Positions 1 to 64,000 of a stretch of 64,000 bases of DNA are shown in pieces; the first letter of the stretch is position 1, and each line of letters opens with the position of its first letter. The notes beneath the pieces are model-generated. The model made no database searches and was not told the DNA's origin. It saw nothing but the letters and a program-made list of their open reading frames with translations. The DNA is taken from the NCBI RefSeq assembly GCF_024345415.1, contig NZ_JAGQBB010000012.1, positions 1-64,000 on the forward strand, written 5' to 3'. Both the position numbers and the translations under genes were made by a program. The stretch comes from Synechococcus sp. Tobar12-5m-g. Its GTDB lineage: Bacteria; Cyanobacteriota; Cyanobacteriia; PCC-6307; Cyanobiaceae.

Positions 1-55
1 GCTTTTTGGCCGTGGACTGCTCGTAATCACCAAAGCCGAGCTGCTTGATGCCCAT
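1..55 (-). mobile_element. IS5-family transposase, N-terminal 18 codons, cut by the window edge
   Basis: Read leftward from an ATG at 53-55, the sequence encodes a start resembling MGIKQLGFGDYEQSTAKK, a typical beginning of IS5-family DDE transposases. The rest of the gene lies outside the window, so neither catalytic residues nor the far end of the element can be seen. The call rests only on this short N-terminus, which is quite characteristic of the family. Confidence 0.65.
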
Positions 56-76
56 GAACCCTGTTCACGCCTGCGA

Positions 77-250
77 TCACACGGCCATTCTCGCGCAGGG
101 TGGTGGGGTTTTCCAGAGTCTCCCTAGGCGCAGCAGCCCCTCGGCCGCATCACTGATCAGATCCAGGGACAGCGTCGGGGTCAGCAGGGCAACCACCGAC
201 TGCGCCAGATCATCCAGCGGCAGAGGGTCATCCGCCGCCTCATCGACACC
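77..250 (-). pseudogene. start-less coding-like fragment beside the IS5 transposase
   Basis: One minus frame is open from 250 to a stop at 77-79. It reads as an acidic, leucine-rich, protein-like sequence (DDPLPLDDLAQSVVALLTP) and has no ATG or GTG start. It ends just before the IS5 transposase start. I do not recognise the family. It may be the stump of a gene truncated by the insertion, and it may equally be chance. Confidence 0.25.
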
Positions 251-354
251 TCACCCGGAAACCTGGTGGCTTGTCAGTCCATAGAAGTGTCGGAGGCGGC
301 GCCCTGAGGGTTTTGGGCATGCTGGGAGGACCATTCCATCGAGTGCACCTGGGG

Positions 355-1083
355 ATGGCTTCAGTTCTGATCACCCCCCGCTACGGCGAGGCTCTTCAGT
401 GGGCGGCGGATCTGCATCGCGAACAGCGGCGTCACGGCAAGGACGTTCCCTACCTGTCGCACGTCATCGCCGTGAGCTCCCTGGTATGGGAAGACGGCGG
501 CAACGAGGACCAGGCCATCGCCGGCCTCCTGCATGATGCGATCGAGGACGCAGGCCAGAGCCACGGTTCGATCGCCCATCGCTTCGGCAGCCCAGTAGCG
601 GACATCGTGCAGGACTGCACCGACCCCGGCAAGCATGAGGCCAACGGCAATGCCGCCGCCTGGTTCCGCTGGAAGCGCCTTTACCTCGACAGCCTGGCCC
701 GCAAACCGGAGGCCTCCCTGCTGGTGAACGCGGCGGACAAGGCGCACAACGCCTGGGATCACCTGCTCGATAGCCACCGCGATCCCACCTACTGGCAACG
801 GGTCAGGGCGGGCCTGGAATCCTCGGCCTTGTACTTCCAGCGGCTGGAGCAGGAACTGAAGCGACGTCTGCCGGGCAGCCGCTCGGTGGAACGACTGGGC
901 GGGGCGGTGGAAGGGATTCTCGCGTTGCCGGAATTCCTCAGCGTGCTTCCTCGCGGCGGTGATCCCATGGAGTGGGCGCTGACCTACGAACGGCGACTGG
1001 CGACCATTCACGGCGATTCTCGGCCCCACGCCTGGGAAGATGAAGGCGGAGCCTCCAGGGAAAAGCCAGCCAGGAGCGGCTGA
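355..1083 (+). CDS. HD-domain phosphohydrolase (RelA/SpoT-hydrolase-like)
   Basis: About 242 residues, taking the ATG at 355; upstream in-frame codons do not look conserved. It has the layout of a SpoT-like metal-dependent HD hydrolase: an early histidine in PYLSHVIAV, the HD pair in LLHDAIEDAG near residue 60, and a later conserved KAHN segment. No synthetase, TGS or ACT domain is present, so it resembles a small stand-alone hydrolase that could act on (p)ppGpp or another nucleotide. The substrate cannot be read from sequence. The next gene starts 5 bases after the stop, so the two are probably co-transcribed. Confidence 0.75.
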   Translation: MASVLITPRYGEALQWAADLHREQRRHGKDVPYLSHVIAVSSLVWEDGGNEDQAIAGLLHDAIEDAGQSHGSIAHRFGSPVADIVQDCTDPGKHEANGNAAAWFRWKRLYLDSLARKPEASLLVNAADKAHNAWDHLLDSHRDPTYWQRVRAGLESSALYFQRLEQELKRRLPGSRSVERLGGAVEGILALPEFLSVLPRGGDPMEWALTYERRLATIHGDSRPHAWEDEGGASREKPARSG

Positions 1084-1088
1084 TTCGC

Positions 1089-2072
1089 GTGGCCCTCTCC
1101 CCGCCCTTTCCCATCCGCTCCAGGTCGGCCGGCGCCCATCTCACGGAGCGGGTTCCACGTGCGCTGGTAACCGATCAAGCAGACGGTTTGCGCACCCGTC
1201 TGGCGTGCGGGGATTTCGAAGCGGTCGAGACGCTGTACGTGCTCGACGAAGCCGGGAGGCTGCAGGGTCTCGTCGAGCTGGTGGATCTGTTGGCGGCGCC
1301 TGCGGAGACCTCGATGCTTGAGCTGATGCGGCCCGTAAGGGTCTGCGTCCATCCCCTCGACGACCAGGAAGAGGTCGCCGGGCTGGCAGTGGAGCACCAG
1401 CTGGCCGCCGTTCCGGTGGCGGACCGCGAGGGCCGCTTCCTTGGGGTGGTGCCCCCCACGGCGCTGATCACGATCCTGCGCCGGGAGCACATCGAGGATC
1501 TCAACCTCCTGGCCGGTCTGCAGCACGATCACCTGCGCTCCCTCCGAGCGATGACCGAAGCACCTGTCCAGAGAGCAAGGGAGCGGCTGCCGTGGCTGCT
1601 GGTGGGCCTGGCGGGCAGCTTCCTGGCCACCTGGGTGGTCTCCCGCTACGAGGAGACCCTCAGCCGGCATGTGATGGTGGCGTTCTTCATGCCGGCCATC
1701 GTCTATCTGGCGGATGCCATCGGCACCCAGACGGAAGCGATTGCGGTGCGCGGCTTCTCGATGAACCACGTGCCGCTGCGCCGCGCGATCGTGGGGGAGA
1801 TCCAGACCGGCTTCCTGATCGGCTCGATCCTCGGCCTGCTCAGCATTCCCTTCGTGGCGATCGGATTCGGCAGCCAGCGCCTGGCCTTGGCGGTGGCGCT
1901 CTCGATCTTCGCAGCCGGCGGGATGGCCACCAGCATCGGCATCCTCCTGCCCTGGGGGCTGGAGCGGCTCGGACGGGACCCCGCCTTCGGCTCCGGGCCC
2001 GTGGCCACCATCATCCAGGACGTTCTTAGCCTGGTGATCTACTTCCTGATGGTGCAGTTTCTGGGGGTGTGA
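1089..2072 (+). CDS. MgtE-like divalent cation transporter with N-terminal CBS pair
   Basis: 327 residues from a GTG start. Residues about 25-135 form two CBS repeats. From about 165 onward come five hydrophobic segments with the MgtE signature: an acidic/proline segment followed by IGTQTEAIAVRG near residue 212, and a C-terminal DPAFGSGPVATIIQD helix. The long MgtE N-domain upstream of CBS is missing, so this is a short form. It should be an inner-membrane Mg2+ (or Co2+) channel/transporter. It follows the HD gene closely and runs convergently into the P-type ATPase gene, overlapping its 3' end by 47 bp. Confidence 0.8.
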   Translation: MALSPPFPIRSRSAGAHLTERVPRALVTDQADGLRTRLACGDFEAVETLYVLDEAGRLQGLVELVDLLAAPAETSMLELMRPVRVCVHPLDDQEEVAGLAVEHQLAAVPVADREGRFLGVVPPTALITILRREHIEDLNLLAGLQHDHLRSLRAMTEAPVQRARERLPWLLVGLAGSFLATWVVSRYEETLSRHVMVAFFMPAIVYLADAIGTQTEAIAVRGFSMNHVPLRRAIVGEIQTGFLIGSILGLLSIPFVAIGFGSQRLALAVALSIFAAGGMATSIGILLPWGLERLGRDPAFGSGPVATIIQDVLSLVIYFLMVQFLGV

Positions 2073-5000
2073 CTGACTCTGCCACGGTTCTCGCCGAGGG
2101 AGTGCTGCCGCCCCGTGCAGAACGTGGCGTGGAGCCAGGAACTGCCCGCGGCGGGGTCAGCCAACGCTGCAGCCAGGGAAGCACCACACCCACCCCGGTG
2201 CCGACCGCCGTGGCCGTGCCGGCCTGTAGCAGACCCAGGGGCCCCAGGGGCCGGCAGCCGAAGGCCTGGCTGATCACGGGAGTCTGGACCGTGGCGAGCA
2301 GAGCGCCGAAGGAGCCGATGCCAGTGAGGAGGTTCAGGCCGTCCGTGCGGCGCGTGGCCATCGCCTGACCCAGCTGGGTGCCCACGAGCGCCAGCAGGCC
2401 GACGGTGTTGGCGGCCTGCCGATCGCCGGCCATCCCGGCCACGGAGCGGGCGATGCCGGCGCTGAGGGCCGTGATCGTGGCCGTGCGCAGGATGTCCTGA
2501 TCCAGCGCCTTTCCCAGACTCGTCTCCGGGCCTTCCTCAAGCAGGTCCTCCGGCTTCAGATCCGCAGGGGGCCGCATGGCGATCGCCAGTGCCGGGGCGA
2601 TGTCGGTGAGCAGGTTCATCAGCAGCAGCTGGCGCGTGTTCAGCGCCGGCCGCCCCTCCCCCAGCCCGGTGAACAGGGTGAAGCCGATCTCACCGAGATT
2701 GCCCCCAACCAATAGTCCCACCGCGTCCCGCACCGACCGCCACAGCGCCCGGCCCTCCAGCACCGCCCGCACGATCGTCTCGATGCGGCCGTCGGTCACC
2801 ACGATGTCGGCGGCGGAACGGGCGGCTTCGGTGGCGCGCGAGCCCAGGGCGATGCCCACCTCCGCCAGGCGGATCGCGGCGGCGTCATTGGCCCCGTCGC
2901 CGGTCATGGCCACCACCCGCCCGGCCTGCCGCAGAGCCCTGACGATCTGCATCTTCTGCATCGAGGTGATCCGCGCGAAGACCGACGCCGACAGCACCGC
3001 TTCCTGCAGTTCGGCGTCGTTCATGCCCTCGAGCAACGGGCCGGTGAGCACGCTGCCGTCGGTGGGCAGATCCAGCTCCCGCGCGATGGCGGCGGCGGTG
3101 GCCGGATGATCGCCGGTGATGATCTTCGCGGCCACACCCGCCCGGCGCAGATCGGCCAGGGCCTCCCGCGCCGTCTCGCGGATGGGGTCCTCCAGCGCCA
3201 CGAAGCCAACGAACTCCAGATCCCGCACGTCGATATCGGCGAGTTGGCCGCAGCAGGAGTCGGACGGCGCCCCGGCCTCGTCGAGACTCCGGGAAGCCAC
3301 CGCCAGCACCCGCAGCCCCCGCTCGGCCAGATCCCTGGCCACCCCCATCAGACGCTCCCGGGCCGCACCGTCCATCAGCACCGGCCCGATGGCGGTGCGC
3401 TCCTGCACGCTGGTGGCCAGCACGATCTCCGGTGAACCCTTCACGCAGAGGAGCCGTCGACCGTCCTGGCGGCAGAGGCTGGCGTGGTATCCGCGAGACG
3501 GCTCAAACGGCAGCGAGGCCTCCGCTGGAAACTCCGCCCGGATCAAACCAGCCTTCTCGGCACCCTCAAGCAGGCCGCGATCGGTGGGATGGGCCAGCCG
3601 CTTGCCTGGTTCGGGCACCGGTGTGGCCCATAGCGCCAGACGGAGTACCAGCGTTCCCGCCGCATCCAGGTTGTCGAGGGCCATGGAACCGGTGCCATCG
3701 GACACCTCCACCAGGCGGATGTGGCCGGAGGTGAGCGTGCCGGTCTTGTCGAGGCAGATCACGTCGACGCGACCGAGGGACTCGATGGCGCGAGGATTGC
3801 GCACCAGCACCCCATCGCCCGAGAGCCGTTCGGCCGCGGCGAACTGAGCCAGGCTCGCGAGCACCGGCAGCCCTTCCGGTACGGCCGCCACCGCCAGCGC
3901 CACACCCTCGCCGAGCGCGCCGCGCGGATCCCGGCCGCGGGCAAGGGCGGAGAGCAGCACCGCCAGACCGCTCATTGTCGCGATCGGCGTGGTGATCTCG
4001 GTGAGCGATTCCAGCCGCCCCTCCACGCCACCGGCGAGGGCGGCATCCCGCACGGCCGCCAGCCCCCGCCGGGCTTCCGTGGCGTCACCCACGGCGATCA
4101 CGACCGCCTCCACCTCACCGGCCACGACCGTGGTGCCCGCGTAGAGCATCGATCGCCGCTCCGCCAGGGCCAGGGCGCCGGTGGCATGCGGGTCCTTGGC
4201 GACGGGGAATGATTCGCCGGTGAGGACGGCCTCATCCACCTGCAGACCCGTCGCCGAAAGGATGCGGCAGTCGGCAGGCACCACCTCGCCGGCCTCCAGG
4301 CCGATCACGTCCCCTACCTGCAGCCCCGCGGCATCGATGCGGCACAAGTCACCGTCCCGCCGCACCCAGACGGGAGCGGCATGGCGGCACTGGAGAGCCG
4401 CGACAGCCCGCTCCACCCGCTGTCGCTGGAAGGCTCCCATCAGCGCGTTACCGGCGAGGACCGCGAGGATCAGGCCCGCATCCACCGGCGAGGCCACGAG
4501 AGCCGAGAGGGCCGCACCAGCGGTGAGCACCGGCACCAGTGGGCTGTCCAGTTCCTCCAGGACAAGCCGCATCAGATCGCTCCCCGGCGGGCCCCGCCGT
4601 TCCTGCGCCGAATCCCCTTCCGTCTCCTCCACCGTTCCGTCGCGGCCTCGACGGTCGACGCCCAGGCGCTCCAGCACCTCCTCCACCTCCATCGCGTGCC
4701 AGGGGGTGGTGTCGGCCGCCGACTCTGGTGGATGGGCCTCGATGCGACGGGCCAGGCGGACGCCGTTGGCGATGGCGATCACCGCCAGCAGGTGGGTGGC
4801 CTGGTTCACCCCCAGGGTGGTGCGGCGGTCGACCCCGTCCAGGCAGAGGGCCAGCCCCACCACCACCTCGATCAGGGAGGCCTGCACGCTCTGCGTGGCG
4901 CAGCGGCGCGCCGTCCGGCAGGCGGGCAGCAGCAGCCAGGCGGCGGTGAGCCCGGGCCCGGCGATCACATGGGCGCCCCAGGGGGGCGGCCCCTGGTCCC

Positions 5001-6285
5001 GCCGAAAACCCACCCCCAGATCGGCAGCAGCCAGAGCCTGCAGATCCGCGTCGGCAAAGACCATCACCCCGCGGCCCTCGGCCTGCAGAGCCCGCACGGC
5101 CGCCGTGGCGGCCTCGCCGGGGGGGCAGCGCCGATCGGCGTCGCCCGGAAGCCGCTCCTCCGGCTCCGCCACCACCACCCGCAGCAGGCCCGCCTCCCGG
5201 GCAGCCGTCAGCAGAGCCTGCCCCCAGACGGGATCGAGGAGGGCGCTCTCGATCACCACGCAGTCGATTCGATCCAGCCGCTCGAGGGCTTCCGGGTCGA
5301 GCAGCAGCGCTCCGCTCTCCGCCAGGCGGTGAGAGAGTTCGAGAGTGAAGGCCGAGCGTCCCAGCACGGCCGGCCGGGGCAGCCCCGCCAGCGCCGCCCC
5401 GGCCGAGCCCTCCAGATCCCCGCTGGCTGCCAGGCCGAAGCCGAAGGCCCCAAGCGCGAGCATCGTCGCCTTCTCGGCATAGCGCTCGATCGCCCCCTCC
5501 CTCAGGGGGCAGGGCCGTTCTCCGATCTCCGGACTGCGTTCGGGGTGATGGCCGGCCTCGGCGCTCAGCTGCACTTCCATGTCATTCCACTGGCGTCGCT
5601 GCCGCAGCCTTGCCCGCAACCGCAGGGAGTGCTCGAGAAGGGCCACCAAAGGCCCGGCCAGGCCGCGCAGTAGGGCATGATCCACCCCATCGGCAAGGGA
5701 GAGGATCAGATCCGCCACGCCGCTGCCCAGCACCCGCTCGATGGCCTCCCGCAACCCGGGCACCGATTCCACCGAGCGGAGCAGCGCCGCCAGGTCGATG
5801 CCCAGCCGCTCGCCCACTCCCGTGCCTCGGAGAGCGAGCCCCACACCGCCGCCGGCGAGCTGCGCCGCCAGGTCGACCAGGCCGCGCAGGATGGGCTCCA
5901 GGTCGGCCGGGTGCTCGCCGCAGGGGCCACCGGGCACCCCGAGTTCCTGATCCAGCAGACCGAGCCGTTCTTCCAGCTCCTCCAGATGCCGGACCAGCCT
6001 CTGCGGATCGCTCGCCGCCGCGGGGCCGTCGATGACGACGCGCCGAGCCTCGGCGTTGTAGCGGGCCCAGTTCACGTCCTCCTGCCGCTCGAACAGGGAG
6101 CGGACCGCCTCCGCGAAAAGCCCCTCCATGTCACTGCCGGGGTCCGGAGAACGGACCTGGACGTGGGTGCGCTCCGGACCGGCCCAGACGTGGCGATTGC
6201 GCTGCCGCAGGAAGGCGAACCAATCCATCAGCAGACCCTCGGCGGTGGCCTGCCGGTAGGTCTCCGACCCGTGGGGCTCTGCCAT
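2026..6285 (-). CDS. giant cation-transporting P-type ATPase with degenerate first half
   Basis: 1,419 residues, far longer than usual P-type ATPases (700-950). The C-terminal ~800 residues are a full enzyme: actuator TGES near residue 685, phosphorylation motif DKTGTLT near 843, hinge GDGAND near 1130, then membrane helices. The N-terminus has a degenerate HMA-like stretch (DVNWARYNAEARRVVIDG). Residues about 270-400 mirror the region around the phosphorylation site, but the motif reads VVIESAL, so the aspartate, lysine and threonine are gone. This tandem plan resembles the mycobacterial CtpH/CtpI type. It is probably a membrane ion pump; the ion is not deducible. It ends convergently inside the MgtE-like gene. 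Confidence 0.85.
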   Translation of the reverse strand: MAEPHGSETYRQATAEGLLMDWFAFLRQRNRHVWAGPERTHVQVRSPDPGSDMEGLFAEAVRSLFERQEDVNWARYNAEARRVVIDGPAAASDPQRLVRHLEELEERLGLLDQELGVPGGPCGEHPADLEPILRGLVDLAAQLAGGGVGLALRGTGVGERLGIDLAALLRSVESVPGLREAIERVLGSGVADLILSLADGVDHALLRGLAGPLVALLEHSLRLRARLRQRRQWNDMEVQLSAEAGHHPERSPEIGERPCPLREGAIERYAEKATMLALGAFGFGLAASGDLEGSAGAALAGLPRPAVLGRSAFTLELSHRLAESGALLLDPEALERLDRIDCVVIESALLDPVWGQALLTAAREAGLLRVVVAEPEERLPGDADRRCPPGEAATAAVRALQAEGRGVMVFADADLQALAAADLGVGFRRDQGPPPWGAHVIAGPGLTAAWLLLPACRTARRCATQSVQASLIEVVVGLALCLDGVDRRTTLGVNQATHLLAVIAIANGVRLARRIEAHPPESAADTTPWHAMEVEEVLERLGVDRRGRDGTVEETEGDSAQERRGPPGSDLMRLVLEELDSPLVPVLTAGAALSALVASPVDAGLILAVLAGNALMGAFQRQRVERAVAALQCRHAAPVWVRRDGDLCRIDAAGLQVGDVIGLEAGEVVPADCRILSATGLQVDEAVLTGESFPVAKDPHATGALALAERRSMLYAGTTVVAGEVEAVVIAVGDATEARRGLAAVRDAALAGGVEGRLESLTEITTPIATMSGLAVLLSALARGRDPRGALGEGVALAVAAVPEGLPVLASLAQFAAAERLSGDGVLVRNPRAIESLGRVDVICLDKTGTLTSGHIRLVEVSDGTGSMALDNLDAAGTLVLRLALWATPVPEPGKRLAHPTDRGLLEGAEKAGLIRAEFPAEASLPFEPSRGYHASLCRQDGRRLLCVKGSPEIVLATSVQERTAIGPVLMDGAARERLMGVARDLAERGLRVLAVASRSLDEAGAPSDSCCGQLADIDVRDLEFVGFVALEDPIRETAREALADLRRAGVAAKIITGDHPATAAAIARELDLPTDGSVLTGPLLEGMNDAELQEAVLSASVFARITSMQKMQIVRALRQAGRVVAMTGDGANDAAAIRLAEVGIALGSRATEAARSAADIVVTDGRIETIVRAVLEGRALWRSVRDAVGLLVGGNLGEIGFTLFTGLGEGRPALNTRQLLLMNLLTDIAPALAIAMRPPADLKPEDLLEEGPETSLGKALDQDILRTATITALSAGIARSVAGMAGDRQAANTVGLLALVGTQLGQAMATRRTDGLNLLTGIGSFGALLATVQTPVISQAFGCRPLGPLGLLQAGTATAVGTGVGVVLPWLQRWLTPPRAVPGSTPRSARGGSTPSARTVAESVTPPETAPSGSRSPG

Positions 6286-6431
6286 CTCCGCAGGCTAGGG
6301 CGCTGGTCCGCGGGCCATCCTCAGTCCATCGACGTGGAACACACCAACAGCTGGGAACCCCGTTCGGAGGCGATCACGCTCATCCATCGCCAGCTGCAGA
6401 GTATCGGCTCGATTGCTGCCAGTCTGTGGGA

Positions 6432-6605
6432 GTGGACGTGATCGCCCTCACCCGAGGCATCGGAGAGCATGACGAGGACCTGCTGAAGGAACTCCTGGAG
6501 GTCCTGGCCTGGTTATCGCTCTTCGAACTCGTGCGCATCCCAGCCGAAGTGGAAGGACTGAATCGCGCGACTGTGTCGCCGCGAAGCACGGCTCAGCTGC
6601 GGTGA
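6432..6605 (+). CDS. possible 57-residue protein of unknown function
   Basis: A GTG-started frame between two minus-strand genes reads as a plausible small acidic helical protein (GEHDEDLLKELLEVLAWLSL). No family is recognised. It is intergenic, and no convincing ribosome-binding site was noted. It may be a remnant. Confidence 0.3.
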   Translation: MDVIALTRGIGEHDEDLLKELLEVLAWLSLFELVRIPAEVEGLNRATVSPRSTAQLR

Positions 6606-7424
6606 TCAGCTGCCCACCGGAGGCTCCTGGGCGTCAGCACCGCCCTCGCTCTGCCCCTCTCCAGGCTCCTCAACCGCCACCGGCGAGTGCGCGCCGCTCA
6701 GACGATCGGCGATCCCCTGCAGCACCCCACTGGTCAGGCCGGCCAGCAGGGCCGCTTCTTTCTGCAGCACGGACGTGGTGACCTCCACCTGATCGCTCAC
6801 GGTTTCAGCGAGGGCCCGGCCCAGGCTCGTCACCCCCTCCTTCACGGCTGAGCCGACGGCCGATCCCGACACTCGCGCATGGTCCGCCACATCGACGAGC
6901 GTCGTGCGAGTGAAGCCAGCTGCGCTGGATGCCGTCTGGCTGACGGTCTCGATGAAGAGGGATTCCAGGGTGGAGAGATCATCCAGACGCCGCCGCAGCG
7001 TCTGCCGGGAGAAGGCGCCGGCATTTCCGATGGCCTCTTCCAGGGTCAGACGGGTGGCCTGGGCTGCGGCAGCCAGAGCCTCATCGAGGCCTTGCAGGGC
7101 CTCCCTCAGCGCCCGTTGCCCGTCACTGGCTCCCTGAGCTCCGCTGGAGGCTCCGGCAACCACCGCACGAACCACCTGCTGGGCAGCACCTTGATCAAGT
7201 GTCCCTTCGCTCAGGGCGCGGAGGGTGAGGCTGCGGACCTCCCGGGCGATGGCGGCCGGGTCATCGGTCAGGACGGCACGGACATCCCGCTCGAGAGTTT
7301 CGTCCATCTCATGGGTATCGGTCTGGGGGGTCTCCTCCGGCCGGAGCGATTCTTCATGGATCTGGATCTCTTCCTGGAAGGTCATGGCCGCTTGCCCGGA
7401 TGCTCTGCCTTCCAGTGTGGTCAC
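6606..7424 (-). CDS. hypothetical alanine-rich helical protein (DUF6781-like)
   Basis: 272 residues, or 259 from an internal ATG at 7385. The body is almost entirely predicted helix with regular small residues (REALQGLDEALAAAAQATR; TLVDVADHARVSG), flanked by an acidic N-terminus and a disordered Gly/Glu/Pro tail. There is no signal peptide and no strong membrane segment. It resembles a family of soluble helical proteins of unknown function that I associate with DUF6781; that assignment is from memory. It stands alone, convergent with a possible small plus-strand gene. Confidence 0.6.
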   Translation of the reverse strand: MTTLEGRASGQAAMTFQEEIQIHEESLRPEETPQTDTHEMDETLERDVRAVLTDDPAAIAREVRSLTLRALSEGTLDQGAAQQVVRAVVAGASSGAQGASDGQRALREALQGLDEALAAAAQATRLTLEEAIGNAGAFSRQTLRRRLDDLSTLESLFIETVSQTASSAAGFTRTTLVDVADHARVSGSAVGSAVKEGVTSLGRALAETVSDQVEVTTSVLQKEAALLAGLTSGVLQGIADRLSGAHSPVAVEEPGEGQSEGGADAQEPPVGS

Positions 7425-7460
7425 GGCATAGCCCGGGCGGGAAGTGACGCGCGACAGGCG

Positions 7461-7628
7461 TCACAGAGCCGGATCGCGAATGACCGATCGCCGATCACCG
7501 ATCGAGAGCACCTTGGCGCGGTTCTCCTGAGCGATCCAGGTAGGCACCGCCCACGCGGCAGCGAGCAGTAGGCCAGGCAGCAACGGGCGGCAGGGCGGGT
7601 GGAACGGCTGCTCGAGCTTCTCAAGCAA
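7461..7628 (-). CDS. possible 55-residue single-span membrane protein
   Basis: This frame opens directly after, and in the same frame as, the stop of the next gene upstream (7647-8036). It contains a hydrophobic span (PGLLLAAAWAVPTWI) followed by a basic tail. The only start is a TTG at 7626-7628, with no obvious Shine-Dalgarno sequence. It could be an independently started small protein, a former C-terminal extension, or chance. Confidence 0.28.
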   Translation of the reverse strand: MLEKLEQPFHPPCRPLLPGLLLAAAWAVPTWIAQENRAKVLSIGDRRSVIRDPAL

Positions 7629-7646
7629 AAAGTGGCGCCATAGGCG

Positions 7647-8036
7647 TCAGGGGAGCTGCTCCACTCCCTCCAGCGCTGTGCGCAGCTCACCGATGAACTC
7701 CTCATCCACCTCGGTGGCGCTGAGCTCCTCACCCACCAGGTCCTGGATCAGGGGGTAGAAACGCACCTCGAACCATTTGCGGAACACCGCGTAAGTGCGC
7801 TCCGCCGGCCAGGTGCCGGTGTCGCGATGCCAGTAGTCGAGCTCGGCTTCAAAGATCGCCTCGTAGACCTCCTCGAGGATTTCTTCGGCCTCCTCTTGGG
7901 TGTCGTAGTCGGGGATCAGATACAGGCAGGGCTCCCTGATCCCGGCGAAGTCGACATCGATCTCCAGCCCCCGGGCCCACTCGAGCAGTTGCCCGCTGGG
8001 GTAGATCCCCACCGCGCAGCGGTTCACCACGGCCAT
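7647..8036 (-). CDS. conserved cyanobacterial hypothetical protein (acidic, ~129 aa)
   Basis: About 129 residues from the ATG at 8036 (MAVVNRC). It is very acidic (TQEEAEEILEEVYEAIFEAEL), with conserved-looking aromatic segments (WPAERTYAVFRKWFEVRFYP). Similar short acidic proteins are common in cyanobacteria, but I know no function. No signal peptide and no membrane span. It is divergent from the DUF77 gene. Confidence 0.65.
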   Translation of the reverse strand: MAVVNRCAVGIYPSGQLLEWARGLEIDVDFAGIREPCLYLIPDYDTQEEAEEILEEVYEAIFEAELDYWHRDTGTWPAERTYAVFRKWFEVRFYPLIQDLVGEELSATEVDEEFIGELRTALEGVEQLP

Positions 8037-8060
8037 GGCCCACCCGGCGGTATGGCCCAA

Positions 8061-8178
8061 ACGCTAGGCCTGGCCAACGGAGCAGGCAGGGCACTAACGG
8101 GGAAGCCGGACACCGGCTCGACCCTGAACAGAGGAGAGGCCAGGAGGATGGGAGCCTCTCCATGAAGCCCCCGGAGGC
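8061..8178 (+). promoter_or_regulatory. candidate structured leader resembling a cobalamin riboswitch
   Basis: The 5' region of the DUF77 gene contains in order: GGGGAA, a perfect GCCGG-aca-CCGGC hairpin (about 8106-8118), a CCC that could pair with the preceding GGG, CTGAAC, and then GGCCAGGA followed by a stem that pairs GGAGAGGC with GCCTCTCC. The order GGGAA / CCGG-CCGG / CCC-AAC / CCAGGA matches the core of cobalamin riboswitches, but the conserved GUG-AAU segment is missing. The gene's own start region lies immediately downstream. Inference only. Confidence 0.35.
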
Positions 8179-8184
8179 ACATCG

Positions 8185-8505
8185 ATGAAGGTGATCGTCG
8201 ATCTCTGCGTCGTTCCGATTGGGGTTGGCGTCAACCTGGCCCCCTACATCGCTGCCTGCGAACGGGTGCTGCTGGACGCCGGCCTCAAGATCCAGCTGCA
8301 CCCCAACGGCACCGCGATCGAGGGCGAGTGGGCGCCCGTCTTCCAAGCGATCGAGGCATGCCACACGGCCGTGCACGCCATGGACTGCCCCCGCATCTAC
8401 ACCGCCCTGAAGGTCAACACCCGCATCGATCGGGACCAGACGCTGGAGGACAAGGTGGCCAGTGTTGAAGCGCTGCTCCAACAGCGGCCGGATCGGGGCC
8501 ATTGA
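8185..8505 (+). CDS. thiamine-binding-type protein, MTH1187/YkoF-like (DUF77)
   Basis: 106 residues, the whole length of the DUF77/MTH1187 family: a ferredoxin-like fold with MKVIVDLCVVPIGVGVNLAPYI at the start, the HPNGTAIEGEW strand-turn, and a helix containing CHTAVHAMDCPRIYTALKV. Family members bind thiamine-like or other small ligands and form oligomers; the exact ligand is unproven. A possible structured RNA precedes it and a clear hairpin follows, so it looks like an independent transcript. Confidence 0.8.
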   Translation: MKVIVDLCVVPIGVGVNLAPYIAACERVLLDAGLKIQLHPNGTAIEGEWAPVFQAIEACHTAVHAMDCPRIYTALKVNTRIDRDQTLEDKVASVEALLQQRPDRGH

Positions 8506-8506
8506 G

Positions 8507-8532
8507 AAGGGCGCCCCGTGTCGGGCGCCCTT
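8507..8532 (+). terminator. perfect 10-bp hairpin after the DUF77 gene
   Basis: AAGGGCGCCC and GGGCGCCCTT flank a 6-nt loop two bases after the stop codon. It is G-rich and perfect, and it is followed by GGG rather than a T-run, so it is a likely but not classical terminator. Confidence 0.6.
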
Positions 8533-8685
8533 GGGCCGGTTGCAGGGAACTGGTTGGTCCTGCCCTGGTCGAGGCCTCTGATTCATTAATAGATCCGCTT
8601 GCCTTGCTTGTCAGTACGGCAAGCCGATCCACCAAAGCGCCCCCGGCTCCAGAGTGGGTTCAGCTGCCCTGAGCAAGGAGAGGCC

Positions 8686-8868
8686 ATGACCACGACCCTG
8701 GAAAAACCAACTGCTCTGAAGTGCGCCTGCCCGGGGTGCAACTGCACAGTGCATCCGGAAACACCCTTCCGCAGCGGCGCTTTGCTGTTCTGCAGCGACG
8801 CCTGCGCCACGGGGCACCCCAATGGCGAGCCCTGCCACGCCGGCTGTGGCTGTGAATGCCATGGCTGA
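8686..8868 (+). CDS. smtA: bacterial metallothionein (SmtA/BmtA type)
   Basis: 60 residues with nine cysteines and several histidines in the SmtA pattern: CACPGCNCTVHPETPF, then LLFCSDACATGHPNG and a CGCECHG tail. Members bind Zn/Cd/Cu in a Cys-His cluster. A Shine-Dalgarno AAGGAGAG sits at 8672-8679, which fixes the start. The stop overlaps the ATG of the CDGSH gene, so the genes are translationally coupled. No SmtB-type 12-2-12 operator was recognised upstream; only a GCTTGCC/GGCAAGC inverted repeat (about 8597-8624) is visible there. Confidence 0.9.
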   Translation: MTTTLEKPTALKCACPGCNCTVHPETPFRSGALLFCSDACATGHPNGEPCHAGCGCECHG

Positions 8869-9130
8869 ATATGTTCCACCCTCTGCGGGTCCGATTCCCC
8901 TGGAGCTGCCAGCCGGCGTGCACCAGCTCTGCCGATGTGGCCGCAGCCGCCATGGCTGGTTCTGAGATGGCGCCCACCTCGGCACCTGCTGGCTGTCGCG
9001 TGAGCTGCGGCTCGCGCACGCCAGCACGGTGATGGTCTGTGGCTGCGCTCAATCCCACCACTACCCGCTCTGCGATGGCAGCCACGCCACGCCAGCTGTC
9101 AGCAGACGCTGGTGGAAGTGGTGGGCCTGA
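8861..9130 (+). pseudogene. dual-CDGSH iron-sulfur protein with an in-frame TGA at a ligand cysteine
   Basis: The frame has 90 codons from the ATG at 8861, which overlaps the metallothionein stop. It carries two CDGSH motifs. The second is perfect (CGCAQSHHYPLCDGSH). The first reads CRCGRSRHGWF-TGA-DGAH, with the TGA at 8963-8965 occupying exactly the third cysteine of the C-x-C-x2-S-x3-P-x-C-D-G-x-H cluster motif. Everything after the TGA is intact. A single TGC/TGT-to-TGA change explains it. Selenocysteine recoding is a remote alternative. If translation stops there, only a 34-residue peptide is made. Confidence 0.8.
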
Positions 9131-9498
9131 GCGGCTCGATCGTGCTGGCTGCCGACGATCCTGCGGTCCTCGCGGCGTTCTATGCCGCCCTGCTGGAGGT
9201 CGAGGCAACACCTGGCCTGGGCCCATCCCACTGGCGGGTGCCCTGGCCCGCTGGCGGCCAGCTGGAGATCTATGTGCCCTCGCGCACGCGGCCGCAGCCG
9301 CACCAGGGCGGCCGGCTGGCCCTTTGCCTCCAGCAATCTTCTGAGGGGAGGGACGCCATGACGGTGCTGACCGCCTGGCTTGAGGTCGCTGAACACCTGG
9401 GAGCGGACCAGGCGGAACCGCCACGCCAGGAACCGTTCGGGGTGGAAGCCTGGCTGCTGGATCCGGAAGGGAACCGGCTTCTGCTGCTGGTCAGCTGA
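9112..9498 (+). CDS. VOC-superfamily (glyoxalase-like) protein
   Basis: 128 residues from a GTG at 9112, overlapping the end of the CDGSH frame by 19 bp. It has the VOC pattern: a first beta strand (GSIVLAADDPAVLAAFYAALL) and a C-terminal LLDPEGNRLLLLVS strand matching the usual DPDGN motif. The metal-ligand set is incomplete by eye, so a binding role is as likely as catalysis. The overlap chain metallothionein-CDGSH-VOC suggests one transcript linked to metal or oxidative stress. It ends convergently 8 bp inside recD2. Confidence 0.7.
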   Translation: MEVVGLSGSIVLAADDPAVLAAFYAALLEVEATPGLGPSHWRVPWPAGGQLEIYVPSRTRPQPHQGGRLALCLQQSSEGRDAMTVLTAWLEVAEHLGADQAEPPRQEPFGVEAWLLDPEGNRLLLLVS

Positions 9499-11770
9499 GC
9501 CATTCCGCCAGCCTGGTGTAACGCCTGCGACCCAGGTGGTTCTTCACGGCCATCGCCAACGCCTTCTTCTGTCCCACCAGCACCACCAGCTGCTTGCCGC
9601 GGGTGATGCCGGTGTACACCAGGTTGCGCTGCAGCATCGCGTAGTGCTGGGTGAGCAAAGGGATCACCACAGCGGGGTATTCGCTGCCCTGGCTCTTGTG
9701 GATCGTGCAGGCGTAGGCGGGCACCAGGTTGTCGAGTTCCCCCCAGCCGTAGGTCACCTCCCGGCCGTCAAAACGCACCGTCAGCTCACTGGCATCGGCG
9801 TCGATCGTTTCCACCGTGCCCACATCACCGTTGAACACTTCTTTCTCGTAGTCGTTGGCCACCTGCATCACCTTGTCGGCCGGAGCAAAGCGCCAGCCAA
9901 AGCGCTCCACCTGCTCAGGTGGATCGGGGTTGAGCAGTTGCTGCAGCTCGATGTTGAGCGAGCGGGAGCCGCAGCCACCGCGCGCCATCGGGCAGAGCAC
10001 CTGCACCTGGGCGATCGGATCGAGGCCGAAGCGGGCCGGGATGCGTTCGCCCACCACCTTGAGGATCAGGGCCACCGCCTGCTCGGGTGTCTCGGCGGGA
10101 AGGAAATAGAAGTCGGTGGTGCCCTCAGCCGGTGGGGGCCGCAGATCGGGGATGGTGCCGGCGTTGATGGCGTGGGCGGTGGTGATGATCCGGCTGGACG
10201 CCGCCTGGCGGAACACCTCCATGAGCCGGGCCACCGGCAGGGCGCCACTGTTTATCAGATCGGCGAGCACCTGGCCGGGCCCCACCGAGGGCAGCTGGTC
10301 CACATCGCCCACCAACAGCAAGGCCGCCTCGGGTGGGAGGGCTTCCAGCAGGGAGGCCATCAGGGGCACATCCACCATCGAGGTTTCATCCACCACCAGC
10401 AGATCGCACTCCAGCGGCAGCTCGGCATTGCGCTTGAAGCCAAGGGCCGCCGGGTCGAACTCCAGCAGCCGGTGGATCGTCTTGGCTTCCAGCCCGGTGG
10501 TTTCGCCCATCCGCTTGGCGGCACGACCGGTGGGGGCGCAGAGCAGGATGCGCAGCTTCTTGGCGGCCAGGATGCGCAGGATGGCGTTGATCAAGGTGGT
10601 CTTCCCCACCCCAGGGCCGCCGGTGATCACCAGCACCTTGCTGGAGAGGGCCTGCTCCACGGCTGCCTTCTGGCTGGCGGCGAGCTCGAGAGCGAGCCGT
10701 TGCTCCACCCAGGGGATGGCAATGGCGGCCTCAATCGCTCCCCAGGGCGGGCGGCCTGCCCCCAGCGCCTGGAGGGCTGCCGCGATGCGGCGCTCATCAC
10801 GGTGCAAGTTGGACAGGAAGATCGCCGGCTCACCGGCCAGGGTGTCGGCCACCACCGAGCCCTCGCTCAGCTCCAGATCCAGGGCGCTCTGGATCAGGCC
10901 GCTTTCCAGGGGCACCCGCTTGGTGGCGCCGGTCTCATCGAGTGGCCCACTCGGCCGCTCCACAGCCAGCAGCTCACCGGCCAGCTTGAGCAGCTCGGCT
11001 CTGGGCAAGCCGCAGTGGCCATCACCAGTGGCCTCCAGCAGGGCGTAGTTGATACCGGCCCGCAGACGGATCATCGCCTCTGGTTCGATGCCCAGCCGTG
11101 CGGCGATGGCATCAGCGGTGCGAAAGCCGATGCCACGGATGTCGCGGGCCAGGCGGTAAGGGTTATCGGCCATCACCTGCACGGCGTCGTTGCCGTACGT
11201 CTTGAAGATCCGCACCGCCCGGGCGGTGCCGACGCCATGGCTGTGCAGGAAGACCATGATTTCGCGCACCACTTTCTGATCCGCCCAGGCCTGGCTGATC
11301 CGCTGGCCCCGCACCGGGCCGATGCCGGGCACCTCCCGCAGGCGCTCAGGCGCCTGCTCGATCACCTCGAACACCTGATCGCCGAAGGCCGCCACGAGCT
11401 TGCTGGCGTAGATCGGGCCGATGCCGCGGATCATCCCTGAACCCAGGTACTTCTCGATGCCTTCTGCGGTGGTGGGCGCTGAGGCCTTGAGGAAGGAGGC
11501 CTTGAACTGCTGGCCGTGCTCGCGGCTGTTCACCCAGGTGCCGCTCACGGTCACCCCTTCGCCAGCACTGATCTCGGCGGCATGGCCCACCACCGTCACC
11601 AGGTCGCGGTGGCCGCGGGCCTTGATGCGCAGCACGCAGAAGCCGTTCTCGGCGTTGTGGAAGGTGACGCGCTCGATCGAGCCCGCCAGCACTTCGGTGG
11701 GCTGCGGGCTGGCCTGGGCCTGATCGGACGGGGACGGGCGTGCCAGGGCGGGAGTGGCCTGTGGGCTCAC
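9491..11770 (-). CDS. recD2: RecD2-type ATP-dependent 5'-3' DNA helicase
   Basis: 759 residues. An N-terminal OB-like domain (RVTFHNAENGFCVLRI) is followed by helix-hairpin-helix repeats (IGPIYASKLV; VPGIGPVRGQRI) and a superfamily 1B helicase core with Walker A GGPGVGKTTLI near residue 386, Walker B VVDETSMVD, GDVDQLPSVGPG, and the C-terminal UvrD-like segment ending in YACTIHKSQGSEYP. This is the stand-alone RecD2 plan, not the RecBCD subunit. It probably acts in replication or repair. A partial second copy of its C-terminal region lies at 23,443-23,921. Confidence 0.92.
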   Translation of the reverse strand: MSPQATPALARPSPSDQAQASPQPTEVLAGSIERVTFHNAENGFCVLRIKARGHRDLVTVVGHAAEISAGEGVTVSGTWVNSREHGQQFKASFLKASAPTTAEGIEKYLGSGMIRGIGPIYASKLVAAFGDQVFEVIEQAPERLREVPGIGPVRGQRISQAWADQKVVREIMVFLHSHGVGTARAVRIFKTYGNDAVQVMADNPYRLARDIRGIGFRTADAIAARLGIEPEAMIRLRAGINYALLEATGDGHCGLPRAELLKLAGELLAVERPSGPLDETGATKRVPLESGLIQSALDLELSEGSVVADTLAGEPAIFLSNLHRDERRIAAALQALGAGRPPWGAIEAAIAIPWVEQRLALELAASQKAAVEQALSSKVLVITGGPGVGKTTLINAILRILAAKKLRILLCAPTGRAAKRMGETTGLEAKTIHRLLEFDPAALGFKRNAELPLECDLLVVDETSMVDVPLMASLLEALPPEAALLLVGDVDQLPSVGPGQVLADLINSGALPVARLMEVFRQAASSRIITTAHAINAGTIPDLRPPPAEGTTDFYFLPAETPEQAVALILKVVGERIPARFGLDPIAQVQVLCPMARGGCGSRSLNIELQQLLNPDPPEQVERFGWRFAPADKVMQVANDYEKEVFNGDVGTVETIDADASELTVRFDGREVTYGWGELDNLVPAYACTIHKSQGSEYPAVVIPLLTQHYAMLQRNLVYTGITRGKQLVVLVGQKKALAMAVKNHLGRRRYTRLAEWLS

Positions 11771-11781
11771 CTTTGCAGGGT

Positions 11782-12006
11782 TCAGCCTTGCGGGTGGCGA
11801 AGGGTGCGCCAGCCGCCGCTCTCGGTGCTCACCTCAAGGCCATGGCCAATCTGCGCGTCTGGATCGTCAGCGGGCTGCTGCTGCTGCCACCAGCGGGTGG
11901 CGAACGACCAGGCCTCCTCGATCGAATCGAAGTGCTCATCGAGCTCAAGGTGGGGCTGGCCGTGCTGATCCACCAAGCGGTAACGCCGTGGCTGGCTGCT
12001 GCGCAT
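11782..12006 (-). CDS. small cyanobacterial hypothetical protein (74 aa)
   Basis: The ATG at 12006 (MRSSQPRRYRLVDQHGQPH) gives 74 residues. The sequence has a beta-rich start (RYRLVDQHGQPHLELDEHF) followed by a helix (SIEEAWSFATRWWQQQ), a pattern common in small cyanobacterial orphan proteins. It lies 11 bases from the recD2 start on the same strand and may be co-transcribed with it. Function unknown. Confidence 0.55.
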   Translation of the reverse strand: MRSSQPRRYRLVDQHGQPHLELDEHFDSIEEAWSFATRWWQQQQPADDPDAQIGHGLEVSTESGGWRTLRHPQG

Positions 12007-12049
12007 CGGGAAGAGGTGGTCATCGGTTCTGAGCTCAGCTTGGTGGGAA

Positions 12050-12262
12050 TCAATCGGTTTGGGACGTGCTGGCCATCGTCCAGGTGCCATCGCAACTGTC
12101 GCCATTCACAAGCAGCGCTTCGGGGGTCGGTGGATCAAGAGAACGCACCCCCTCCAGCGTGCATCCCAGTTCGCCAGCCTCGTTCAGGGTGGGAATGGGG
12201 ATCCAAAGCGGCGCCAGGTGAGCGCCCGTCATTGATGGGCTGCCACGGTGAGGCACAACCAC
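12050..12262 (-). pseudogene. N-terminal fragment of a family 2 glycosyltransferase
   Basis: The translated segment reads WIPIPTLNEAGELGCTLEGV and then PEALLVNGDSCDGT. This aligns directly with the start of the intact GT2 gene at 14532-15281 (SIIIPTLNEGTALARTLRHV; WEVLVVDGGSRDHT). Only the first ~50 residues of the nucleotide-binding half exist before a stop, and no catalytic DxD-like region follows. It is a truncated duplicate. Confidence 0.7.
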
Positions 12263-12313
12263 ATGGAGTCTCCCCCCGCAGAACAGGCCAATCGGAGGAT
12301 CCGGTGGACAAGA

Positions 12314-12340
12314 GAAAAGCGCTCGGCAGCGGCGCTTTTC
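12314..12340 (-). terminator. terminator of the rhodanese gene
   Basis: GAAAAGCGC and GCGCTTTTC form a perfect 9-bp stem with a 9-nt loop, overlapping the rhodanese stop codon. On the minus strand the second arm ends in CTTTTC, followed by TCTTGT, a short T-rich tract consistent with intrinsic termination. Confidence 0.65.
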
Positions 12341-12791
12341 ATCGGTTGCGATTCAGGAGCAGACCCCAGAAGCGATTGAACGGATGCACCCGCTTGGTGG
12401 CTTGATCCCCATGCACCAGCTGATGCCCATGATTCACCCATTCAAACAGCCCTCCCTCAAGATTCACGGCCCTCCGGAAGCCCAGCTGCTGTAGCCGGTT
12501 CACCACGGCCGCGCTGCGCAACCCCACCGAGCAGCAAACCACGATTGGCTTCTCCAGGCTTGCTTCGCCCAGCGAGCCGAGGCCCGGGATTTTTCCCCCA
12601 TCCGCGATACGTACAGCGCCGGGGAGGCCGCTCACGTGGCATTCGGCAGCCGTGCGGGCGTCAAGAATCAACCAGTCTCCGCTCTGCTGAATCGCAAGTG
12701 CTCGTTGCAGGTCGGCAGGGCAAATAGAGGGTGCATTAGGATAACGCACATGAATCCAAAACTTAAGCCAAAACCACACTAAATTGGTCAT
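12339..12791 (-). CDS. rhodanese-like domain protein (intact copy)
   Basis: 150 residues. A hydrophobic, aromatic N-terminus (NLVWFWLKFWIHVRYP) precedes a single rhodanese domain with the LILDARTAAEC strand-turn and the active-site loop CCSVGLRS, whose second cysteine would carry persulfide. It ends with LEGGLFEWVNHGHQLVH. It probably transfers or binds sulfane sulfur, perhaps membrane-associated through the N-terminus. A 36-residue membrane peptide is encoded 33 bp upstream on the same strand. Two decayed relatives lie at 16,510-16,860 and 19,150-19,330. Confidence 0.85.
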   Translation of the reverse strand: MTNLVWFWLKFWIHVRYPNAPSICPADLQRALAIQQSGDWLILDARTAAECHVSGLPGAVRIADGGKIPGLGSLGEASLEKPIVVCCSVGLRSAAVVNRLQQLGFRRAVNLEGGLFEWVNHGHQLVHGDQATKRVHPFNRFWGLLLNRNR

Positions 12792-12824
12792 GAGCGAATG
12801 GTTCTGGCGTCCGGTAAAACCCGA

Positions 12825-12935
12825 TCACCACGAAGCGGTGCTGAACAGAACTTGCAGCAGCGCAAATCCTGCCAGACAGGTGGCGGCAAGCAATGGAATG
12901 GTATGAAACATCGTCGAAACATCCTGGATCTTCAT
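12825..12935 (-). CDS. 36-residue single-span membrane peptide upstream of rhodanese
   Basis: The ATG at 12935 encodes a peptide with a polar N-terminus (MKIQDVSTMFHT) and one hydrophobic span (IPLLAATCLAGFALLQVLF), ending STASW. It is 33 bp before the rhodanese ATG. A duplicate at 19,364 keeps the same length and spacing, with mostly conservative changes in the span, which argues that the reading frame was once under selection. Function unknown; possibly a membrane partner of the rhodanese. Confidence 0.55.
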   Translation of the reverse strand: MKIQDVSTMFHTIPLLAATCLAGFALLQVLFSTASW

Positions 12936-13008
12936 TGCCTGATAGTGCTTGATTATCCCTAATGATGACAGGCTCGGTGTGGAGAACGACAGACACATTC
13001 AGAGATGA

Positions 13009-13492
13009 AGTTATGTTGCCGATGGTGTGATGTGCCCTGCCCCTGCTTTCAGGACACGAACCGCCGGTACAGCCAGCGCACGAAGCCACCCACCACCGGT
13101 ACCGGCGCGAAGGTGGGTCCGACGAAATCGAAGTAGTCGCGATGGTCCACGATCGTTCCGTCGGCACCGATGCTCAGGCGGGTGGTGCCGGGATAGACGA
13201 ACTCGATCCCCTTGATCTTCAGGCCCATCGTCCACTCCACGAAGGCCGTCTCACCGCTAAGGGCCACGGCACCGGGCGCAAGGAAAACATCCTCACAGCG
13301 GTGCATCAGTCCCTCCTGGGCAGCGATGTAGGCCTCAATGCCTTGCTTCTCCTGGGTTGGGTCCTGAAAATGGACCTTGGCGTCGTAGACGGCCCGCCAC
13401 TGCTCCGCGCTGGGCGCCGCAGCGCCATAGGGCTTGGTGAACAGGGCCTTTAGCGTCTCCTCGGTAAGCGGCGGCGTGAGGACTGCGTTCAT
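13009..13492. repeat. segmental duplication, copy 1 (partner at 19,549-20,033)
   Basis: The sequence from GTTGCCGATGGTGTGATGTG through the whole NTF2-like gene is almost identical to 19,549-20,033. Homology continues in weaker form into the membrane peptide and rhodanese on the left of each copy. Confidence 0.85.
13049..13492 (-). CDS. NTF2/SnoaL-like protein, copy 1
   Basis: 147 residues from the ATG at 13492. It has the cone-fold pattern of the SnoaL/NTF2 superfamily: an N-terminal helix pair, AVYDAKVHFQDPTQEKQGIEAYIAAQEGL, a beta sheet with AFVEWTMGLKIKG, and DGTIVDHRDYFDF. Relatives include small ligand-binding proteins and ketosteroid isomerases; no specific activity can be assigned. 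It differs from copy 2 at about 16 positions (roughly 89% identity by eye), so both copies appear functional. Confidence 0.8.
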   Translation of the reverse strand: MNAVLTPPLTEETLKALFTKPYGAAAPSAEQWRAVYDAKVHFQDPTQEKQGIEAYIAAQEGLMHRCEDVFLAPGAVALSGETAFVEWTMGLKIKGIEFVYPGTTRLSIGADGTIVDHRDYFDFVGPTFAPVPVVGGFVRWLYRRFVS

Positions 13493-13857
13493 GGCGGCTC
13501 CGTGGTCTGGCGGGCAAGGGGAAAGCAAAAGGCTGGCAGCTCTGGAGCCAGGATGCGCGGCCATCCAGCCGGATTGATCCGTCGGAAGCGTTCCTGGTCA
13601 GGCCAGCCCCGCCAGCAGCGGCAGACCGATCGGCACCACCCCCAGGCTACCGGCGTCGGTCTCGACGTCGGGGTGGCTCACCTCCATCCCCCAGCAGCTT
13701 GATCCCTGTCCTGGGATATGTCTGATCTTCGATGGCACCCTTGGTTTTGACGCGCACCAGGCAGGTGCCGCGGGAGTGGCTGACGCCACACCTTTTCAAC
13801 GGTGCCGGCCCCAGGCACGTCCCACAACCCAATCCACTCGAGCACCCCTCCCTGCCC

Positions 13858-14550
13858 ATGAACGACCTCCCCACCTGGGATCATCTCCTCCACCAACATG
13901 TGGACCGGGTCGGCCGGGTGGATTACCAAGCCTGGATCACCCACCACCCCCAGACCCTCGCCCGCTGGCTGGCCGAGCAATCTGCCGCGACCCACGGCCG
14001 CGAGGATCACCTTGCCCACTGGATCAACCTCTACAACGCCTTCACCATCCAGGCGGTGCTCTCGGCCTATCCCATCATCTCGATCCGCCCCACCCTGCTG
14101 GGCCTACCGAACTGGATCGCTTTCCTGCGCTTCTTCCAGCGGCGCGTGCATCGCCTCGGCCCTGAGCGTTTAAGTCTGGAGCAGATTGAGAACAGAATGC
14201 TGCGGCAGATCACGGGTGATCCCCGAATTCACTTTGCGATCGTCTGCGCCTCAGTGGGTTGTCCGCTGCTGCGCCACGAGGCCTACACGCCGGAGCGGGT
14301 GGAAGCGCAACTGGAAGAGGATGCGAGCCGCTTCATCAACAACCCCGCCAAGGTGCGCTTCGAGCCTGAAGAGGGCGTTCTGTACACCAGCAAGATTTTC
14401 CAGTGGTACAGGGCTGATTTCATGGCGGTGGCGCCGTCGCTGCCCGCCTACATCCTTCCCCGCCTGCGCGGCGTTGCGGCCCCGCTTCATGAACCCAGGA
14501 TCGCGTTTCTTCCCTACGACTGGAGCCTGAATCAGCGGATGTCCTCGTAG
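13858..14550 (+). CDS. DUF547 domain protein
   Basis: About 230 residues from the ATG at 13858 (MNDLPTWDHLLHQHV). It carries the DUF547 hallmarks: DHLAHWINLYNAFTIQAVL near the front, the central IENRMLRQITGDPRIHFAIVCASVGCP block, and FINNPAKVRFEPEEGVLYTSKIFQWY toward the end. The family is widespread in bacteria and plants with unknown activity, though the conserved Cys and His suggest an enzyme. It ends 19 bp inside the convergent glycosyltransferase gene. Confidence 0.85.
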   Translation: MNDLPTWDHLLHQHVDRVGRVDYQAWITHHPQTLARWLAEQSAATHGREDHLAHWINLYNAFTIQAVLSAYPIISIRPTLLGLPNWIAFLRFFQRRVHRLGPERLSLEQIENRMLRQITGDPRIHFAIVCASVGCPLLRHEAYTPERVEAQLEEDASRFINNPAKVRFEPEEGVLYTSKIFQWYRADFMAVAPSLPAYILPRLRGVAAPLHEPRIAFLPYDWSLNQRMSS

Positions 14551-15281
14551 AAGCGCTTCAGGCGCGCCGGAGGCAGGCCCAGGCCCCAGAGCACGCCGAT
14601 TGAGAGATAGATCGCGGCCGCCTTGCAAGCTCCCCAGCGCTGCACCCGCCGGTCGGAACTGATCACCACCCGGTTGATCAGCCGGATGCGGCCGTGCTTC
14701 ACCAGCCGCAGGCAGAGATCGCCATCCTCCAGGATCGGCAGAGCTTCATTGAAGCCACCGGCCTCCCAGAAGGTCTGCCGGCGGCAGATCATCACCTGAT
14801 CACCGAACAACAGGCGCAGCCCGCGCCAGTAGAGGTGGGGGCGAAACAGCAGGGGCGCCAGATGGGTCTTGAGCAGGTTCAGGGCCGAAATCCCCCAACG
14901 GGTTGTGTCGCCATTGCCCATCAGGGAAATGAAGCCAGCGCAGGAAATCGAGGAATCTGCCAATGTGCGCTGAGCAACACTGGTCAGATCGTCGGGAATC
15001 AGGGTATCCGCATGCAGGAAACAAAGTAGATCTCCCGTGGCGGCTCTGGCCCCATCGTTCATCTGCAGAGCACGGCCCGCCTCCTCGCTCCGGAGTATCA
15101 CCACCCCAGCATCATTTGCAATCTGCACGGTGTGGTCTCTGCTGCCACCATCGACCACCAGCACCTCCCAAGCAGGAGGATGCAGAGCTTTAACGTGCCG
15201 CAGGGTGCGCGCCAGGGCGGTGCCTTCATTCAGGGTGGGAATGATGATCGAAAACGTGCCATCAGTGCCATTCTCGGACAA
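14532..15281 (-). CDS. family 2 glycosyltransferase (TIGR04283-like)
   Basis: 249 residues with a GT-A start (FSIIIPTLNEGTALARTL, VLVVDGGSRDHT), the metal/sugar motif LCFLHADTLIP, and GDQVMICRRQTFWEAGGF followed by EDGDLCLRL. The C-terminus holds a short hydrophobic span (AAIYLSIGVLWGLGLPP). It matches the subgroup annotated in arsenosugar clusters, but no arsenic gene is nearby. Its first 20 bp overlap the acyltransferase gene, so the two are translationally coupled and may act together on a cell-surface glycan. Confidence 0.85.
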   Translation of the reverse strand: MSENGTDGTFSIIIPTLNEGTALARTLRHVKALHPPAWEVLVVDGGSRDHTVQIANDAGVVILRSEEAGRALQMNDGARAATGDLLCFLHADTLIPDDLTSVAQRTLADSSISCAGFISLMGNGDTTRWGISALNLLKTHLAPLLFRPHLYWRGLRLLFGDQVMICRRQTFWEAGGFNEALPILEDGDLCLRLVKHGRIRLINRVVISSDRRVQRWGACKAAAIYLSIGVLWGLGLPPARLKRFYEDIR

Positions 15282-16386
15282 CCTCAGCGCCGCGTATCAG
15301 GCCCTCGTGGAGGCCCACACTGAACAGTAGAGAAAGAAGACTGATCAGCACAAACTTTGCCGCAATGTCCAAAGAAAGAGGAACCACAAAGAATGCAATG
15401 ATCACAATCAGGGGTTGGTGGAACAGGTAGACGGAGAAGGCCACCCGGTTGCCATAGCTCAGGATGGGGTGGCTGAAGGTGCGATAGGGCCGTGCCAGAG
15501 CAAGCAGGGCCAACACCCAGCACCAGCTGTTCAACCCTCGAAAGCCCTGGTAGACCATGTAAGGGGCTGAGTAGGCTCGCCCCGGAACCATTTTCGTGAT
15601 GCTGAGAACAATCAGCAGCGCCATTGCCAGTCCTGCCGTGACACTGAGGAGCCACCTGTGCTCATCCAGAGCCGACCACAGTCTGGTGTCGTGGCAGAAG
15701 AGATAGCCATAGCAAAAGTACAACAGATACAGCAGTAGATTGGCCCAATCGTCGTAGAGGTTCTGGAAGCCGATCCAGTGTGGACGCAACACGGCTTCAA
15801 CGGCCATCAACGGCACGGCCAGAACAATCAGTGATCCCAGGCCATGGGTCTCTAAAGGGAGCGGGGAGCCATCGGTCGACATGCTTTCACCGCTGAGCTG
15901 CAGCATGACAGGAAGGCATACGAACGAGATCACAAGTAAATACGCCAGGAACCAGAGATGTCCCCATTCAAAATGACCGTATGGCCGAATTCCGTCAAAG
16001 AACTTGGGGTAGAACCTCAGGAAGGAGCTGTTCTCTCCGCCAATTTGTAGCTCGTGGAGATACACCTGAGGTGGAACGAGTACCAGGATTCCAATCAGCA
16101 GAGGCAGCAGAAGACGCCGAAGGCGTTGACGCACATACTCACCCTGAGAACGTGTCTGCAGGGAATACCAACTAGCGGCGCCGGCCAGAAAGAAGAACAA
16201 TGGCATATGCCACTGATGCACGAACTGGATGAAGATGCTCAAGCCAACACTGCTTTCCGCATTGAGGACATAGAAACTGCCCAGTTCACCCTCGTAGAAG
16301 ACAGCGGCCGAGTGAAAGGTGATTAGCAAAGCAACGGCCATCAAGCGCAGCAAATCCAGATCATGGGAACGGACCAGATGGGTCAT
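15262..16386 (-). CDS. acyltransferase 3 family membrane protein
   Basis: 374 residues with about ten hydrophobic spans and the family start HDLDLLRLMAVALLITFHSA, followed by the conserved WHMPLFFFLAGAASW segment. Acyltransferase-3 proteins transfer acetyl or similar groups to extracytoplasmic sugars. The gene is followed, with overlap, by the GT2 gene. Base composition is somewhat less GC-rich than in neighbours, consistent with a surface-polysaccharide module acquired laterally. Confidence 0.85.
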   Translation of the reverse strand: MTHLVRSHDLDLLRLMAVALLITFHSAAVFYEGELGSFYVLNAESSVGLSIFIQFVHQWHMPLFFFLAGAASWYSLQTRSQGEYVRQRLRRLLLPLLIGILVLVPPQVYLHELQIGGENSSFLRFYPKFFDGIRPYGHFEWGHLWFLAYLLVISFVCLPVMLQLSGESMSTDGSPLPLETHGLGSLIVLAVPLMAVEAVLRPHWIGFQNLYDDWANLLLYLLYFCYGYLFCHDTRLWSALDEHRWLLSVTAGLAMALLIVLSITKMVPGRAYSAPYMVYQGFRGLNSWCWVLALLALARPYRTFSHPILSYGNRVAFSVYLFHQPLIVIIAFFVVPLSLDIAAKFVLISLLSLLFSVGLHEGLIRGAEVVREWH

Positions 16387-16453
16387 GGGCTCCTCCCGCT
16401 TTCCCCTCTACAGCTCTTTTCTGTCAAGAGCCTTCCTCAGACGCGAGTGTTTA

Positions 16454-16498
16454 GGGGAACCATAAGGGTGGGTTCTTCCTGCCTCATTCTGGTTCCCC
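16454..16498. terminator. 9-bp inverted repeat between acyltransferase start and rhodanese relic
   Basis: GGGGAACCA (16454-16462) pairs perfectly with TGGTTCCCC (16490-16498) across a 27-nt spacer. It lies just downstream of the decayed rhodanese frame and could be its old terminator. Confidence 0.4.
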
Positions 16499-16509
16499 CG
16501 TCTCAAAAA

Positions 16510-16860
16510 CACTGGAAGAGGCCACCGTTCAGGTTGATGACCTGCAAGACCTCTGCGAGTCTTAGTTCATGAACCGTGCAGCGCTACGCACTCCATCCGA
16601 GCAGCAGACGACGATCGGCCTGTCCCTTGGCAGGGTCGTGATCAGTTCCAGGTCCGCAACCTGATCGGTCTGCCTCGATCGGCATTGCCAGCTCAGATGA
16701 CTGAATGCAAATTCCACCGGTGTCCGCGCATCGAGAATCAGCAAATCGACACCCCCCATCTTTGACGAGGATCCACGCGATCTGCTCGCCTCCGATGGAT
16801 GTCATGTCTGGAAAGCGCCTCCGAATCCATCGCTTCAGGAAAAAGAAGAACGTGCTTAGC
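16510..16860 (-). pseudogene. decayed rhodanese-like gene (third copy)
   Basis: Pieces of the rhodanese protein are visible in order but in different frames. FFFLKRWIRRRFPDMTSI matches the N-terminus of the intact copy, LLILDARTPVEF the first strand, PIVVCCSDGVRSA the catalytic loop, and LQVINLNGGLFQCF the C-terminus. There is no start codon at the N-terminus, one frameshift near 16,755, and a stop plus second frame change near 16,562. The active-site CCS-x-G-x-RS is preserved, so decay is recent. Confidence 0.8.
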
Positions 16861-17495
16861 GGGCCCTAACCTTGCTAATCATCGCTGAATCGGGACCTAC
16901 CAGGAACGATAACTCCCCTGCTACCGGTCAGGGGGCCATGGGCAAAGTAGCTGGTTCGGCATCGATTTCTGTAAGTGGTGGATTGGTCCACACGGCTTCC
17001 GGCTGACGCCCGCAGCGGGTCGATCCTGTCCAGCAGCGTTGATGACGCCGACAAGATCTGCAGTGATGTTCGGATCCTCGTGTTCAGCCCCATCCCAGGC
17101 CACTGCCATGGGGGTCCAGACGGCGATCACAAGTCGAGGTCTAGCTCCACGCCCCGATGCCCAGGAGGCCTGGTGGCGTTTCTGGAGGTCCTTCTGCTCG
17201 GGCATTAAAGCCATTTTAGCAACCCTAGGCGACATGCCCTCAGACCGCCACGCTGTAAGGACGCATCGATCGATTCCATCAGGCCCTCTGGTGGTTGAAG
17301 GGGTCGGGATGGCGGGGCGACATCGGTCCGGCAGTGGAGGCCACCGACGGCGAGGTGATCCGCTCAACCCATCAGTACTGGGGCCCGATCCAGATCGAAT
17401 GCCCTGCCCACTCACGGACGGGGGGCGACGGCGGTTAGGTTTCTGGTCAGCCAATGAATTGACTAAGGAGCGAATTGGGTGGTTTCGATTCATCT
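16861..17495. other. gap with one coding-like relic (17,263-17,437) and otherwise no recognisable gene
   Basis: No convincing gene fills this stretch. One plus frame, 17263-17437, reads like protein (RFHQALWWLKGSGWRGDIGP, then THQYWGPIQIECP) but has a stop directly upstream and no start. I do not recognise the family. The remainder looks like decayed sequence upstream of the desaturase. Confidence 0.4.
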
Positions 17496-18650
17496 ATGAC
17501 TTCAGCTCCATCTCTTTCCCTGGCAGAGCAATCAGTCTCCGCCCCGTTGTCAACTCTCCCGCTCCATCCCTGGCCGACCAAGCAGCAACTTTTGGCTGCT
17601 CTGCCCGCGGACAGCACCGAAAAGAGTATCCCGAAGGCCTGGGCAAGCCTGGCTTTCTCATTGCTCACCACCCTGCCGGTCTACGCCCTGGGTTGCATCC
17701 TCCCGCTCCAGTGGAGTGTTGCGCCGCTCTGGCTGGTCTATGCCGTGGTGGCCGGAACCCTGGCCGGAGGGTGTTGGGTGATCGCCCACGAGTGCGGGCA
17801 CCATGCCTTCCACCCCAACCCAGCTGTGGAGAACGGCGTTGGGCTTGTTCTCCACAGCCTGCTTCTGGTTCCGTATTTCTCCTGGCAGCGCAGCCATGCT
17901 GTTCACCACGCCCATTGCAATCACCTCGAAGCCGGTGAAACCCATGTGCCTGCATTGGGACAATCAGTATGGGGGGAGCTCACCCGTCAACTCAAGCGGA
18001 ACCTTGGTGATTCGGCCTATGGAGTCGTTTCTATTTCCATCCATCTGCTGGTGGGTTGGCCTCTCTATCTGCTCTTCGGAATCACCGGCGGCCCTGCGCA
18101 GGGCTTCCCTACCTCACACTTCATCGACTCCGCTCCATTCAACGACGGGGAACGGGAGCTGTTCCCGGGCAAGTGGAAAGGTCTGATGCGAATCTCCAAC
18201 ATTGGCTTGGGCCTGGTCCTGGTTTTGCTAGTGGTCTGGGCGACGCAAACCTCAGCGATGCGTGTGCTCTGCGTCTACGGCCTGCCCTACCTGATCATCA
18301 ACGCCTGGCTGGTTTGCTACACCTGGCTGCAGCACACGGACACGACGATTCCTCACTTCTCCGGGGATGATTGGGACTGGGCCAAGGGGGCCCTGCAGAC
18401 CGTGGATCGTCCCTACGGCCCGCTCCTGAACCTGTTACATCACGGCATCGGCTCCACCCATGTGGTGCATCACCTCAATCCCCGCATCCCCCACTACAAG
18501 GCCTGGGAAGCCACCGAACAGATCCGCCAGGCTTTCCCAAACCATGTCAGACGCGATCCCACCACGATCCATCAGGCGCTGTGGCGAATCGGTCGGCATT
18601 GCAGCACGGTCAGCCGAGCCGATCACGATGGCGGCTTTTACTACAGTTGA
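17496..18650 (+). CDS. FAD2-like (plant-type) acyl-lipid desaturase
   Basis: 384 residues from the ATG at 17496; an upstream TTG would add seven. It has three histidine boxes of the membrane di-iron desaturase fold: HECGHH (98-103), HAVHH (134-138) and HVVHH (322-326), with four hydrophobic spans. HECGHH and the final HxxHH followed by PHYKAWEAT match eukaryotic oleate delta-12 desaturases (FAD2) rather than the HDCGH/HHL pattern of cyanobacterial DesA. It probably introduces a double bond into membrane fatty acids. It lies alone in a region rich in broken genes, so lateral acquisition is likely. Confidence 0.85.
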   Translation: MTSAPSLSLAEQSVSAPLSTLPLHPWPTKQQLLAALPADSTEKSIPKAWASLAFSLLTTLPVYALGCILPLQWSVAPLWLVYAVVAGTLAGGCWVIAHECGHHAFHPNPAVENGVGLVLHSLLLVPYFSWQRSHAVHHAHCNHLEAGETHVPALGQSVWGELTRQLKRNLGDSAYGVVSISIHLLVGWPLYLLFGITGGPAQGFPTSHFIDSAPFNDGERELFPGKWKGLMRISNIGLGLVLVLLVVWATQTSAMRVLCVYGLPYLIINAWLVCYTWLQHTDTTIPHFSGDDWDWAKGALQTVDRPYGPLLNLLHHGIGSTHVVHHLNPRIPHYKAWEATEQIRQAFPNHVRRDPTTIHQALWRIGRHCSTVSRADHDGGFYYS

Positions 18651-19110
18651 AGGCTTGGCAGCTCAGCCGGCCTGGAAATCAAACCCCTTCGAGCCAGTCG
18701 GAGCGGCCGTCGAGGGTCAACGGGTCCATCCTGTCCTTGCCGGGCAGCGGGCAGCGACATGGCGGTGATGGCGGTGAGTAATGGACTCGGCGGTACCCAA
18801 GGCTCATCAGAAGTCAACCGGAGCTCCGTAGGCGAAAGCTTCTTCAAGAGCAGCAACCGTCTACCTGGCCGAAGGCCAGCCTGGCGGAGCCACCAGGTCG
18901 AGTCCGTCGGCGGCTTGGCGATGTGGTGGGTCCCCAGCAGACGCATCCACCACGACGGGAAGCGGATCCCGCGGCTCATGCGGCAATCGGGCAGAGCCTT
19001 GACGAAACTGATCAGATCAGTTGCGGCAGCCGAGGTCTGTGAAGAGGCGAAGCTAATGGAGAGGAGCGGTTCCTGGGCACCAGAGCGGAGCTGGCAGCGC
19101 CGCTTCACAA
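18651..19110 (-). pseudogene. possible ISAs1-type transposase remnant
   Basis: A minus frame contains DLISFVKALPDCRMSRGIRFPSWWMRLLG, shown here only as resemblance to the N-terminus of ISAs1-family transposases (D-L-x-F-x3-P-D-x-R-x2-x-G-x-R-[YF]-P). The sequence then loses similarity, and no DDE residues follow. If correct, only a short stump of the element survives between the desaturase and the duplicated rhodanese relic. Confidence 0.35.
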
Positions 19111-19149
19111 CGATTGGGACACAGTTCGAATGGCCCCTGGCCCATGCAA

Positions 19150-19330
19150 CTGCTGATGCCCATGATCACGCCATTCAAACAGCCATCCCTTGAGATTCAC
19201 GATCCTCCGGAAGCCCCGGCCCGGCTTCAGGAGACAGTTGACCGCCGGTCGTCAGGGTAACTGGAGGGTGGTCCATCGGGATGCGCAAGCGAATTCACTG
19301 CTTGAGCCAAAACCACACCAGATTGGTCAT
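19150..19330 (-). pseudogene. rhodanese relic, second copy with large internal deletion
   Basis: The ATG at 19330 starts MTNLVWFWLKQ and stops (TGA at 19295-19297), matching the first ten residues of the intact rhodanese. About 19,150-19,225 matches its C-terminal coding sequence, including the CCCATGATTCAC-like stretch and TCCTCCGGAAGCCC. The ~250 bp encoding the catalytic domain are gone. Gene order with the membrane peptide and NTF2-like gene is kept. Confidence 0.8.
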
Positions 19331-19363
19331 CAGCCAATGGTTCTGGCCCCTAGTCAAGGCCGA

Positions 19364-19450
19364 TCACCACGAAGCGGTGCTGAACAGCAGTTGCAGCACA
19401 ACGAATCCCACCAGACAGGTGGCGGCCAGCAACGGAATGGTGCTAAGCAC
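19364..19450 (-). pseudogene. second copy of the 36-residue membrane peptide, start codon lost
   Basis: The same span (IPLLAATCLVGFVVLQLLF, then STASW) ends at the TGA at 19364-19366, 33 bp before the rhodanese relic. Aligned residue by residue, the ATG of copy 1 corresponds to CCG here. A GTG nearby could give a 29-residue version. The span itself shows only conservative changes. Confidence 0.55.
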
Positions 19451-19548
19451 GATGGAGTCGACTTGACTCTCCGGTCTACTCGCTCTGCCTTTCTCATCCC
19501 TGCCGATTGGAGGCTAAGTATAGAAAATATTATACACATTTCCAGATG

Positions 19549-20033
19549 AAGTTGTGTTGCCGATGGTGTGATGTGCCCTGCCCCTGCTTTCAGGACACGA
19601 ACCGCCGGTACAGCCAGCGCACGAAGCCACCCATCACAGGCAACGGCGCGAAGGTGGGGCCGACGAAATCGAAGTAGTCGCGATGGTCCACGATCGTTCC
19701 GTCGGCACCGATGCGCAGGCGCGTGGTGCCGGGATAGACGAACTCGATCCCCTTGATCTTCAGGCCCATGGTCCACTCCACGAAAGCCGTCGAGCCGCTG
19801 AGTGCCACGGCGCCGGGCTCAAGGAAAACGTCATCGCAGCGTTTCATCAATCCCTCCTGGGCAGCGATGTAGGCCTCGATGCCGCGCTTCTCCTGGGTGG
19901 GGTCCTGGAAATGGACCGCATCGTCGTAGACGGCCCGCCACTGCTCCGCCGTGGGCGCCGGAGCGCCATAGGGCTTGGTGAACAGGGCCCTGAGCGGCTC
20001 CTCGGTGAGCGGCGGCTTGAGAACAGCGTGCAT
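19549..20033. repeat. segmental duplication, copy 2 (partner at 13,009-13,492)
   Basis: Near-identical to 13,009-13,492 over the NTF2-like gene and its 3' flank. Both copies are on the minus strand, so this is a direct repeat about 6.5 kb apart. Confidence 0.85.
19590..20033 (-). CDS. NTF2/SnoaL-like protein, copy 2
   Basis: 147 residues, the same length as copy 1 with no frameshift. Substitutions are concentrated in the N-terminal third (for example MHAVLKPPLTEEPLRALF) and on the helix containing EGLMKRCDDVFLEPG; the C-terminal half is nearly unchanged. Differences are mostly conservative, so this copy is likely expressed. The flanking genes differ from those of copy 1: here a small membrane protein and a DUF2256 gene lie upstream. 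Confidence 0.8.
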   Translation of the reverse strand: MHAVLKPPLTEEPLRALFTKPYGAPAPTAEQWRAVYDDAVHFQDPTQEKRGIEAYIAAQEGLMKRCDDVFLEPGAVALSGSTAFVEWTMGLKIKGIEFVYPGTTRLRIGADGTIVDHRDYFDFVGPTFAPLPVMGGFVRWLYRRFVS

Positions 20034-20062
20034 GGCGGGCGATCCCATCAGACCCCGATGGC

Positions 20063-20314
20063 CTACCTGCGCTGGTAGGCGTAGGCCGCACCGCCAAGAC
20101 CTGCCAGCCCCAGGGCTCCTGCGGCGGCCAGGAACAGCAACATCTGGAGAGCCAGCAGGAATAAGCCCAGGGCCGAGGCGAGCTTGATCTGGATCCTGGC
20201 TTTGATCAGCAGGGTGATGAGCAACAGAACCGTGGCCTTCAGCCCCAGCAGGCTGGCTGCGGTGAGCGGAAAGGGGGCGTGGGAAGCAGCACGGTTCCAA
20301 TCCAGTGCTCCCAT
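20063..20314 (-). CDS. small hydrophobic membrane protein, unknown
   Basis: 83 residues from the ATG at 20314 (MGALDWNRAASHAPFPL). Two or three hydrophobic segments follow (SLLGLKATVLLLITLLIKA; ALGLFLLALQMLLFLAAAGALG), with a short basic tail (AYAYQRR). No family recognised. It is directly upstream of the NTF2-like copy 2 on the same strand. Confidence 0.5.
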   Translation of the reverse strand: MGALDWNRAASHAPFPLTAASLLGLKATVLLLITLLIKARIQIKLASALGLFLLALQMLLFLAAAGALGLAGLGGAAYAYQRR

Positions 20315-20452
20315 GCTGGTGAGGTTGGAGGCACAGCGGGACGCTGCAGGGTTACTCCGCCGGCTTCTCGGCGAGCACCGTAAAGAACGAATCCCCCTTG
20401 CCGCCCAGCGAGCCCATCGGTCCTCCTCGCTCAGCACGGCGACAGCCATGGC

Positions 20453-20614
20453 TTACTCCGCCCCAATGGGCTTAGCAACGCTGGAACGGCGGCGGCGGCA
20501 CCGCTCCGAGCAGTACCGCACCTCCTCCCAGACGTCCTTCCATTTTTTGCGCCATTGAAACGGGCGACCACAGACCGGGCAGACCTTGGTGGGGCGCTCT
20601 GGCTGATCGGCCAT
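20453..20614 (-). CDS. DUF2256 zinc-ribbon-like protein
   Basis: 53 residues from the ATG at 20614. It contains [31 protein letters not shown], the full DUF2256 signature, with two CxxC-type pairs (CPVC and CSERC) likely to bind zinc. Genes of this family often neighbour cryptochrome/photolyase genes, but none is seen here. Function unknown. Confidence 0.8.
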
Positions 20615-21019
20615 CGGCGATTCAGGGATTGACAGGCTGCTGGGGCAAGCCTGCTTCAAGGGGCCACGGCATACTCACCACTTCGGGCTGCAGGGCGCCC
20701 AGCCCGTCCTGCGCTTCTCAGCCCAGGGCTTGAGGGCTTCCGTTCGTCTCAAATCCTGCCTGCGCTTCAGCAAAGGGATCTCCTGATCGGGCAGTAGCTC
20801 AGAGGTGATGACCTCGGCCTTTGGTTCTGTCAAGCGCCATCGGGAATGAGTGCTGGACCAGTTTTCGCTGTCGCCTGACATCCTGAATGAAGACTACGGG
20901 CACTTCTGCCCTGACACTTGAGGACATGGAATCAGAGGAGTGGGTGATGATGCGATCAGTCCAGCGAGCGTTATGAGGCATCCACATTCCATGGCTACTT
21001 TTAAAAGATAACTTGATTG
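20615..21019. other. gap: possible 68-codon minus frame, AT-rich end
   Basis: A minus frame at 20675-20881 could encode a basic 68-residue peptide (MSGDSENWSSTHSRWRLTEP at its start), but no family or ribosome-binding site is evident. The stretch next to the oxidoreductase (20,990-21,020) turns AT-rich, consistent with a composition boundary. Confidence 0.3.
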
Positions 21020-22654
21020 CTATGAGTCAAACCAAGGAAGTGTCAGGCCAAAGGCATCGATTTGATCCATTACGATTTTGTTGAGAACACGGCCTAGAAC
21101 TACTTGTGGTTCATCAGCACGAATTGGGACGACCGAATGTTGGATGGTCTTCGATTGATTCGACCCGTTGACGATTTTGCGCCTGATCAGGGAGTTTCCT
21201 GCCTCCAGTCCACAAACATAGGCTCTTTCCTGACAAAGACCTTTGGCACCATGCTCTTTGTCGCCCATCCGCACCCAGTCACCAGCGCAGACGATCGTCT
21301 CTACTGAGGTTTCCAAGGGTGGGCGCTTCCTAAAACTGCCGGGAGAGAAGTGAGACACAGAATCTGGATAACGCCGTACCTCGTAATCAACTACCTTCGC
21401 GTTCCTAAATTCAGGGTGAGCAATTGGAAGCAAGTCATGCATAAGTCGATCAATAATCTCTTGATCATTCATCACTGCGATGTCAGATGCGTTGTAGAAG
21501 TCACTTGCAATCACGGAACCCTGCGGCTGGTCATGACCCCATAGCGCCCGCTCCGATTCTTTTTGCAGTTGGTCCAGCATGAAAAAGGTGCCTCCAGCGC
21601 CCTTCAGCGATTCGAAGCGAGAGAAAACATTGGCTGGGTAAGCGATTGGAACATAGCGATCCAGCCACAGACGTGTTGAAACGACATCGATCGAACCGAG
21701 AGAAGCAGCGGCAACAAGCTCTGGCGCTGCTTTGCTGCATTCTGGCGATTGAGACATCAGGGATTTAAGTCCTTTAGCACCCACCGCTAAAACCAAAGCA
21801 TCGACGTCATCAATCACCTTGACTTCTTTTGTTTTTGCACTTTGAATTTCAACCGAGCTTATGCGTTGCGTCTCAGATGAAACATTCAACCGTGTCACGA
21901 AGGTTCCCCCAAGGACGCGCAGATGATGGCGAGACATCAGCCTTCGACCGAGAGGCTCAAACAGTTGTTCGGCAATGCTTTTTGAATTAATCCAACGAAC
22001 ATCAAACGAGTCTTGATGTGCCAGGGCATAGTAATAGAGGAGCTCCATGGTGACAGCGGCCGAAACTTCTTCGGGAGGCTTGAACAAGCCAACCAGCAAG
22101 ATCGGTCGCAAGAACTCATTAATTAGTCGATCGCTGATGCCAAGCTTTATAAACAGTGATTGTGCACTAAGATTGTCGTATTTCTGGAAAACCTTGTCGC
22201 TGCGATAGAGGTCCAGCATGGCATAGAGAAGTCCTGCGATGCTGAGTCGATCTTGAATGGGAAGTCGCTTGAAGTTTGTGATTGTTGCAATCACTTGGCC
22301 TAGGGGGCTTGGCCATTGGGGTGATTCTCCAAAAACAGGAGCTGTCGCTTCCAGTCCATCGGGTGACCAAAAAGCACTGGTTGCGAAGTCAGTGAAAATA
22401 TTGCCAATTTCGAGCTCTTCTGTGAGGGCATTGATGTTGGGATAGTCCTTCCAAAAGCCCCTGGTTCCAGCCTCAAAGGGTTTACCGCTTTTGGTTGTGA
22501 TTGGTTGACTGCCGGTTGGATCGAGCATCCCATCGATCAAGGTCACGTCAACGCCGGCTTCGCAGAGTGACTTTGCGGCACCCCAGCCAGCCCATCCGCC
22601 TCCGATGACGACCACATGAGATTGTTTTCTGTCGGGCATGGTGTCGTCTGGCAT
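21020..22654 (-). CDS. FAD-dependent oxidoreductase, phytoene-desaturase/amine-oxidase-like
   Basis: 544 residues. The N-terminal dinucleotide-binding motif is VVVIGGGWAGWGAAKSL with an acidic end of strand 2 (VTLIDG). The C-terminus has a second FAD segment (TIVCAGDWVRMGDKEHGAKG) followed by ERAYVCGLEAGN. This layout is that of carotenoid desaturase/isomerase-like and related FAD oxidoreductases; the substrate is unknown. The DNA is clearly more AT-rich than its neighbours and codon use differs, suggesting lateral transfer. It is divergent from the methyltransferase-like gene at 22747. Confidence 0.8.
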   Translation of the reverse strand: MPDDTMPDRKQSHVVVIGGGWAGWGAAKSLCEAGVDVTLIDGMLDPTGSQPITTKSGKPFEAGTRGFWKDYPNINALTEELEIGNIFTDFATSAFWSPDGLEATAPVFGESPQWPSPLGQVIATITNFKRLPIQDRLSIAGLLYAMLDLYRSDKVFQKYDNLSAQSLFIKLGISDRLINEFLRPILLVGLFKPPEEVSAAVTMELLYYYALAHQDSFDVRWINSKSIAEQLFEPLGRRLMSRHHLRVLGGTFVTRLNVSSETQRISSVEIQSAKTKEVKVIDDVDALVLAVGAKGLKSLMSQSPECSKAAPELVAAASLGSIDVVSTRLWLDRYVPIAYPANVFSRFESLKGAGGTFFMLDQLQKESERALWGHDQPQGSVIASDFYNASDIAVMNDQEIIDRLMHDLLPIAHPEFRNAKVVDYEVRRYPDSVSHFSPGSFRKRPPLETSVETIVCAGDWVRMGDKEHGAKGLCQERAYVCGLEAGNSLIRRKIVNGSNQSKTIQHSVVPIRADEPQVVLGRVLNKIVMDQIDAFGLTLPWFDS

Positions 22655-22746
22655 GGCTTGTTCTAGCTGGCAGCGGCGGTGTGAGCGGTTTTGGCGGTCG
22701 CGACGCCCGCCAGGGTCGATAGGGTGCCGTCAGCGAGGGTGCGCGG

Positions 22747-23418
22747 ATGGCTGAATCAGCACGGGACGAGGGCCAGGCCCCGCCGGCGGGCTGGAGCCAA
22801 CTCACGGCGATCAACACCGCCAAAATGCTCACGATCGTGCTGCTGCTGGTGCTGGCGGCCGTGGTCGGGGTGAAGGACATGCGCCAGGTGGTCTATCTCA
22901 GCCTGCACATCAGCTACTGCCTCTGGTGGCTGCTGGAGCAGTGGCTGTTTCCCGAGCGGGCTCGCCAGCTGTTCAGCGAGCGTGTGGGGGTGGTGGGGTT
23001 TGGCTTCGCCCTGCTGTTCATCGGGGTGCTCTACAGCCTGCCGGGGCTGCTGGCCTTTCTCAATCCCGTGCCGATCTCCCAGGCCGCCGTGGCCGTTGCG
23101 CTGGGGCTGTTCAGCTTCGGCAGTCTGATCAACGCCAGCGCCGATGCACAGAAAACCACCGCCAAAGCGATGGGTGCTGGCCTGGTGAGCGACGGCATCT
23201 GGCGGCGCGTGCGCCATGTGAACTACCTCGGCGATCTGCTGCGCTACTTGAGCTTCGCGGTGGTGGCCGGCAACGGCTGGGCCTACCTGGTGCCGGCTCT
23301 GGTGCTGCTGATCTATCTGCAGCGCATTGGCCAGAAGGAAGTGCAGATGGCAGCGAAGTACCCGGAGTTCAGCGCCTGGCAGCAGCGCAGCGCGCGGCTG
23401 GTGCCAGGCCTCTGGTGA
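22747..23418 (+). CDS. isoprenylcysteine methyltransferase/DUF1295-like membrane protein
   Basis: 223 residues with five or six hydrophobic spans. The C-terminal signature LVSDGIWRRVRHVNYLGDLL followed by YLQRIGQKEVQMAAKYPEF is shared by the ICMT/phospholipid-methyltransferase/steroid-reductase-like superfamily, in which the RHPxY-type loop binds a cofactor. Here the loop reads RHVNYLGD. It is an integral membrane enzyme of uncertain substrate. A RecD2 fragment begins immediately after it on the opposite strand. Confidence 0.75.
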   Translation: MAESARDEGQAPPAGWSQLTAINTAKMLTIVLLLVLAAVVGVKDMRQVVYLSLHISYCLWWLLEQWLFPERARQLFSERVGVVGFGFALLFIGVLYSLPGLLAFLNPVPISQAAVAVALGLFSFGSLINASADAQKTTAKAMGAGLVSDGIWRRVRHVNYLGDLLRYLSFAVVAGNGWAYLVPALVLLIYLQRIGQKEVQMAAKYPEFSAWQQRSARLVPGLW

Positions 23419-23442
23419 GGCCCACGCAGTCGGCATCACCCG

Positions 23443-23921
23443 CCGCAAGCAGCTGGTGATGCCGGTGTACACCAGATTGCGCTGCAGCATGGCGTTGTGC
23501 TGGGTGAGCAAAGAGATCACCACGGCGGGATATTCGCTGCCCTGGCTCTTGTGGATCGTGCAGGCGTAGGCGGGCATCAGGTTGTTGAGTTCCCCCCAGC
23601 CGTTGGTCACCTCGCGGCCGTCAAAGCCCCCGGCTTCCCCGTAGGGGTAACGCACCGTCAGTTCGCTGGCATCGGCGTCGATCGTTTCCACCGTGCCCAC
23701 ATCACCGTTGAACACTTCTTTCTCGTAGTCGTTGGCCACCGGCATCACCTTGTCGGCCGGCGCGAACCGCCACCCGAAACGCTCCACCTGCTCGGTGGGG
23801 TCGGGGTTGAGCATTTGCTGCAGCTCGATGTTGAGCCACCTTGACCTGCAACCACCACGCGCCATCGGGCAGAGCACCTGCACCTGGGCGATCGGATCGA
23901 GGCCAAAGCGGGCAGGGCTGC
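23443..23921 (-). pseudogene. duplicated C-terminal fragment of recD2
   Basis: The fragment translates from ARFGLDPIAQVQVLCPMARG to NLVYTGIT, corresponding to about 160 residues near the C-terminus of the intact RecD2 (genomic 9,590-10,040). Identity is high. Differences include an eight-residue insertion (YPYGEAGG) and RWLN for RSLN. It has no start, lacks the Walker A half, and both ends run into unrelated sequence. It cannot be a functional helicase. Confidence 0.85.
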
Positions 23922-24013
23922 CCCGATGACGCAGTGGACGGATAGGGAAGGGCGCAGCCGTTGACGCCCCCCAATGCCCCGCTACCACAGGGAACACCCT
24001 GCCCGCCCTCCAA

Positions 24014-25105
24014 GTGCCCTTTCCCGAAGCCGACCTTCCCCTGGCCACACCGACCCAGCAGCGCATCCTCGAGCTGGGCCCCTCACGCGACAAGGATGCC
24101 GAGGATCTCATGCAAAATCTCTCCGCCCTGGCCGCTCACGACAGGCTTCTCTGGCTGGGGGGTGATGAGGGCCGCAGCCTCTACCGGCTGCAACGCCTTG
24201 GCGAACACCGCTATGGCGACCTCCGCCAAGTGAAGCTCAAGGACTTCGGCCTGGCCGGCGGCAAGGACGACGGCGAATCGGATATCGAGGGCCTGGCGCT
24301 CGACGGTGATCGGCTCTGGCTGGTGGGCTCCCACAGCCGCCGGCGCCGCAAGCACGACGACGACGAGGGAGAACCCCTTAGCCTCCTTGAAAAGGGAAAG
24401 CAAAGCCGCAACGCCCACGTGCTGGGCTGCCTGCGGCTGGACGGTGAGGGGCTGCCAGTGGCCGGCCAGCGGTTGGCCTTCGATGCAGCGGCTGGCCGCG
24501 ATGCCCTCACCCAGTTCCTGGCGGCCGACCCGCTGATCGCCCCCTTTCTGAAGATCCCCAGCAAGGAGAACGGCCTCGACATCGAGGGCATCGCCGCCCG
24601 CGGTGAGCGGGTGCTGGTGGGGCTGCGAGGACCGGTGTTGCGGGGCATCGCCCTGGTGCTCGATCTGCACCTGGGCGGCCTCGAGGGGGACGGCCGCTCC
24701 ACCCTCACCCTTGCTGGCCAGCGCTTCCGCTATCTGCAGCTCTATGGCCTGGCCGTGCGTGATCTGGCCGTGGTTCGCGGCAGCGACGATGTCCTCGTGC
24801 TGGCCGGCCCGACGATGACACAGGCGGGCCCCTGTTACCTCTACCGCTGGCGCAACGCCCTCCACCCACTCGAGACAAATCACGCCGACGGCATCACAGT
24901 GGAGGAACCGGAGCCGCTGCTGTGGATCCGTGATGGCCGCCCCGGCCGACCAACAGAGGGAAGCGACAAGCCGGAAGGCCTTGAGGTGCAACTCAGTGAG
25001 TGCCGTCTACTTGCCTGGGTGGCCTATGACGACCCCACCGTGGCACGACGGAGGGGCCAGGAAGGAGCCCGAACCCGGTTGGATGCATTTTTGGTGCCGG
25101 AGTGA
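24014..25105 (+). CDS. DUF3616 domain protein
   Basis: 363 residues from a GTG. The pattern resembles DUF3616: repeating beta-propeller-like blades with SDIEGLALDGDRLWLVGSHS, then LDIEGIAARGERVLVGLRGP and a C-terminal KPEGLEVQLSE segment. A basic cluster (RRRRKHDDDEGE) sits after the first blades. No signal peptide is seen. Role unknown. It begins about 90 bp after the recD2 fragment, so its upstream context was rearranged. Confidence 0.7.
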   Translation: MPFPEADLPLATPTQQRILELGPSRDKDAEDLMQNLSALAAHDRLLWLGGDEGRSLYRLQRLGEHRYGDLRQVKLKDFGLAGGKDDGESDIEGLALDGDRLWLVGSHSRRRRKHDDDEGEPLSLLEKGKQSRNAHVLGCLRLDGEGLPVAGQRLAFDAAAGRDALTQFLAADPLIAPFLKIPSKENGLDIEGIAARGERVLVGLRGPVLRGIALVLDLHLGGLEGDGRSTLTLAGQRFRYLQLYGLAVRDLAVVRGSDDVLVLAGPTMTQAGPCYLYRWRNALHPLETNHADGITVEEPEPLLWIRDGRPGRPTEGSDKPEGLEVQLSECRLLAWVAYDDPTVARRRGQEGARTRLDAFLVPE

Positions 25106-25106
25106 T

Positions 25107-25255
25107 TCCTGCGTCGTCGTTGTTCATGAGCAGATTGAGCCGGCCATCGTTCTGTTGCTCGATCTGCGCAAAGAGCCCTTGCACCTGCTTGTTGTCGGTG
25201 TGATCCACATGGACGGAAAAGCCGCACCCAGCTGCCTCTTCGACGGCAGAGAAAG
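25107..25255 (-). pseudogene. short-chain dehydrogenase/reductase fragment
   Basis: The minus frame reads AVEEAAGCGFSVHVDHTDNK, QVQGLFAQIEQQNDGRLNLL and MNNDDAGI, which is the middle of a classical SDR: the acidic DHTD after strand 3 and a NNAG-like turn after strand 4. There is no glycine-rich start and no catalytic YxxxK. It is a remnant of about 50 codons. Confidence 0.6.
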
Positions 25256-25410
25256 TGCCCGCAGGATTATTCAGACCTGATCGGTACTCCCATTCTCCGT
25301 CGGCAAGGCTTTACGGGCGTGCTCTTCTGCTGGCATGGCGGCCGAGAGCACCTCACAGTCTGCTGGCCCTCGCCAGGATTCCTCAGTCCACATCGCTCAC
25401 CCGGCAGTCC

Positions 25411-26220
25411 GTGCACCTCTCGATCGGCTGCGAACTCAGGCTCCACTGCGAGGCGCCCACGCCGATGCTCGCCCTGGTCCATCCCCACCTCAGCCTGGTG
25501 AACAACCTCTGCTCTCGAGAATCAGTAGAACTCAACCCTGATCGCAGCTTCGAGCTGCTCACGGATCAAAGCGGCAACCGTTGGAGCCGCCTGATCGCCG
25601 CCAGTGGCCTCACCACCTTCCGCTACGGCGCCACCATCGAGCGCCCCGACAGCACCGATTCGGTACTTCCCGCCACGCCGTCTTGCCCGGTGCAGGCCTT
25701 GCCGATCGAGACCTACGGCTTCCTCAACGCCAGCACCTACTGCGACACTGCCGCGCTGATGAGTCTGGCCTGGGAGACCTTCGGGGGAATCCAAGGTGGC
25801 TGGCCCCAGGTTCAGCGCATCTGCGACTGGGTGCATCAGCGTATCCGCTTTGATTACGGGGCCGTGTTGCCGCACCAACGCGCCAGCGACACCCTTGCCT
25901 CTGGCGCCGGCGTGTGCCGCGACTTCGCCCACCTCGCCATCACCGCCTGCCGTTGCCTCAACATCCCCGCTCGCTACTGCACGGGCTATCTCGGCTACAC
26001 CGGCATCCCAATCGGCACTGCCCCGGTGGACTTCTCGGCCTGGTTTGAGGTTTTTCTCGCCGATCGCTGGTACACCTTCGATGCGCGGCACAACATTCCC
26101 CGCTGCGGCCGCGTGCTGATCGCCAGAGGCCGCGACGCCGCCGATGTGCCCTTCCTGCGCTCCTTCGGAGAGCACCAGCTGGTGAGCATGAATGTGATCA
26201 CCGAACCGGCCATTACCTGA
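25411..26220 (+). CDS. transglutaminase-like protein
   Basis: 269 residues from a GTG at 25411, chosen because VHLSIGCELRLHCEAPTPML matches the usual family N-terminus. The core has a nucleophile region GAGVCRDFAHLAITACRCLNIPARY, then DFSAWFEVFL and TFDARHN. In many relatives the middle motif is D-F-H-A-W, supplying the catalytic histidine; here it is serine, a variant I believe also occurs in this subfamily. It could be a cysteine protease-like or peptide-modifying enzyme, or a binding protein. No signal peptide. Confidence 0.8.
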   Translation: MHLSIGCELRLHCEAPTPMLALVHPHLSLVNNLCSRESVELNPDRSFELLTDQSGNRWSRLIAASGLTTFRYGATIERPDSTDSVLPATPSCPVQALPIETYGFLNASTYCDTAALMSLAWETFGGIQGGWPQVQRICDWVHQRIRFDYGAVLPHQRASDTLASGAGVCRDFAHLAITACRCLNIPARYCTGYLGYTGIPIGTAPVDFSAWFEVFLADRWYTFDARHNIPRCGRVLIARGRDAADVPFLRSFGEHQLVSMNVITEPAIT

Positions 26221-26277
26221 GTGCCCCAGTTCAAGGGACGATCGTCAGTGCCTTGCTCAGCGTCGGCGTTCAACGCC

Positions 26278-26520
26278 TCAATCACGTTCAAGCCTGTACC
26301 CGGATGCAGGGGCCCAGTCGATGCCCTCCCCGTGTCCAGCCAGCTTGGTGAGGTTGCTGATCGCCGCCGCCCAGGGATCGCGAGTGCGGCAGCTGGTGCT
26401 GGTGGGATCGATCATCGTGGTGGCCGTTCCCCGGCTCTGCACGTGGCCGTCATTCAGCTGCAGCTGCTGCCATTGCTGCTGCAGCTCGTAGCACTGGGCA
26501 CCACCTCCCTGGTGAGCCGT
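26278..26520 (-). pseudogene. coding-like minus frame lacking a start
   Basis: The frame reads QCYELQQQWQQLQLNDGHV and then MIDPTSTSCRTRDPWAAAIS, ending with YRLERD and a stop. It looks like a small periplasmic cyanobacterial protein (paired cysteines, hydrophilic), but no start codon precedes it inside the gap and the frame runs on into the antisense of the next gene. It is either the end of a decayed gene or an overlapping one. Confidence 0.3.
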
Positions 26521-27262
26521 GGCTGAGATCAGGCTGCTGTTGCGCAGGATCGCCGCCGCGGCCGTGCTCAGCTTTTTTACGCTCGGCTCATCCGCCTGGG
26601 GACAGGCCCAGGGCCAGGGGTGGCCTGTGTTCATGTCGCCGCTCCAGCAGAACCTGCAACGGCCCCGGTCAGCGCCACTGCCCCAAAAAACGGGCTTGCA
26701 GCGGATCCGGGAACTGCTGGTGCTGAATACACCGATTGCCTTCGGTGGCAGCAGAAACGGCAACTCCGTGGAGGTGTGCGTGATCAGCCCCAACTTGGCG
26801 ATTACCCCCAGCGACGAAGCGGTCGCCACGGTGGTGATGAAGCAGCCCACCCTCTTGGCTGGGGGCCCACTCGATGAAGTACGGATCGAGCGGAATGGCA
26901 GGCTCGTCTGGCAACGACTGGCCACCTCCAGCGAGCCAATCGAGGGGCCAATCACCTGGCCGATTGATCCCCTGCAACCAGGAGAAGCTCTGGAGGTGAA
27001 GCTCCGGCCGCTGGGGACCCCAAGGGGTGACTTCGCGGCGATCCGCCTGATCGGGGCCTCGGCAGAGCAAATGCAGCAGGCAGAGGCGCTGGTCCAGGGG
27101 CTGGGGGAGGATCCAGCGCAGTGGAAGCGCGCGATCGAGAAGCAGCTGGAAATAGGACAGGTGGGTATGTCCTTGGAGTTGCTGTTCGATAGGCGCTCGC
27201 CCAATTCGCCTGCTTTGGATGCGCTCCGGAGGATGGTCTATCAGCGGGGATGTGGCCCCTGA
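26519..27262 (+). CDS. exported hypothetical protein (~247 aa)
   Basis: GTG start. A signal peptide (LLLRRIAAAAVLSFFTLGSSAWGQA) precedes a soluble domain with beta-rich content: LNTPIAFGGSRNGNSVEVCV, SPNLAITPSDEAV and VRIERNGRLVWQRLA. The C-terminal third is helical (EQMQQAEALVQGLGEDPAQW). It resembles cyanobacterial periplasmic proteins of unknown role. A 7-bp hairpin (27264-27284) follows the stop. Confidence 0.6.
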   Translation: MAEIRLLLRRIAAAAVLSFFTLGSSAWGQAQGQGWPVFMSPLQQNLQRPRSAPLPQKTGLQRIRELLVLNTPIAFGGSRNGNSVEVCVISPNLAITPSDEAVATVVMKQPTLLAGGPLDEVRIERNGRLVWQRLATSSEPIEGPITWPIDPLQPGEALEVKLRPLGTPRGDFAAIRLIGASAEQMQQAEALVQGLGEDPAQWKRAIEKQLEIGQVGMSLELLFDRRSPNSPALDALRRMVYQRGCGP

Positions 27263-27263
27263 G

Positions 27264-27284
27264 CTGATGCGGGGCAAGCATCAG
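27264..27284 (+). terminator. hairpin after the exported hypothetical gene
   Basis: CTGATGC and GCATCAG pair across a 7-nt loop right after the stop, followed by TAAACATCCTC. It is a modest intrinsic-terminator candidate. Confidence 0.4.
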
Positions 27285-27438
27285 TAAACATCCTCACAAT
27301 CAGAAGCTTTGCACTTTGGGGGAGGGTGGCCCTGCACCCGACCGCCCCCACTGAGCACCACCTACTGCGCATCACCCAGCCCCCGGGGCTGATGCACACT
27401 CTCCTGAGTCGGTCACACCCACCTCCGTCCGCGGGCGC

Positions 27439-27738
27439 TCATGCCACCTCCGGCGCCCAGCCCCGCTGGCGGGCCATGTCCTCGGTCCAGCCCTGGCAGC
27501 GGCGGGTGAGGTGCTCGCCATGGGCCAGCAAGCCCTGATGCAGCTGGCAGGTGAGCACAGGGATGCAGTTCACCCCGGCGTGGTGGCGGAACCAATGACA
27601 GGTGAGGCAGACCTTGCGGCTGCGGCTGCCCACCAGCACCTCGTCATCGAGATAGGCCCACTCCTGGTAGCTGCCATCGTCTTCTGCAGCGCTGGGCGCT
27701 GGCCGGGTGCCACGGGAGCGGGGCGGGGAGACAGCCAA
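27439..27738 (-). CDS. cysteine/histidine-rich cyanobacterial hypothetical protein
   Basis: 99 residues. The core CLTCHWFRHHAGVNCIPVLT-CQLHQGLLAHGEHLTRRC contains four cysteines and several histidines placed as for metal binding, and ends GWTEDMARQRGWAPEVA. I recognise this as a conserved cyanobacterial orphan pattern without known function. The N-terminus is disordered (SPPRSRGTRPAPSAAEDDGS), so a later start is possible. Confidence 0.6.
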   Translation of the reverse strand: MAVSPPRSRGTRPAPSAAEDDGSYQEWAYLDDEVLVGSRSRKVCLTCHWFRHHAGVNCIPVLTCQLHQGLLAHGEHLTRRCQGWTEDMARQRGWAPEVA

Positions 27739-27891
27739 GTCGACACCAGCAATGGAAGTACACTCGTACTAGCAGAAACTGCCTGGTTCAGGCCAGTGCC
27801 ACCGCTACTTGCGCCGGTGCCAACGCGCTGGAAACGGGGTGGCTGCTCGACGCCGCTTCATGGTGCCCCTGGCGGGGCGTGGCGCGGGCGT

Positions 27892-28056
27892 TCATCGCCA
27901 GCCACCCATGGCTTCCATCGCTTGATCGGCGTCGAGTTCCTCGCCCCGGCTGATCGCCCTGGCGCCCAGGCCCGCATCTGGTTCATTGATGCCGCCGTCC
28001 GTCCGCGCCGCCGTGGAGTCGTAGATGCTCACCCAGGCCGCCACCGAGCAGCTCAT
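27892..28056 (-). CDS. possible 54-residue hypothetical protein
   Basis: From the ATG at 28056 (MSCSVAAWVSIYDSTAARTD) the frame ends DADQAMEAMGGWR. The polar, evenly composed sequence looks coding, and the GLGARAISRGEELDADQAME tail has the feel of a conserved small cyanobacterial protein. No ribosome-binding site was verified. Confidence 0.35.
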   Translation of the reverse strand: MSCSVAAWVSIYDSTAARTDGGINEPDAGLGARAISRGEELDADQAMEAMGGWR

Positions 28057-28162
28057 GGCAAGGAAGAGCCCATCGACACCAAGGCCCGCAAAGCTCAGAT
28101 CCACCACCGAGGGCCCACCAGTGGCAACAGGGAGGATGGAGGGCGGCAGCAGCAGGTCCTCG

Positions 28163-28834
28163 ATGCTCTTCAACCTCAAACAACGCCTCCAGTCGCTGCG
28201 GATGGTGGCGGGGCTGGCGGCCTTCCTGAAGAACCCCGACGAACTTGACAGCGTCTTTGCCGTTGCCCGCAGCCTCCAGGGCAGCCCCCTGGCAACCCAG
28301 ATGCAACGCCATCTGCTGGGTGATCCCCGCATGGCAGCCCTGGTGGAGGCGAACTGGCGTCCCGCTGCGATCGATCTCGATCAACTCGATTCCCTGCCGG
28401 ATGGCAGCCTCGGCCACACCTACGCCCAGCAACTCCAGAGCCAGGGCCTGACGCCCGAGAGCCTGATCGATCCAACGCCGATCACTTCACCGAGCCAGTA
28501 CATCACCCACCGCCTGCGGGAAACCCACGACATCGTCCATGTGCTCACCGGCTTCGGCACCGATGGCCCCGGCGAACTGGGGCTCCAGGCCTTCAACCTG
28601 GCCCAGGTGCGTTCTCCCCTGGCGGTGATGTTGATCTTCGGCGGACTGCTGCGCACCCTGCAGGACGACGAGCCTCTCGAACCGCTGCTGCGGTCTTTGG
28701 CCCGGGGCTTTGAGCTGGGCCTGGCGTCGCCCTGCCTGATCAGCTTCAAGCTGGAGGAGGGTTGGGAGCGACCGTTGAGTGCCTGGCGCCAGGAGCTGGG
28801 GCTCAGCGAACCCCTCAAGGCTTCGCGCCCTTGA
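28163..28834 (+). CDS. Coq4-family protein
   Basis: 223 residues from the ATG at 28163. It has the Coq4 signature RLRETHDIVHVLTGFGTDGPGELGLQAF, a zinc-ligand motif of the form HDxxH...E, preceded by a helical N-terminus. Eukaryotic Coq4 acts in ubiquinone biosynthesis on the ring. Cyanobacteria make plastoquinone, so the substrate here is open. It ends 20 bp inside the convergent thioredoxin-like gene. Confidence 0.85.
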   Translation: MLFNLKQRLQSLRMVAGLAAFLKNPDELDSVFAVARSLQGSPLATQMQRHLLGDPRMAALVEANWRPAAIDLDQLDSLPDGSLGHTYAQQLQSQGLTPESLIDPTPITSPSQYITHRLRETHDIVHVLTGFGTDGPGELGLQAFNLAQVRSPLAVMLIFGGLLRTLQDDEPLEPLLRSLARGFELGLASPCLISFKLEEGWERPLSAWRQELGLSEPLKASRP

Positions 28835-29279
28835 AGCCGCTCCACTGGATCAGCTCCTTCATCGATTGCACCCCTTCCTTGCGCTCGCCCCCCAGCACCC
28901 AGGTTGGGTAGGCCCCCACGTTGGCCGCCGCGCAACGTTGGCGGCCGGCTTCCTCCTTGTCGCATTCCACATAGGGGAGCAAGCGGCCCGCTTCGGTGCC
29001 GAAGAGGTTCTTCTGGTGGAAGCAGTGCGAGCACCACCAGGCTCCGTAGAACACCGCACCACGCTGACGGAGATGCTCCGCCAAGGCCAGCTGCTCCGGA
29101 GTGGAGGGGCTGACGGCCTCACCAAGATTTCCGCTGCTGGAGCCCGTTGCCGCCGCAGTGGCGGCCCTGGCGGGACTGCTGGCCTGGATCATCCCAGCCA
29201 TCAGAGCCAGATTGAGGCCCATCAGCAGGAGCGTGAAACGCCCGGCCGGGCGGTGACCCTGGGGATTGGCGATGGCCAT
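28815..29279 (-). CDS. exported thioredoxin-fold protein (CSHC)
   Basis: 154 residues. A signal anchor (FTLLLMGLNLALMAGMIQA) and a linker precede a thioredoxin-like domain with AVFYGAWWCSHCFHQKNLFG (active site WCSHC), paired later cysteines (VECDKEEAGRQRC) and the cis-Pro region AYPTWVLGG. This is the domain seen fused to VKOR in many cyanobacteria, here as a stand-alone protein. It likely acts in lumenal or periplasmic disulfide exchange. Confidence 0.8.
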   Translation of the reverse strand: MAIANPQGHRPAGRFTLLLMGLNLALMAGMIQASSPARAATAAATGSSSGNLGEAVSPSTPEQLALAEHLRQRGAVFYGAWWCSHCFHQKNLFGTEAGRLLPYVECDKEEAGRQRCAAANVGAYPTWVLGGERKEGVQSMKELIQWSGFKGAKP

Positions 29280-29416
29280 GGGGACCCACTGAAGCTGTCT
29301 TAACGACGTTAGGGGCCGTTCGGGCTTCCGCCCTGCGCTGGCCAGCCGAATAGCAGCCCTGGCTGGGAAACTGGGGGGGTTGCTTCCGTGTTCGGAGTCT
29401 CGATGGGCCTGCCTCG

Positions 29417-30394
29417 ATGAGCGCCAACGGCTACCGCGACTACTTCAAGGTGCTCGGTGTGGAGCGCAGCGCCGATGCCGAGGGGATCAAGCGCTCGTTC
29501 CGCAAGCTCGCCCGCCAGTACCACCCCGACGTGAATCCCGACGACGCCTCCGCCGAGGCCAAGTTCAAAGAGATCAGCGAGGCCTACGAGGTGCTCTCCG
29601 ATCCGGAGAAGCGCCGCCGCTACGAGCAGTTCGGCCAGTACTGGAGCCAGATGGGTGGGGGGGGCTCCGGTGGTGCCCCCGGCTTCGATGTGGATTTCGG
29701 CCGCTACGGAAACTTCGACGACTTCATTAACGACCTGCTCGGTCGCTTCGGCGGCCAGGTGGGCAACCCCGGTTTTGGCTTCTCCGGTGGCTTCCCGGGC
29801 AACTTTTCCGGTGGTTTCGGCGGGCCTGGCGGGGGGGCGGGGCCGGCGGCGCCGATCAACCTCGATGCCGAAGCCACGATCAACCTCAGCTTCGCCGATG
29901 CCTTCCGCGGGTGCGAGCGCACCCTGGCGGTGAACGAGGAACGGGTGCAGGTGCGGGTGCCGGCGGGGGTGAAGAATGGCAGCCGGTTGCGGCTCAAGGG
30001 CAAGGGCAATCTCCAGCCAGGTACGGGCCGTCGCGGCGACCTCTACCTCAACTTGAAGCTGCAGGAGCATCCGATCTGGAAGCTCGAGGGCGATCAGCTG
30101 CGCGCCGACCTGCCGCTCAGCCTCGATGAACTGGCCCTGGGCGGTGAGGTGCGGGTGGCCACGCCGGATGGGGAGGCCACCGTGCAGGTGCCGGCCGGGG
30201 TGGCCCTGGGCCGCAGCCTGCGGCTGAAGGGCAAGGGCTGGCCCCTGAAGGAGGGCCGCGGCGATCTGCTGCTCAGCCTCAGCCTCAAGCTGCCGGAGCG
30301 CTTCAGTGAGGGCGAAACGGAGTTGCTGGAGAAATTGCGCCTGGCCCGCAGCATCGACCCCCGCGCGGAGTGGATAAACTCCGCCAAGCTCTGA
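29417..30394 (+). CDS. DnaJ-type co-chaperone, CbpA-like
   Basis: 325 residues. The N-terminal J domain has the HPD motif (QYHPDVNPDDASAEAKFKEI), followed by a Gly/Phe-rich linker (residues about 75-150) and two C-terminal beta-sandwich substrate domains (ATINLSFADAFRGCERTLAV; GGEVRVATPDGEATVQVPAG). The cysteine-rich zinc finger is absent, which places it with class II DnaJ/CbpA proteins. It stimulates DnaK ATPase. It is transcribed divergently from the thioredoxin-like gene. Confidence 0.9.
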   Translation: MSANGYRDYFKVLGVERSADAEGIKRSFRKLARQYHPDVNPDDASAEAKFKEISEAYEVLSDPEKRRRYEQFGQYWSQMGGGGSGGAPGFDVDFGRYGNFDDFINDLLGRFGGQVGNPGFGFSGGFPGNFSGGFGGPGGGAGPAAPINLDAEATINLSFADAFRGCERTLAVNEERVQVRVPAGVKNGSRLRLKGKGNLQPGTGRRGDLYLNLKLQEHPIWKLEGDQLRADLPLSLDELALGGEVRVATPDGEATVQVPAGVALGRSLRLKGKGWPLKEGRGDLLLSLSLKLPERFSEGETELLEKLRLARSIDPRAEWINSAKL

Positions 30395-30484
30395 CTCCCA
30401 GGGACCAATCCATCGGACCGAGCCCCACAGGCCCTGGCAGCCACTGATCCAGCAGACTCCCCTTCAAAGACGATTGATCAGGGT

Positions 30485-31594
30485 TTGCGAAAACGACGGT
30501 GGTGGCTGTGGGTGGTCCTTCTGGTGATCGGATCTGCGGTCGCACTGAAGGCAGTGATCCCACCGGAGCGGGGCATGCCGCCATCTCTGGTTCGGGAAGA
30601 ATCCATGCTGGTGGACCCGAAGACAGAACTGTCCAATGCGAAAGGCATCGGGGTTGAAGTTGGCACATTCATCGAGAATTTCCATAGCTTGTCATTACGG
30701 CAGAGAATCTTCAATGCAGAAGGTTTTTATTGGCTGGAATGGCCCAGGGAGTTGCAGGATCTGATGGTGGCGCAAGGGATCACCCCACTACAGCTTGTGG
30801 AGATCACCAATCTGGTTAACGCCTCCTCTGCTCAAATTGAGCCCGATACAGTTGCGCCTGTTCAAAAACCTGCGGATCGCTTCTATCAACTCTTTCGTTA
30901 TTCTGCCAATCTGTATATTCCGATGGTAGATCTCAGGAGATCACCCTTTGAGAAGCTTGTGCTGCCAGTCGTTTTAGAAGTTTCGCCTGAAGGGTTCTCC
31001 CACCAGGAGGCGAACGTCGTGCTTGTTCCCGATTCCAATAAGAAAAACAGTCAGGTTGGCAGTGGTGCTTATATCAATGGCTATGACATTGATACGGTGC
31101 GATCCGTATCCTCGCGTCATTCCTATGGGACGAATTGGGGATTTGATCAGGGTGATCTGGATTTTTCACGGCTCAGCACCGAGTTGGTGATGAAGGGCGA
31201 TCCGTTTTCCAGTTTCGTGACCTGGATCCTGCCGCTGATGATCGTGATGCTGATCGTGCTGCTGGCCCCCCTGCTGGATGGTGAGCTTGGCGAAATCCGC
31301 CTGGCTATCCCGTCCACCGCCTTGTTGACCCTGATCTTTCTCCAGCAGACCTACAAGGCTGAATTGCCATTGCTGAGTTATCTCACCTTTCTCGACTTTT
31401 TATACGCCTATTCTTATATTGTTTCAGTTGTTTTGTTCGTTTTATTTCTTTGGAGGAGTAACGCATATGCGGGATCGCCGGATCAGCACAAAGGCGAAGC
31501 CCTGAAGATGATCAACAGAGTGGATCGAGTCTTTCAGTTGAGTGCGTTCACTGGCTTCTTCGTTGTTGCTGCTGTCGCATGGTCTGCTTGGTAA
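30485..31594 (+). CDS. hypothetical membrane protein, AT-richer
   Basis: 369 residues from a TTG at 30485. I chose this start because it includes the N-terminal membrane anchor RWWLWVVLLVIGSAVALKAV; an ATG at 30574 would lose it. A large soluble segment (about 40-235, with beta-rich VLPVVLEVSPEGFSHQEANV) is followed by four hydrophobic spans at the C-terminus (WILPLMIVMLIVLLAPLLDG onward). I do not recognise the family. Composition is visibly lower in GC than in the flanking dnaJ and hemB genes. Confidence 0.65.
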   Translation: MRKRRWWLWVVLLVIGSAVALKAVIPPERGMPPSLVREESMLVDPKTELSNAKGIGVEVGTFIENFHSLSLRQRIFNAEGFYWLEWPRELQDLMVAQGITPLQLVEITNLVNASSAQIEPDTVAPVQKPADRFYQLFRYSANLYIPMVDLRRSPFEKLVLPVVLEVSPEGFSHQEANVVLVPDSNKKNSQVGSGAYINGYDIDTVRSVSSRHSYGTNWGFDQGDLDFSRLSTELVMKGDPFSSFVTWILPLMIVMLIVLLAPLLDGELGEIRLAIPSTALLTLIFLQQTYKAELPLLSYLTFLDFLYAYSYIVSVVLFVLFLWRSNAYAGSPDQHKGEALKMINRVDRVFQLSAFTGFFVVAAVAWSAW

Positions 31595-31670
31595 GTTAAC
31601 TTGGTATGTTGCTATCACTTGTTATCTCAAGCCAGTGGGGCTTTAAGATCCAGAAATTGATTCTGATTGC

Positions 31671-32672
31671 ATGGAGCTCGCCTACCGTCCGCGCCGTCTG
31701 CGCCGCACACCGGCCCTCCGGGCCATGGTGCGGGAGTTCCAGCTGAGCGCGGCCGATTTCATCTACCCCCTGTTCGTGCACGAAGGCGCCACCAACGAGC
31801 CGATCGGCGCCATGCCAGGCGCCCAGCGCTGGAGCATCGATGGCCTGGTGGGGGAGGTGGGCAGGGCCTGGGATCTGGGCATCCGCTGTGTCGTGCTGTT
31901 CCCCAAGGTGGCCGATGGCCTCAAGACCGAGGATGGCGCCGAATGCTTCAACGAAGGGGGCCTGATCCCCCGCGCGATCCGTCGGCTCAAGCAGGAACAT
32001 CCGGCGATGGCGATCATGACCGACGTGGCCCTGGATCCCTACTCCTGCGATGGGCATGACGGCATCGTCAGTGAGGAGGGGGTGGTGCTCAACGACGAAA
32101 CCGTGGCCCAGCTCTGCCGCCAGGCCGTGGCCCAGGCCCGCGCCGGCGCCGACCTGATCGGCCCCAGCGACATGATGGACGGTCGGGTGGGTTCCATCCG
32201 CGAGGCCCTCGACGAGGAGGGCTTCGAGCAGGTGGGAATCATCAGCTACACCGCGAAATACGCCTCCGCCTACTACGGCCCCTTCCGCGAGGCGCTCGAT
32301 TCCGCCCCCCGCCCCGGCGCAACCAAGCCGATTCCCACCGACAAGAGCACCTATCAGATGGATCCGGCCAACGGCCGCGAAGCCCTCACCGAAGCCCTGC
32401 TCGATGAGCAGGAGGGGGCCGACATCCTGATGGTGAAACCCGGCCTGGCCTACCTCGACATCATCCACCGCCTGCGGGGCGAAACGGAGCTGCCGATCGC
32501 CGCCTACAACGTCAGTGGCGAATACGCCATGGTGAAGGCGGCGGCCGAGCGCGGCTGGATCGACGAGCGCGCGATCGTGCTCGAAACCCTGCTCTGCTTC
32601 AAGCGGGCCGGCGCCGACCTGATCCTCACGTACCACGCCTGCGATGCAGCCGCCTGGCTGCACCAGGGCTGA
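31671..32672 (+). CDS. hemB: delta-aminolevulinic acid dehydratase (porphobilinogen synthase)
   Basis: 333 residues, full length. It condenses two 5-aminolevulinate molecules to porphobilinogen, the first pyrrole of haem and chlorophyll. Visible hallmarks are RPRRLRRTPALRAMVRE at the start, DVALDPYSCDGHDGIV (metal-binding region), the first Schiff-base lysine in SYTAKYASAYYGPFREA, and the catalytic MVKPGLAYLDIIHRL lysine. About 75 bp of AT-rich sequence precede it, a plausible promoter. Later chlorophyll-pathway gene acsF lies 20 kb away. Confidence 0.95.
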   Translation: MELAYRPRRLRRTPALRAMVREFQLSAADFIYPLFVHEGATNEPIGAMPGAQRWSIDGLVGEVGRAWDLGIRCVVLFPKVADGLKTEDGAECFNEGGLIPRAIRRLKQEHPAMAIMTDVALDPYSCDGHDGIVSEEGVVLNDETVAQLCRQAVAQARAGADLIGPSDMMDGRVGSIREALDEEGFEQVGIISYTAKYASAYYGPFREALDSAPRPGATKPIPTDKSTYQMDPANGREALTEALLDEQEGADILMVKPGLAYLDIIHRLRGETELPIAAYNVSGEYAMVKAAAERGWIDERAIVLETLLCFKRAGADLILTYHACDAAAWLHQG

Positions 32673-32764
32673 TTCTGCGCCCCGGCCCAGACCAGCCACC
32701 CGGCCGGCACCGGATCAGGCCGGCCGCCGGCCGATCAGAATGAATGCATCGATGGAGAGGCCCC

Positions 32765-33193
32765 ATGGCCGTGCAACGTCTGGGCCACGTGGCCCTGCGG
32801 GTCCAGGACATGGACCGCGCTAAGGCCTTTTATCAGGTCCTCGGTCTGCGCATCACCTGGGAGGCCGATGACTGGTCGTACCTGCAATCGCCCCACAGTG
32901 GCGATGGGGTGGCGCTGCTGAGCCCCACCTACACCGTGGCCGGCCCCCATTTCGCCTTCCACTTCAACGACCGGGAGGAGGTGGACGCCGTGCATGAACG
33001 GTTGCAGGCCACGGGCCACAAGGTCGGGCCGGTGCACGATCACCGCGACGGCACCGCCTCGTTCTACCTCCAGGATCCTGATGGAAACTGGCTGGAGATG
33101 CTCTACGAGCCGATCGGTGGCATCCCCTCCAACGTGGGCGCCGCCCCGATCGCGGGGGCGGCCGGGCCGGAGCAGGTGCAGGGGCTGGCTTGA
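32765..33193 (+). CDS. VOC/glyoxalase-family dioxygenase-like protein
   Basis: 142 residues from the ATG at 32765. It has both VOC halves: LGHVALRVQDMDRAKAFYQV (first strand with His ligand) and GPHFAFHFNDREEVDAVHERL, ending FYLQDPDGNWLEMLYEP, whose Glu is a typical metal ligand. Two His and a Glu are in place, so a metal-dependent isomerase, lyase or dioxygenase is likely. It overlaps mutS2 by 4 bp and is probably co-transcribed with it. Confidence 0.8.
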   Translation: MAVQRLGHVALRVQDMDRAKAFYQVLGLRITWEADDWSYLQSPHSGDGVALLSPTYTVAGPHFAFHFNDREEVDAVHERLQATGHKVGPVHDHRDGTASFYLQDPDGNWLEMLYEPIGGIPSNVGAAPIAGAAGPEQVQGLA

Positions 33194-35613
33194 GCACAGG
33201 CGGCTTGTTGGCGATTGAATCGGAGGCCCTTGAGCTGCTGGAGTGGCCGCGGCTGGCGGCCCAGTTGGCCAGCTTTGCCAGCACGGCGGTGGGTGGGCGG
33301 CTTTGCCGCAGCCTGCCGTTGCCGGCGACCCTGACCGAAAGCCGGCGGCGGCTGGCTGAAACCACCGAGCTGCTGGCCCTCGACGGGCTGCTTGAGGGCG
33401 GAGTGAGTTTCCAGGGCGTCGCCGATCTGGGCGACCTGTTGCAGCACTGCGGCAAGGGGGGCACGGCCGCTGGGGTTGCCCTGCTGGAGGTGGCCGCCAC
33501 CCTGGCGGCCGCCCGCCGCCTGCGGCGCCAGATCGAGGATGGTGAGCTGCGTCCCGTCTGCACGGCGCTGGTGGCCCAGCTGCGCACCCTGCCGGAGCTG
33601 GAGCAGCGGCTGCGGTTCTGCCTGGAGGAAGGCGGGCGGGTGGCCGACCGGGCCAGTGCCGCGCTGGCCGTGGTGCGCCTGCAGTTGGCCGGGGTGCGCC
33701 AGCAGCGGCGTGAGCGGCTGCAGGACCTGGTGCGGCGCCTGGCCCCCCTGCTCCAGGACACCGTGATCGCCGAGCGCAACGGCCGGCCTGTGCTGGCGGT
33801 GAAGGCCGGCGCCGCCTCCGGTGTGCAGGGCCTGGCCCACGACAGCTCAGCCTCGGGCAGCACGGTGTTCATCGAGCCCCAGGCCGTGATCGCCCTGGGG
33901 AACAGGCTGCGGGACCTGCAGGGGCAGGAGCGGGAGCTGGAGCAGCAGGTGCTCGCCGAGCTCAGCGCCCTGGTGGCCGCCAACGGCGACGCCCTGGCGG
34001 TGCTTCAGCGCGTGTTGAGCGACCTGGATGTCGCCCTGGCCCGCGCCCGCTACGGCCTGGCCCTGGGTGGGGTGCGGCCCGAGTTGGCGGAGGACCCAAA
34101 CGCCCCGTTCATGCTTCAGCAACTGCGCCACCCCCTGCTGCTATGGCAGGAGCGGCGGGAAGGGGGCCACACCGTCGTGCCGGTGACGATTTCGGTGGCG
34201 CCCGAGCAGCGGGTGGTGGCGATCACCGGCCCCAACACCGGCGGCAAGACCGTGACACTCAAGAGCCTGGGGCTGGCGGCGCTGATGGCGCGGGCCGGCC
34301 TGTTCCTGCCTTGCGCAGGCACGCCGCGGCTGCCCTGGTGCGGCCGGGTGCTCGCCGACATCGGTGACGAGCAATCCCTGCAGCAGAACCTCTCCACCTT
34401 CAGCAGCCACGTGCGCCGCATCGCCCGCATCCTGGCGGCCCTGCCGCCGGAGCCGGCCCAGGCGAACGGGGCCAGCCTGGTGCTGCTCGATGAGCTGGGC
34501 GCCGGCACCGACCCCGCCGAGGGCACGGCCCTGGCCATCGCTCTGCTGCGCCACCTGGCCGAGCGGGCCCGACTGACGGTGGCCACCACCCACTTTGGCG
34601 AACTCAAGGCGCTCAAGTACGGCGATGCCCGCTTCGAGAACGCCTCGGTGGGCTTCGATGACGAAACGCTCTCGCCCACCTACCAGCTGCAATGGGGCAT
34701 CCCCGGCCGCAGCAACGCCCTGGCAATCGCCGGCCGGCTGGCCCTGGAGCCCGCCGTGATCGCCGCCGCCGCCGACCTGCTTGCGCCCCGGGGCGATGGG
34801 GAGCTCAACCAGGTGATCCGTGGTCTCGAAGAGCAACGACGCCGCCAGCAGGAGGCCGCCGAAGACGCCGCTGCCCTGCTGGCCCGCACGGAGCTGCTGC
34901 ACGAGGAGTTGCTGCTGCGCTGGCAGCAGCAGCAGGAGCAGTCGGCCGAGTTGCAGGAGGAGCGGCGCCAGAGCCTGGAGGCCTCCATCCGCGACGGCCA
35001 GCAGGAGGTGCGCCGCATCATCCGCCGGCTGCGCCAGGGCAGGGCCGATGGGGAGCAGACCCGCCAGGCGGGCCAGCGGCTCAAACGGCTCCAGGAGCAG
35101 CACCGGCCCCAGCCGGAGCGGCGCCTGCACGCCGGCTGGCGGCCGGTGGTGGGCGAACGGATCCGGCTGCTGGCCCTGGGCAAGGCGGCCGAGGTGCTGG
35201 CGATCAGCCCCGACGGTGAAGAGCTCAGCGTGCGCTGCGGCGTGCTGCGGCTCACCGTGGAGCTGGCCGCAATCGAGGGCCTGCAGGGTGAAAAGCCGGC
35301 ACCGCCCGAATCGCCTCCAGCGCCTGTGGTTCAGGTGCGCAGCCCCCAAACCCGGCACAGCGCCGGCCCCCAGGTGCGCACCGAGCGCAACACCGTGGAC
35401 GTGCGGGGCCTGCGGGTGCACGAAGCAGAGGCGGCCGTGGAGGAACAGCTGCGTGGCGCCAATGGGCCGCTGTGGGTGATCCACGGCATCGGCACCGGCA
35501 AGCTCAAACGCGGCCTGCGCCAGTGGCTCTCCACCGTGCCCTGGGTGGAGCGGGTGAACGACGCCGACCAGGGTGATGGCGGGCCGGGCTGCAGTGTGAT
35601 CTGGCCGAAGTGA
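33190..35613 (+). CDS. mutS2: MutS2 endonuclease/ATPase
   Basis: 807 residues. It lacks the mismatch-recognition domain of MutS and begins with the core domain (LLEWPRLAAQLASFAST). The ATPase has Walker A GPNTGGKTVTLKSLG, the STFSSHVRRI signature and Walker B VLLDELGAGTDPAEG. A coiled-coil region about 520-640 precedes a C-terminal Smr nuclease domain (DVRGLRVHEAEAAVEEQL; WVIHGIGTGKLKRGLRQWL). MutS2 counteracts recombination and rescues collided ribosomes in other bacteria. Confidence 0.95.
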   Translation: MSTGGLLAIESEALELLEWPRLAAQLASFASTAVGGRLCRSLPLPATLTESRRRLAETTELLALDGLLEGGVSFQGVADLGDLLQHCGKGGTAAGVALLEVAATLAAARRLRRQIEDGELRPVCTALVAQLRTLPELEQRLRFCLEEGGRVADRASAALAVVRLQLAGVRQQRRERLQDLVRRLAPLLQDTVIAERNGRPVLAVKAGAASGVQGLAHDSSASGSTVFIEPQAVIALGNRLRDLQGQERELEQQVLAELSALVAANGDALAVLQRVLSDLDVALARARYGLALGGVRPELAEDPNAPFMLQQLRHPLLLWQERREGGHTVVPVTISVAPEQRVVAITGPNTGGKTVTLKSLGLAALMARAGLFLPCAGTPRLPWCGRVLADIGDEQSLQQNLSTFSSHVRRIARILAALPPEPAQANGASLVLLDELGAGTDPAEGTALAIALLRHLAERARLTVATTHFGELKALKYGDARFENASVGFDDETLSPTYQLQWGIPGRSNALAIAGRLALEPAVIAAAADLLAPRGDGELNQVIRGLEEQRRRQQEAAEDAAALLARTELLHEELLLRWQQQQEQSAELQEERRQSLEASIRDGQQEVRRIIRRLRQGRADGEQTRQAGQRLKRLQEQHRPQPERRLHAGWRPVVGERIRLLALGKAAEVLAISPDGEELSVRCGVLRLTVELAAIEGLQGEKPAPPESPPAPVVQVRSPQTRHSAGPQVRTERNTVDVRGLRVHEAEAAVEEQLRGANGPLWVIHGIGTGKLKRGLRQWLSTVPWVERVNDADQGDGGPGCSVIWPK

Positions 35614-35627
35614 ACGGTTTTGTGGTC

Positions 35628-36014
35628 CTAGAGCAGCTTCACGCCAGGTCCGTAGCACTTCAGGGCGCGATCGTCGCTGAGCAGAAGCACCCCTTCTAAG
35701 CGGGCTTGGGCGATCAGAAGGCGATCAAACGGATCCCTGTGGTGGGAAGGCAGGAGCGTCGTGGCGGCGGCATGGTCGGGGCTGATCGCCAGAAACTCGA
35801 AGCCCGCCTCCCGTGCCGCGGTGATCAGGGACTGGGGGGACACCGCCAGCTTGCCCAGCTGGTGCTTGATGGCGGCTTCCCAGATCGAGGCGGCGCTGAC
35901 CAGACAGCGGCACCCACGCAACCGCTCGTCCCATTCCCTGGAGAGGCGTGGGTCCCCACTCAGCCACCACAGCAGCACGCAGGTGTCGAGCAGGTAACCA
36001 CCACCAGCGGCCAT
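35628..36014 (-). CDS. PIN-domain toxin (VapC-like)
   Basis: 128 residues with the acidic PIN quartet: YLLDTCVLLWWLSGD (first Asp), SAASIWEAAIKHQLGKL (Glu), HRDPFDRLLIAQA (Asp) and LLLSDDRAL (Asp). It is predicted to cut RNA until bound by its antitoxin. Its ATG shares one base with the antitoxin stop (TGATG), so translation is coupled. All catalytic residues appear intact. Confidence 0.88.
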   Translation of the reverse strand: MAAGGGYLLDTCVLLWWLSGDPRLSREWDERLRGCRCLVSAASIWEAAIKHQLGKLAVSPQSLITAAREAGFEFLAISPDHAAATTLLPSHHRDPFDRLLIAQARLEGVLLLSDDRALKCYGPGVKLL

Positions 36015-36283
36015 CAGGGCGATCCGCTGACTTCGCCACCGATCAGGGCCGCCACCGTGGCCTCCACTTCCGGGGAAAAGGCGGCATCGATGCTGCCTGG
36101 CTCCAGATCCAGTGATCCCCGACCGCCCAGCCGGCTGGCGGGGCTGCCCGGGACCAGCCGCACCAGTGGTTTGCCAGCCCGGGCAATCCAGACCTCCTCA
36201 CCGTCGAGGGCGGCCTGCACCAGTTCCGAGAGCTGGGCCTTGGCCGCGTAGATGTTGGCCTGGCGCATGGCCGAATCGCCCAT
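36014..36283 (-). CDS. Phd/YefM-type antitoxin of the PIN toxin
   Basis: 89 residues, or 84 from the second ATG at 36268. The N-terminal ANIYAAKAQLSELVQAALDG and VWIARAGKPLVRLVPG match the Phd/YefM DNA-binding fold, and a variable C-terminus would wrap the toxin. It is directly upstream of the PIN gene. A TGGTC-a-GACCA inverted repeat lies just upstream (36302-36312) and could be the autoregulatory operator. Confidence 0.85.
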   Translation of the reverse strand: MGDSAMRQANIYAAKAQLSELVQAALDGEEVWIARAGKPLVRLVPGSPASRLGGRGSLDLEPGSIDAAFSPEVEATVAALIGGEVSGSP

Positions 36284-36435
36284 GTTCCCGCCACACTAAC
36301 TTGGTCAGACCAGGGTGCAGCCGCTCGGCCTGCTCCGGTGGCAGGAACGGATCGATGCCCACGGCATCGGTTCAGCCCCCGAGGAGGCGCAGGCCTTCGA
36401 CCTGGTGGAAAGCCGCATCGGTGGTGGCCAGGGTC

Positions 36436-36516
36436 AGGCCTCGCGCAGTCCCCGGTTGAGTTTGCCTGGCTCGAGCACGGCCCAGAGCAGGATGGGGGTG
36501 TCAAGCAGCAGCTTCA
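36436..36516 (-). pseudogene. truncated PIN toxin (27 codons)
   Basis: A GTG-started frame reads VKLLLDTPILLWAVLEPGKL and then NRGLREA-stop. It is the first strand and helix of a PIN toxin with its first Asp, in the correct position behind the second antitoxin, but the remaining ~100 residues are absent. Loss of the toxin leaves the antitoxin alone. Confidence 0.75.
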
Positions 36517-36732
36517 CGCGCCCCAGGCGGCCAGCTCGCTCTCGGGCAGGGGCTCGAAGAAGCTCTCATCGACCGTTCCGGCCAGGAATCCCAACCGGCG
36601 GGGCGGTGACGGGCTGAGGGGAACAAGGCGGGCACAGGGTTTTCCGTTGTGAGCCAGCACGATCTCCTCGCCGGCGACCACCCGCAGCAGCAGCGCCGAG
36701 AGATGGGTTTTGGCCTCCTGAACATTCACCAT
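36514..36732 (-). CDS. Phd-type antitoxin (second locus, orphaned)
   Basis: 72 residues from the ATG at 36732 (MVNVQEAKTHLSALLLRVVAG). It has the Phd core EEIVLAHNGKPCARLVPL and an acidic C-terminus (LPESELAAWGA). It sits upstream of a truncated PIN gene. An orphan antitoxin may still repress its own promoter or cross-talk with the neighbouring locus. A perfect 12-bp inverted repeat lies 50 bp upstream. Confidence 0.82.
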   Translation of the reverse strand: MVNVQEAKTHLSALLLRVVAGEEIVLAHNGKPCARLVPLSPSPPRRLGFLAGTVDESFFEPLPESELAAWGA

Positions 36733-36781
36733 GGCGCCTGAGCTGGGGCGAGGCATCAGACCAGACCAAAGTGATCAGGTC

Positions 36782-36815
36782 ATCCTGAGCCAGAGGGGCC
36801 TGACTGGCTCAGGAT
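36782..36815. promoter_or_regulatory. perfect 12-bp inverted repeat upstream of the second antitoxin
   Basis: ATCCTGAGCCAG and CTGGCTCAGGAT flank a 10-nt spacer. The position, upstream of an antitoxin that should bind DNA, suggests an operator. As a stable hairpin it could alternatively be an old terminator. Confidence 0.5.
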
Positions 36816-36952
36816 CGATCGCCGCCAGCAGGGCGGCGGCCCGTCCCGCAAGCGCTGAGGGAGTCAGGCCACCCTCGCATCGGCCTCAGTCCTGTCGGAA
36901 TCGTTTCCTGCCTGGCTGAGCTATGAGGGTCGGAGTTTACTGGACCAGGGCC

Positions 36953-38181
36953 ATCGTTAACCTCTGAGGCGGGGCGCAGCCCCAACCCGGGGCTCCCCAC
37001 TGATGACTACTCGCAGAACCCACAGCCCCGAGTTCAAGGCCCGTGTGGCCATGGAGGCCATTTCCGGCCGCAAGACCCTTCAGGAGATCGCGGCTGACCA
37101 TGCCATCCACCCGATCCAGGTGAGCCAGTGGAAAAAACAGCTGCTGGAAAGTGCCAGCGATCTGTTCGGTAAAGGCAGAAAGGACAAGGAAAGAGGAGAT
37201 CATCAGACGAGAGAGGCTGAGCTCTTTCAGGAGATCGGCAAACTCAAGATGGAGCTGGAATGGCTGAAAAAAAGTCTCAGCTGCTCGACCGCCCATGAAC
37301 TGCGCAGATTGGTCGATCAAAATCATCCACAGCTCTCGGTTCGGCGTCAATGCGAGCTGCTGGGTCTGCCGAAATCCACCCTCTACTACAAGCCGGTGCC
37401 GGTCAGGGCCGAGACCCTCAGGATCATGGCCCGGATCGATGCCTGGTACCTGGACGATCCTGCTTCAGGCAGCCGACGAATGGTTGACTACCTGGCGGCA
37501 GAGGGGATCAAGGTGGGGCGTGACCAGGTACGAAACCTCATGCGGCGCACGGGGTTACGGGCTCTCTACCCGAAACCCAGGACCACCATTGCTGGCGATC
37601 CGTCGGAACGCTTCCCGTGCCATGTTGACCTGGAGAAGATTCATGCACCGGATGATGCCTGGGCAACCGATATCAGCTACATCCCACTTCGCAAGGGATT
37701 TCTCTATCTGGTGGCCATCGTCGATCTCTACTCCAGACACATCCTCAGCTGGAAGCTATCGAACAGCCTTGACACGGATTTCTGTCTGCTGTCACTGGAA
37801 ATGGCTTTGGGTGATGGCCGAAAGCCCAGGATCATCCACTAGGATCAAGGAGTCCAGTTCACATCTAGAGACTTCGTCAAGAGGCTACGAGAAGAAAGGA
37901 TCAAGATCAGCTGGTCAGGAAGGAAGCGCTGCTACTGCTTCGCAGAAGCCTACGGCTATGACAACATCCTGGTGGAACGGCTGTGGCGAACTGTCAAGTA
38001 TGAGGAGGGGTACATCAGGGCCTATGAAGATGGCTGGGATGCAGAAGTCAGCCTGGCCAGCATCCTCTGGAGGTACTGCCATGCAAGACCTCATCGCTCA
38101 CTGGGAGGCAAAACTCCCCATATGGCCTATAGTCAGTATGCAACTAACCCATCCCGCTCAGAGTTAACGATAATCTGCTGA
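36953..38181 (+). mobile_element. IS3-family insertion sequence
   Basis: A transposase gene lies between imperfect inverted repeats: ATCGTTAACCTCTGAGGCGGG at 36953-36973 and, on the other strand, ATCGTTAACTCTGAGCGGGAT at 38171-38151. The transposase stop lies slightly beyond the right repeat, so the true ends may be a little further out. No target-site duplication could be fixed by eye. It sits between a toxin-antitoxin locus and a broken HEPN gene. Confidence 0.7.
37003..38181 (+). pseudogene. IS3-family transposase with an in-frame TAG
   Basis: The frame has about 392 codons. The N-terminal helix-turn-helix (EFKARVAMEAISGRKTLQEI) is the OrfA part, fused in frame to OrfB (LSVRRQCELLGLPKSTLYYK). 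The DDE core shows WATDISYIPL, then RIIH-TAG-DQGVQF where HSDQG is expected, and NILVERLWRTVKYEE. A single TCG-to-TAG type change at 37840-37842 replaces the serine next to the second catalytic Asp. The rest is in frame, with a short extra stretch (CYCFAEAYGY) before the catalytic Glu. Inactive unless suppressed. Confidence 0.88.
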
Positions 38182-38332
38182 TTACCGTGACCAATGACTG
38201 GCTGGCAGGCCATGATCGCCGCCAGGTTCTGGGCCCATCTGGCGAAAGCTTGCCCCTCACCGTGTTGCCGGGGATCTGCTGCTTTACCCCAGAGCCAGGT
38301 GGCAGAAAAGAGCAATCTCTGCAGCCATGTGA

Positions 38333-38695
38333 TTGGCCATGCCTATCGCGAAGGGGGCTTTCTTGATGGGAGTTGCTGCAGCTGGAATGTTGGATGGCGA
38401 GATTTTTGAAGAGGTGGTCTGGGGTTTTCAGTTGCAACAAGCCGTGGAGAAAGCCTGGCTTTATCTCCTGGATCAGGATGTTCATTTCACCCACAACCTC
38501 ACCTTGGTGCTCCAGTTATTGCAAGATCATGGGCTTGATGTCAAAGCGTTTCTGCCGCTTGAGACCGATACCGACTTTGCCGCTTAACTCCGCTACCATG
38601 AAGATCTGGAACCGCAGCATCTCGAACGAATGGCCTGCACAATGAGGACGTGGCTGCCTTGATCACCCACGTGGAGGAGCTGATCAGTTCATGAG
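38333..38695 (+). pseudogene. decayed HEPN-domain gene
   Basis: The frame MAMPIAKGAFLMGVAAAGML continues to FQLQQAVEKAWLYLLDQDVH and FTHNLTLVLQLLQDHG, the HEPN core, then stops at FAA-TAA. The next codons continue the protein (LRYHEDLEP), and after a frame change LHNEDVAALITHVEELISS completes the C-terminus. One nonsense codon and one frameshift therefore break it. HEPN proteins usually pair with a MNT nucleotidyltransferase; none is seen. Confidence 0.7.
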
Positions 38696-38727
38696 CCTGT
38701 GGGGGTCCGGAACCCTGCGCCGGGCAG

Positions 38728-39981
38728 CTATGACGCCAGCCTGGGGAGCTGCGGCTCCGCCGCCGTTGGCACCCCTGCAGCCGCCCGTGGCACGGGCAGC
38801 GCCTCCCCGGCCGCATCGAAGAAGCGCCAGCCGCTCGGGTCCAGCTCCAGATGCACGGTCTGGCCCGGCACCACCTGCTGGGCCGGGTCGGCGCGCAGCT
38901 GTACCAGGTGGCTGCCATCGAGCAGCCGACACCTGACCAGCAGTTCATTGCCGAGGGCTTCCAGGTGGGTCACCTCGGCCTGGATGTTGCGGTTGGTGGC
39001 GGGGGCCAGCTTGAGGTGCTCGGGCCGCAGGCCGCCGGTGAGTGCCGGGGCGCCGAAGCGCTCGGCATGGGCGGCCAGGGCGGCGGCCATCGGCCCCTCC
39101 ACCAGGAAGCGCCGGCTGCCCAGCTGGATGTGTTCGCCTCCAACGGCAAGCACCGGCAGCAGGTTCATCGGCGGGCTGCCGATGAACTGGGCCACGAACA
39201 GGTTGGAGGGCCAGTTGTAGAGCTCCAGCGGTGTGCCCAGCTGCTGCAGCCGGCCGGCGTTGAGCACGGCGATCCGGTGCCCCATCGTCATCGCCTCCAC
39301 CTGGTCGTGGGTGACGTAGAGGGTGGTGGTGCCGAGCTGCCTCTGCAGCGCCACGATCTGGGCCCGGGTGCCCGTGCGCAGCTTGGCGTCGAGGTTGCTG
39401 AGCGGCTCATCCATCAGGAACACGGCCGGCTGCCGGGCGATGGCGCGGCCCAGGGCCACCCGCTGCTTCTGGCCACCGGAGAGCTCCTTGGGCAGCCGAT
39501 CGAGCAGGGGGGTGAGCTCCAGCTGCTCGGCCACCGCGGCGATCCGGGCGGCGATGCGGGATTCACGCGCCGAGGGCAGTCGCAGCCCCGGCGGCAGGGG
39601 GCGGCTGAGCCGGTGCAGGCTGTCCTGGAGCTGCTGGGGCAGGCTGCGGGGACGGCTGCGGCGCAGGCCGAAGCCGATGTTGTCCGCCACGCTCAGGTGG
39701 GGATAGAGCGCATAGCTCTGGAACACCATCGCCACATCCCGCTTGGCCGGCCGCAACCCGCTCACCTCCCGGTCACCCACGATCACGGCGCCACTGCTGG
39801 GGGTTTCGAGGCCGGCCAGGATGCGCAGCAGGGTGCTCTTGCCGCAGCCCGATGGCCCCACCAGCACGAGGAACTCTCCGTCGTTGACGGTGAGATCGAG
39901 CTGGCGCAGCACCTCCACGGGTGCGCTTCCCCGCCGGGGCGGGAAGGTTTTGCTGACCTGCTCGAAGCGAACCTCTGCCAA
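38728..39981 (-). CDS. ABC transporter ATP-binding protein, MalK/UgpC type
   Basis: 417 residues. The nucleotide-binding domain has Walker [18 protein letters not shown]-loop [10 protein letters not shown], signature [14 protein letters not shown], Walker [14 protein letters not shown] and H-loop [11 protein letters not shown]-terminal TOBE/OB segments ([20 protein letters not shown]) are typical of sugar-type importers. An unusual ~25-residue insertion ([20 protein letters not shown] and following) lies between the Q-loop and signature. Permease and binding-protein genes are not adjacent; a glucosylglycerol/trehalose-type importer is one possibility. Confidence 0.88.
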
Positions 39982-40047
39982 GACAGGCCCCCAGACCAGG
40001 CGATCCTAAGGTTGGCCTCTCACCTGGCCTGCGCTCCCAGCTCTCCC

Positions 40048-41040
40048 TTGCAGTTCATCGATCAAGCCCGCATCGCGGTCCAGGGGGGCCGCGGCGGCGA
40101 CGGCATCGTGGCCTTCAGGCGCGAGAAGTACGTGCCCGCCGGTGGACCCTCCGGCGGCGACGGCGGCCATGGCGGCGCCATCTGGCTGCAGGCCGACCCC
40201 AACCTGCAGACCCTGCTCGACTTCAAGTACAAGCGCCTGTTCGCCGCCCCCGAGGGCCGCCGCGGTGGGCCGAACCGCAGCTCGGGCGCCGGCGGCGACG
40301 ACCTGGTGGTGCGGGTGCCCTGCGGCACCGAGGTGCGCGACCAGGACAGCCTGGCCTTGCTGGGTGACCTCACCGAGCCTGGGGATCGGCTGCGGGTGGC
40401 GGCCGGCGGCCGGGGCGGCCTCGGCAACGCCCATTACCTCAGCAACCGCAACCGGGCCCCGGAAAAGTTCACCGAAGGCAAAGACGGCGAGAGCCGCCAG
40501 ATCCAGTTGGAACTCAAGCTGCTGGCCGAAGTGGGCATCATCGGCCTGCCCAACGCCGGCAAGAGCACCCTGATCAGCGTGCTGTCAGCCGCCAAGCCGA
40601 AGATCGCCGACTACCCCTTCACCACCCTGGTGCCCAACCTCGGTGTGGTGCGGCGGCCCAGCGGCGATGGCACCGTGTTCGCCGACATCCCGGGCCTGAT
40701 TGCCGGTGCCGCCCTGGGGGCGGGCCTCGGCCACGACTTTCTTCGTCACATCGAGCGCACACGGCTGCTGGTGCACCTGGTGGATGTGTCCAGCCCCGAT
40801 GTGGTGGCCGACCTGGAGGTGGTGCAGGCGGAACTGGAGGCCTACGGCCATGGCCTCAAGGACCGGCCGCGGCTGCTGGCCCTCAACAAGATTGAATTGG
40901 TGGACGACGAGGCGCTCGACTTGGCCAGGCAGGCGCTCGAGAACCGCTGGGGAGCGGAGGTGAGGCTGATCTCCGCCGCAACGCGTCAGGGGCTGGATTC
41001 CCTGTTGGCCGCCGTCTGGGAGCAGCTGGGGATCAGCTGA
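40048..41040 (+). CDS. obg: Obg/CgtA GTPase
   Basis: 330 residues from a TTG at 40048, chosen because the encoded (M)[20 protein letters not shown] is the exact family N-terminus. The glycine-rich Obg fold (residues 1-158) is followed by the G domain with [11 protein letters not shown] (G1), [12 protein letters not shown] (G2), DIPGLI (G3), LNKIEL (G4) and an SAAT-like G5. Obg acts in 50S ribosome maturation and stress control. The ABC ATPase gene is divergent from it. Confidence 0.95.
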
Positions 41041-41063
41041 TCAGCCCCTTCCGGTGAAGCGGC

Positions 41064-41282
41064 TCAATCGTCATACACCCGGCATTCCGGGGCTTCGGGG
41101 TTGAGGTCGCAGTAGACCTCGAGGGCACTGGGATCGTGGCTGTCTTCGGGATGGTGCTCCTTGTACTCCTGCAAGGACTTCAGTTCATCCTCGAGGTGGC
41201 CGAGCTTGGCCTTGTCGCCCACGGCCTTGGCGGTTTCGAGTTCGATCTGATCCTTGAGGATGTGCTCGTCGATGGAGTTCAT
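41064..41282 (-). CDS. cp12: CP12 Calvin-cycle regulator (C-terminal cysteine pair only)
   Basis: 72 residues from the ATG at 41282 (MNSIDEHILKDQIELETAKA). The C-terminus YCDLNPEAPECRVYDD is the CP12 GAPDH-binding motif with its cysteine pair. The N-terminal half, which usually carries a second pair that holds PRK, has none, as in marine picocyanobacteria. CP12 inactivates GAPDH and PRK in the dark. It is convergent with obg and lies 40 bp from the ABC-F gene region. Confidence 0.9.
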   Translation of the reverse strand: MNSIDEHILKDQIELETAKAVGDKAKLGHLEDELKSLQEYKEHHPEDSHDPSALEVYCDLNPEAPECRVYDD

Positions 41283-41371
41283 AGGAAGGCCGGGCTGCAT
41301 CAACCGGATCTTTTCAGCCACACCCTACGGACCACCCAGGGACAACCAGCGGGTTTGTGGGCTGGAGCTGA

Positions 41372-43327
41372 TCAAGACGGCCGGTCGCTGAGCTCCAGCC
41401 AGCGCTCTTCCCCCTGGTGAATGCGGGCCGCCAGGCTGGCCAGCTCCCGGGTGAGGAGATCAAGGCGGCCATGGTCACCGCCACCTCCTGCCGCCAGCTC
41501 ACGCTCCAGGCGGTGCCGCTGCGCTTCCCAGTCGGGCAGGTGGCCCTCCAGCTCCTTGAGTTCGCGGTCTTCCCTGTAGCTGCGCCGCCGAGCTGCCTGT
41601 GGGGGAAGGGCCTGGCCTGCCTGCGGCGGCGGGGGGAGGGTCTGTCCAGCGCTGGATGGCTGCTTGGTGGGCGGTGCCGCGGGTGGTTTGGCTTGCGGTT
41701 TGGCCGTGACGGCCTGCTCCAGGTAGGCGCTGTAGTTACCCTCGAAGCGCTTGAGTTCGCCGGCCTCGAAGCTGAACAGCCGGTCCACGGTGCGATCAAG
41801 GAAGTAGCGGTCGTGGGAGACCACCACCACGCAGCCGCGGAAGTCCTCCAGGAAATCTTCGAGCACGGTGAGGGTGTGAACGTCGAGGTCGTTGGTGGGC
41901 TCGTCAAGCAGCAGCACGTTGGGCGCCTGGATCAGCAGGCGGCAGAGGGCCAGCCGCCGCCGCTCGCCGCCGGAGAGCTTGCTGATCGGGCTGTGCTGCT
42001 GGGCCGGCGGGAACAGGAACCGCTCCAGCAGCTGGGAGGCGCTCACCTGCACACCGCCCAGGTCGATCTGGCTGGCGGCTTCCTTGACGAAATCGATCAC
42101 CTTGCGCTCCATCCCCTTGCCGGCCACCAGATCACCGCTCTGCTGGTCGAAGTAGGCCAGCTGCACCGTGCTGCCCAGCTCCAGGCGGCCCTCCTGGGGC
42201 TGGCGCCGACCGGCGATCAGATCCAGCAGGGTCGATTTCCCAGAGCCGTTCGGGCCGATGATCCCCACCCGGTCCTCGGGGCTGAAGTCGTAGCTGAAGT
42301 TGCGCAGCAGGGGCCGCTCGCTGCCCGGCGCGCAGAACGTCACGTTCTCAGCGGTGATGGCCCGCTTGCCGATGCGGCGGCTGGCGGTGGCGAGGCTGAG
42401 CTCCCCTTTGGCCTGGCGCACCGGCGCTTCCCGCATCGCCTCGATTCGCTGGATCCGGGCCTTCTGCTTGGTGCTGCGCGCCTGGGGACCACGGCTGAGC
42501 CATTCCAGTTCGCGCCGCAGGGCCCCCTTGAACTTGGCGGCGCTGGCGGCCTCGGCCGCTTCCTCACCCGCCTTGATCTGCAGGTAGGCGGCGTAATTGC
42601 CGGGGTAGCTGCGGGCCTCGCCCCGCTCCACCTCCACGATGCGGCTGGTCACCCGATCCAGGAAGTAACGGTCGTGGGTGACTAGCACCAGGGCGCCGCG
42701 GAAGCGCTCCAGGTGGCCCTGCAGCCATTCGATGCAGACCGCATCGAGGTGGTTGGTGGGCTCATCGAGCAGAAGCACATCCGGCTCGGCCACCAGGGCC
42801 GAGGCGAGGGCCAGCCGCTTGCGGTAGCCACCCGAGAGCTCGCCCACCAGCCGCTGGGTGTCGTGGATGCCCAGGCGCTCGAGCACCTGGCGGCACTGCT
42901 GCTCCAGCCCCCAGGCGTTGGCCTGGTCGAGGCCGGCGCTGAGCTCGCCCAGCTCCGCCAGCAGGGTGTCGTGGTGGGGATCCTCGGGGTCGCCCTGGTG
43001 AGCCAGGGCCTCACTCACCAGCGTGAAGCGCCGCAGCAACTCCATCTTCTCTCCGCTGCCCTGGAACACCTGCTCCAGCACGGTGCGCTGCGGATCGAGC
43101 TCCGGGTCCTGGGACACCAGCACCACCTTCAGCTTCGTGGAGCAGCGCCGTTCGCCCTCGCCCGGCGGCTCCTGGCCGGCCAGCAGCTTGAGCAGGGTGG
43201 ATTTGCCGGCCCCGTTGGGGCCGATCAGGCCGAGCCGCTCACGCTCACCCACGTGCAGGGTGAGGTCGCGGAAGAGGGTGCGGATGCCGAAGTCCTTTCC
43301 GACTCCCACCAGGCTGATCAGACTCAC
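41372..43327 (-). CDS. ABC-F family ATPase (Uup-like)
   Basis: 651 residues from a GTG at 43327. It has two ABC cassettes without membrane spans: GPNGAGKSTLLKLLAG and LSGGYRKRLALASAL, then GPNGSGKSTLLDLIAG and LSGGERRRLALCRLL, joined by a linker. A C-terminal coiled coil follows a proline-rich stretch (PPAAPPTKQPSSAGQTLPPP), as in Uup. ABC-F proteins act on the ribosome or DNA. The start overlaps the DUF2301 stop by 4 bp. Confidence 0.9.
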   Translation of the reverse strand: MSLISLVGVGKDFGIRTLFRDLTLHVGERERLGLIGPNGAGKSTLLKLLAGQEPPGEGERRCSTKLKVVLVSQDPELDPQRTVLEQVFQGSGEKMELLRRFTLVSEALAHQGDPEDPHHDTLLAELGELSAGLDQANAWGLEQQCRQVLERLGIHDTQRLVGELSGGYRKRLALASALVAEPDVLLLDEPTNHLDAVCIEWLQGHLERFRGALVLVTHDRYFLDRVTSRIVEVERGEARSYPGNYAAYLQIKAGEEAAEAASAAKFKGALRRELEWLSRGPQARSTKQKARIQRIEAMREAPVRQAKGELSLATASRRIGKRAITAENVTFCAPGSERPLLRNFSYDFSPEDRVGIIGPNGSGKSTLLDLIAGRRQPQEGRLELGSTVQLAYFDQQSGDLVAGKGMERKVIDFVKEAASQIDLGGVQVSASQLLERFLFPPAQQHSPISKLSGGERRRLALCRLLIQAPNVLLLDEPTNDLDVHTLTVLEDFLEDFRGCVVVVSHDRYFLDRTVDRLFSFEAGELKRFEGNYSAYLEQAVTAKPQAKPPAAPPTKQPSSAGQTLPPPPQAGQALPPQAARRRSYREDRELKELEGHLPDWEAQRHRLERELAAGGGGDHGRLDLLTRELASLAARIHQGEERWLELSDRPS

Positions 43328-44037
43328 GCGTTCGACGGCCGGTTCTGGCTCTCCAGGTAAGCAAACACGCTCTTGTCGCCCACGTCGGCCGCCGCCGGCA
43401 TCGGGAACTTGCGCAGGCACAGCACCAGCAGCAGGGCCGTTTGCACCGCCAGCAGGGTGAAGGTGGTGGGGCCGTCGAGCAGGCCGGCCAGCCGGCCCAG
43501 CAGCGTGGCCGGCAGCAGGAGGGTGACGCCGATCGCCTCGGGCCGCTGGAAGCAGAAGAACTCCTTGAAGCCGATGCCGGCCAGGGCGGCGAAGAACGGC
43601 CCCACCGCCCAGATCCAGCGGGAGTCCGCCGCCAGGGCGGGAAGCATGGCGTTGGCACCCACCCGGGCGGCGAGCACCAGGCCACCGGCGCAGCCCAGCA
43701 GCCAGAAGAGCTGCAGGGCCCGGTGCAGCGGCCGCAGGTAGATGTGGATCCAGAGCAGGGCCAACCCCAGGCCCACCGCCATCACCAGCAGCCAGGGCCA
43801 CAGGGGTGTGCCATCCCCGAAGCTGCGCCACTGCCAGAGCAGGGCCGCCTCGCCCACCCCCACCGCCAGCAGGGCGAGGCGGTAGCCCAGCACCTCGCGC
43901 CGGTCGGTGGCGTCGATCGTGAAGGGGCCATAGACCCCCTCGAACACCGGATCGCCCTGGGCCGGATCGTGGTTCAGAGGGCGTGTGGTCGAGCCGGTCA
44001 TCGGGTCGGGCATCGGATGGGTCTTCGCCTTCATCAT
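43324..44037 (-). CDS. DUF2301 integral membrane protein
   Basis: 237 residues from the ATG at 44037, which overlaps the GST stop (ATGATGA). An N-terminal soluble region containing the conserved YGPFTIDATDRREVLGYR precedes about six hydrophobic spans and the FFCFQRPEAIG loop. The family is cyanobacterial and plastid-related, with unknown function. Overlaps of 4 bp on both sides tie it into an operon between GST and ABC-F. Confidence 0.85.
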   Translation of the reverse strand: MMKAKTHPMPDPMTGSTTRPLNHDPAQGDPVFEGVYGPFTIDATDRREVLGYRLALLAVGVGEAALLWQWRSFGDGTPLWPWLLVMAVGLGLALLWIHIYLRPLHRALQLFWLLGCAGGLVLAARVGANAMLPALAADSRWIWAVGPFFAALAGIGFKEFFCFQRPEAIGVTLLLPATLLGRLAGLLDGPTTFTLLAVQTALLLVLCLRKFPMPAAADVGDKSVFAYLESQNRPSNA

Positions 44038-44999
44038 GGCGGGGCCTTGGAGGGGCACCCACCCACCAGGGTGGCCAGATCAGGGCCGGCCGGAACGATG
44101 CCGGAGGGTTGGAGGGGGAAGAGCGCCCCGAAGTAATCGCGCCGCCACGCTTCGGGGAAGCAGGTGTCGGCCACGCCGCCGAGGCCGAAGAAGCGCCGTC
44201 GCCAGTCCCAGAGGGCGGGGAACTGCCAGAGCGGCCGCCGGGAGCAGCCGAACAGGGGGGCATAGACGAGCTCCAGCCGAATCAGGGTGGGGAACAGCAC
44301 CACATCGGCAAGGGTGAGCTGATCGCCGCAGAGCCAGGGGCCGCCGCCGGCGAGGGCCTGCTCCATCGCATCGAACCCCGCGAACAGCTCCACTTCGGCC
44401 TTGTCGTACGCCGCCTGATTCCGCGCGAAGCCACACCGGTAGACCCCATCGTTCACGGCATCCTGGAGTCGCACGCGCCACTGGCCGATTGCCTCGGCCC
44501 GCTCGGCGGGTTCCAGATCGGGTGCCGCCGCCGCCGGCCAGCGGTTGAGCAGTTCGATCAGCCGGGCGCTTTCGTTCACGACGATCCGCTGCTCCCGGCG
44601 GTCGTAGAGCACCGGCACGGTGGCCCGGGCCCGGGGGTCGCTGCCGCAGCGGCGGTACAGGTCGATCAGGGCCGTGGCCCCCTCGAATGGTTCGGCGAAC
44701 CGCCAGCGGCCCGCCTTCGGGTCCGGCTCCACCACCACCAGCTCGATCGACTCCCCCAGGCCCCGGAGCGTCCAGACCAGCCAGGCTCGGTGGGCCCAGG
44801 GGCAGCTGCGCCCCACGATCAGCACATGGCCGCCGGGCTGCCCGGCGCTGGCTGGAAGCTCGGGGGATGCGCTGAAGGCCGCCACCGGGCGGCGGTAGTT
44901 CCCCTGGGTATCGGCGGGCCCAAGGCCGCCCATCAGCTGCAGCCATTGCCAGTGCCACGCCTGGCGGACGGCGGCGACCACGGGGGGAGGGATGGCCAT
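44034..44999 (-). CDS. glutathione S-transferase, glutathionyl-hydroquinone reductase-like
   Basis: 321 residues from the ATG at 44999. The thioredoxin-like N-domain carries the xi-class active-site motif RSCPWAHRAWLVW, and the region NESARLIELLNRW matches the conserved glutathione-binding turn. The C-terminal helical domain has GGPWLCGDQLTLADVVLFPT. Such enzymes reduce glutathionyl-(hydro)quinones with glutathione. First gene of the GST-DUF2301-ABC-F run; divergent from the aspartoacylase gene. Confidence 0.88.
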   Translation of the reverse strand: MAIPPPVVAAVRQAWHWQWLQLMGGLGPADTQGNYRRPVAAFSASPELPASAGQPGGHVLIVGRSCPWAHRAWLVWTLRGLGESIELVVVEPDPKAGRWRFAEPFEGATALIDLYRRCGSDPRARATVPVLYDRREQRIVVNESARLIELLNRWPAAAAPDLEPAERAEAIGQWRVRLQDAVNDGVYRCGFARNQAAYDKAEVELFAGFDAMEQALAGGGPWLCGDQLTLADVVLFPTLIRLELVYAPLFGCSRRPLWQFPALWDWRRRFFGLGGVADTCFPEAWRRDYFGALFPLQPSGIVPAGPDLATLVGGCPSKAPP

Positions 45000-45075
45000 G
45001 GCGCTCTGCGGCGGACCCCTCAACTCTGGAACCTCCAGGGGCGGACCTGCCAGGCTGGCTGCGGGCCGGCACAGG

Positions 45076-46038
45076 ATGGCGATGGCAGCAGACGGGGGGA
45101 TGGCCGCGGGCAGGGTGCTGGTGGTGGCCGGCACCCATGGCAACGAACGCAACGCCCCCTGGTTGCTGGAGCACTGGCGCCAGCAGCCCGCCGCTTTGGA
45201 GGCCAGCGCCCTGGCCCTGGAGCTGGCGATCGGCAATCCGGCCGCCCTGGCCGCCGGGGTCCGCTACATCCAGCGGGACCTGAACCGCTCCTTTTCCCTG
45301 TCCCTGCTCGATGATCCTGGCCGGGAGGAGCTGGAGGTGCAGCGGGCCCGGCAGCTGATCGCGGCCCATGGCCCCGGCGGTACCAGCCCCTGCCCCGTGG
45401 TGCTGGATCTGCACAGCACCACAGCGGCGATGGGCAATTCCCTGGTGCTCTATGGCCGCCGCCCGGCGGATCTGGCCCTGGCGGCGGGCATCCAAAGCCT
45501 CCTGGGCCTGCCGATCTACCTGCACGAGGCGGATGCGGCCCAGAGTGGCTTTCTGGTGGAGCAGTGGCCCTGCGGCCTTGTGATCGAGGTGGGGCCGGTG
45601 CCCCAGGGGGTGATCACCGCCACGGTCTGCCGCCAGACCCAGCTGGCCGTCGAGGCTGCCCTCGCCGTGCTGGCCGCGGCCCGTGCCGGCCGGTTGCGCC
45701 TGCCATCCACCCTGGTGGTGCACTGCCACGCGGGCAGCCTCGATCTGCCCCGCCACAGCGATGGCCGGCCGGCCGCCTGCCTGCACCCCCTGCGCCAGCA
45801 CCGCGACTGGCAGCCCCTCCATCCCGGCGCCCCCCTGTTTCTCTGCCCGGACGGCACCACCACCTGCCAGGCGGCCACGGCTAAATCGCCGCTGTGGCCG
45901 GTGTTCATCAACGAGGCCGCCTACGGCGAGAAGGGCATTGCCCTGAGTGTCACCCGCCGAGAGCAGTGGTCCTGCCAGCCCAGTTGGGCGGAGGCGCTGG
46001 TGGCGTTGTGCGAGGGCCTGGCGCTCAGGGCGCCATGA
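45076..46038 (+). CDS. aspartoacylase/succinylglutamate desuccinylase family protein
   Basis: 320 residues from the ATG at 45076; an ATG at 45100 is also possible. The zinc hydrolase core reads VVAGTHGNERNAPWLL (H, E ligands), AIGNPAALAAGVRYIQRDLN with R-D-L-N-R-S, VLDLHSTTAAMGNSLV (third ligand His), and GLVIEVGPVPQG with the catalytic Glu. It would hydrolyse an N-acyl amino acid such as N-acetylaspartate; the true substrate in cyanobacteria is unknown. Confidence 0.9.
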   Translation: MAMAADGGMAAGRVLVVAGTHGNERNAPWLLEHWRQQPAALEASALALELAIGNPAALAAGVRYIQRDLNRSFSLSLLDDPGREELEVQRARQLIAAHGPGGTSPCPVVLDLHSTTAAMGNSLVLYGRRPADLALAAGIQSLLGLPIYLHEADAAQSGFLVEQWPCGLVIEVGPVPQGVITATVCRQTQLAVEAALAVLAAARAGRLRLPSTLVVHCHAGSLDLPRHSDGRPAACLHPLRQHRDWQPLHPGAPLFLCPDGTTTCQAATAKSPLWPVFINEAAYGEKGIALSVTRREQWSCQPSWAEALVALCEGLALRAP

Positions 46039-46432
46039 CCCGGATCGGGCCGTTGTAAACGACCGCCAGGATGGAGCGGCCATCCGGGGAGACCCGGAGC
46101 TCCGTTTCCACCGTGGCCGGCAGGTTCAGCTGCTGCCAGCCGGGGGGCCCGCCCTTGAACCGGAACAGGATGCCCTGGTCGCTCGATTCGACGATGCAGT
46201 TGCCGGCGGCCCGGTCGAACATGCAGGCGGCTGGCCGATAGACGTTGAGCCCGCCATTGAGCTTCTCCGCCTTCATCCGGGCCAGGTTGGTGGCGCGCTG
46301 CAAGTTGAAGGGAAAATCGGCCTGGGCCCAGGCCGATGTGCCCGCCAAGGACGAGGCCCCCGCAATCGTGATGGCGCTGATCAAGCCGAAGCAGGCGCGG
46401 AGCAACGGGCGCTGGAGGGGGAAGTCAGCCAC
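46025..46432 (-). CDS. exported hypothetical protein, 135 aa
   Basis: GTG start at 46432 with a signal peptide (LLRACFGLISAITIAGASSL, cleavage near AWAQA). The mature part contains two cysteines (ACMFDRAAGNCIVESSDQG) likely to form a disulfide, and a beta-rich end (ELRVSPDGRSILAVVYNGPI). It overlaps the upstream lipoprotein gene by 8 bp and the end of the aspartoacylase gene by 14 bp. Function unknown. Confidence 0.7.
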   Translation of the reverse strand: MADFPLQRPLLRACFGLISAITIAGASSLAGTSAWAQADFPFNLQRATNLARMKAEKLNGGLNVYRPAACMFDRAAGNCIVESSDQGILFRFKGGPPGWQQLNLPATVETELRVSPDGRSILAVVYNGPIRVMAP

Positions 46433-46769
46433 AGGCCCAGGTGCCCTGCTCCTTGGTGCAGGGCAGGTCGCTGCTGCTGCCGTCGGCCCAATAAATCCGT
46501 AGCCGGTCATCGGCGCTGCCCATGCGGAAGGTGAGTGACTTGACAACACCGGCAGGTGGTTTGCCGGCAGGGTCAGCGGCATTGGTTCCTGCCGGGCTGG
46601 CCAGGCGTTGCTCCACCTGCTGCAGTCGCTGCTCGAGTTGATCGATGCGTTTGCTCTGGGGGTCAGACTTTCCCCAGCATCCTCCCAAAGTGAAGGCGAG
46701 AACCAAGGATCCGACGGCGGCCAGGCTGGTTGTGCCGCCGCCGCGACAAACAGGGAATCGGAACGGCAT
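46425..46769 (-). CDS. putative lipoprotein with coiled coil, 114 aa
   Basis: A hydrophobic signal with lipobox (LVLAFTLGGC) is followed by a heptad-like helix (RIDQLEQRLQQVEQRLASPA) and a small C-terminal domain with two cysteines (LPCTKEQGTWACG). It is translationally coupled to the downstream exported protein; the two probably act together in the periplasm. Function unknown. Confidence 0.7.
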   Translation of the reverse strand: MPFRFPVCRGGGTTSLAAVGSLVLAFTLGGCWGKSDPQSKRIDQLEQRLQQVEQRLASPAGTNAADPAGKPPAGVVKSLTFRMGSADDRLRIYWADGSSSDLPCTKEQGTWACG

Positions 46770-47143
46770 CGCCGCACCAGGGCCAGGGGAACCCTGTACT
46801 CCTAGCAGCGCACTTCAGGTGTTGGCCAGCCGCTCACTCCAGTACACGACAGCCCCTTGCTGCTCGAGTTGGTTGCGACGAACCCGGGCTTGATGGAACG
46901 GGACGGTTTCCGAAGACCGACTACCGCGGAGATCCCAACAGATCAGCACCATGGAGGACCAAGACAGATTCAGAAGACAACCTTAAGAAGCCTTTGTGCT
47001 TTCAAGCACAGTTCGTGGGCAAGACGTGACATTCGGCCATCCATGGCCTGGCCTTGGCGCGGGTTACTCCATCCTCCTGCCACCTGGCTTCCGGTTCGAT
47101 CGGGGTGATCGTGCTGTGGAATGGTTCAACCCGAGGAGCGACC
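46770..47143. other. gap with no recognisable gene
   Basis: 374 bp between the lipoprotein start and the methyltransferase. A small hairpin (TGTGCT-ttca-AGCACA, near 46,995-47,010) is the only structure seen. No tRNA or open reading frame of substance was found. Confidence 0.5.
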
Positions 47144-47806
47144 GTGCTGCGCGTCTGTGAGCCGGAGCTGATGGACGAGGCGCAACAGGCAAAGGCCTAT
47201 GCCGAGGCGGACTTCAGCGCCACGGACCAGGCGGTGATCGACCGCATCGACAGCCTCTTCCCCGCTGGGCTGGGGGAGCGGATCGTCGATCTGGGCTGTG
47301 GGCCGGGCAACATCAGCTTCCGCCTGGCCGCCCGCTACCCCGTCAGCGAGGTGCTGGGGCTGGATGGGGCCCCGGCAATGCTGGCGATCGCCAAAGCACG
47401 TCTTTTGGGAGAAGCCGGCTGGCCGAATCTGCGCTTCAAGCTGGCCGTGCTCCCGTGCCCTGATTGGCCGGCGAAGGCCTTTTCAGCCGTGGTGAGCAAC
47501 AGCCTGCTCCACCATCTGCACGACCCCATGGTGCTCTGGAGAACCGTGCGGCAACTGGGGGCACCGGGGGCGGTGGTGTACCTGAAGGATCTGCGTCGGC
47601 CCGGCTCGGAGGCGGCGGTGCAGGCCTTGCTGGCCGCCCACCTGCCGGGTGCCCCCCCGTTGCTGCAGCGCGACTACATCCAGTCCTTGCGGGCAGCGTT
47701 CAGCCCCGAAGAGGTGATCGGGCAGCTCCAGGAGGCTGAGCTGGTTGGCCTGCAGGTCAGCGCCGTGGAGGATCGCTATCTGGAGGTCGCCGGGCGGCTG
47801 GGTTGA
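47144..47806 (+). CDS. class I SAM-dependent methyltransferase
   Basis: 220 residues from a GTG at 47144, chosen because VLRVCEPELMDEAQQAKAYA matches homologous starts. Motif I IVDLGCGPGNISFRLA, the acidic end of strand 2 (VLGLDGAPAML) and motif III-like SAVVSNSLLHHL are all visible. The substrate is not deducible. Convergent with the DUF1643 gene 30 bp away. Confidence 0.85.
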   Translation: MLRVCEPELMDEAQQAKAYAEADFSATDQAVIDRIDSLFPAGLGERIVDLGCGPGNISFRLAARYPVSEVLGLDGAPAMLAIAKARLLGEAGWPNLRFKLAVLPCPDWPAKAFSAVVSNSLLHHLHDPMVLWRTVRQLGAPGAVVYLKDLRRPGSEAAVQALLAAHLPGAPPLLQRDYIQSLRAAFSPEEVIGQLQEAELVGLQVSAVEDRYLEVAGRLG

Positions 47807-47838
47807 TGGCGAAGGGATCGATCACCTCGGCGCCAGGA

Positions 47839-48363
47839 TCAGATCCACGGCATCGGCCGGAGGGTCTTGGGCAGATAGAGCGGATGCAGGGGGCAGGCCG
47901 TCTTGCCCAGGCGAAGCACATGGAGGGGCGGCAGCAGACACCGGACGTCCTGGTCGCGATGGAGCCAGCTGCCGCGTCGTCCCCAGGCGGCCACGATCAC
48001 CCCTGCCGGGGCGCAGCAGGTCTGCAGCCACTGGTCGTTCTCCGGGCCCACCGGCTCGGCGGCGGCGATCAGCGCGGCCGGCCTGGTGGCGCGGAAGGCG
48101 AAGAGGTTGATCATGCAGAGTCCGCCATAGCCCCAGTGCCTGGCGAAGGCAATGCAGCGCCGGACCGTTGGGTCGTCGGCTGTCTCGTCGGCTGTGCTCG
48201 GATTGAGGCCCACCACCGCGGCGTAATCAATCGCGCTGCTCCACTGGCGCCAGAGCGCATAGCGGTAGCGGCGGCACCCACTGAACACAGCCCCTCGTTC
48301 TCCATGGCGTTCCTGGAAACGCCAGAGTTGATCCTTGAAGGCGCTCTGTGGTCGCTCAGCCAT
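47839..48363 (-). CDS. DUF1643 protein
   Basis: 174 residues with the family block YAAVVGLNPSTADETADDPT, VRRCIAFARHWGYGGLCMIN and LFAFRATRP, ending with the H-P-L-Y-L segment. The fold is thought to be nucleic-acid related, but no activity is established. It starts 8 bp after fmt on the same strand, so it is probably the last gene of that operon. Confidence 0.85.
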   Translation of the reverse strand: MAERPQSAFKDQLWRFQERHGERGAVFSGCRRYRYALWRQWSSAIDYAAVVGLNPSTADETADDPTVRRCIAFARHWGYGGLCMINLFAFRATRPAALIAAAEPVGPENDQWLQTCCAPAGVIVAAWGRRGSWLHRDQDVRCLLPPLHVLRLGKTACPLHPLYLPKTLRPMPWI

Positions 48364-48371
48364 TCCGGTGC

Positions 48372-49352
48372 CTAAGGATTGCAGGCTCCCAGCCGATCCC
48401 CTGGCTTTGCCCCAAGCTGCTGGATCAGCCCTTGGCCCCTGGCTGCCGTCTTGCCTTGCCGTTGGGCTTCGCGGATCAACAGGGCGCCTTCCCCCGTGCC
48501 AACCACGAGCCCAACGGACGGGACCGCCTCCAGAACGGTGCCAGGCGGCGATTCAGTCCCTGCTCCCCTGGCGGCCGCCGGCTCGGTGGCCAGCAGCCTC
48601 AAGCGCTGGCCCTGCCAGCTGGTGTGGGCCCCTGGGTAGAGCCCCATCACCTTGCGATGAATGGCCAGGCCTGGTTCTGCCCAGTTGATCCGGTAGTCCT
48701 GCTTGCCCAGCAGCCGGGCGTAGCGGTCGGCCTGCTCGGGTTGGTGCCGCACCCCCAGCCGCCTCAGCCGCTCCGCCAGCGGGCCCGGCCCGGCCCGCTC
48801 GATCAGGGGCATGGCCTCCACCAGCAGATCGGCGGTGAGCTGGCTCAGCCGCCTGGCCAGACCTTCGGCGTTCTCCAGCGGGCCGATTGCCAGCCGCCGC
48901 TCCAGCAGCACAGGTCCCGTGTCGAGCCCTTCCTCCATCGCCATGATTCCCACGCCGGTTTCCCGGTCCCCCTCGATCAGGCTCCACTGGATCGGCGCCG
49001 CCCCACGCCAACGGGGCAGCAACGAACCATGGCCGTTCCAACAACCCAGTGGTGGCTGGGCCAGCACCTCCTTCGGCAGGATCTGCCCGAACGCCACCAC
49101 CACCGACAGATCCGCCCCCAGGGCGGCCAGGATGGCTTGCAACTCGGGTTCCCGGCGAATCCGCTCGGGTGTGAACACCGGCAGCCCCATCTCCAGGGCG
49201 CGCTCTTTCACCGCCGACGGCACCAGGGCGGAGCCCCGGCCCCGGCGCCGGTCGGGCTGGCTCACCACCCCCACCAAGCCATGGCCTGCCCCCACGAGCG
49301 CCTCCAGGCTGGGCACGGCGTAGGCGGGTGTGCCCCAGAACAGGATTTTCAT
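48372..49352 (-). CDS. fmt: methionyl-tRNA formyltransferase
   Basis: 326 residues from the ATG at 49352 (MKILFWGTPAYAVPSLEAL). The catalytic region reads GCWNGHGSLLPRWRGAAPIQ, where the H-x-SLLP-x-x-RG-x-x-P motif binds 10-formyl-tetrahydrofolate, followed by MEEGLDTGPVL with the catalytic Asp. The C-terminal OB domain binds initiator tRNA. The usual NxHxSLLP asparagine is kept. It lies 18 bp after tldE. Confidence 0.95.
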   Translation of the reverse strand: MKILFWGTPAYAVPSLEALVGAGHGLVGVVSQPDRRRGRGSALVPSAVKERALEMGLPVFTPERIRREPELQAILAALGADLSVVVAFGQILPKEVLAQPPLGCWNGHGSLLPRWRGAAPIQWSLIEGDRETGVGIMAMEEGLDTGPVLLERRLAIGPLENAEGLARRLSQLTADLLVEAMPLIERAGPGPLAERLRRLGVRHQPEQADRYARLLGKQDYRINWAEPGLAIHRKVMGLYPGAHTSWQGQRLRLLATEPAAARGAGTESPPGTVLEAVPSVGLVVGTGEGALLIREAQRQGKTAARGQGLIQQLGAKPGDRLGACNP

Positions 49353-49370
49353 GGGCAACGATGGCGCCGT

Positions 49371-50762
49371 TCAGGCGTCGCCGGTGATCGAGAGACCCTC
49401 CACCCACACATGGGGGCAGAGGCCGTCGGGGGTGATCTTGGCGGGGCCTTCGAAGCCGATCAGCCCCTTGAGCACGGCGCGGATGTCACCGGCAACAGTG
49501 GCGGCCTCGATCGAGCGGGCTTCGCCGCCCTGGATCAGCCAGCCATCAAAGGGCAGCGAGAAGGAGCCCTGGCTCGCCTTCACGCCGGCATGGAGCGCCG
49601 AGAGCGACTCGATCCAGACCACCCCATCCGCCTTGTGACGATCCAGGCCGCTGGCGCCGCCTGCGGAATCGCCCGGACCGATCTCCAGCCAGTTCGTCCC
49701 CACAGACACCTTGGCACCGAGGCCCGCGTGGCCGGTGGGGGCCACGCCGAAGGCGCGGGCGGTGGCTTCCGAGTGCAGGAAATGCTTCAACACCCCCCCA
49801 TCGACCAGGGCGAGCCGATGCACCGGTGTGCCTTCCCCATCGAAGCTGGAGGCGCCGATGTTGCCGGGGTGGAGTCCGTTGTCGTGGATCGAGAGGAACG
49901 GCACCGCCAGTTGTTCGCCGATCGACTCGCGCTGGCTGAGGCTGACCCCATCCAGCACCGATCGGGCGTTGAACAGGCTGCTGAAGGCCCCGATCAGATC
50001 GAGGAAGGCCTCGGGGCTGAACACGCAGGGGTAACGGCCGGTGTCGATCGGGGCGTAGTCAAGGTGGGAGATGGTGCGCTCGGCGGCTTCGTCGATACAG
50101 CCGGCCACGTCGAGCAGGCCGGCTCCATAGGCCAGCCGCACGGCCCCACTGCTGCGGGGCTTGCGGCCCGCCTCCTCGGCCCGGGCGTACAGATAGAGGC
50201 TGGCGGTGCTCAGCCGCTGCTGACGGCAGGCCCCGTCGCTGTTCAGGTAGATCCGCTCGCTGCTGCGCTGGGCCAGGCCGTTGTAGGGAACCGTGCTGAT
50301 CGCGACGTGGCGAGAGAGCAGATCCCGCTCGGCCTCCTGGAGGGTGGCCAGCAGGCTGAGGATGCCCACCGGCTCCCTCAGCGGTTGGTCCAGGGTTTCG
50401 AGCGGCGCGGTAGCCAGCGGCGAAAACGTCGGGGTGTCGTCGGCGTTGCCGTAGGCGCTGGCTTCCTGGGCTCCGGCCAGGGCGCGGGCCAGGCCCGCCG
50501 CTGAGAGATCGGAGGTGCTGGTGATTCCCACCAGGCCGTCTGCGTTCCAGACCCGCACGGTGATCGAGCTGCGCTGGGCACCCTTGAGCTGCTTCGGCTC
50601 GCCCCGGTCCACCTGAACCGAGGTGTCGGTGCTGCAGGCGGCGCCGAGATCCCAGCGCCTGATGCCCAGTTCGGCGGCGAGCCGCTCGAGCTGGCCGGCC
50701 AGCTTGCTGGCGTCCAGTCCCTGGACGGGCGATTCACGGATCGCTGTGTCAGTGACGGTCAT
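49371..50762 (-). CDS. tldE: TldE/PmbA-type subunit of the TldD/E protease
   Basis: 463 residues from the ATG at 50762, which overlaps the tldD stop by 4 bp (ATGA). It has the PmbA pattern [20 protein letters not shown] at the front and the C-terminal HLALVD-like and [20 protein letters not shown] segments. It lacks the HExxxH zinc motif, as expected of the non-catalytic partner. With TldD it forms a heteromeric protease that trims unfolded peptides and, in some bacteria, matures peptide natural products. Confidence 0.92.
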
Positions 50763-52213
50763 CGTCCCCCCACGGTGATCGCATCCACCTTGATGTGGGG
50801 CTGCCCCACCGTGACGAAGATGCTGCCGCTCACCGAACCGCAGAAGCCGGCCGCCAGCTCCAGGTCGTTGGCGCACATCGAGATGCGGGGCAGCACCTCC
50901 TTGGCCTCGCCGATCAAGGTGGCGCCCTTCACCGGTTTGCCCAGCTGGCCGTTCTCGATCAGGTAGCCCTCCTCCACGGCGAAGTTGAACTGGCCGGTGG
51001 GGCCGACGCTGCCGCCCCCCATCGACTTGCAATACAAACCCCGCTCCACCGAGCCGATCAGGTCGGCGGGGCTGTGGGGCCCGGCCGCGATGAAGGTGTT
51101 GCGCATGCGGCTGGCGGCAGCGAAGGCATGGCTCTGGCGGCGGCCGCTGCCGGTGCGGGCGTGGCCGGTGCGCAGTTCGCCGGCCCGATCAGAGAGGAAG
51201 CGCTTGAGGATGCCGTTCTCGATCAGCACGTTGCGCTGGGGCTCCATGCCCTCGTCGTCCATCGACAAACTGCCGAATGCTCCAGTGCTGAGGCCCTCGT
51301 CGATCGCCGTGACGGCCCCATGGGCGATCGGGCTGCCCACCTGGTCGGCGAAGGGGGTGGTGCCCCGCTCCACCTGGGTGGTTTCCAGCAGATGGCCGCA
51401 GGCTTCGTGGAAGATCACGCCACCGAAGCGGTTGGCCAGCACCACCGGGTAGCTGCCCGCTTCCACATAGTCGGCGTGGAGCATGGCCCTGGCACTGGCG
51501 CAGAGCTCGGTGGCGGAGGCTTCCGCGTCCCAGTGGAGCAGGTCGTCGGGCCGGTCGGTGCTGCCGTAGCGCCGCCCCTGGCTGGCCCGGTGCTCCCCAT
51601 CGGCCACCAGGGCGTTGAGCCCCACCGACTGATGCAGGCGGATGTCGCGGGCGAAGGTGCCGTCGCTGGCGGCCACCATCACCTCCTGCCAGTCGCGGGC
51701 GTAGCTGCCGCGGCGGGCCTGCAGGTGCTGGCCGTGGCATTCGAGCAGGGCGGTGCCTTCCAGCAGCCGGGCCGTGGCGTCCCCCAGACCGGGGCAGGCA
51801 GCCAGCCAGCCAGCCTTGGCGGCGGCGTGATCACGCAGGTGGGCCAGGCCTTCGAAGCCGCCGCGGCCGGCGCTGCAGGGCTCCAGCCCCAGCATGCCAA
51901 GGGCCTGCTCGAGGGCGGTGAGCAGACCCCGTTTGCTGAGGTCGTTGGTGGAGACGAACCCATCCCGCTCCCCGCGGAACACCCGAATGCCGGCCCCCTT
52001 GCCGAAGGCCGGGCTGACATTGGTGATGCGGTCCTGCTCGGCCAACAGACCAATGTGGTCGGTGCTCTCCAGAAACACCTCCACCAGGGTTGCACCGGCG
52101 GCACAACCGGCCGACAGCACCGCCTCCAGCCGTGGTCGCCAGCTCAGGTCGAACGGATCGAGAGAAACAACGGGGAGTGGCAGGGAAGCAACCAAAGGGA
52201 GCGATGGCAACAA
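50759..52213 (-). CDS. tldD: TldD zinc metalloprotease subunit
   Basis: 484 residues. The zinc motif is HEACGHLLE, preceded by [12 protein letters not shown] and followed by a typical [17 protein letters not shown] region; the C-terminus [15 protein letters not shown] is also characteristic. It forms the active partner with the downstream tldE product. No peptide natural-product precursor was noticed nearby, so a housekeeping role is the default. Confidence 0.95.
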
Positions 52214-52250
52214 ACGGAACCAAAGGAAGGGATCTGAATAGCCTGGCGAC

Positions 52251-53378
52251 TCAGCGCACGGCCGGTTGGAAGTCTTCGCTGCGGATCGGCGCCATCAGGA
52301 ACAGCTTCGCCATCTCCAGGCCGTTGGCCAGCCAGAAGGGAAGCTTGCGCAGGACCTTGATCGGAGCGGCGGCGCTGGATTGATCCGCGGCGGTCAGGGC
52401 GCTGTTGTTGGTGACGATCCTCTCCAGACGCACGTAGAACTTGGGATGCTCCACGTTGAGCACCACAGGAAAGACCCGGGCGGAGGTTTCGTTGGTCTTG
52501 GCGATCACCTCCTTGTCGTAGGCGCGGGCGTCGAGGCCGAGCGCCTCGTAGAACTCCTTGCGGGCCACGTCGCGCACGTACATCGTGGCGAACACGGCCA
52601 GCAGGAAGAAGCGGCACCAGAGGCGGGCCTGGAGGCCACGCACGGTGCCTGGCTGGGCCTTCATCAAGGCGTCGAAGAAGTCACCGTGGCGGTTCTCGTC
52701 CTGGCACCAGTTCTCGAAGAAATTGAAGATCGGGAAGATCTTGCTTTCGGGGTGTTTCTGGAGATGGCGGTAGATGGCGATGTAACGCCAGTAGCCAATC
52801 TTCTCGGAGAGATAGGTGGCGTAGAAGATGAACTTGGGTTTGAAGAAGGTGTAGGCCTTGTTGGCGGTCAGGAAGCCGAGATCGAGCTGCAGCCCGAAAT
52901 CGCCCATCGCCTTGTTGAGGAAGCCGGCATGGCGGGCCTCATCACGCGCCATGTGGGCGAAGCATTCGGCCAGCAGGGGGTTTTTTCCCTTGATGCGGCG
53001 GCTCAGTTCCTTGTAAAGCAGGAATCCCGAGAACTCGGAGGTGCAGCTCTGCTCCAGAAACTCCACGAACACCTTTCGGGTGTCGGGATCGAGCTTGTCG
53101 GCCGCGCCTACGAATTCTTCGTTGCGCACGAAGTGGTGGCGGTTGTAATCCTTGCGGAACTCTTCGCAGATCGCTTCGAGTTCCACTTCGTTGGGCCGCA
53201 GATCCATCGCCGCCATGGCGTCGAAATCCGTGGTGTAGAAGCGGGGGGTGAGGATCGTGTCCTTCACCGGGGCCTTGAAGGTTGGGGTCCCTGCGCTGGT
53301 CACCGTGGCGCCGGGTTCCGGGAGGGTGGCCACATCAGGAGATGGGGCGGCAGTGGGGGCGGCGATCGGAGGCACCAT
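52251..53378 (-). CDS. acsF: Mg-protoporphyrin IX monomethyl ester oxidative cyclase
   Basis: 375 residues from the ATG at 53378; another ATG 30 bp upstream is possible. It is a di-iron carboxylate enzyme that builds the fifth ring of chlorophyll using oxygen. Visible ligands include the E-x-x-H pairs in [15 protein letters not shown] and [15 protein letters not shown]. The start has a disordered Ala/Pro stretch before [20 protein letters not shown]. It defines this as an oxygenic phototroph. Transcribed toward tldD, with DUF2996 upstream. Confidence 0.96.
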
Positions 53379-53469
53379 TCGCGCGTCTCGGCAAGACAGT
53401 GAAGCCATCGTAGAAGGCTTCCGCGTTTCTCCGTCAGGATGTAAAGCCTGGGGGGCCAGGGGCGGGTGC

Positions 53470-53931
53470 TCAGTTCGGACCCAGCCATTTTTGGCTGTTG
53501 AGGCGGGACACCACCCGGGACACCAGCAGCGCCAGGGTGGTTTTGCGCTCATCGATCAGGAACGACTCCAGCAGGCTGGGTTCGCTGCCCGACTCGGCCA
53601 CACTGAAGGTCTTGGCCGAGCTGATCTCCGCGGTGGTGAAGCAAAGCCAGAAACGGCGGCCGCCCGGCAGCACCCCGATCACTTGCCAGCAGGGAGCGGC
53701 AACCACCGGCATTGGCGCCTCCACGAAACTCAAATCCGGGGCCGGGCCGCCATAGGCCTCGATCTCCTTGGCCAGGCCGGGCAGAAACAGCTGGGGGATG
53801 AACTCCGCGAACGGCTTGTCTTCTGGAGCGGGTGGCTTCACCTTGGTGGCCACAGGCTTGGCTTTGGCCTCCGCAGGTTGGGCTGCGTCCGTTGGCGTGG
53901 GCTTGGGGGCGGGGCTGGCGGAATCGCTCAC
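53470..53931 (-). CDS. DUF2996 protein
   Basis: 153 residues. A disordered Ala/Pro/Lys N-terminus (about 45 residues) precedes the conserved domain: [40 protein letters not shown] and [13 protein letters not shown]. The family is cyanobacterial and plant, of unknown function. It lies 90 bp upstream of acsF on the same strand and may belong to the same transcript. Confidence 0.85.
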
Positions 53932-53976
53932 GGACAGGGCCTCAACATGGAACCGTTGGCAAACTTTAGGGTTGTC

Positions 53977-54507
53977 CTACCAGTCGTCGGTCAGCGGATC
54001 CTCCCAGCCCTCTGCCGCGGTGGCGACCGGCCCAGCAGCGGCCGGCTGGTTCGGCTCCATGCCCCATCCATGGCTGCCAGGCGGAGGTGGCGGCGTCGGG
54101 CCCGGGCCGGAGCCAGCCGCGCTTCCCCGGCGGATGACGCGGAAGGGAACAGAGATGGTCGGCAGGGGATCCTGGGGAGCGCGCTCCGGGCCTGAGAACC
54201 CCGCCGGTGGCGAGAACGGCACCTCGCCGCGGCTTGGCGCCGCTGCTCTCTCCTGGCGGCGGGCCTGCGGAGCCTGCGCAGGAGGCGTGCGGGGGCTGGC
54301 CCGCTGCCGAAGGGCCAGGGCCGTGAAACCGGCGCTGAGGGCGGCACCTCCTCCACCGGCCAGGGCAATCCAAGCCCCCAGTGGCAGGGACGGCAGGCGC
54401 CAGATCAGCACCCGCATGGCCACGCTCGGCCTGGGATTGAGGGCCGCGAGCAGCAGCAGCAGCAGCAGCGGGGCCAGCAGCGGCAGAAGCAGGAGGCGTT
54501 GCAGCAC
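53977..54507 (-). CDS. membrane-anchored hypothetical protein with proline-rich tail
   Basis: 176 residues. Two hydrophobic spans at the N-terminus (LLLPLLAPLLLLLLLAALNP; GAWIALAGGGGAALSAGFTA) with the spacing of LapA-like small membrane proteins are followed by a long disordered Pro/Ala/Gly tail ending DPLTDDW. No enzymatic motif. It sits between ubiX and the DUF2996 gene on the same strand. Confidence 0.65.
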   Translation of the reverse strand: MLQRLLLLPLLAPLLLLLLLAALNPRPSVAMRVLIWRLPSLPLGAWIALAGGGGAALSAGFTALALRQRASPRTPPAQAPQARRQERAAAPSRGEVPFSPPAGFSGPERAPQDPLPTISVPFRVIRRGSAAGSGPGPTPPPPPGSHGWGMEPNQPAAAGPVATAAEGWEDPLTDDW

Positions 54508-54546
54508 GGCTCGGAAGGAAGGAAGCGGAGCGGTGGAACCGCCGCC

Positions 54547-55170
54547 TCAGGGGGCGGCGGGGAGGCTGATCGGCCCCTGCCAGCGCCGCAGGGCGCCGAG
54601 GTCGTAACCCAGACAGTCGAACACCCGGATCACCAGGAAATCCACCATCTCCTCCAGGCTGGTCGGTCGGTGGTACCAGGCGGGAATCGGCGGGGCGATC
54701 CGGGCCCCGGCTTCGGCCAGGGCCGTGAGGTTGCGCAGATGCACCAGGTTCCAGGGCATTTCCCGCGGGGCGATCACCAAAGGCCGGCCTTCCTTCAGGT
54801 GCACATCCGCCACCCGCTCGACCAGATCGAGGGCGACGCCGCTGGCGATTCGGCCGACGGTGCCCATGCTGGCCGGCAGGATCACCATGCCCCGGGTGGG
54901 GAAGCTGCCGCTGGCGATGGCGGCCGCCTGATCATTCCAGCGGTGGCAATGCAAGCTGCCGCCGCCCACGCCAGTTCGTTCCCGCCAGAACGCCGCCTGG
55001 CTCTCCGGTTCGGCCGGAATCCGCACCCCTTGCTCCGCCAGCCAGACCGCAATGGCGCCGCGGCTGGCGATCAGCTCCACGGACTCGCCCGCCTCCAGAA
55101 GCAACTGCAGGGCCCGCTCCGCAAGGGGCATGGCCGAGGCGCCCGAGACGGCCAGGACCACCGGTGGCAT
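54547..55170 (-). CDS. ubiX: UbiX-type flavin prenyltransferase
   Basis: 207 residues starting VVLAVSGASAMPLAERALQL, with the flavoprotein-fold ILPASMGTVGRIASGVALDL loop and REMPWNLVHLRNL. UbiX joins a dimethylallyl group to FMN to make prenyl-FMN, the cofactor of UbiD decarboxylases. No ubiD is in the window. It starts 4 bp after the RNase gene, hence co-transcribed. Confidence 0.9.
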   Translation of the reverse strand: MPPVVLAVSGASAMPLAERALQLLLEAGESVELIASRGAIAVWLAEQGVRIPAEPESQAAFWRERTGVGGGSLHCHRWNDQAAAIASGSFPTRGMVILPASMGTVGRIASGVALDLVERVADVHLKEGRPLVIAPREMPWNLVHLRNLTALAEAGARIAPPIPAWYHRPTSLEEMVDFLVIRVFDCLGYDLGALRRWQGPISLPAAP

Positions 55171-55173
55171 GGC

Positions 55174-57477
55174 TCAGCTCTCCCTTTCGCCGGGGTCGCC
55201 CTCATCGGCCAGGGTCTCGGCATCGACCACGCGTTCACCGGGGTCGCCGTCATTGGCGGGAAGCAGGATGGCGAGATCAATCTGGTGGCGCAGCACATCC
55301 ACCTTCAGGATTTCCACGTCCACCCGATCGCCCAACAGGTAGGTGCGGCGGTTCTTGCGACCGACGAGGCGGTTCTGCCGGGAGCGGTATTCGTACCAGT
55401 CGTCCTTGAGGGAGCTGACGTGCACCAGTCCTTCCACCCGTGACGGGGGGATCTCGACGAAGAAGCCGTAGCTCTGCACGCCGCTGATCACGCCGCTGAG
55501 GGTTTGGCCCACCAGCGGCTCGGCGGCGCGGGCCTGGGCCATCGCCAACAGGTCGGACTGAAGCTCCAGCACGAACCGGGAGCGGTTGTTGAGGCGCTGG
55601 ATCAGGCCAGAGCTGCGGGAAGCCTCGAGGTCGGTGAGCTGGCTCGGGGGGAGCAGGGGCCAATCGATCGTGCCGTGGCAGAGGTCAGCGGCCAGATCCA
55701 CCCGGACCTTGTGACGCACGCTGGGTCGATCCTTGCCCTCCGTCAGCAGCAGCACCAGCAGCTGTTGGTTCCAGACATCGGCGTAGTGCAGGGAGGGGAG
55801 GCACCAGGGGGCAAAGCCCTCCTCGGCCGCCGCCAGACTGTGGAGGCCGGGCTCGCCGCTGAGTTGCACCAGCGGCAGCACGTCGCTGAGTTGCCGCTGC
55901 AGCACCCGGCTGCGATCGGTGGCGGCGAAGGCCTCCGCCAGCTCGGCAGCGGCGGGGGCATTGCCGTCATCGGCGAGCTCGAGGGGAATCTCAAGGGCAA
56001 GGGCGGCTTTGGCCACTTCATTGATCTCCGCTGGATCGGCAGCGGGATTGACGGCGAACAGCCCGGGCAACTGCAGGGCCGCCAGATGCTCCCCCAGGGC
56101 GCGGCCGGCCGGGAGCACCAGCTCCCGCAGCAGGGCAATCGGATGGTGAGGCGGCAACTGCACCAGCCAGCCCCGTCGGCTCTCGTCCGGCTCCGGCGTG
56201 GTCAGGTCGGCCAGGGATTCGAGCGCTGGCAGGGGCAGATCCAGATCAATCGAGCCCCTGCCCAGGCGCTGGCCCCGCAGCTGGCCGGCCAGCTCCAGCA
56301 GTTGCTCCAGCAGCGGCAGCTGATCCTTGATCGGTTTGAGGGCAGACGCCAGGGTGCGGGCCTTCGGCTTGCGCTCGGCCAGGGCCTGAAGAGCTGCCGC
56401 ATCGATGGTGGCATCGGCTTGGATCGTGGTCAGGGCGAAGCGGTAGTGCGCCACCTGGCCGTCGGCGCCGAAGTCGAGGCCAACGGAAACCGCTGCTGCC
56501 GCCTGCCCCGGTTCGAAGCCGGCGGCCTTGCTCAGGGGTGCAGGCAGCAGCGGGAGCCAGCGACGCCCCAGGCAGAGGGCTTCCGCTTGCTCCCGCAGCC
56601 AGTGATCCAGGCTTCCGCCCGGGCTCAACCGCTCCGCCACAGCCGGGGCGTGCACCCAGAGCCTGGGGCCCGCTTCACCCTCCTCCAGGGACACCGCCGG
56701 AAGGATCGGTGCCTCGGAGCCACTCCAGCCGCCCAGCAACAGGGTGGGGAGGGCGGTGAGATCGGTACGTCCCTTGGCGAGGGGGCTGCGCAGGGTGGTG
56801 CGGGGCGCTGGGGTGGGGTTGCGCAGGCCGTGCTTGGTGAGCAGAAGGTCCAGATCGGCCTCTTCACCGCCGTTGATCGGCAGGCGCCGGGCCACGTGGC
56901 CGCAGGCGGGATACTGGGCCAGGGGATAGCGGTCCACCCGCACCTCCACGACCGATTCCCGGGCTGGATCGAGAAAGGAGCCATCTTCGGCAGGCAGTTC
57001 CAGCGTGGTCAGCAGCCGGTCGTCGAGGGGAACGGCAACAAGGCGATCGTCCTGCTGCTCCACCTGGGCCAGCAGATGCTGGGTGGCCCGCTCGAGGATG
57101 CACTGCACGCCACCTTCGGGGGAACGCCGCCGACCTCCCTCCCGGGTGATTCGCACCAGCACCCGATCGCCGTTCCAGGCGTGGTTGAGCTGGTGATCGC
57201 GGATATAGATGTCTTCACCGCCATCAACCCGAAGGGCGAAGCAGAAGCCCTTGCTGGAACAGCGCAGGCGCGCCTCGATCAGGCTGTCGTCGTGGCGGCG
57301 TTGAACCCCCGCCTCCCCTTGCTCGAGCAAGCCGACGCGGCTGAGGCCATCGAGGGCGATGTGCAGCAGCTGCTTGTCCGGTTTCAGGCTCAGGCCGAGG
57401 GCCTTTTCCAGCTTGGCCAGTGGCAGCGCCTCCTCGGCTGGGAGCTGGTCGAGCAGGTCGGCGACCGTGAACTTCAT
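55174..57477 (-). CDS. rnb: RNase II/RNase R-family 3'-5' exoribonuclease
   Basis: 767 residues from the ATG at 57477 (MKFTVADLLDQL). The layout is an N-terminal winged-helix and cold-shock part, a central RNB-like domain (with KVRVDLAADLCHG near the end of the domain), and a C-terminal S1 domain (GQTLSGVISGVQSYGFFVEI, then GLVHVSSLKDDWYEYRSRQN). The RNB catalytic Asp cluster is not as clear as in E. coli RNase II. It degrades RNA processively. First gene before ubiX. Confidence 0.85.
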   Translation of the reverse strand: MKFTVADLLDQLPAEEALPLAKLEKALGLSLKPDKQLLHIALDGLSRVGLLEQGEAGVQRRHDDSLIEARLRCSSKGFCFALRVDGGEDIYIRDHQLNHAWNGDRVLVRITREGGRRRSPEGGVQCILERATQHLLAQVEQQDDRLVAVPLDDRLLTTLELPAEDGSFLDPARESVVEVRVDRYPLAQYPACGHVARRLPINGGEEADLDLLLTKHGLRNPTPAPRTTLRSPLAKGRTDLTALPTLLLGGWSGSEAPILPAVSLEEGEAGPRLWVHAPAVAERLSPGGSLDHWLREQAEALCLGRRWLPLLPAPLSKAAGFEPGQAAAAVSVGLDFGADGQVAHYRFALTTIQADATIDAAALQALAERKPKARTLASALKPIKDQLPLLEQLLELAGQLRGQRLGRGSIDLDLPLPALESLADLTTPEPDESRRGWLVQLPPHHPIALLRELVLPAGRALGEHLAALQLPGLFAVNPAADPAEINEVAKAALALEIPLELADDGNAPAAAELAEAFAATDRSRVLQRQLSDVLPLVQLSGEPGLHSLAAAEEGFAPWCLPSLHYADVWNQQLLVLLLTEGKDRPSVRHKVRVDLAADLCHGTIDWPLLPPSQLTDLEASRSSGLIQRLNNRSRFVLELQSDLLAMAQARAAEPLVGQTLSGVISGVQSYGFFVEIPPSRVEGLVHVSSLKDDWYEYRSRQNRLVGRKNRRTYLLGDRVDVEILKVDVLRHQIDLAILLPANDGDPGERVVDAETLADEGDPGERES

Positions 57478-57578
57478 CGGAACGGGGTTCAAGGGGGAGA
57501 CGGGGGGTGCGGGCGACTGCGGCAGGGGCTCGGATCAGCGGAGGGCCGATCCGCGAAAGGGTTCACGGAACGGGACCC

Positions 57579-57616
57579 GGGCGTTGGGCTCCGGCGCCCA
57601 GCGAAGCCCAACGCCC
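57579..57616 (-). terminator. strong 12-bp hairpin after the GDT1 pair
   Basis: GGGCGTTGGGCT and AGCCCAACGCCC form a perfect 12-bp stem with a 14-nt loop, 20 bp downstream (minus strand) of the GDT1 stop. No clear T-run follows. It likely ends the YkgJ-GDT1-GDT1 transcript before the RNase gene. Confidence 0.65.
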
Positions 57617-57635
57617 TCGGCGCCATCCAACCACT

Positions 57636-57920
57636 CTACGAATCCTCCCTTCCAGCCCGCACGAGCAGCCGGATGCCAATCAGCAGGAAGCCGGCGGAGG
57701 CGGCGAGTTGCAGGGCGTCGGCGGGGATCAGGCTGGAGAGGGAGCCACCAGCGAACGCCCCCAGCAGGCTGGCCAGAACCAGGGCTGCCGAGCTGCCTAG
57801 GAACACGGCCGCCGGTTTCGTGGTGGTGCCGCTGATCGTCACGATCGTGAGCTGGGTCTTGTCGCCAAGTTCGGCGAGGAAGACGGTGACAAAGGTGGAG
57901 GCCAGGAGGGGCAGTTGCAT
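57636..57920 (-). CDS. GDT1/TMEM165 half-transporter (second gene)
   Basis: 94 residues, three hydrophobic spans. The family signature appears at the front: STFVTVFLAELGDKTQLTIV (E-x-G-D-[KR]-[TS]). Full-length GDT1/TMEM165 proteins contain this motif twice; here each half is a separate gene, the other starting 4 bp upstream. The pair should form a heterodimeric Mn2+/Ca2+ exporter. In cyanobacteria related Mnx proteins protect photosystem II from manganese imbalance. Confidence 0.88.
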   Translation of the reverse strand: MQLPLLASTFVTVFLAELGDKTQLTIVTISGTTTKPAAVFLGSSAALVLASLLGAFAGGSLSSLIPADALQLAASAGFLLIGIRLLVRAGREDS

Positions 57921-57924
57921 GGGG

Positions 57925-58332
57925 TTAGGGGTTGATCAGGCCGATGCCGGCTTGTGCGCCGAGCCAGAGGCCCAGGGACACCATCAACGCTCCGGAGATG
58001 CGCTCCAGCCGCTGGGGAGGCAGCACCGTTGCCAGCCAGCGTCCCAGCAGCACCCCCGCCAGGCTCGAGCAGATCAGGGCGAGGGCCGCCCCGGTGAACA
58101 CCAGCAGGGGGCGCCCCGATTCAGCGGCCAGCAGCAGGGCGGCGAGCTGGGTCTTGTCCCCCAACTCGGCCAGGAACACCGTGGTGAAGGTGGTCAGGAT
58201 GATCGCCAACAGCGTGGGATCAGCCGGTCCTGCGGCCGGAGCAACCGTTTTGGTCGCCTCCATGGGCTCCTTCCCGTCAGCTCGTTCTCCCGATTCGGAA
58301 GCGGTGTCCAGCGCTGTGCTGTCGTCGGTCAT
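57925..58332 (-). CDS. GDT1/TMEM165 half-transporter (first gene)
   Basis: 135 residues from the ATG at 58332. A disordered, acidic N-terminus (~45 residues) precedes TTFTTVFLAELGDKTQLAAL, the E-x-G-D-K-T motif, and three hydrophobic spans. The start overlaps the YkgJ-type gene by 4 bp (ATGA) and the stop is 4 bp from the next half-transporter. Its paralogous partner is shorter and lacks the N-terminal extension, suggesting division of labour. Confidence 0.88.
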   Translation of the reverse strand: MTDDSTALDTASESGERADGKEPMEATKTVAPAAGPADPTLLAIILTTFTTVFLAELGDKTQLAALLLAAESGRPLLVFTGAALALICSSLAGVLLGRWLATVLPPQRLERISGALMVSLGLWLGAQAGIGLINP

Positions 58333-58685
58333 GGCTCTCGGGTGGCCTGCTCGAACCGTCTCAACACGGTGCTGCGTCCCCCATACTCTTGGCGGATCTG
58401 CTGGCGGCAGCAGGCGATCGCGAAGCCTTCTTCCTCCTTGATCGGCACGTTGAACAGGGCTGCCAGGCTGTTCACCCGGCAGAAATCTGGCCGCTCCCCA
58501 TAGATCCGGCAGCGGCGCCCGCCGGTGTCGAAGTGGATGCACCAGCCATCGCTGCCCACCATCGCCAGGTACTGGCTGCGTTGGTCGGCGCTGAGGGCGT
58601 CCAGGGCCTCGCCACGTCGCTCCGGATCCAGCCGGCAGCAGGCTCCACAGCCGCCGATGCAGCTCCAGTGGCTTCCGCAGCCCAT
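58329..58685 (-). CDS. YkgJ-family cysteine cluster protein
   Basis: 118 residues. The cysteine pattern is CIGGCGACCRLDPERRG, then WCIHFDTGGRRCRIYGERPDFC and a final IACCRQQI, matching the YkgJ family of putative zinc or iron-sulfur proteins. It is co-transcribed with the GDT1 pair (4-bp overlap), so a link to metal homeostasis is plausible but not shown. Confidence 0.85.
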   Translation of the reverse strand: MGCGSHWSCIGGCGACCRLDPERRGEALDALSADQRSQYLAMVGSDGWCIHFDTGGRRCRIYGERPDFCRVNSLAALFNVPIKEEEGFAIACCRQQIRQEYGGRSTVLRRFEQATREP

Positions 58686-58802
58686 CAACGCCCCCCTGGA
58701 TGCTGTGACAAGCGGTCACAGTGGCACGGTCCGTGCTCGTGAGGGAGGCGGTGGCTCCCGTAACCTTGCAGCGAGATCGTTCTATTCGCGAGCCTGTCGT
58801 CC

Positions 58803-58910
58803 ATGGGTATCGACATCCATCTGATTGCCAACTTCATGGCCCTGGCGTTGATCACCCTGGCAGGCCCTGCGGTGATCTTCATCCTCTTCTATCGGCGCGG
58901 AGCCCTCTGA
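58803..58910 (+). CDS. psb30: photosystem II protein Psb30 (Ycf12)
   Basis: 35 residues: a short N-terminus ([20 protein letters not shown]) and a single membrane helix ending [11 protein letters not shown]. This is the Psb30 small subunit at the periphery of the photosystem II core. It is divergent from the YkgJ gene and convergent with recJ, whose stop lies 4 bp away. Confidence 0.93.
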
Positions 58911-58913
58911 ACC

Positions 58914-60860
58914 TCAGGCTGCCAGTCCCAGGGCCAGGGCGGCCTCCGCGAACAACCCCTTCAGGTAGGGATGCTGTTCTGCCTGATCGTCGTTTCCGGG
59001 GTCCGTTGAGCTGAGCTCATCGCCCGCTTCGTTGCGGATCCGAACGGACTCTCCGACCCGTCGGCACCAGTAGGTGCGCTGCCGGCGCCGCAGCACCACC
59101 TCCCCACCGCCGCTGGGGCGCAGACCCACCAGCTCGAGCTGGAGCCGCTCCTCCCCCTGCCAGCGGTTGCTACGCAGGCGAAAGGCAACATCCACCAGCT
59201 CGGGCACCGCCCCTTCCCCCTGCCAGCGCCAGGCGATGGCCCGGTGGCTGCTGGCGTTCTGCTGCAAGGTGAGTTGCAGGTGGCCGCCGCGCAAGGGCCG
59301 CTGCTCCAGCACCTGGCACCGGGCACTCCAGAACAACGGTGCGGCGAATCCAGCTCCCAGCGGTTCGAGCCGTTGCAGATCCCTCCAGAACGCCCGATCG
59401 ATCCGATCGAGGCTGAGCAGGGCCTCCGGCTCCACCGGGACGCCGCCAGCCTGGCCGGCCAGCCAGTCTGTAGCCAGGGCATTGAGGGCCCCGTGCAGGG
59501 CCGCCACGTTCTCAGCCCGCACCGTGAAGCCACCGGCGGCGGGATGGCCGCCATGGCGCTCCAGCAGCGCCTCGCAGTGGCGCAGGGCCTGGTCCACGGC
59601 GAAACCACGGGGGGCCCGCACCGACGACCGCAGGCGCCCGTTGCCTTCGCTGGCCAGCAGGGCCACCGGCAGACCGAAGCGTTCGACCAACCGGGCGGCC
59701 ACCACACCGATCACCCCATGGTGCCAGTGCCCCTGGGCCAGCAGAAGGAAGGGTGAACGCTCCGGCCCATCCGCCTCCACCAGGGCGACCGCTTCGGCTT
59801 CGATCGCGTCGCAGAGTTCGCGGCGTTGCCGGTTGAGCGCTTCGCAGTCCTGGGCCAGCTCCATGGCCCGCTCCCTGTCTTCGGTGGTGAGCAGCTCCAC
59901 CACCAGCTGGGGATCCCCCAGGCGGCCCACCGCGTTGATGCGGGGTGCCAGTTGAAAGGCCACGGCCGTGGCATCCAGGGGGGTTTCGCCCACGCCGGCC
60001 AGGCGTTGCAGGGCCTGCAGCCCCGGCAGGGTTGAGGCATGCAGCCGGGGCAACCCCTCCTGCAGCCAACGCCGGTTCACCCCAAGCAGCGGAGCCATGT
60101 CGGCGATGGTGCCGATGCAGAACAGGTCGAGCGCCATCGCCGTGGCGTCGTCACGACCCAGGCTGCCCGCCAGGGCAACCGCCAGCACATAGGCGAGTCC
60201 GACCCCGGCGAGTCCCCGGTAGGGGGAATCGGCCGGGGTGCAGGCCGGATGAAGCAAGGCCAGGCAGGGAGGCGGTTCCGGGGGCAGGGTGTGATGGTCG
60301 GTGAGGATCACCTCCACTTGAAGGTCCTTGGCGCGCTCTAGGGCTTCCTTGGCCGCGATGCCGTTGTCGACGGTGACCAGCAGGCCGACCCCCTCGCCGG
60401 CCAGGCGCTCCACCATGGCGGCATTCAGGCCATAGCCGTCCTCCTGACGGCTGGGGATCGCCGCGAGCGGCCTGGCCCCCAGCCGCTGCAGCACGCCCAC
60501 CAGCAGGGCGGTGCTGGTCATGCCATCGGCGTCGTAATCACCGCAGATCGCCACCGCTTCGGCCGCACCGCAGGCCCGCCGCAGCCGCGCCACGGCCTTG
60601 TTGAGATCGTTGAAATGGGCCTGGGGGTCCGGGGCTGGGGCGGGCTTCAGCAGAGCGGTGATCGCCTCAGCACTGAGGAAGCCACGCCGTTGCAGCACCG
60701 CCAGCAATTCCGGCGGCAGGCCGAGGCCTTCGAGGGCCCCTGCTTCGATGCCCTCCTCGGCGGCAGGGAGCGCAGCGGGCAGTTGCCAGCGCTGCTGGGG
60801 CAGGCGGGAATGCAACAGGTGCGTGCGGGGATCGGCGCAGTCTGGGCGGTTCTGCTCCAT
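58914..60860 (-). CDS. recJ: single-stranded-DNA-specific exonuclease RecJ
   Basis: 648 residues from the ATG at 60860; an extension of 33 codons upstream looks non-conserved. DHH-family motifs are present: VAICGDYDADGMTSTALLVG (motif I), VTVDNGIAAKEAL, LTDHHTLPPE (DHH) and the C-terminal DHHA1 RSSVRAPRGFAVDQALRHCE region with GGHPAAGGFTV. It degrades single-stranded DNA 5'-3' in repair and recombination. The DUF565 gene is divergent. Confidence 0.93.
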   Translation of the reverse strand: MEQNRPDCADPRTHLLHSRLPQQRWQLPAALPAAEEGIEAGALEGLGLPPELLAVLQRRGFLSAEAITALLKPAPAPDPQAHFNDLNKAVARLRRACGAAEAVAICGDYDADGMTSTALLVGVLQRLGARPLAAIPSRQEDGYGLNAAMVERLAGEGVGLLVTVDNGIAAKEALERAKDLQVEVILTDHHTLPPEPPPCLALLHPACTPADSPYRGLAGVGLAYVLAVALAGSLGRDDATAMALDLFCIGTIADMAPLLGVNRRWLQEGLPRLHASTLPGLQALQRLAGVGETPLDATAVAFQLAPRINAVGRLGDPQLVVELLTTEDRERAMELAQDCEALNRQRRELCDAIEAEAVALVEADGPERSPFLLLAQGHWHHGVIGVVAARLVERFGLPVALLASEGNGRLRSSVRAPRGFAVDQALRHCEALLERHGGHPAAGGFTVRAENVAALHGALNALATDWLAGQAGGVPVEPEALLSLDRIDRAFWRDLQRLEPLGAGFAAPLFWSARCQVLEQRPLRGGHLQLTLQQNASSHRAIAWRWQGEGAVPELVDVAFRLRSNRWQGEERLQLELVGLRPSGGGEVVLRRRQRTYWCRRVGESVRIRNEAGDELSSTDPGNDDQAEQHPYLKGLFAEAALALGLAA

Positions 60861-60934
60861 CGGGACCTTTAACGTGCGGGCAGACAAGATCGACCATTTC
60901 AGTCTTCCCATCGTCACCCCCACGCTGCCCGTCG

Positions 60935-61279
60935 ATGAGCCGCCAGCCCTTCCAGGCAACCCGCTTCCAGTCGTTGCTGGAGCGTCTCAACGGCTTGGGG
61001 CTCGATTGGTTGCGCGGCAGCTGGCGGGATCGCAGCCTGGCACTGCTGGCACTGCTGCTCGGGCTCTATGCAGGCAACAACCTCACCACCTACGTTCTGT
61101 TCCGGTTTGGGATGCGCCCCCTGGTGGTGCTGGGGATGGTGGTGCTTGTCGAGCTGCTGATCCGGCTGCGCAGCCACGTGGTCCAGAAAGATCGATCCCT
61201 CGCCTGGGTGCTCTGCGACAACGTCCGCATCGGTGTGGTCTATGCGGTGGTGCTGGAGGGTTTCAAGCTTGGCTCCTGA
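60935..61279 (+). CDS. Ycf20-like protein (DUF565)
   Basis: 114 residues. The conserved segment is LLALLLGLYAGNNLTTYVLF followed by a second membrane span (PLVVLGMVVLVELLIRL) and CDNVRIGVVYAVVLEGFKLG. It matches DUF565, which includes plastid Ycf20; plant relatives are linked to non-photochemical quenching. It is an inner- or thylakoid-membrane protein; molecular role unknown. Convergent with rpmF, 14 bp away. Confidence 0.85.
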   Translation: MSRQPFQATRFQSLLERLNGLGLDWLRGSWRDRSLALLALLLGLYAGNNLTTYVLFRFGMRPLVVLGMVVLVELLIRLRSHVVQKDRSLAWVLCDNVRIGVVYAVVLEGFKLGS

Positions 61280-61292
61280 GCAAAGGGAAAGC

Positions 61293-61472
61293 TCAGCTGG
61301 CCTCGTCTTCGGAGGCGTCATCGATCGGATAGACGAAGCCCTGGGCGCGGCCGCTCAGCACGGCCTTCCCCAGCGAGAGCGCTTTTCTGGCCGCGACGGT
61401 GGCCTGGGCCTTCCAGTGGGCATGGCGTTGGTTGCGCTTGCCTTTCGATGTTTTCTTCTTTGGAGCAGCCAT
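61293..61472 (-). CDS. rpmF: 50S ribosomal protein L32
   Basis: 59 residues: [20 protein letters not shown], then a helix ([19 protein letters not shown]) and the end [15 protein letters not shown]. The basic N-terminus followed by H-W-K and the absence of the zinc cysteines match cyanobacterial L32. The start is fixed by the family N-terminus. It is divergent from ftsH; the ~80-bp spacer must hold both promoters. Confidence 0.95.
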
Positions 61473-61555
61473 TCCCTTCCTTCAGCCAAACAACGATCAT
61501 CTGCTTTTCTGGGGCCTTTCGTCAAATCGTTAAACTGCCTGGAAAGACCAGCCCT

Positions 61556-63580
61556 GTGAGCCGCACACCTCCCGTGTTTCCGCTCTGGCCCACCGGCCAT
61601 GGCCACGTTCTGGCGACTACCACAGGCCCATCCAGGGCATCGGCTCCGGCTGAAGCAGCCCCCACAGCTCCCGGGAAGATTCCGATCGCAGATCCTGCTC
61701 CTCCCCCCCCCGAAAGCCCCCGTCCCAGCCTCTTCGGGGGCCTTGGCCAAAGAACGTCCCAGCCGCCCTCCTACAGCGAGCTTCTGCAGCTGATCCGCAC
61801 CGGCAAGGTCAAGGAGCTCGACCTCTCGCCGCGCCAGCGGGAGGTTTCGGTGGCCTTCACAGATGGAACCCGGGCGGATGTGGCCGTCTTTGCCAACGAT
61901 TCGCTCCTGCTGAGCACGGCACAGCAAGCCAATGTGCCGCTGAGCGTGCGGGATGAGCGCGCCCAGGACGCCTCCGCCGGCCTGGTGGTCAACGTTCTGC
62001 TGGTGGTCCTGCTGGTCGGCGGTCTCACCCTGCTGATCAAGCGCTCCTCCCAGGTGGCGAACAAGGCCCTCGGCTTCGGCCGCAGCCAACCCCGGCTTCA
62101 AGCCGAGGGCACGGTGACCGTGCGCTTCGAGGATGTGGCCGGCATCAATGAGGCCAAGGAGGAGCTGCAGGAGGTGGTGACCTTCCTGAAGCAGCCCGAA
62201 CGGTTCACCTCGATCGGAGCCAAGATTCCAAAGGGGGTGCTGCTGGTGGGTCCGCCCGGCACCGGCAAAACCCTTCTGGCCAAGGCGATCGCCGGCGAGG
62301 CCGGCGTGCCGTTCTTCTCGATGGCCGCCTCGGAATTCGTGGAGATGTTCGTCGGTGTGGGGGCGAGCCGGGTCCGCGACCTGTTCAAACGCGCCAAGGA
62401 GAAAGCGCCCTGCATCATCTTCATCGATGAGGTCGACGCGGTCGGCCGCCAGCGCGGGGCCGGCATCGGCGGCGGCAACGACGAGCGGGAGCAGACCCTC
62501 AACCAGTTGCTCACGGAGATGGATGGGTTCGAGGAGAACTCCGGCGTGATCCTGCTGGCCGCCACCAACCGCTCCGATGTGCTGGATGTCGCCCTGACCC
62601 GGCCGGGTCGCTTCGATCGTCAGATCACCGTGGATCTTCCTGACCGCCGCGGACGCGAGGCGATCCTGGCCGTCCATGCCCGCAGCCGTCCCCTCTCCCC
62701 GGAGGTTTCCCTGGCGGCCTGGGCCGCGCGCACCCCTGGGTTTTCCGGGGCAGACCTGGCAAACCTGCTCAACGAGGGCGCCATCCTCACCGCCCGGCGG
62801 CAGATGAGCAGCATCGATGATCTTGCCCTCAGCGACGCCCTGGAGCGCATCACCATGGGTCTGGCCGTCGCACCGCTCCAGGACAGCGCCAAGAAGCGGT
62901 TGATCGGTTACCACGAAGTGGGCCATGCCCTGCTGACCACCTTGCTCCCCCATGGCGACCGGCTCGACAAGGTCACCCTTTTGCCCCGCTCCGGCGGGGT
63001 CGGTGGTTTCGCCCGGACCACCCCTGATGAGGACATCCTTGATTCCGGGCTGATCAGCCGGTCCTATCTGCGCACCCGGCTGGTGGTGGTGATGGGGGGA
63101 AGGGCGGCAGAACTGGTGGTGTTCGGTCCCAGCGAGATCACCCAGGGTGCCTCGGGCGACCTGCAGATGGCCACGCAGATCTGCCGCGAGATGGTCACCC
63201 GCTACGGCTTCTCCGGGCTCGGTCCGGTGGCCCTCGAGGGGGACGCCACCGAGGTGTTCCTTGGCCGGGATCTGATTCACACCCGCCCCAGCTACGCCGA
63301 AACCACCGGCCGGCGCATCGATTCCCAGGTTCATGATCTAGCCCAGGAGGCCCTGGATCAGGCCCTCGCCCTGCTGGGGCCCCGCCGCGAACTGCTCGAT
63401 CTGCTGGTTGAGCAGCTGATCGAGCAGGAAACCCTTGGAGGGGATGCCTTCCGTAGCCTCGTCGAGGACTACGAAGCCGCCCACCCCGTCGGCCTGGCTG
63501 AGCCGGCTACGGCCCAGGGGTCAGTCCCCTTGAAGGCCGCTGCTGAAGCGGATGTCCAGGCTGCGCAGGTAGGTGTGTAG
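61556..63580 (+). CDS. ftsH: FtsH-family AAA metalloprotease with an atypical N-terminus
   Basis: 674 residues from a GTG at 61556. The AAA domain has Walker [12 protein letters not shown] near residue 232, Walker [16 protein letters not shown], and the SRH region; the protease has HEVGH near 451. Before the single clear membrane helix (about 142-162, [18 protein letters not shown]), the N-terminus is a Pro/Ala-rich stretch instead of the usual first membrane helix. Cyanobacterial FtsH complexes remove damaged photosystem II and other membrane proteins. The last 60 bp overlap a convergent cupin gene. Confidence 0.92.
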
Positions 63581-64000
63581 GCCGGCATCCTGAATCGGCA
63601 GCAGCAGGGCTGGATGGCCGCTGTCGTTGACGTGGGAGTGCCAATGGCCCGGGGGCGTCACGAAGGCGGCGCCGGGTTCCCAGGCCATGCTCAGGGGATT
63701 GCGGATGGTGCCATCAGCATTGAGCTCAGGCCCCGAGAGGGTGACGCAACCCGGCTGGCAGTCGATCACCAGGTCGAGGGCCACGGACTGGTGGCGGTGG
63801 GGTGGCTGGATCGCGCCGGCAGGCACCAGCCCGTACATCGCCCATAGGGTGTGGGTCACGGTCCGGCTGGCGGGCAGATCCTTGTTGGCCAGGAGAAGGC
63901 TGAGCCGGTTGCTGCGGGCGCTGCTGGGGTCGGCCGCCAGGGCCGCCAGCTCCTGGCGCAGCCAGGCCCCCGGGTAGTGGGTGGCCTCGAAGCGGGGGGT
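63521..64000 (-). CDS. cupin-domain protein, 5' end beyond the window
   Basis: The frame is open from the right edge to the stop at 63521, so at least 159 residues. It shows cupin motif 1 (AIQPPHRHQSVALDLVID) and motif 2 (GAAFVTPPGHWHSHVNDSGH), supplying the histidine metal ligands. The upstream part (EATHYPGAWLRQELAALAAD) suggests a larger, possibly gentisate-dioxygenase-like enzyme. Its 3' end overlaps ftsH by 60 bp. Confidence 0.75.
   Translation of the reverse strand, partial: TPRFEATHYPGAWLRQELAALAADPSSARSNRLSLLLANKDLPASRTVTHTLWAMYGLVPAGAIQPPHRHQSVALDLVIDCQPGCVTLSGPELNADGTIRNPLSMAWEPGAAFVTPPGHWHSHVNDSGHPALLLPIQDAGLHTYLRSLDIRFSSGLQGD

Follow-up and report, generated by a model that had tools for sequence, protein, structure and literature searches.

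The locus examined in this study, a window of 64,000 nucleotides from the draft genome of Synechococcus sp. Tobar12-5m-g (contig NZ_JAGQBB010000012.1, positions 1 to 64,000), carries two similar runs of genes for an NTF2-like protein, a small hydrophobic peptide and a rhodanese-domain protein. Their proximity raises the question of whether one run is a recent copy of the other that has since decayed selectively, which was the reading of the initial annotation. The analysis presented here corrects that tempting reading: the pair in the window belongs to a set of four copies of one cluster, scattered through the genome of this freshwater picocyanobacterium and eroded in different ways.

Module copies in the window and in the genome

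Copy 1 (12,339-13,564) and copy 2 (19,141-20,038) lie 6.5 kb apart on the minus strand in identical gene order, NTF2-like gene, small peptide, rhodanese (Table 1), and their homology is far above chance (blastn E = 0). The blastn alignment has 83% identity with gaps over 798 columns, with a separate 88% block over the end of the rhodanese, while the NTF2-like genes, both with intact reading frames, are 90.5% identical in DNA and 89% in protein. The homology, shared strand and order, and intact NTF2-like genes of about 89% identity described by the initial annotation are thus all confirmed, as is the internal deletion of the copy-2 rhodanese, of which only the N-terminal part and about residues 104-135 align. 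Selective decay holds for that rhodanese but not for the adjoining peptide gene, whose supposed lack of an ATG is no lesion: an in-frame GTG occupies the start position used by relatives, and the 28-codon frame is open.

Table 1. Features of the two module copies and their surroundings in the window
Feature	Coordinates	Strand	Evidence or remark
recD2 helicase gene, downstream neighbour of the module as in 1G10	9491..11770	-	
Glycosyltransferase gene remnant adjoining the copy-1 rhodanese	12155..12210	-	71% repeat of GT2 gene start
Copy 1 rhodanese-domain gene, 150 aa, intact	12339..12791	-	Pfam Rhodanese 49.1 bits; best NCBIfam NF045521, below cut-off
Copy 1 hydrophobic peptide gene, 28 aa, ATG start	12825..12911	-	pN/pS < 1
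Copy 1 conserved leader element, upstream of peptide	12982..13012	-	Pattern search; 24-sequence alignment
Copy 1 NTF2/SnoaL-like gene, 147 aa, intact	13049..13492	-	Pfam SnoaL_2 37.3 bits; clade with C32
MarC gene fragment upstream of copy-1 NTF2-like gene	13602..13690	-	98% to C32 MarC
DUF547 - TIGR04283 glycosyltransferase - acyltransferase block between the copies	13732..16386		Same neighbours in SynAce01; paralogous GT2-DUF547 on C32
Third rhodanese-domain fragment, behind the DUF547-GT2-acyltransferase block	16562..16759	-	
Copy 2 rhodanese C-terminal remnant	19141..19216	-	88% repeat of 12408-12483
Copy 2 rhodanese N-terminal remnant	19244..19325	-	blastn 19244-20038 to 12707-13497
Copy 2 peptide gene, 28 aa, intact, GTG start; leader element degraded	19364..19450	-	
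Copy 2 NTF2/SnoaL-like gene, ORF intact	19590..20033	-	Pfam SnoaL_2 42.5 bits; clade with C23
Copy 2 upstream block, common to C23, without counterpart at copy 1	20038..20815	-	19341-20815 87% to C23; markers; Pfam
recD2 3' fragment (second copy)	23433..23921	-	91% to 9580-10044; abuts end of methyltransferase-like gene

The genome assembly (2.95 Mb, 47 contigs, 99.97% complete), in which the window is contig C4, contains two further copies of the module, at C32:6154-7367 and C23:92168-92846. Neither these, nor the third rhodanese fragment, nor the repeats around the module were listed in the initial annotation. The C32 copy matches copy 1 at 86% over the whole module, and copy 2 aligns to C23 over 1.5 kb, including the upstream block (a small membrane ORF, DUF2256 and an ORF like DUF1651); the NTF2-like gene on C23 is frameshifted by a 1-nt deletion. 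Copy 1 and copy 2 share no flanks beyond the genes themselves, the upstream sequence being shared with C32 and C23, respectively.

Phylogeny and mosaic structure of the NTF2-like gene

In the tree of NTF2-like genes, copy 1 with C32 (support 100/96) and copy 2 with C23 (98/98) form separate pairs, so that each copy matches a separate lineage better than it matches the other, largely the outcome that the initial annotation had named as evidence against a direct duplication. Among informative sites of the four copies, 64 support this pairing, seven unite copy 1 with copy 2 and C32 with C23, and none supports the third pattern. For the whole gene, a pairing of copy 1 with copy 2 is weakly rejected (p-AU 0.034), and monophyly of all four copies is not (p-AU 0.425), so that the full-length data are compatible with one origin and uneven divergence thereafter.

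The two ends of the gene appear to have different histories. A scan for breakpoints located a significant change with every one of the four outgroups, near nt 312 for three of them and near nt 267 for the other. To the left of nt 312, copy 1 shares its state with 1G10 at 21 sites and with copy 2 at 5, while to the right the counts are 3 and 22 (permutation p < 0.0005; 0.0025, 0.0145 and 0.0365 with the three other outgroups). When the gene was divided into 309 and 129 nt, a split picked after the scan, the first 309 nt rejected both the pairing of copy 1 with copy 2 (p-AU 0.0006) and the monophyly of all four copies (p-AU 0.031). In this part, copy 1 and C32 group with CS-1325, Cruz-7E5, one 1G10 copy and a bin.51 pseudogene (92/95), partners that include other genomes and another genus. 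Over the last 129 nt, the four copies of this genome form one clade (93/93). Branch support within the clade is modest in this 441-nt gene. Gene conversion would be expected to leave a significant mosaic breakpoint on one side of which the copies cluster by genome, and this is the pattern seen; taken together with the pairing of the copies, its simplest account is that old paralogs were partly homogenised by gene conversion, for which the case is strong but not final. The high overall identity of copy 1 and copy 2 is in part a consequence of the homogenised 3' end.

Genomic context

Relatives carry longer runs that include the module: NTF2 - peptide - rhodanese - recD2 - metallothionein - SNase - AbrB in 1G10, and HLIP - NTF2 - peptide - rhodanese - GT2 - DUF547 in G096. 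The window, C32 and C23 each hold a different subset of such a run with the order conserved. The neighbours of copy 1 and C32 match CS-1325, 1G10 and G096, with MarC adjoining the NTF2-like gene in C32 and CS-1325, while the membrane-ORF neighbour of copy 2 and C23 adjoins NTF2 in M. elabens and A. saxicola. Single repeated segments recur on C11, C14, C25 and C26, and recD2 and SNase-AbrB are likewise present in duplicate in SynAce01. No close copy of a control stretch of the window (44,000-63,900) was found in the rest of the genome.

Several other features of these surroundings were observed. Segments with SNase-AbrB, a gene of unknown function (gene Y), metallothionein and HLIP are repeated on C4, C6, C11, C14, C23, C25 and C32. 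About 100 bases of the window (17244-17343), 80% similar to the ends of C28, C31, C34 and C37, are probably a repeat that broke the assembly. A P4-type phage/plasmid primase gene (L007 2034-4499, C23) lies a few kb from the C23 copy, possibly within an integrated element. The phage records searched contained no match to the module, and a scan for tRNA genes that might mark an integration site close to any of the four NTF2 copies found none.

Explanations for the four copies

The four copies, their pairing, their mosaic structure and their patterns of loss are observed directly, and they are probably best explained by at least two old paralogous lineages that were recopied to give four dispersed copies and partly homogenised by gene conversion. 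Under this explanation, the NTF2-like - membrane peptide - rhodanese cluster would comprise two or more old paralogous lineages among freshwater picocyanobacteria, each copied again in this genome, one as copy 1 and C32 and the other as copy 2 and C23. The copies would sit in an accessory region rich in repeats, in which colinear segments recur (MarC/HLIP, NTF2, peptide, rhodanese, GT2-DUF547, recD2, metallothionein, gene Y, SNase and AbrB) and different genes have been lost from each, and homologous recombination among the dispersed copies, the presumed mechanism, would have partly homogenised them, most clearly in the last ~130 nt of the NTF2-like gene. A simple segmental duplication within the window, with one copy the daughter of the other and later decay, is already largely refuted and very improbable. 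Strand, gene order, the 6.5-kb spacing and the 83-90% identity all invite it, as do a small number of sites shared downstream of the peptide and the nearly identical 3' ends of the NTF2-like genes; however, directly duplicated copies should be closest relatives along their whole length, and here each copy has a nearer relative outside the window, the upstream genes differ, and the pairing is rejected, clearly in the 5' part and weakly over the whole gene.

Import of one or both lineages from related picocyanobacteria into the accessory region appears unlikely. In its favour, copy 1 is closer in its 5' part to sequences of other genomes and of another genus than it is to copy 2, the copy-2 upstream block is arranged as in a more distant group, and a primase gene lies near the C23 copy. 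On the other hand, 1G10 and bin.51 likewise have a pair of copies whose surroundings match in part, consistent with old paralogy and loss, and the other repeated segments tend to group within genomes. The same trees could also arise if close relatives had donated homologous segments, so the proposed copying within the lineage is best regarded as the presumed route. That C32 or C23 derives from a second strain in the culture is scarcely credible. The assembly is a draft in which C32, at just 14 kb, has no assigned position in the genome, but both ends of C32 overlap other contigs exactly (~127 bases), making it part of the same assembly graph; moreover, contamination is 0.07%, two of the copies lie on one contig with unique flanks, and C23 is a 163-kb contig.

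Constraint and possible function of the module genes

The initial annotation suggested that the copy-2 NTF2-like gene was retained for function and proposed a dN/dS comparison of the two genes and a count of copies in relatives. The comparison gave an omega of 0.26 between copy 1 and copy 2 versus 0.12-0.20 among relatives. Codon changes private to copy 2 (eight nonsynonymous, two synonymous, close to the neutral expectation of roughly 3:1) do not show constraint; the numbers are small, and that the frame has stayed open over so few changes counts for little. The NTF2-like protein occurs in 74 of 151 family genomes, in most of them as a single copy, with two copies in 1G10 and bin.51. It has no NCBIfam match and no close or useful solved structure. 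CS-1325, SynAce01 and CZS48M likewise have a reduced rhodanese or none, which marks this gene as the labile part of the module. Most likely, the NTF2-like protein and the 28-aa membrane peptide are the useful core and the rhodanese is dispensable. HLIP genes adjoin the NTF2-like gene in several genomes, and this proximity suggests a possible membrane-linked role in light or oxidative stress. These functional readings draw on gene neighbours and weak signals of selection.

The process described above is of a known kind, and the unannotated peptide with its conserved leader is the most interesting part of the locus. The predicted hydrophobic peptide of 27-28 aa has an intact frame in all four copies, including C23 with its frameshifted NTF2-like gene. 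GTG is the commonest start among relatives, and the GTG of copy 2 is at the same position as in 1G10, CS-1325, SynAce01 and most others; G096 has TTG, and ATG is found in copy 1, C32 and one other sequence only. A longer reading of 57 aa from an upstream start was discarded, as both the alternation of ATG, GTG and TTG and the conservation begin at the internal codon. Over all pairs, pN/pS is 0.32, and the variable columns are mostly third positions (23 of 44). An alignment-based search found the peptide in 24 of 151 family genomes from eight genera, the weakest matches being doubtful. One genome (G008) has it at C5:170419-170496, between tRNA-Leu and a thiamine-binding-protein gene, and no NTF2 match was found in that genome. 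The peptide is not known to resemble any photosystem subunit.

In most copies, a leader of about 40 nt, AACTTCATCnnnnAnTGTGTnTGTnGTTCTCCACA, stands roughly 60-70 nt upstream of the peptide; in copy 2 it is degraded. RNAalifold gave only a 4-pair stem without compensatory changes and no covarying structure for the leader, an Rfam scan of the module returned nothing credible, a sigma-70 scan found no promoter, terminator-like sites were not above shuffled sequences, and the leader pattern was absent from the viral contigs searched. A type I toxin-antitoxin system was considered for the peptide, and neither a covarying leader structure nor an Rfam match was found. A tentative reading, on which opinion could fall either way, is that the conserved core of the module is not the NTF2-like gene but a new family of predicted 27-28 aa membrane peptides with its own ~40-nt leader, which would occur in picocyanobacteria of several genera, whether or not NTF2 adjoins it and at times as two to four copies in one genome, under a shared cis-regulatory signal.

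Comparison with known systems

On a small scale, the locus allows old paralogs, differential gene loss and local gene conversion to be distinguished within one bacterial accessory region, and it draws attention to a tiny conserved predicted membrane protein outside the family libraries searched (Pfam and NCBIfam). A literature search on freshwater picocyanobacterial paralogs, genomic islands and this module found nothing specific. As in the concerted evolution by gene conversion of prokaryote paralogs (PMC6053082), paralogs of one genome are more alike than orthologs over part of the gene; here, however, only ~130-180 nt of an accessory gene are homogenised, and the parts upstream and downstream keep the older paralog signal. 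Both NTF2-like proteins of the window belong with the SnoaL-like/NTF2-like proteins (Pfam PF12680), passing the curated SnoaL_2 gathering score of 27 bits. The rhodanese compares best with NF045521 (rhoda_near_glyco), the family found beside TIGR04283 glycosyltransferases: a glycosyltransferase of this type follows the rhodanese directly in C32 and G096, and a remnant adjoins it in copy 1. It differs in scoring below the 145-bit cut-off (89.5 bits for copy 1, 95.3 bits for C32) and in following an NTF2-like gene and a 28-aa peptide. Finally, the peptide resembles the small membrane proteins of cyanobacteria (PMC5126843) in being a short, single-helix hydrophobic protein conserved within a cyanobacterial group, and differs in that, at 27-28 aa, it matches no Pfam or NCBIfam model.
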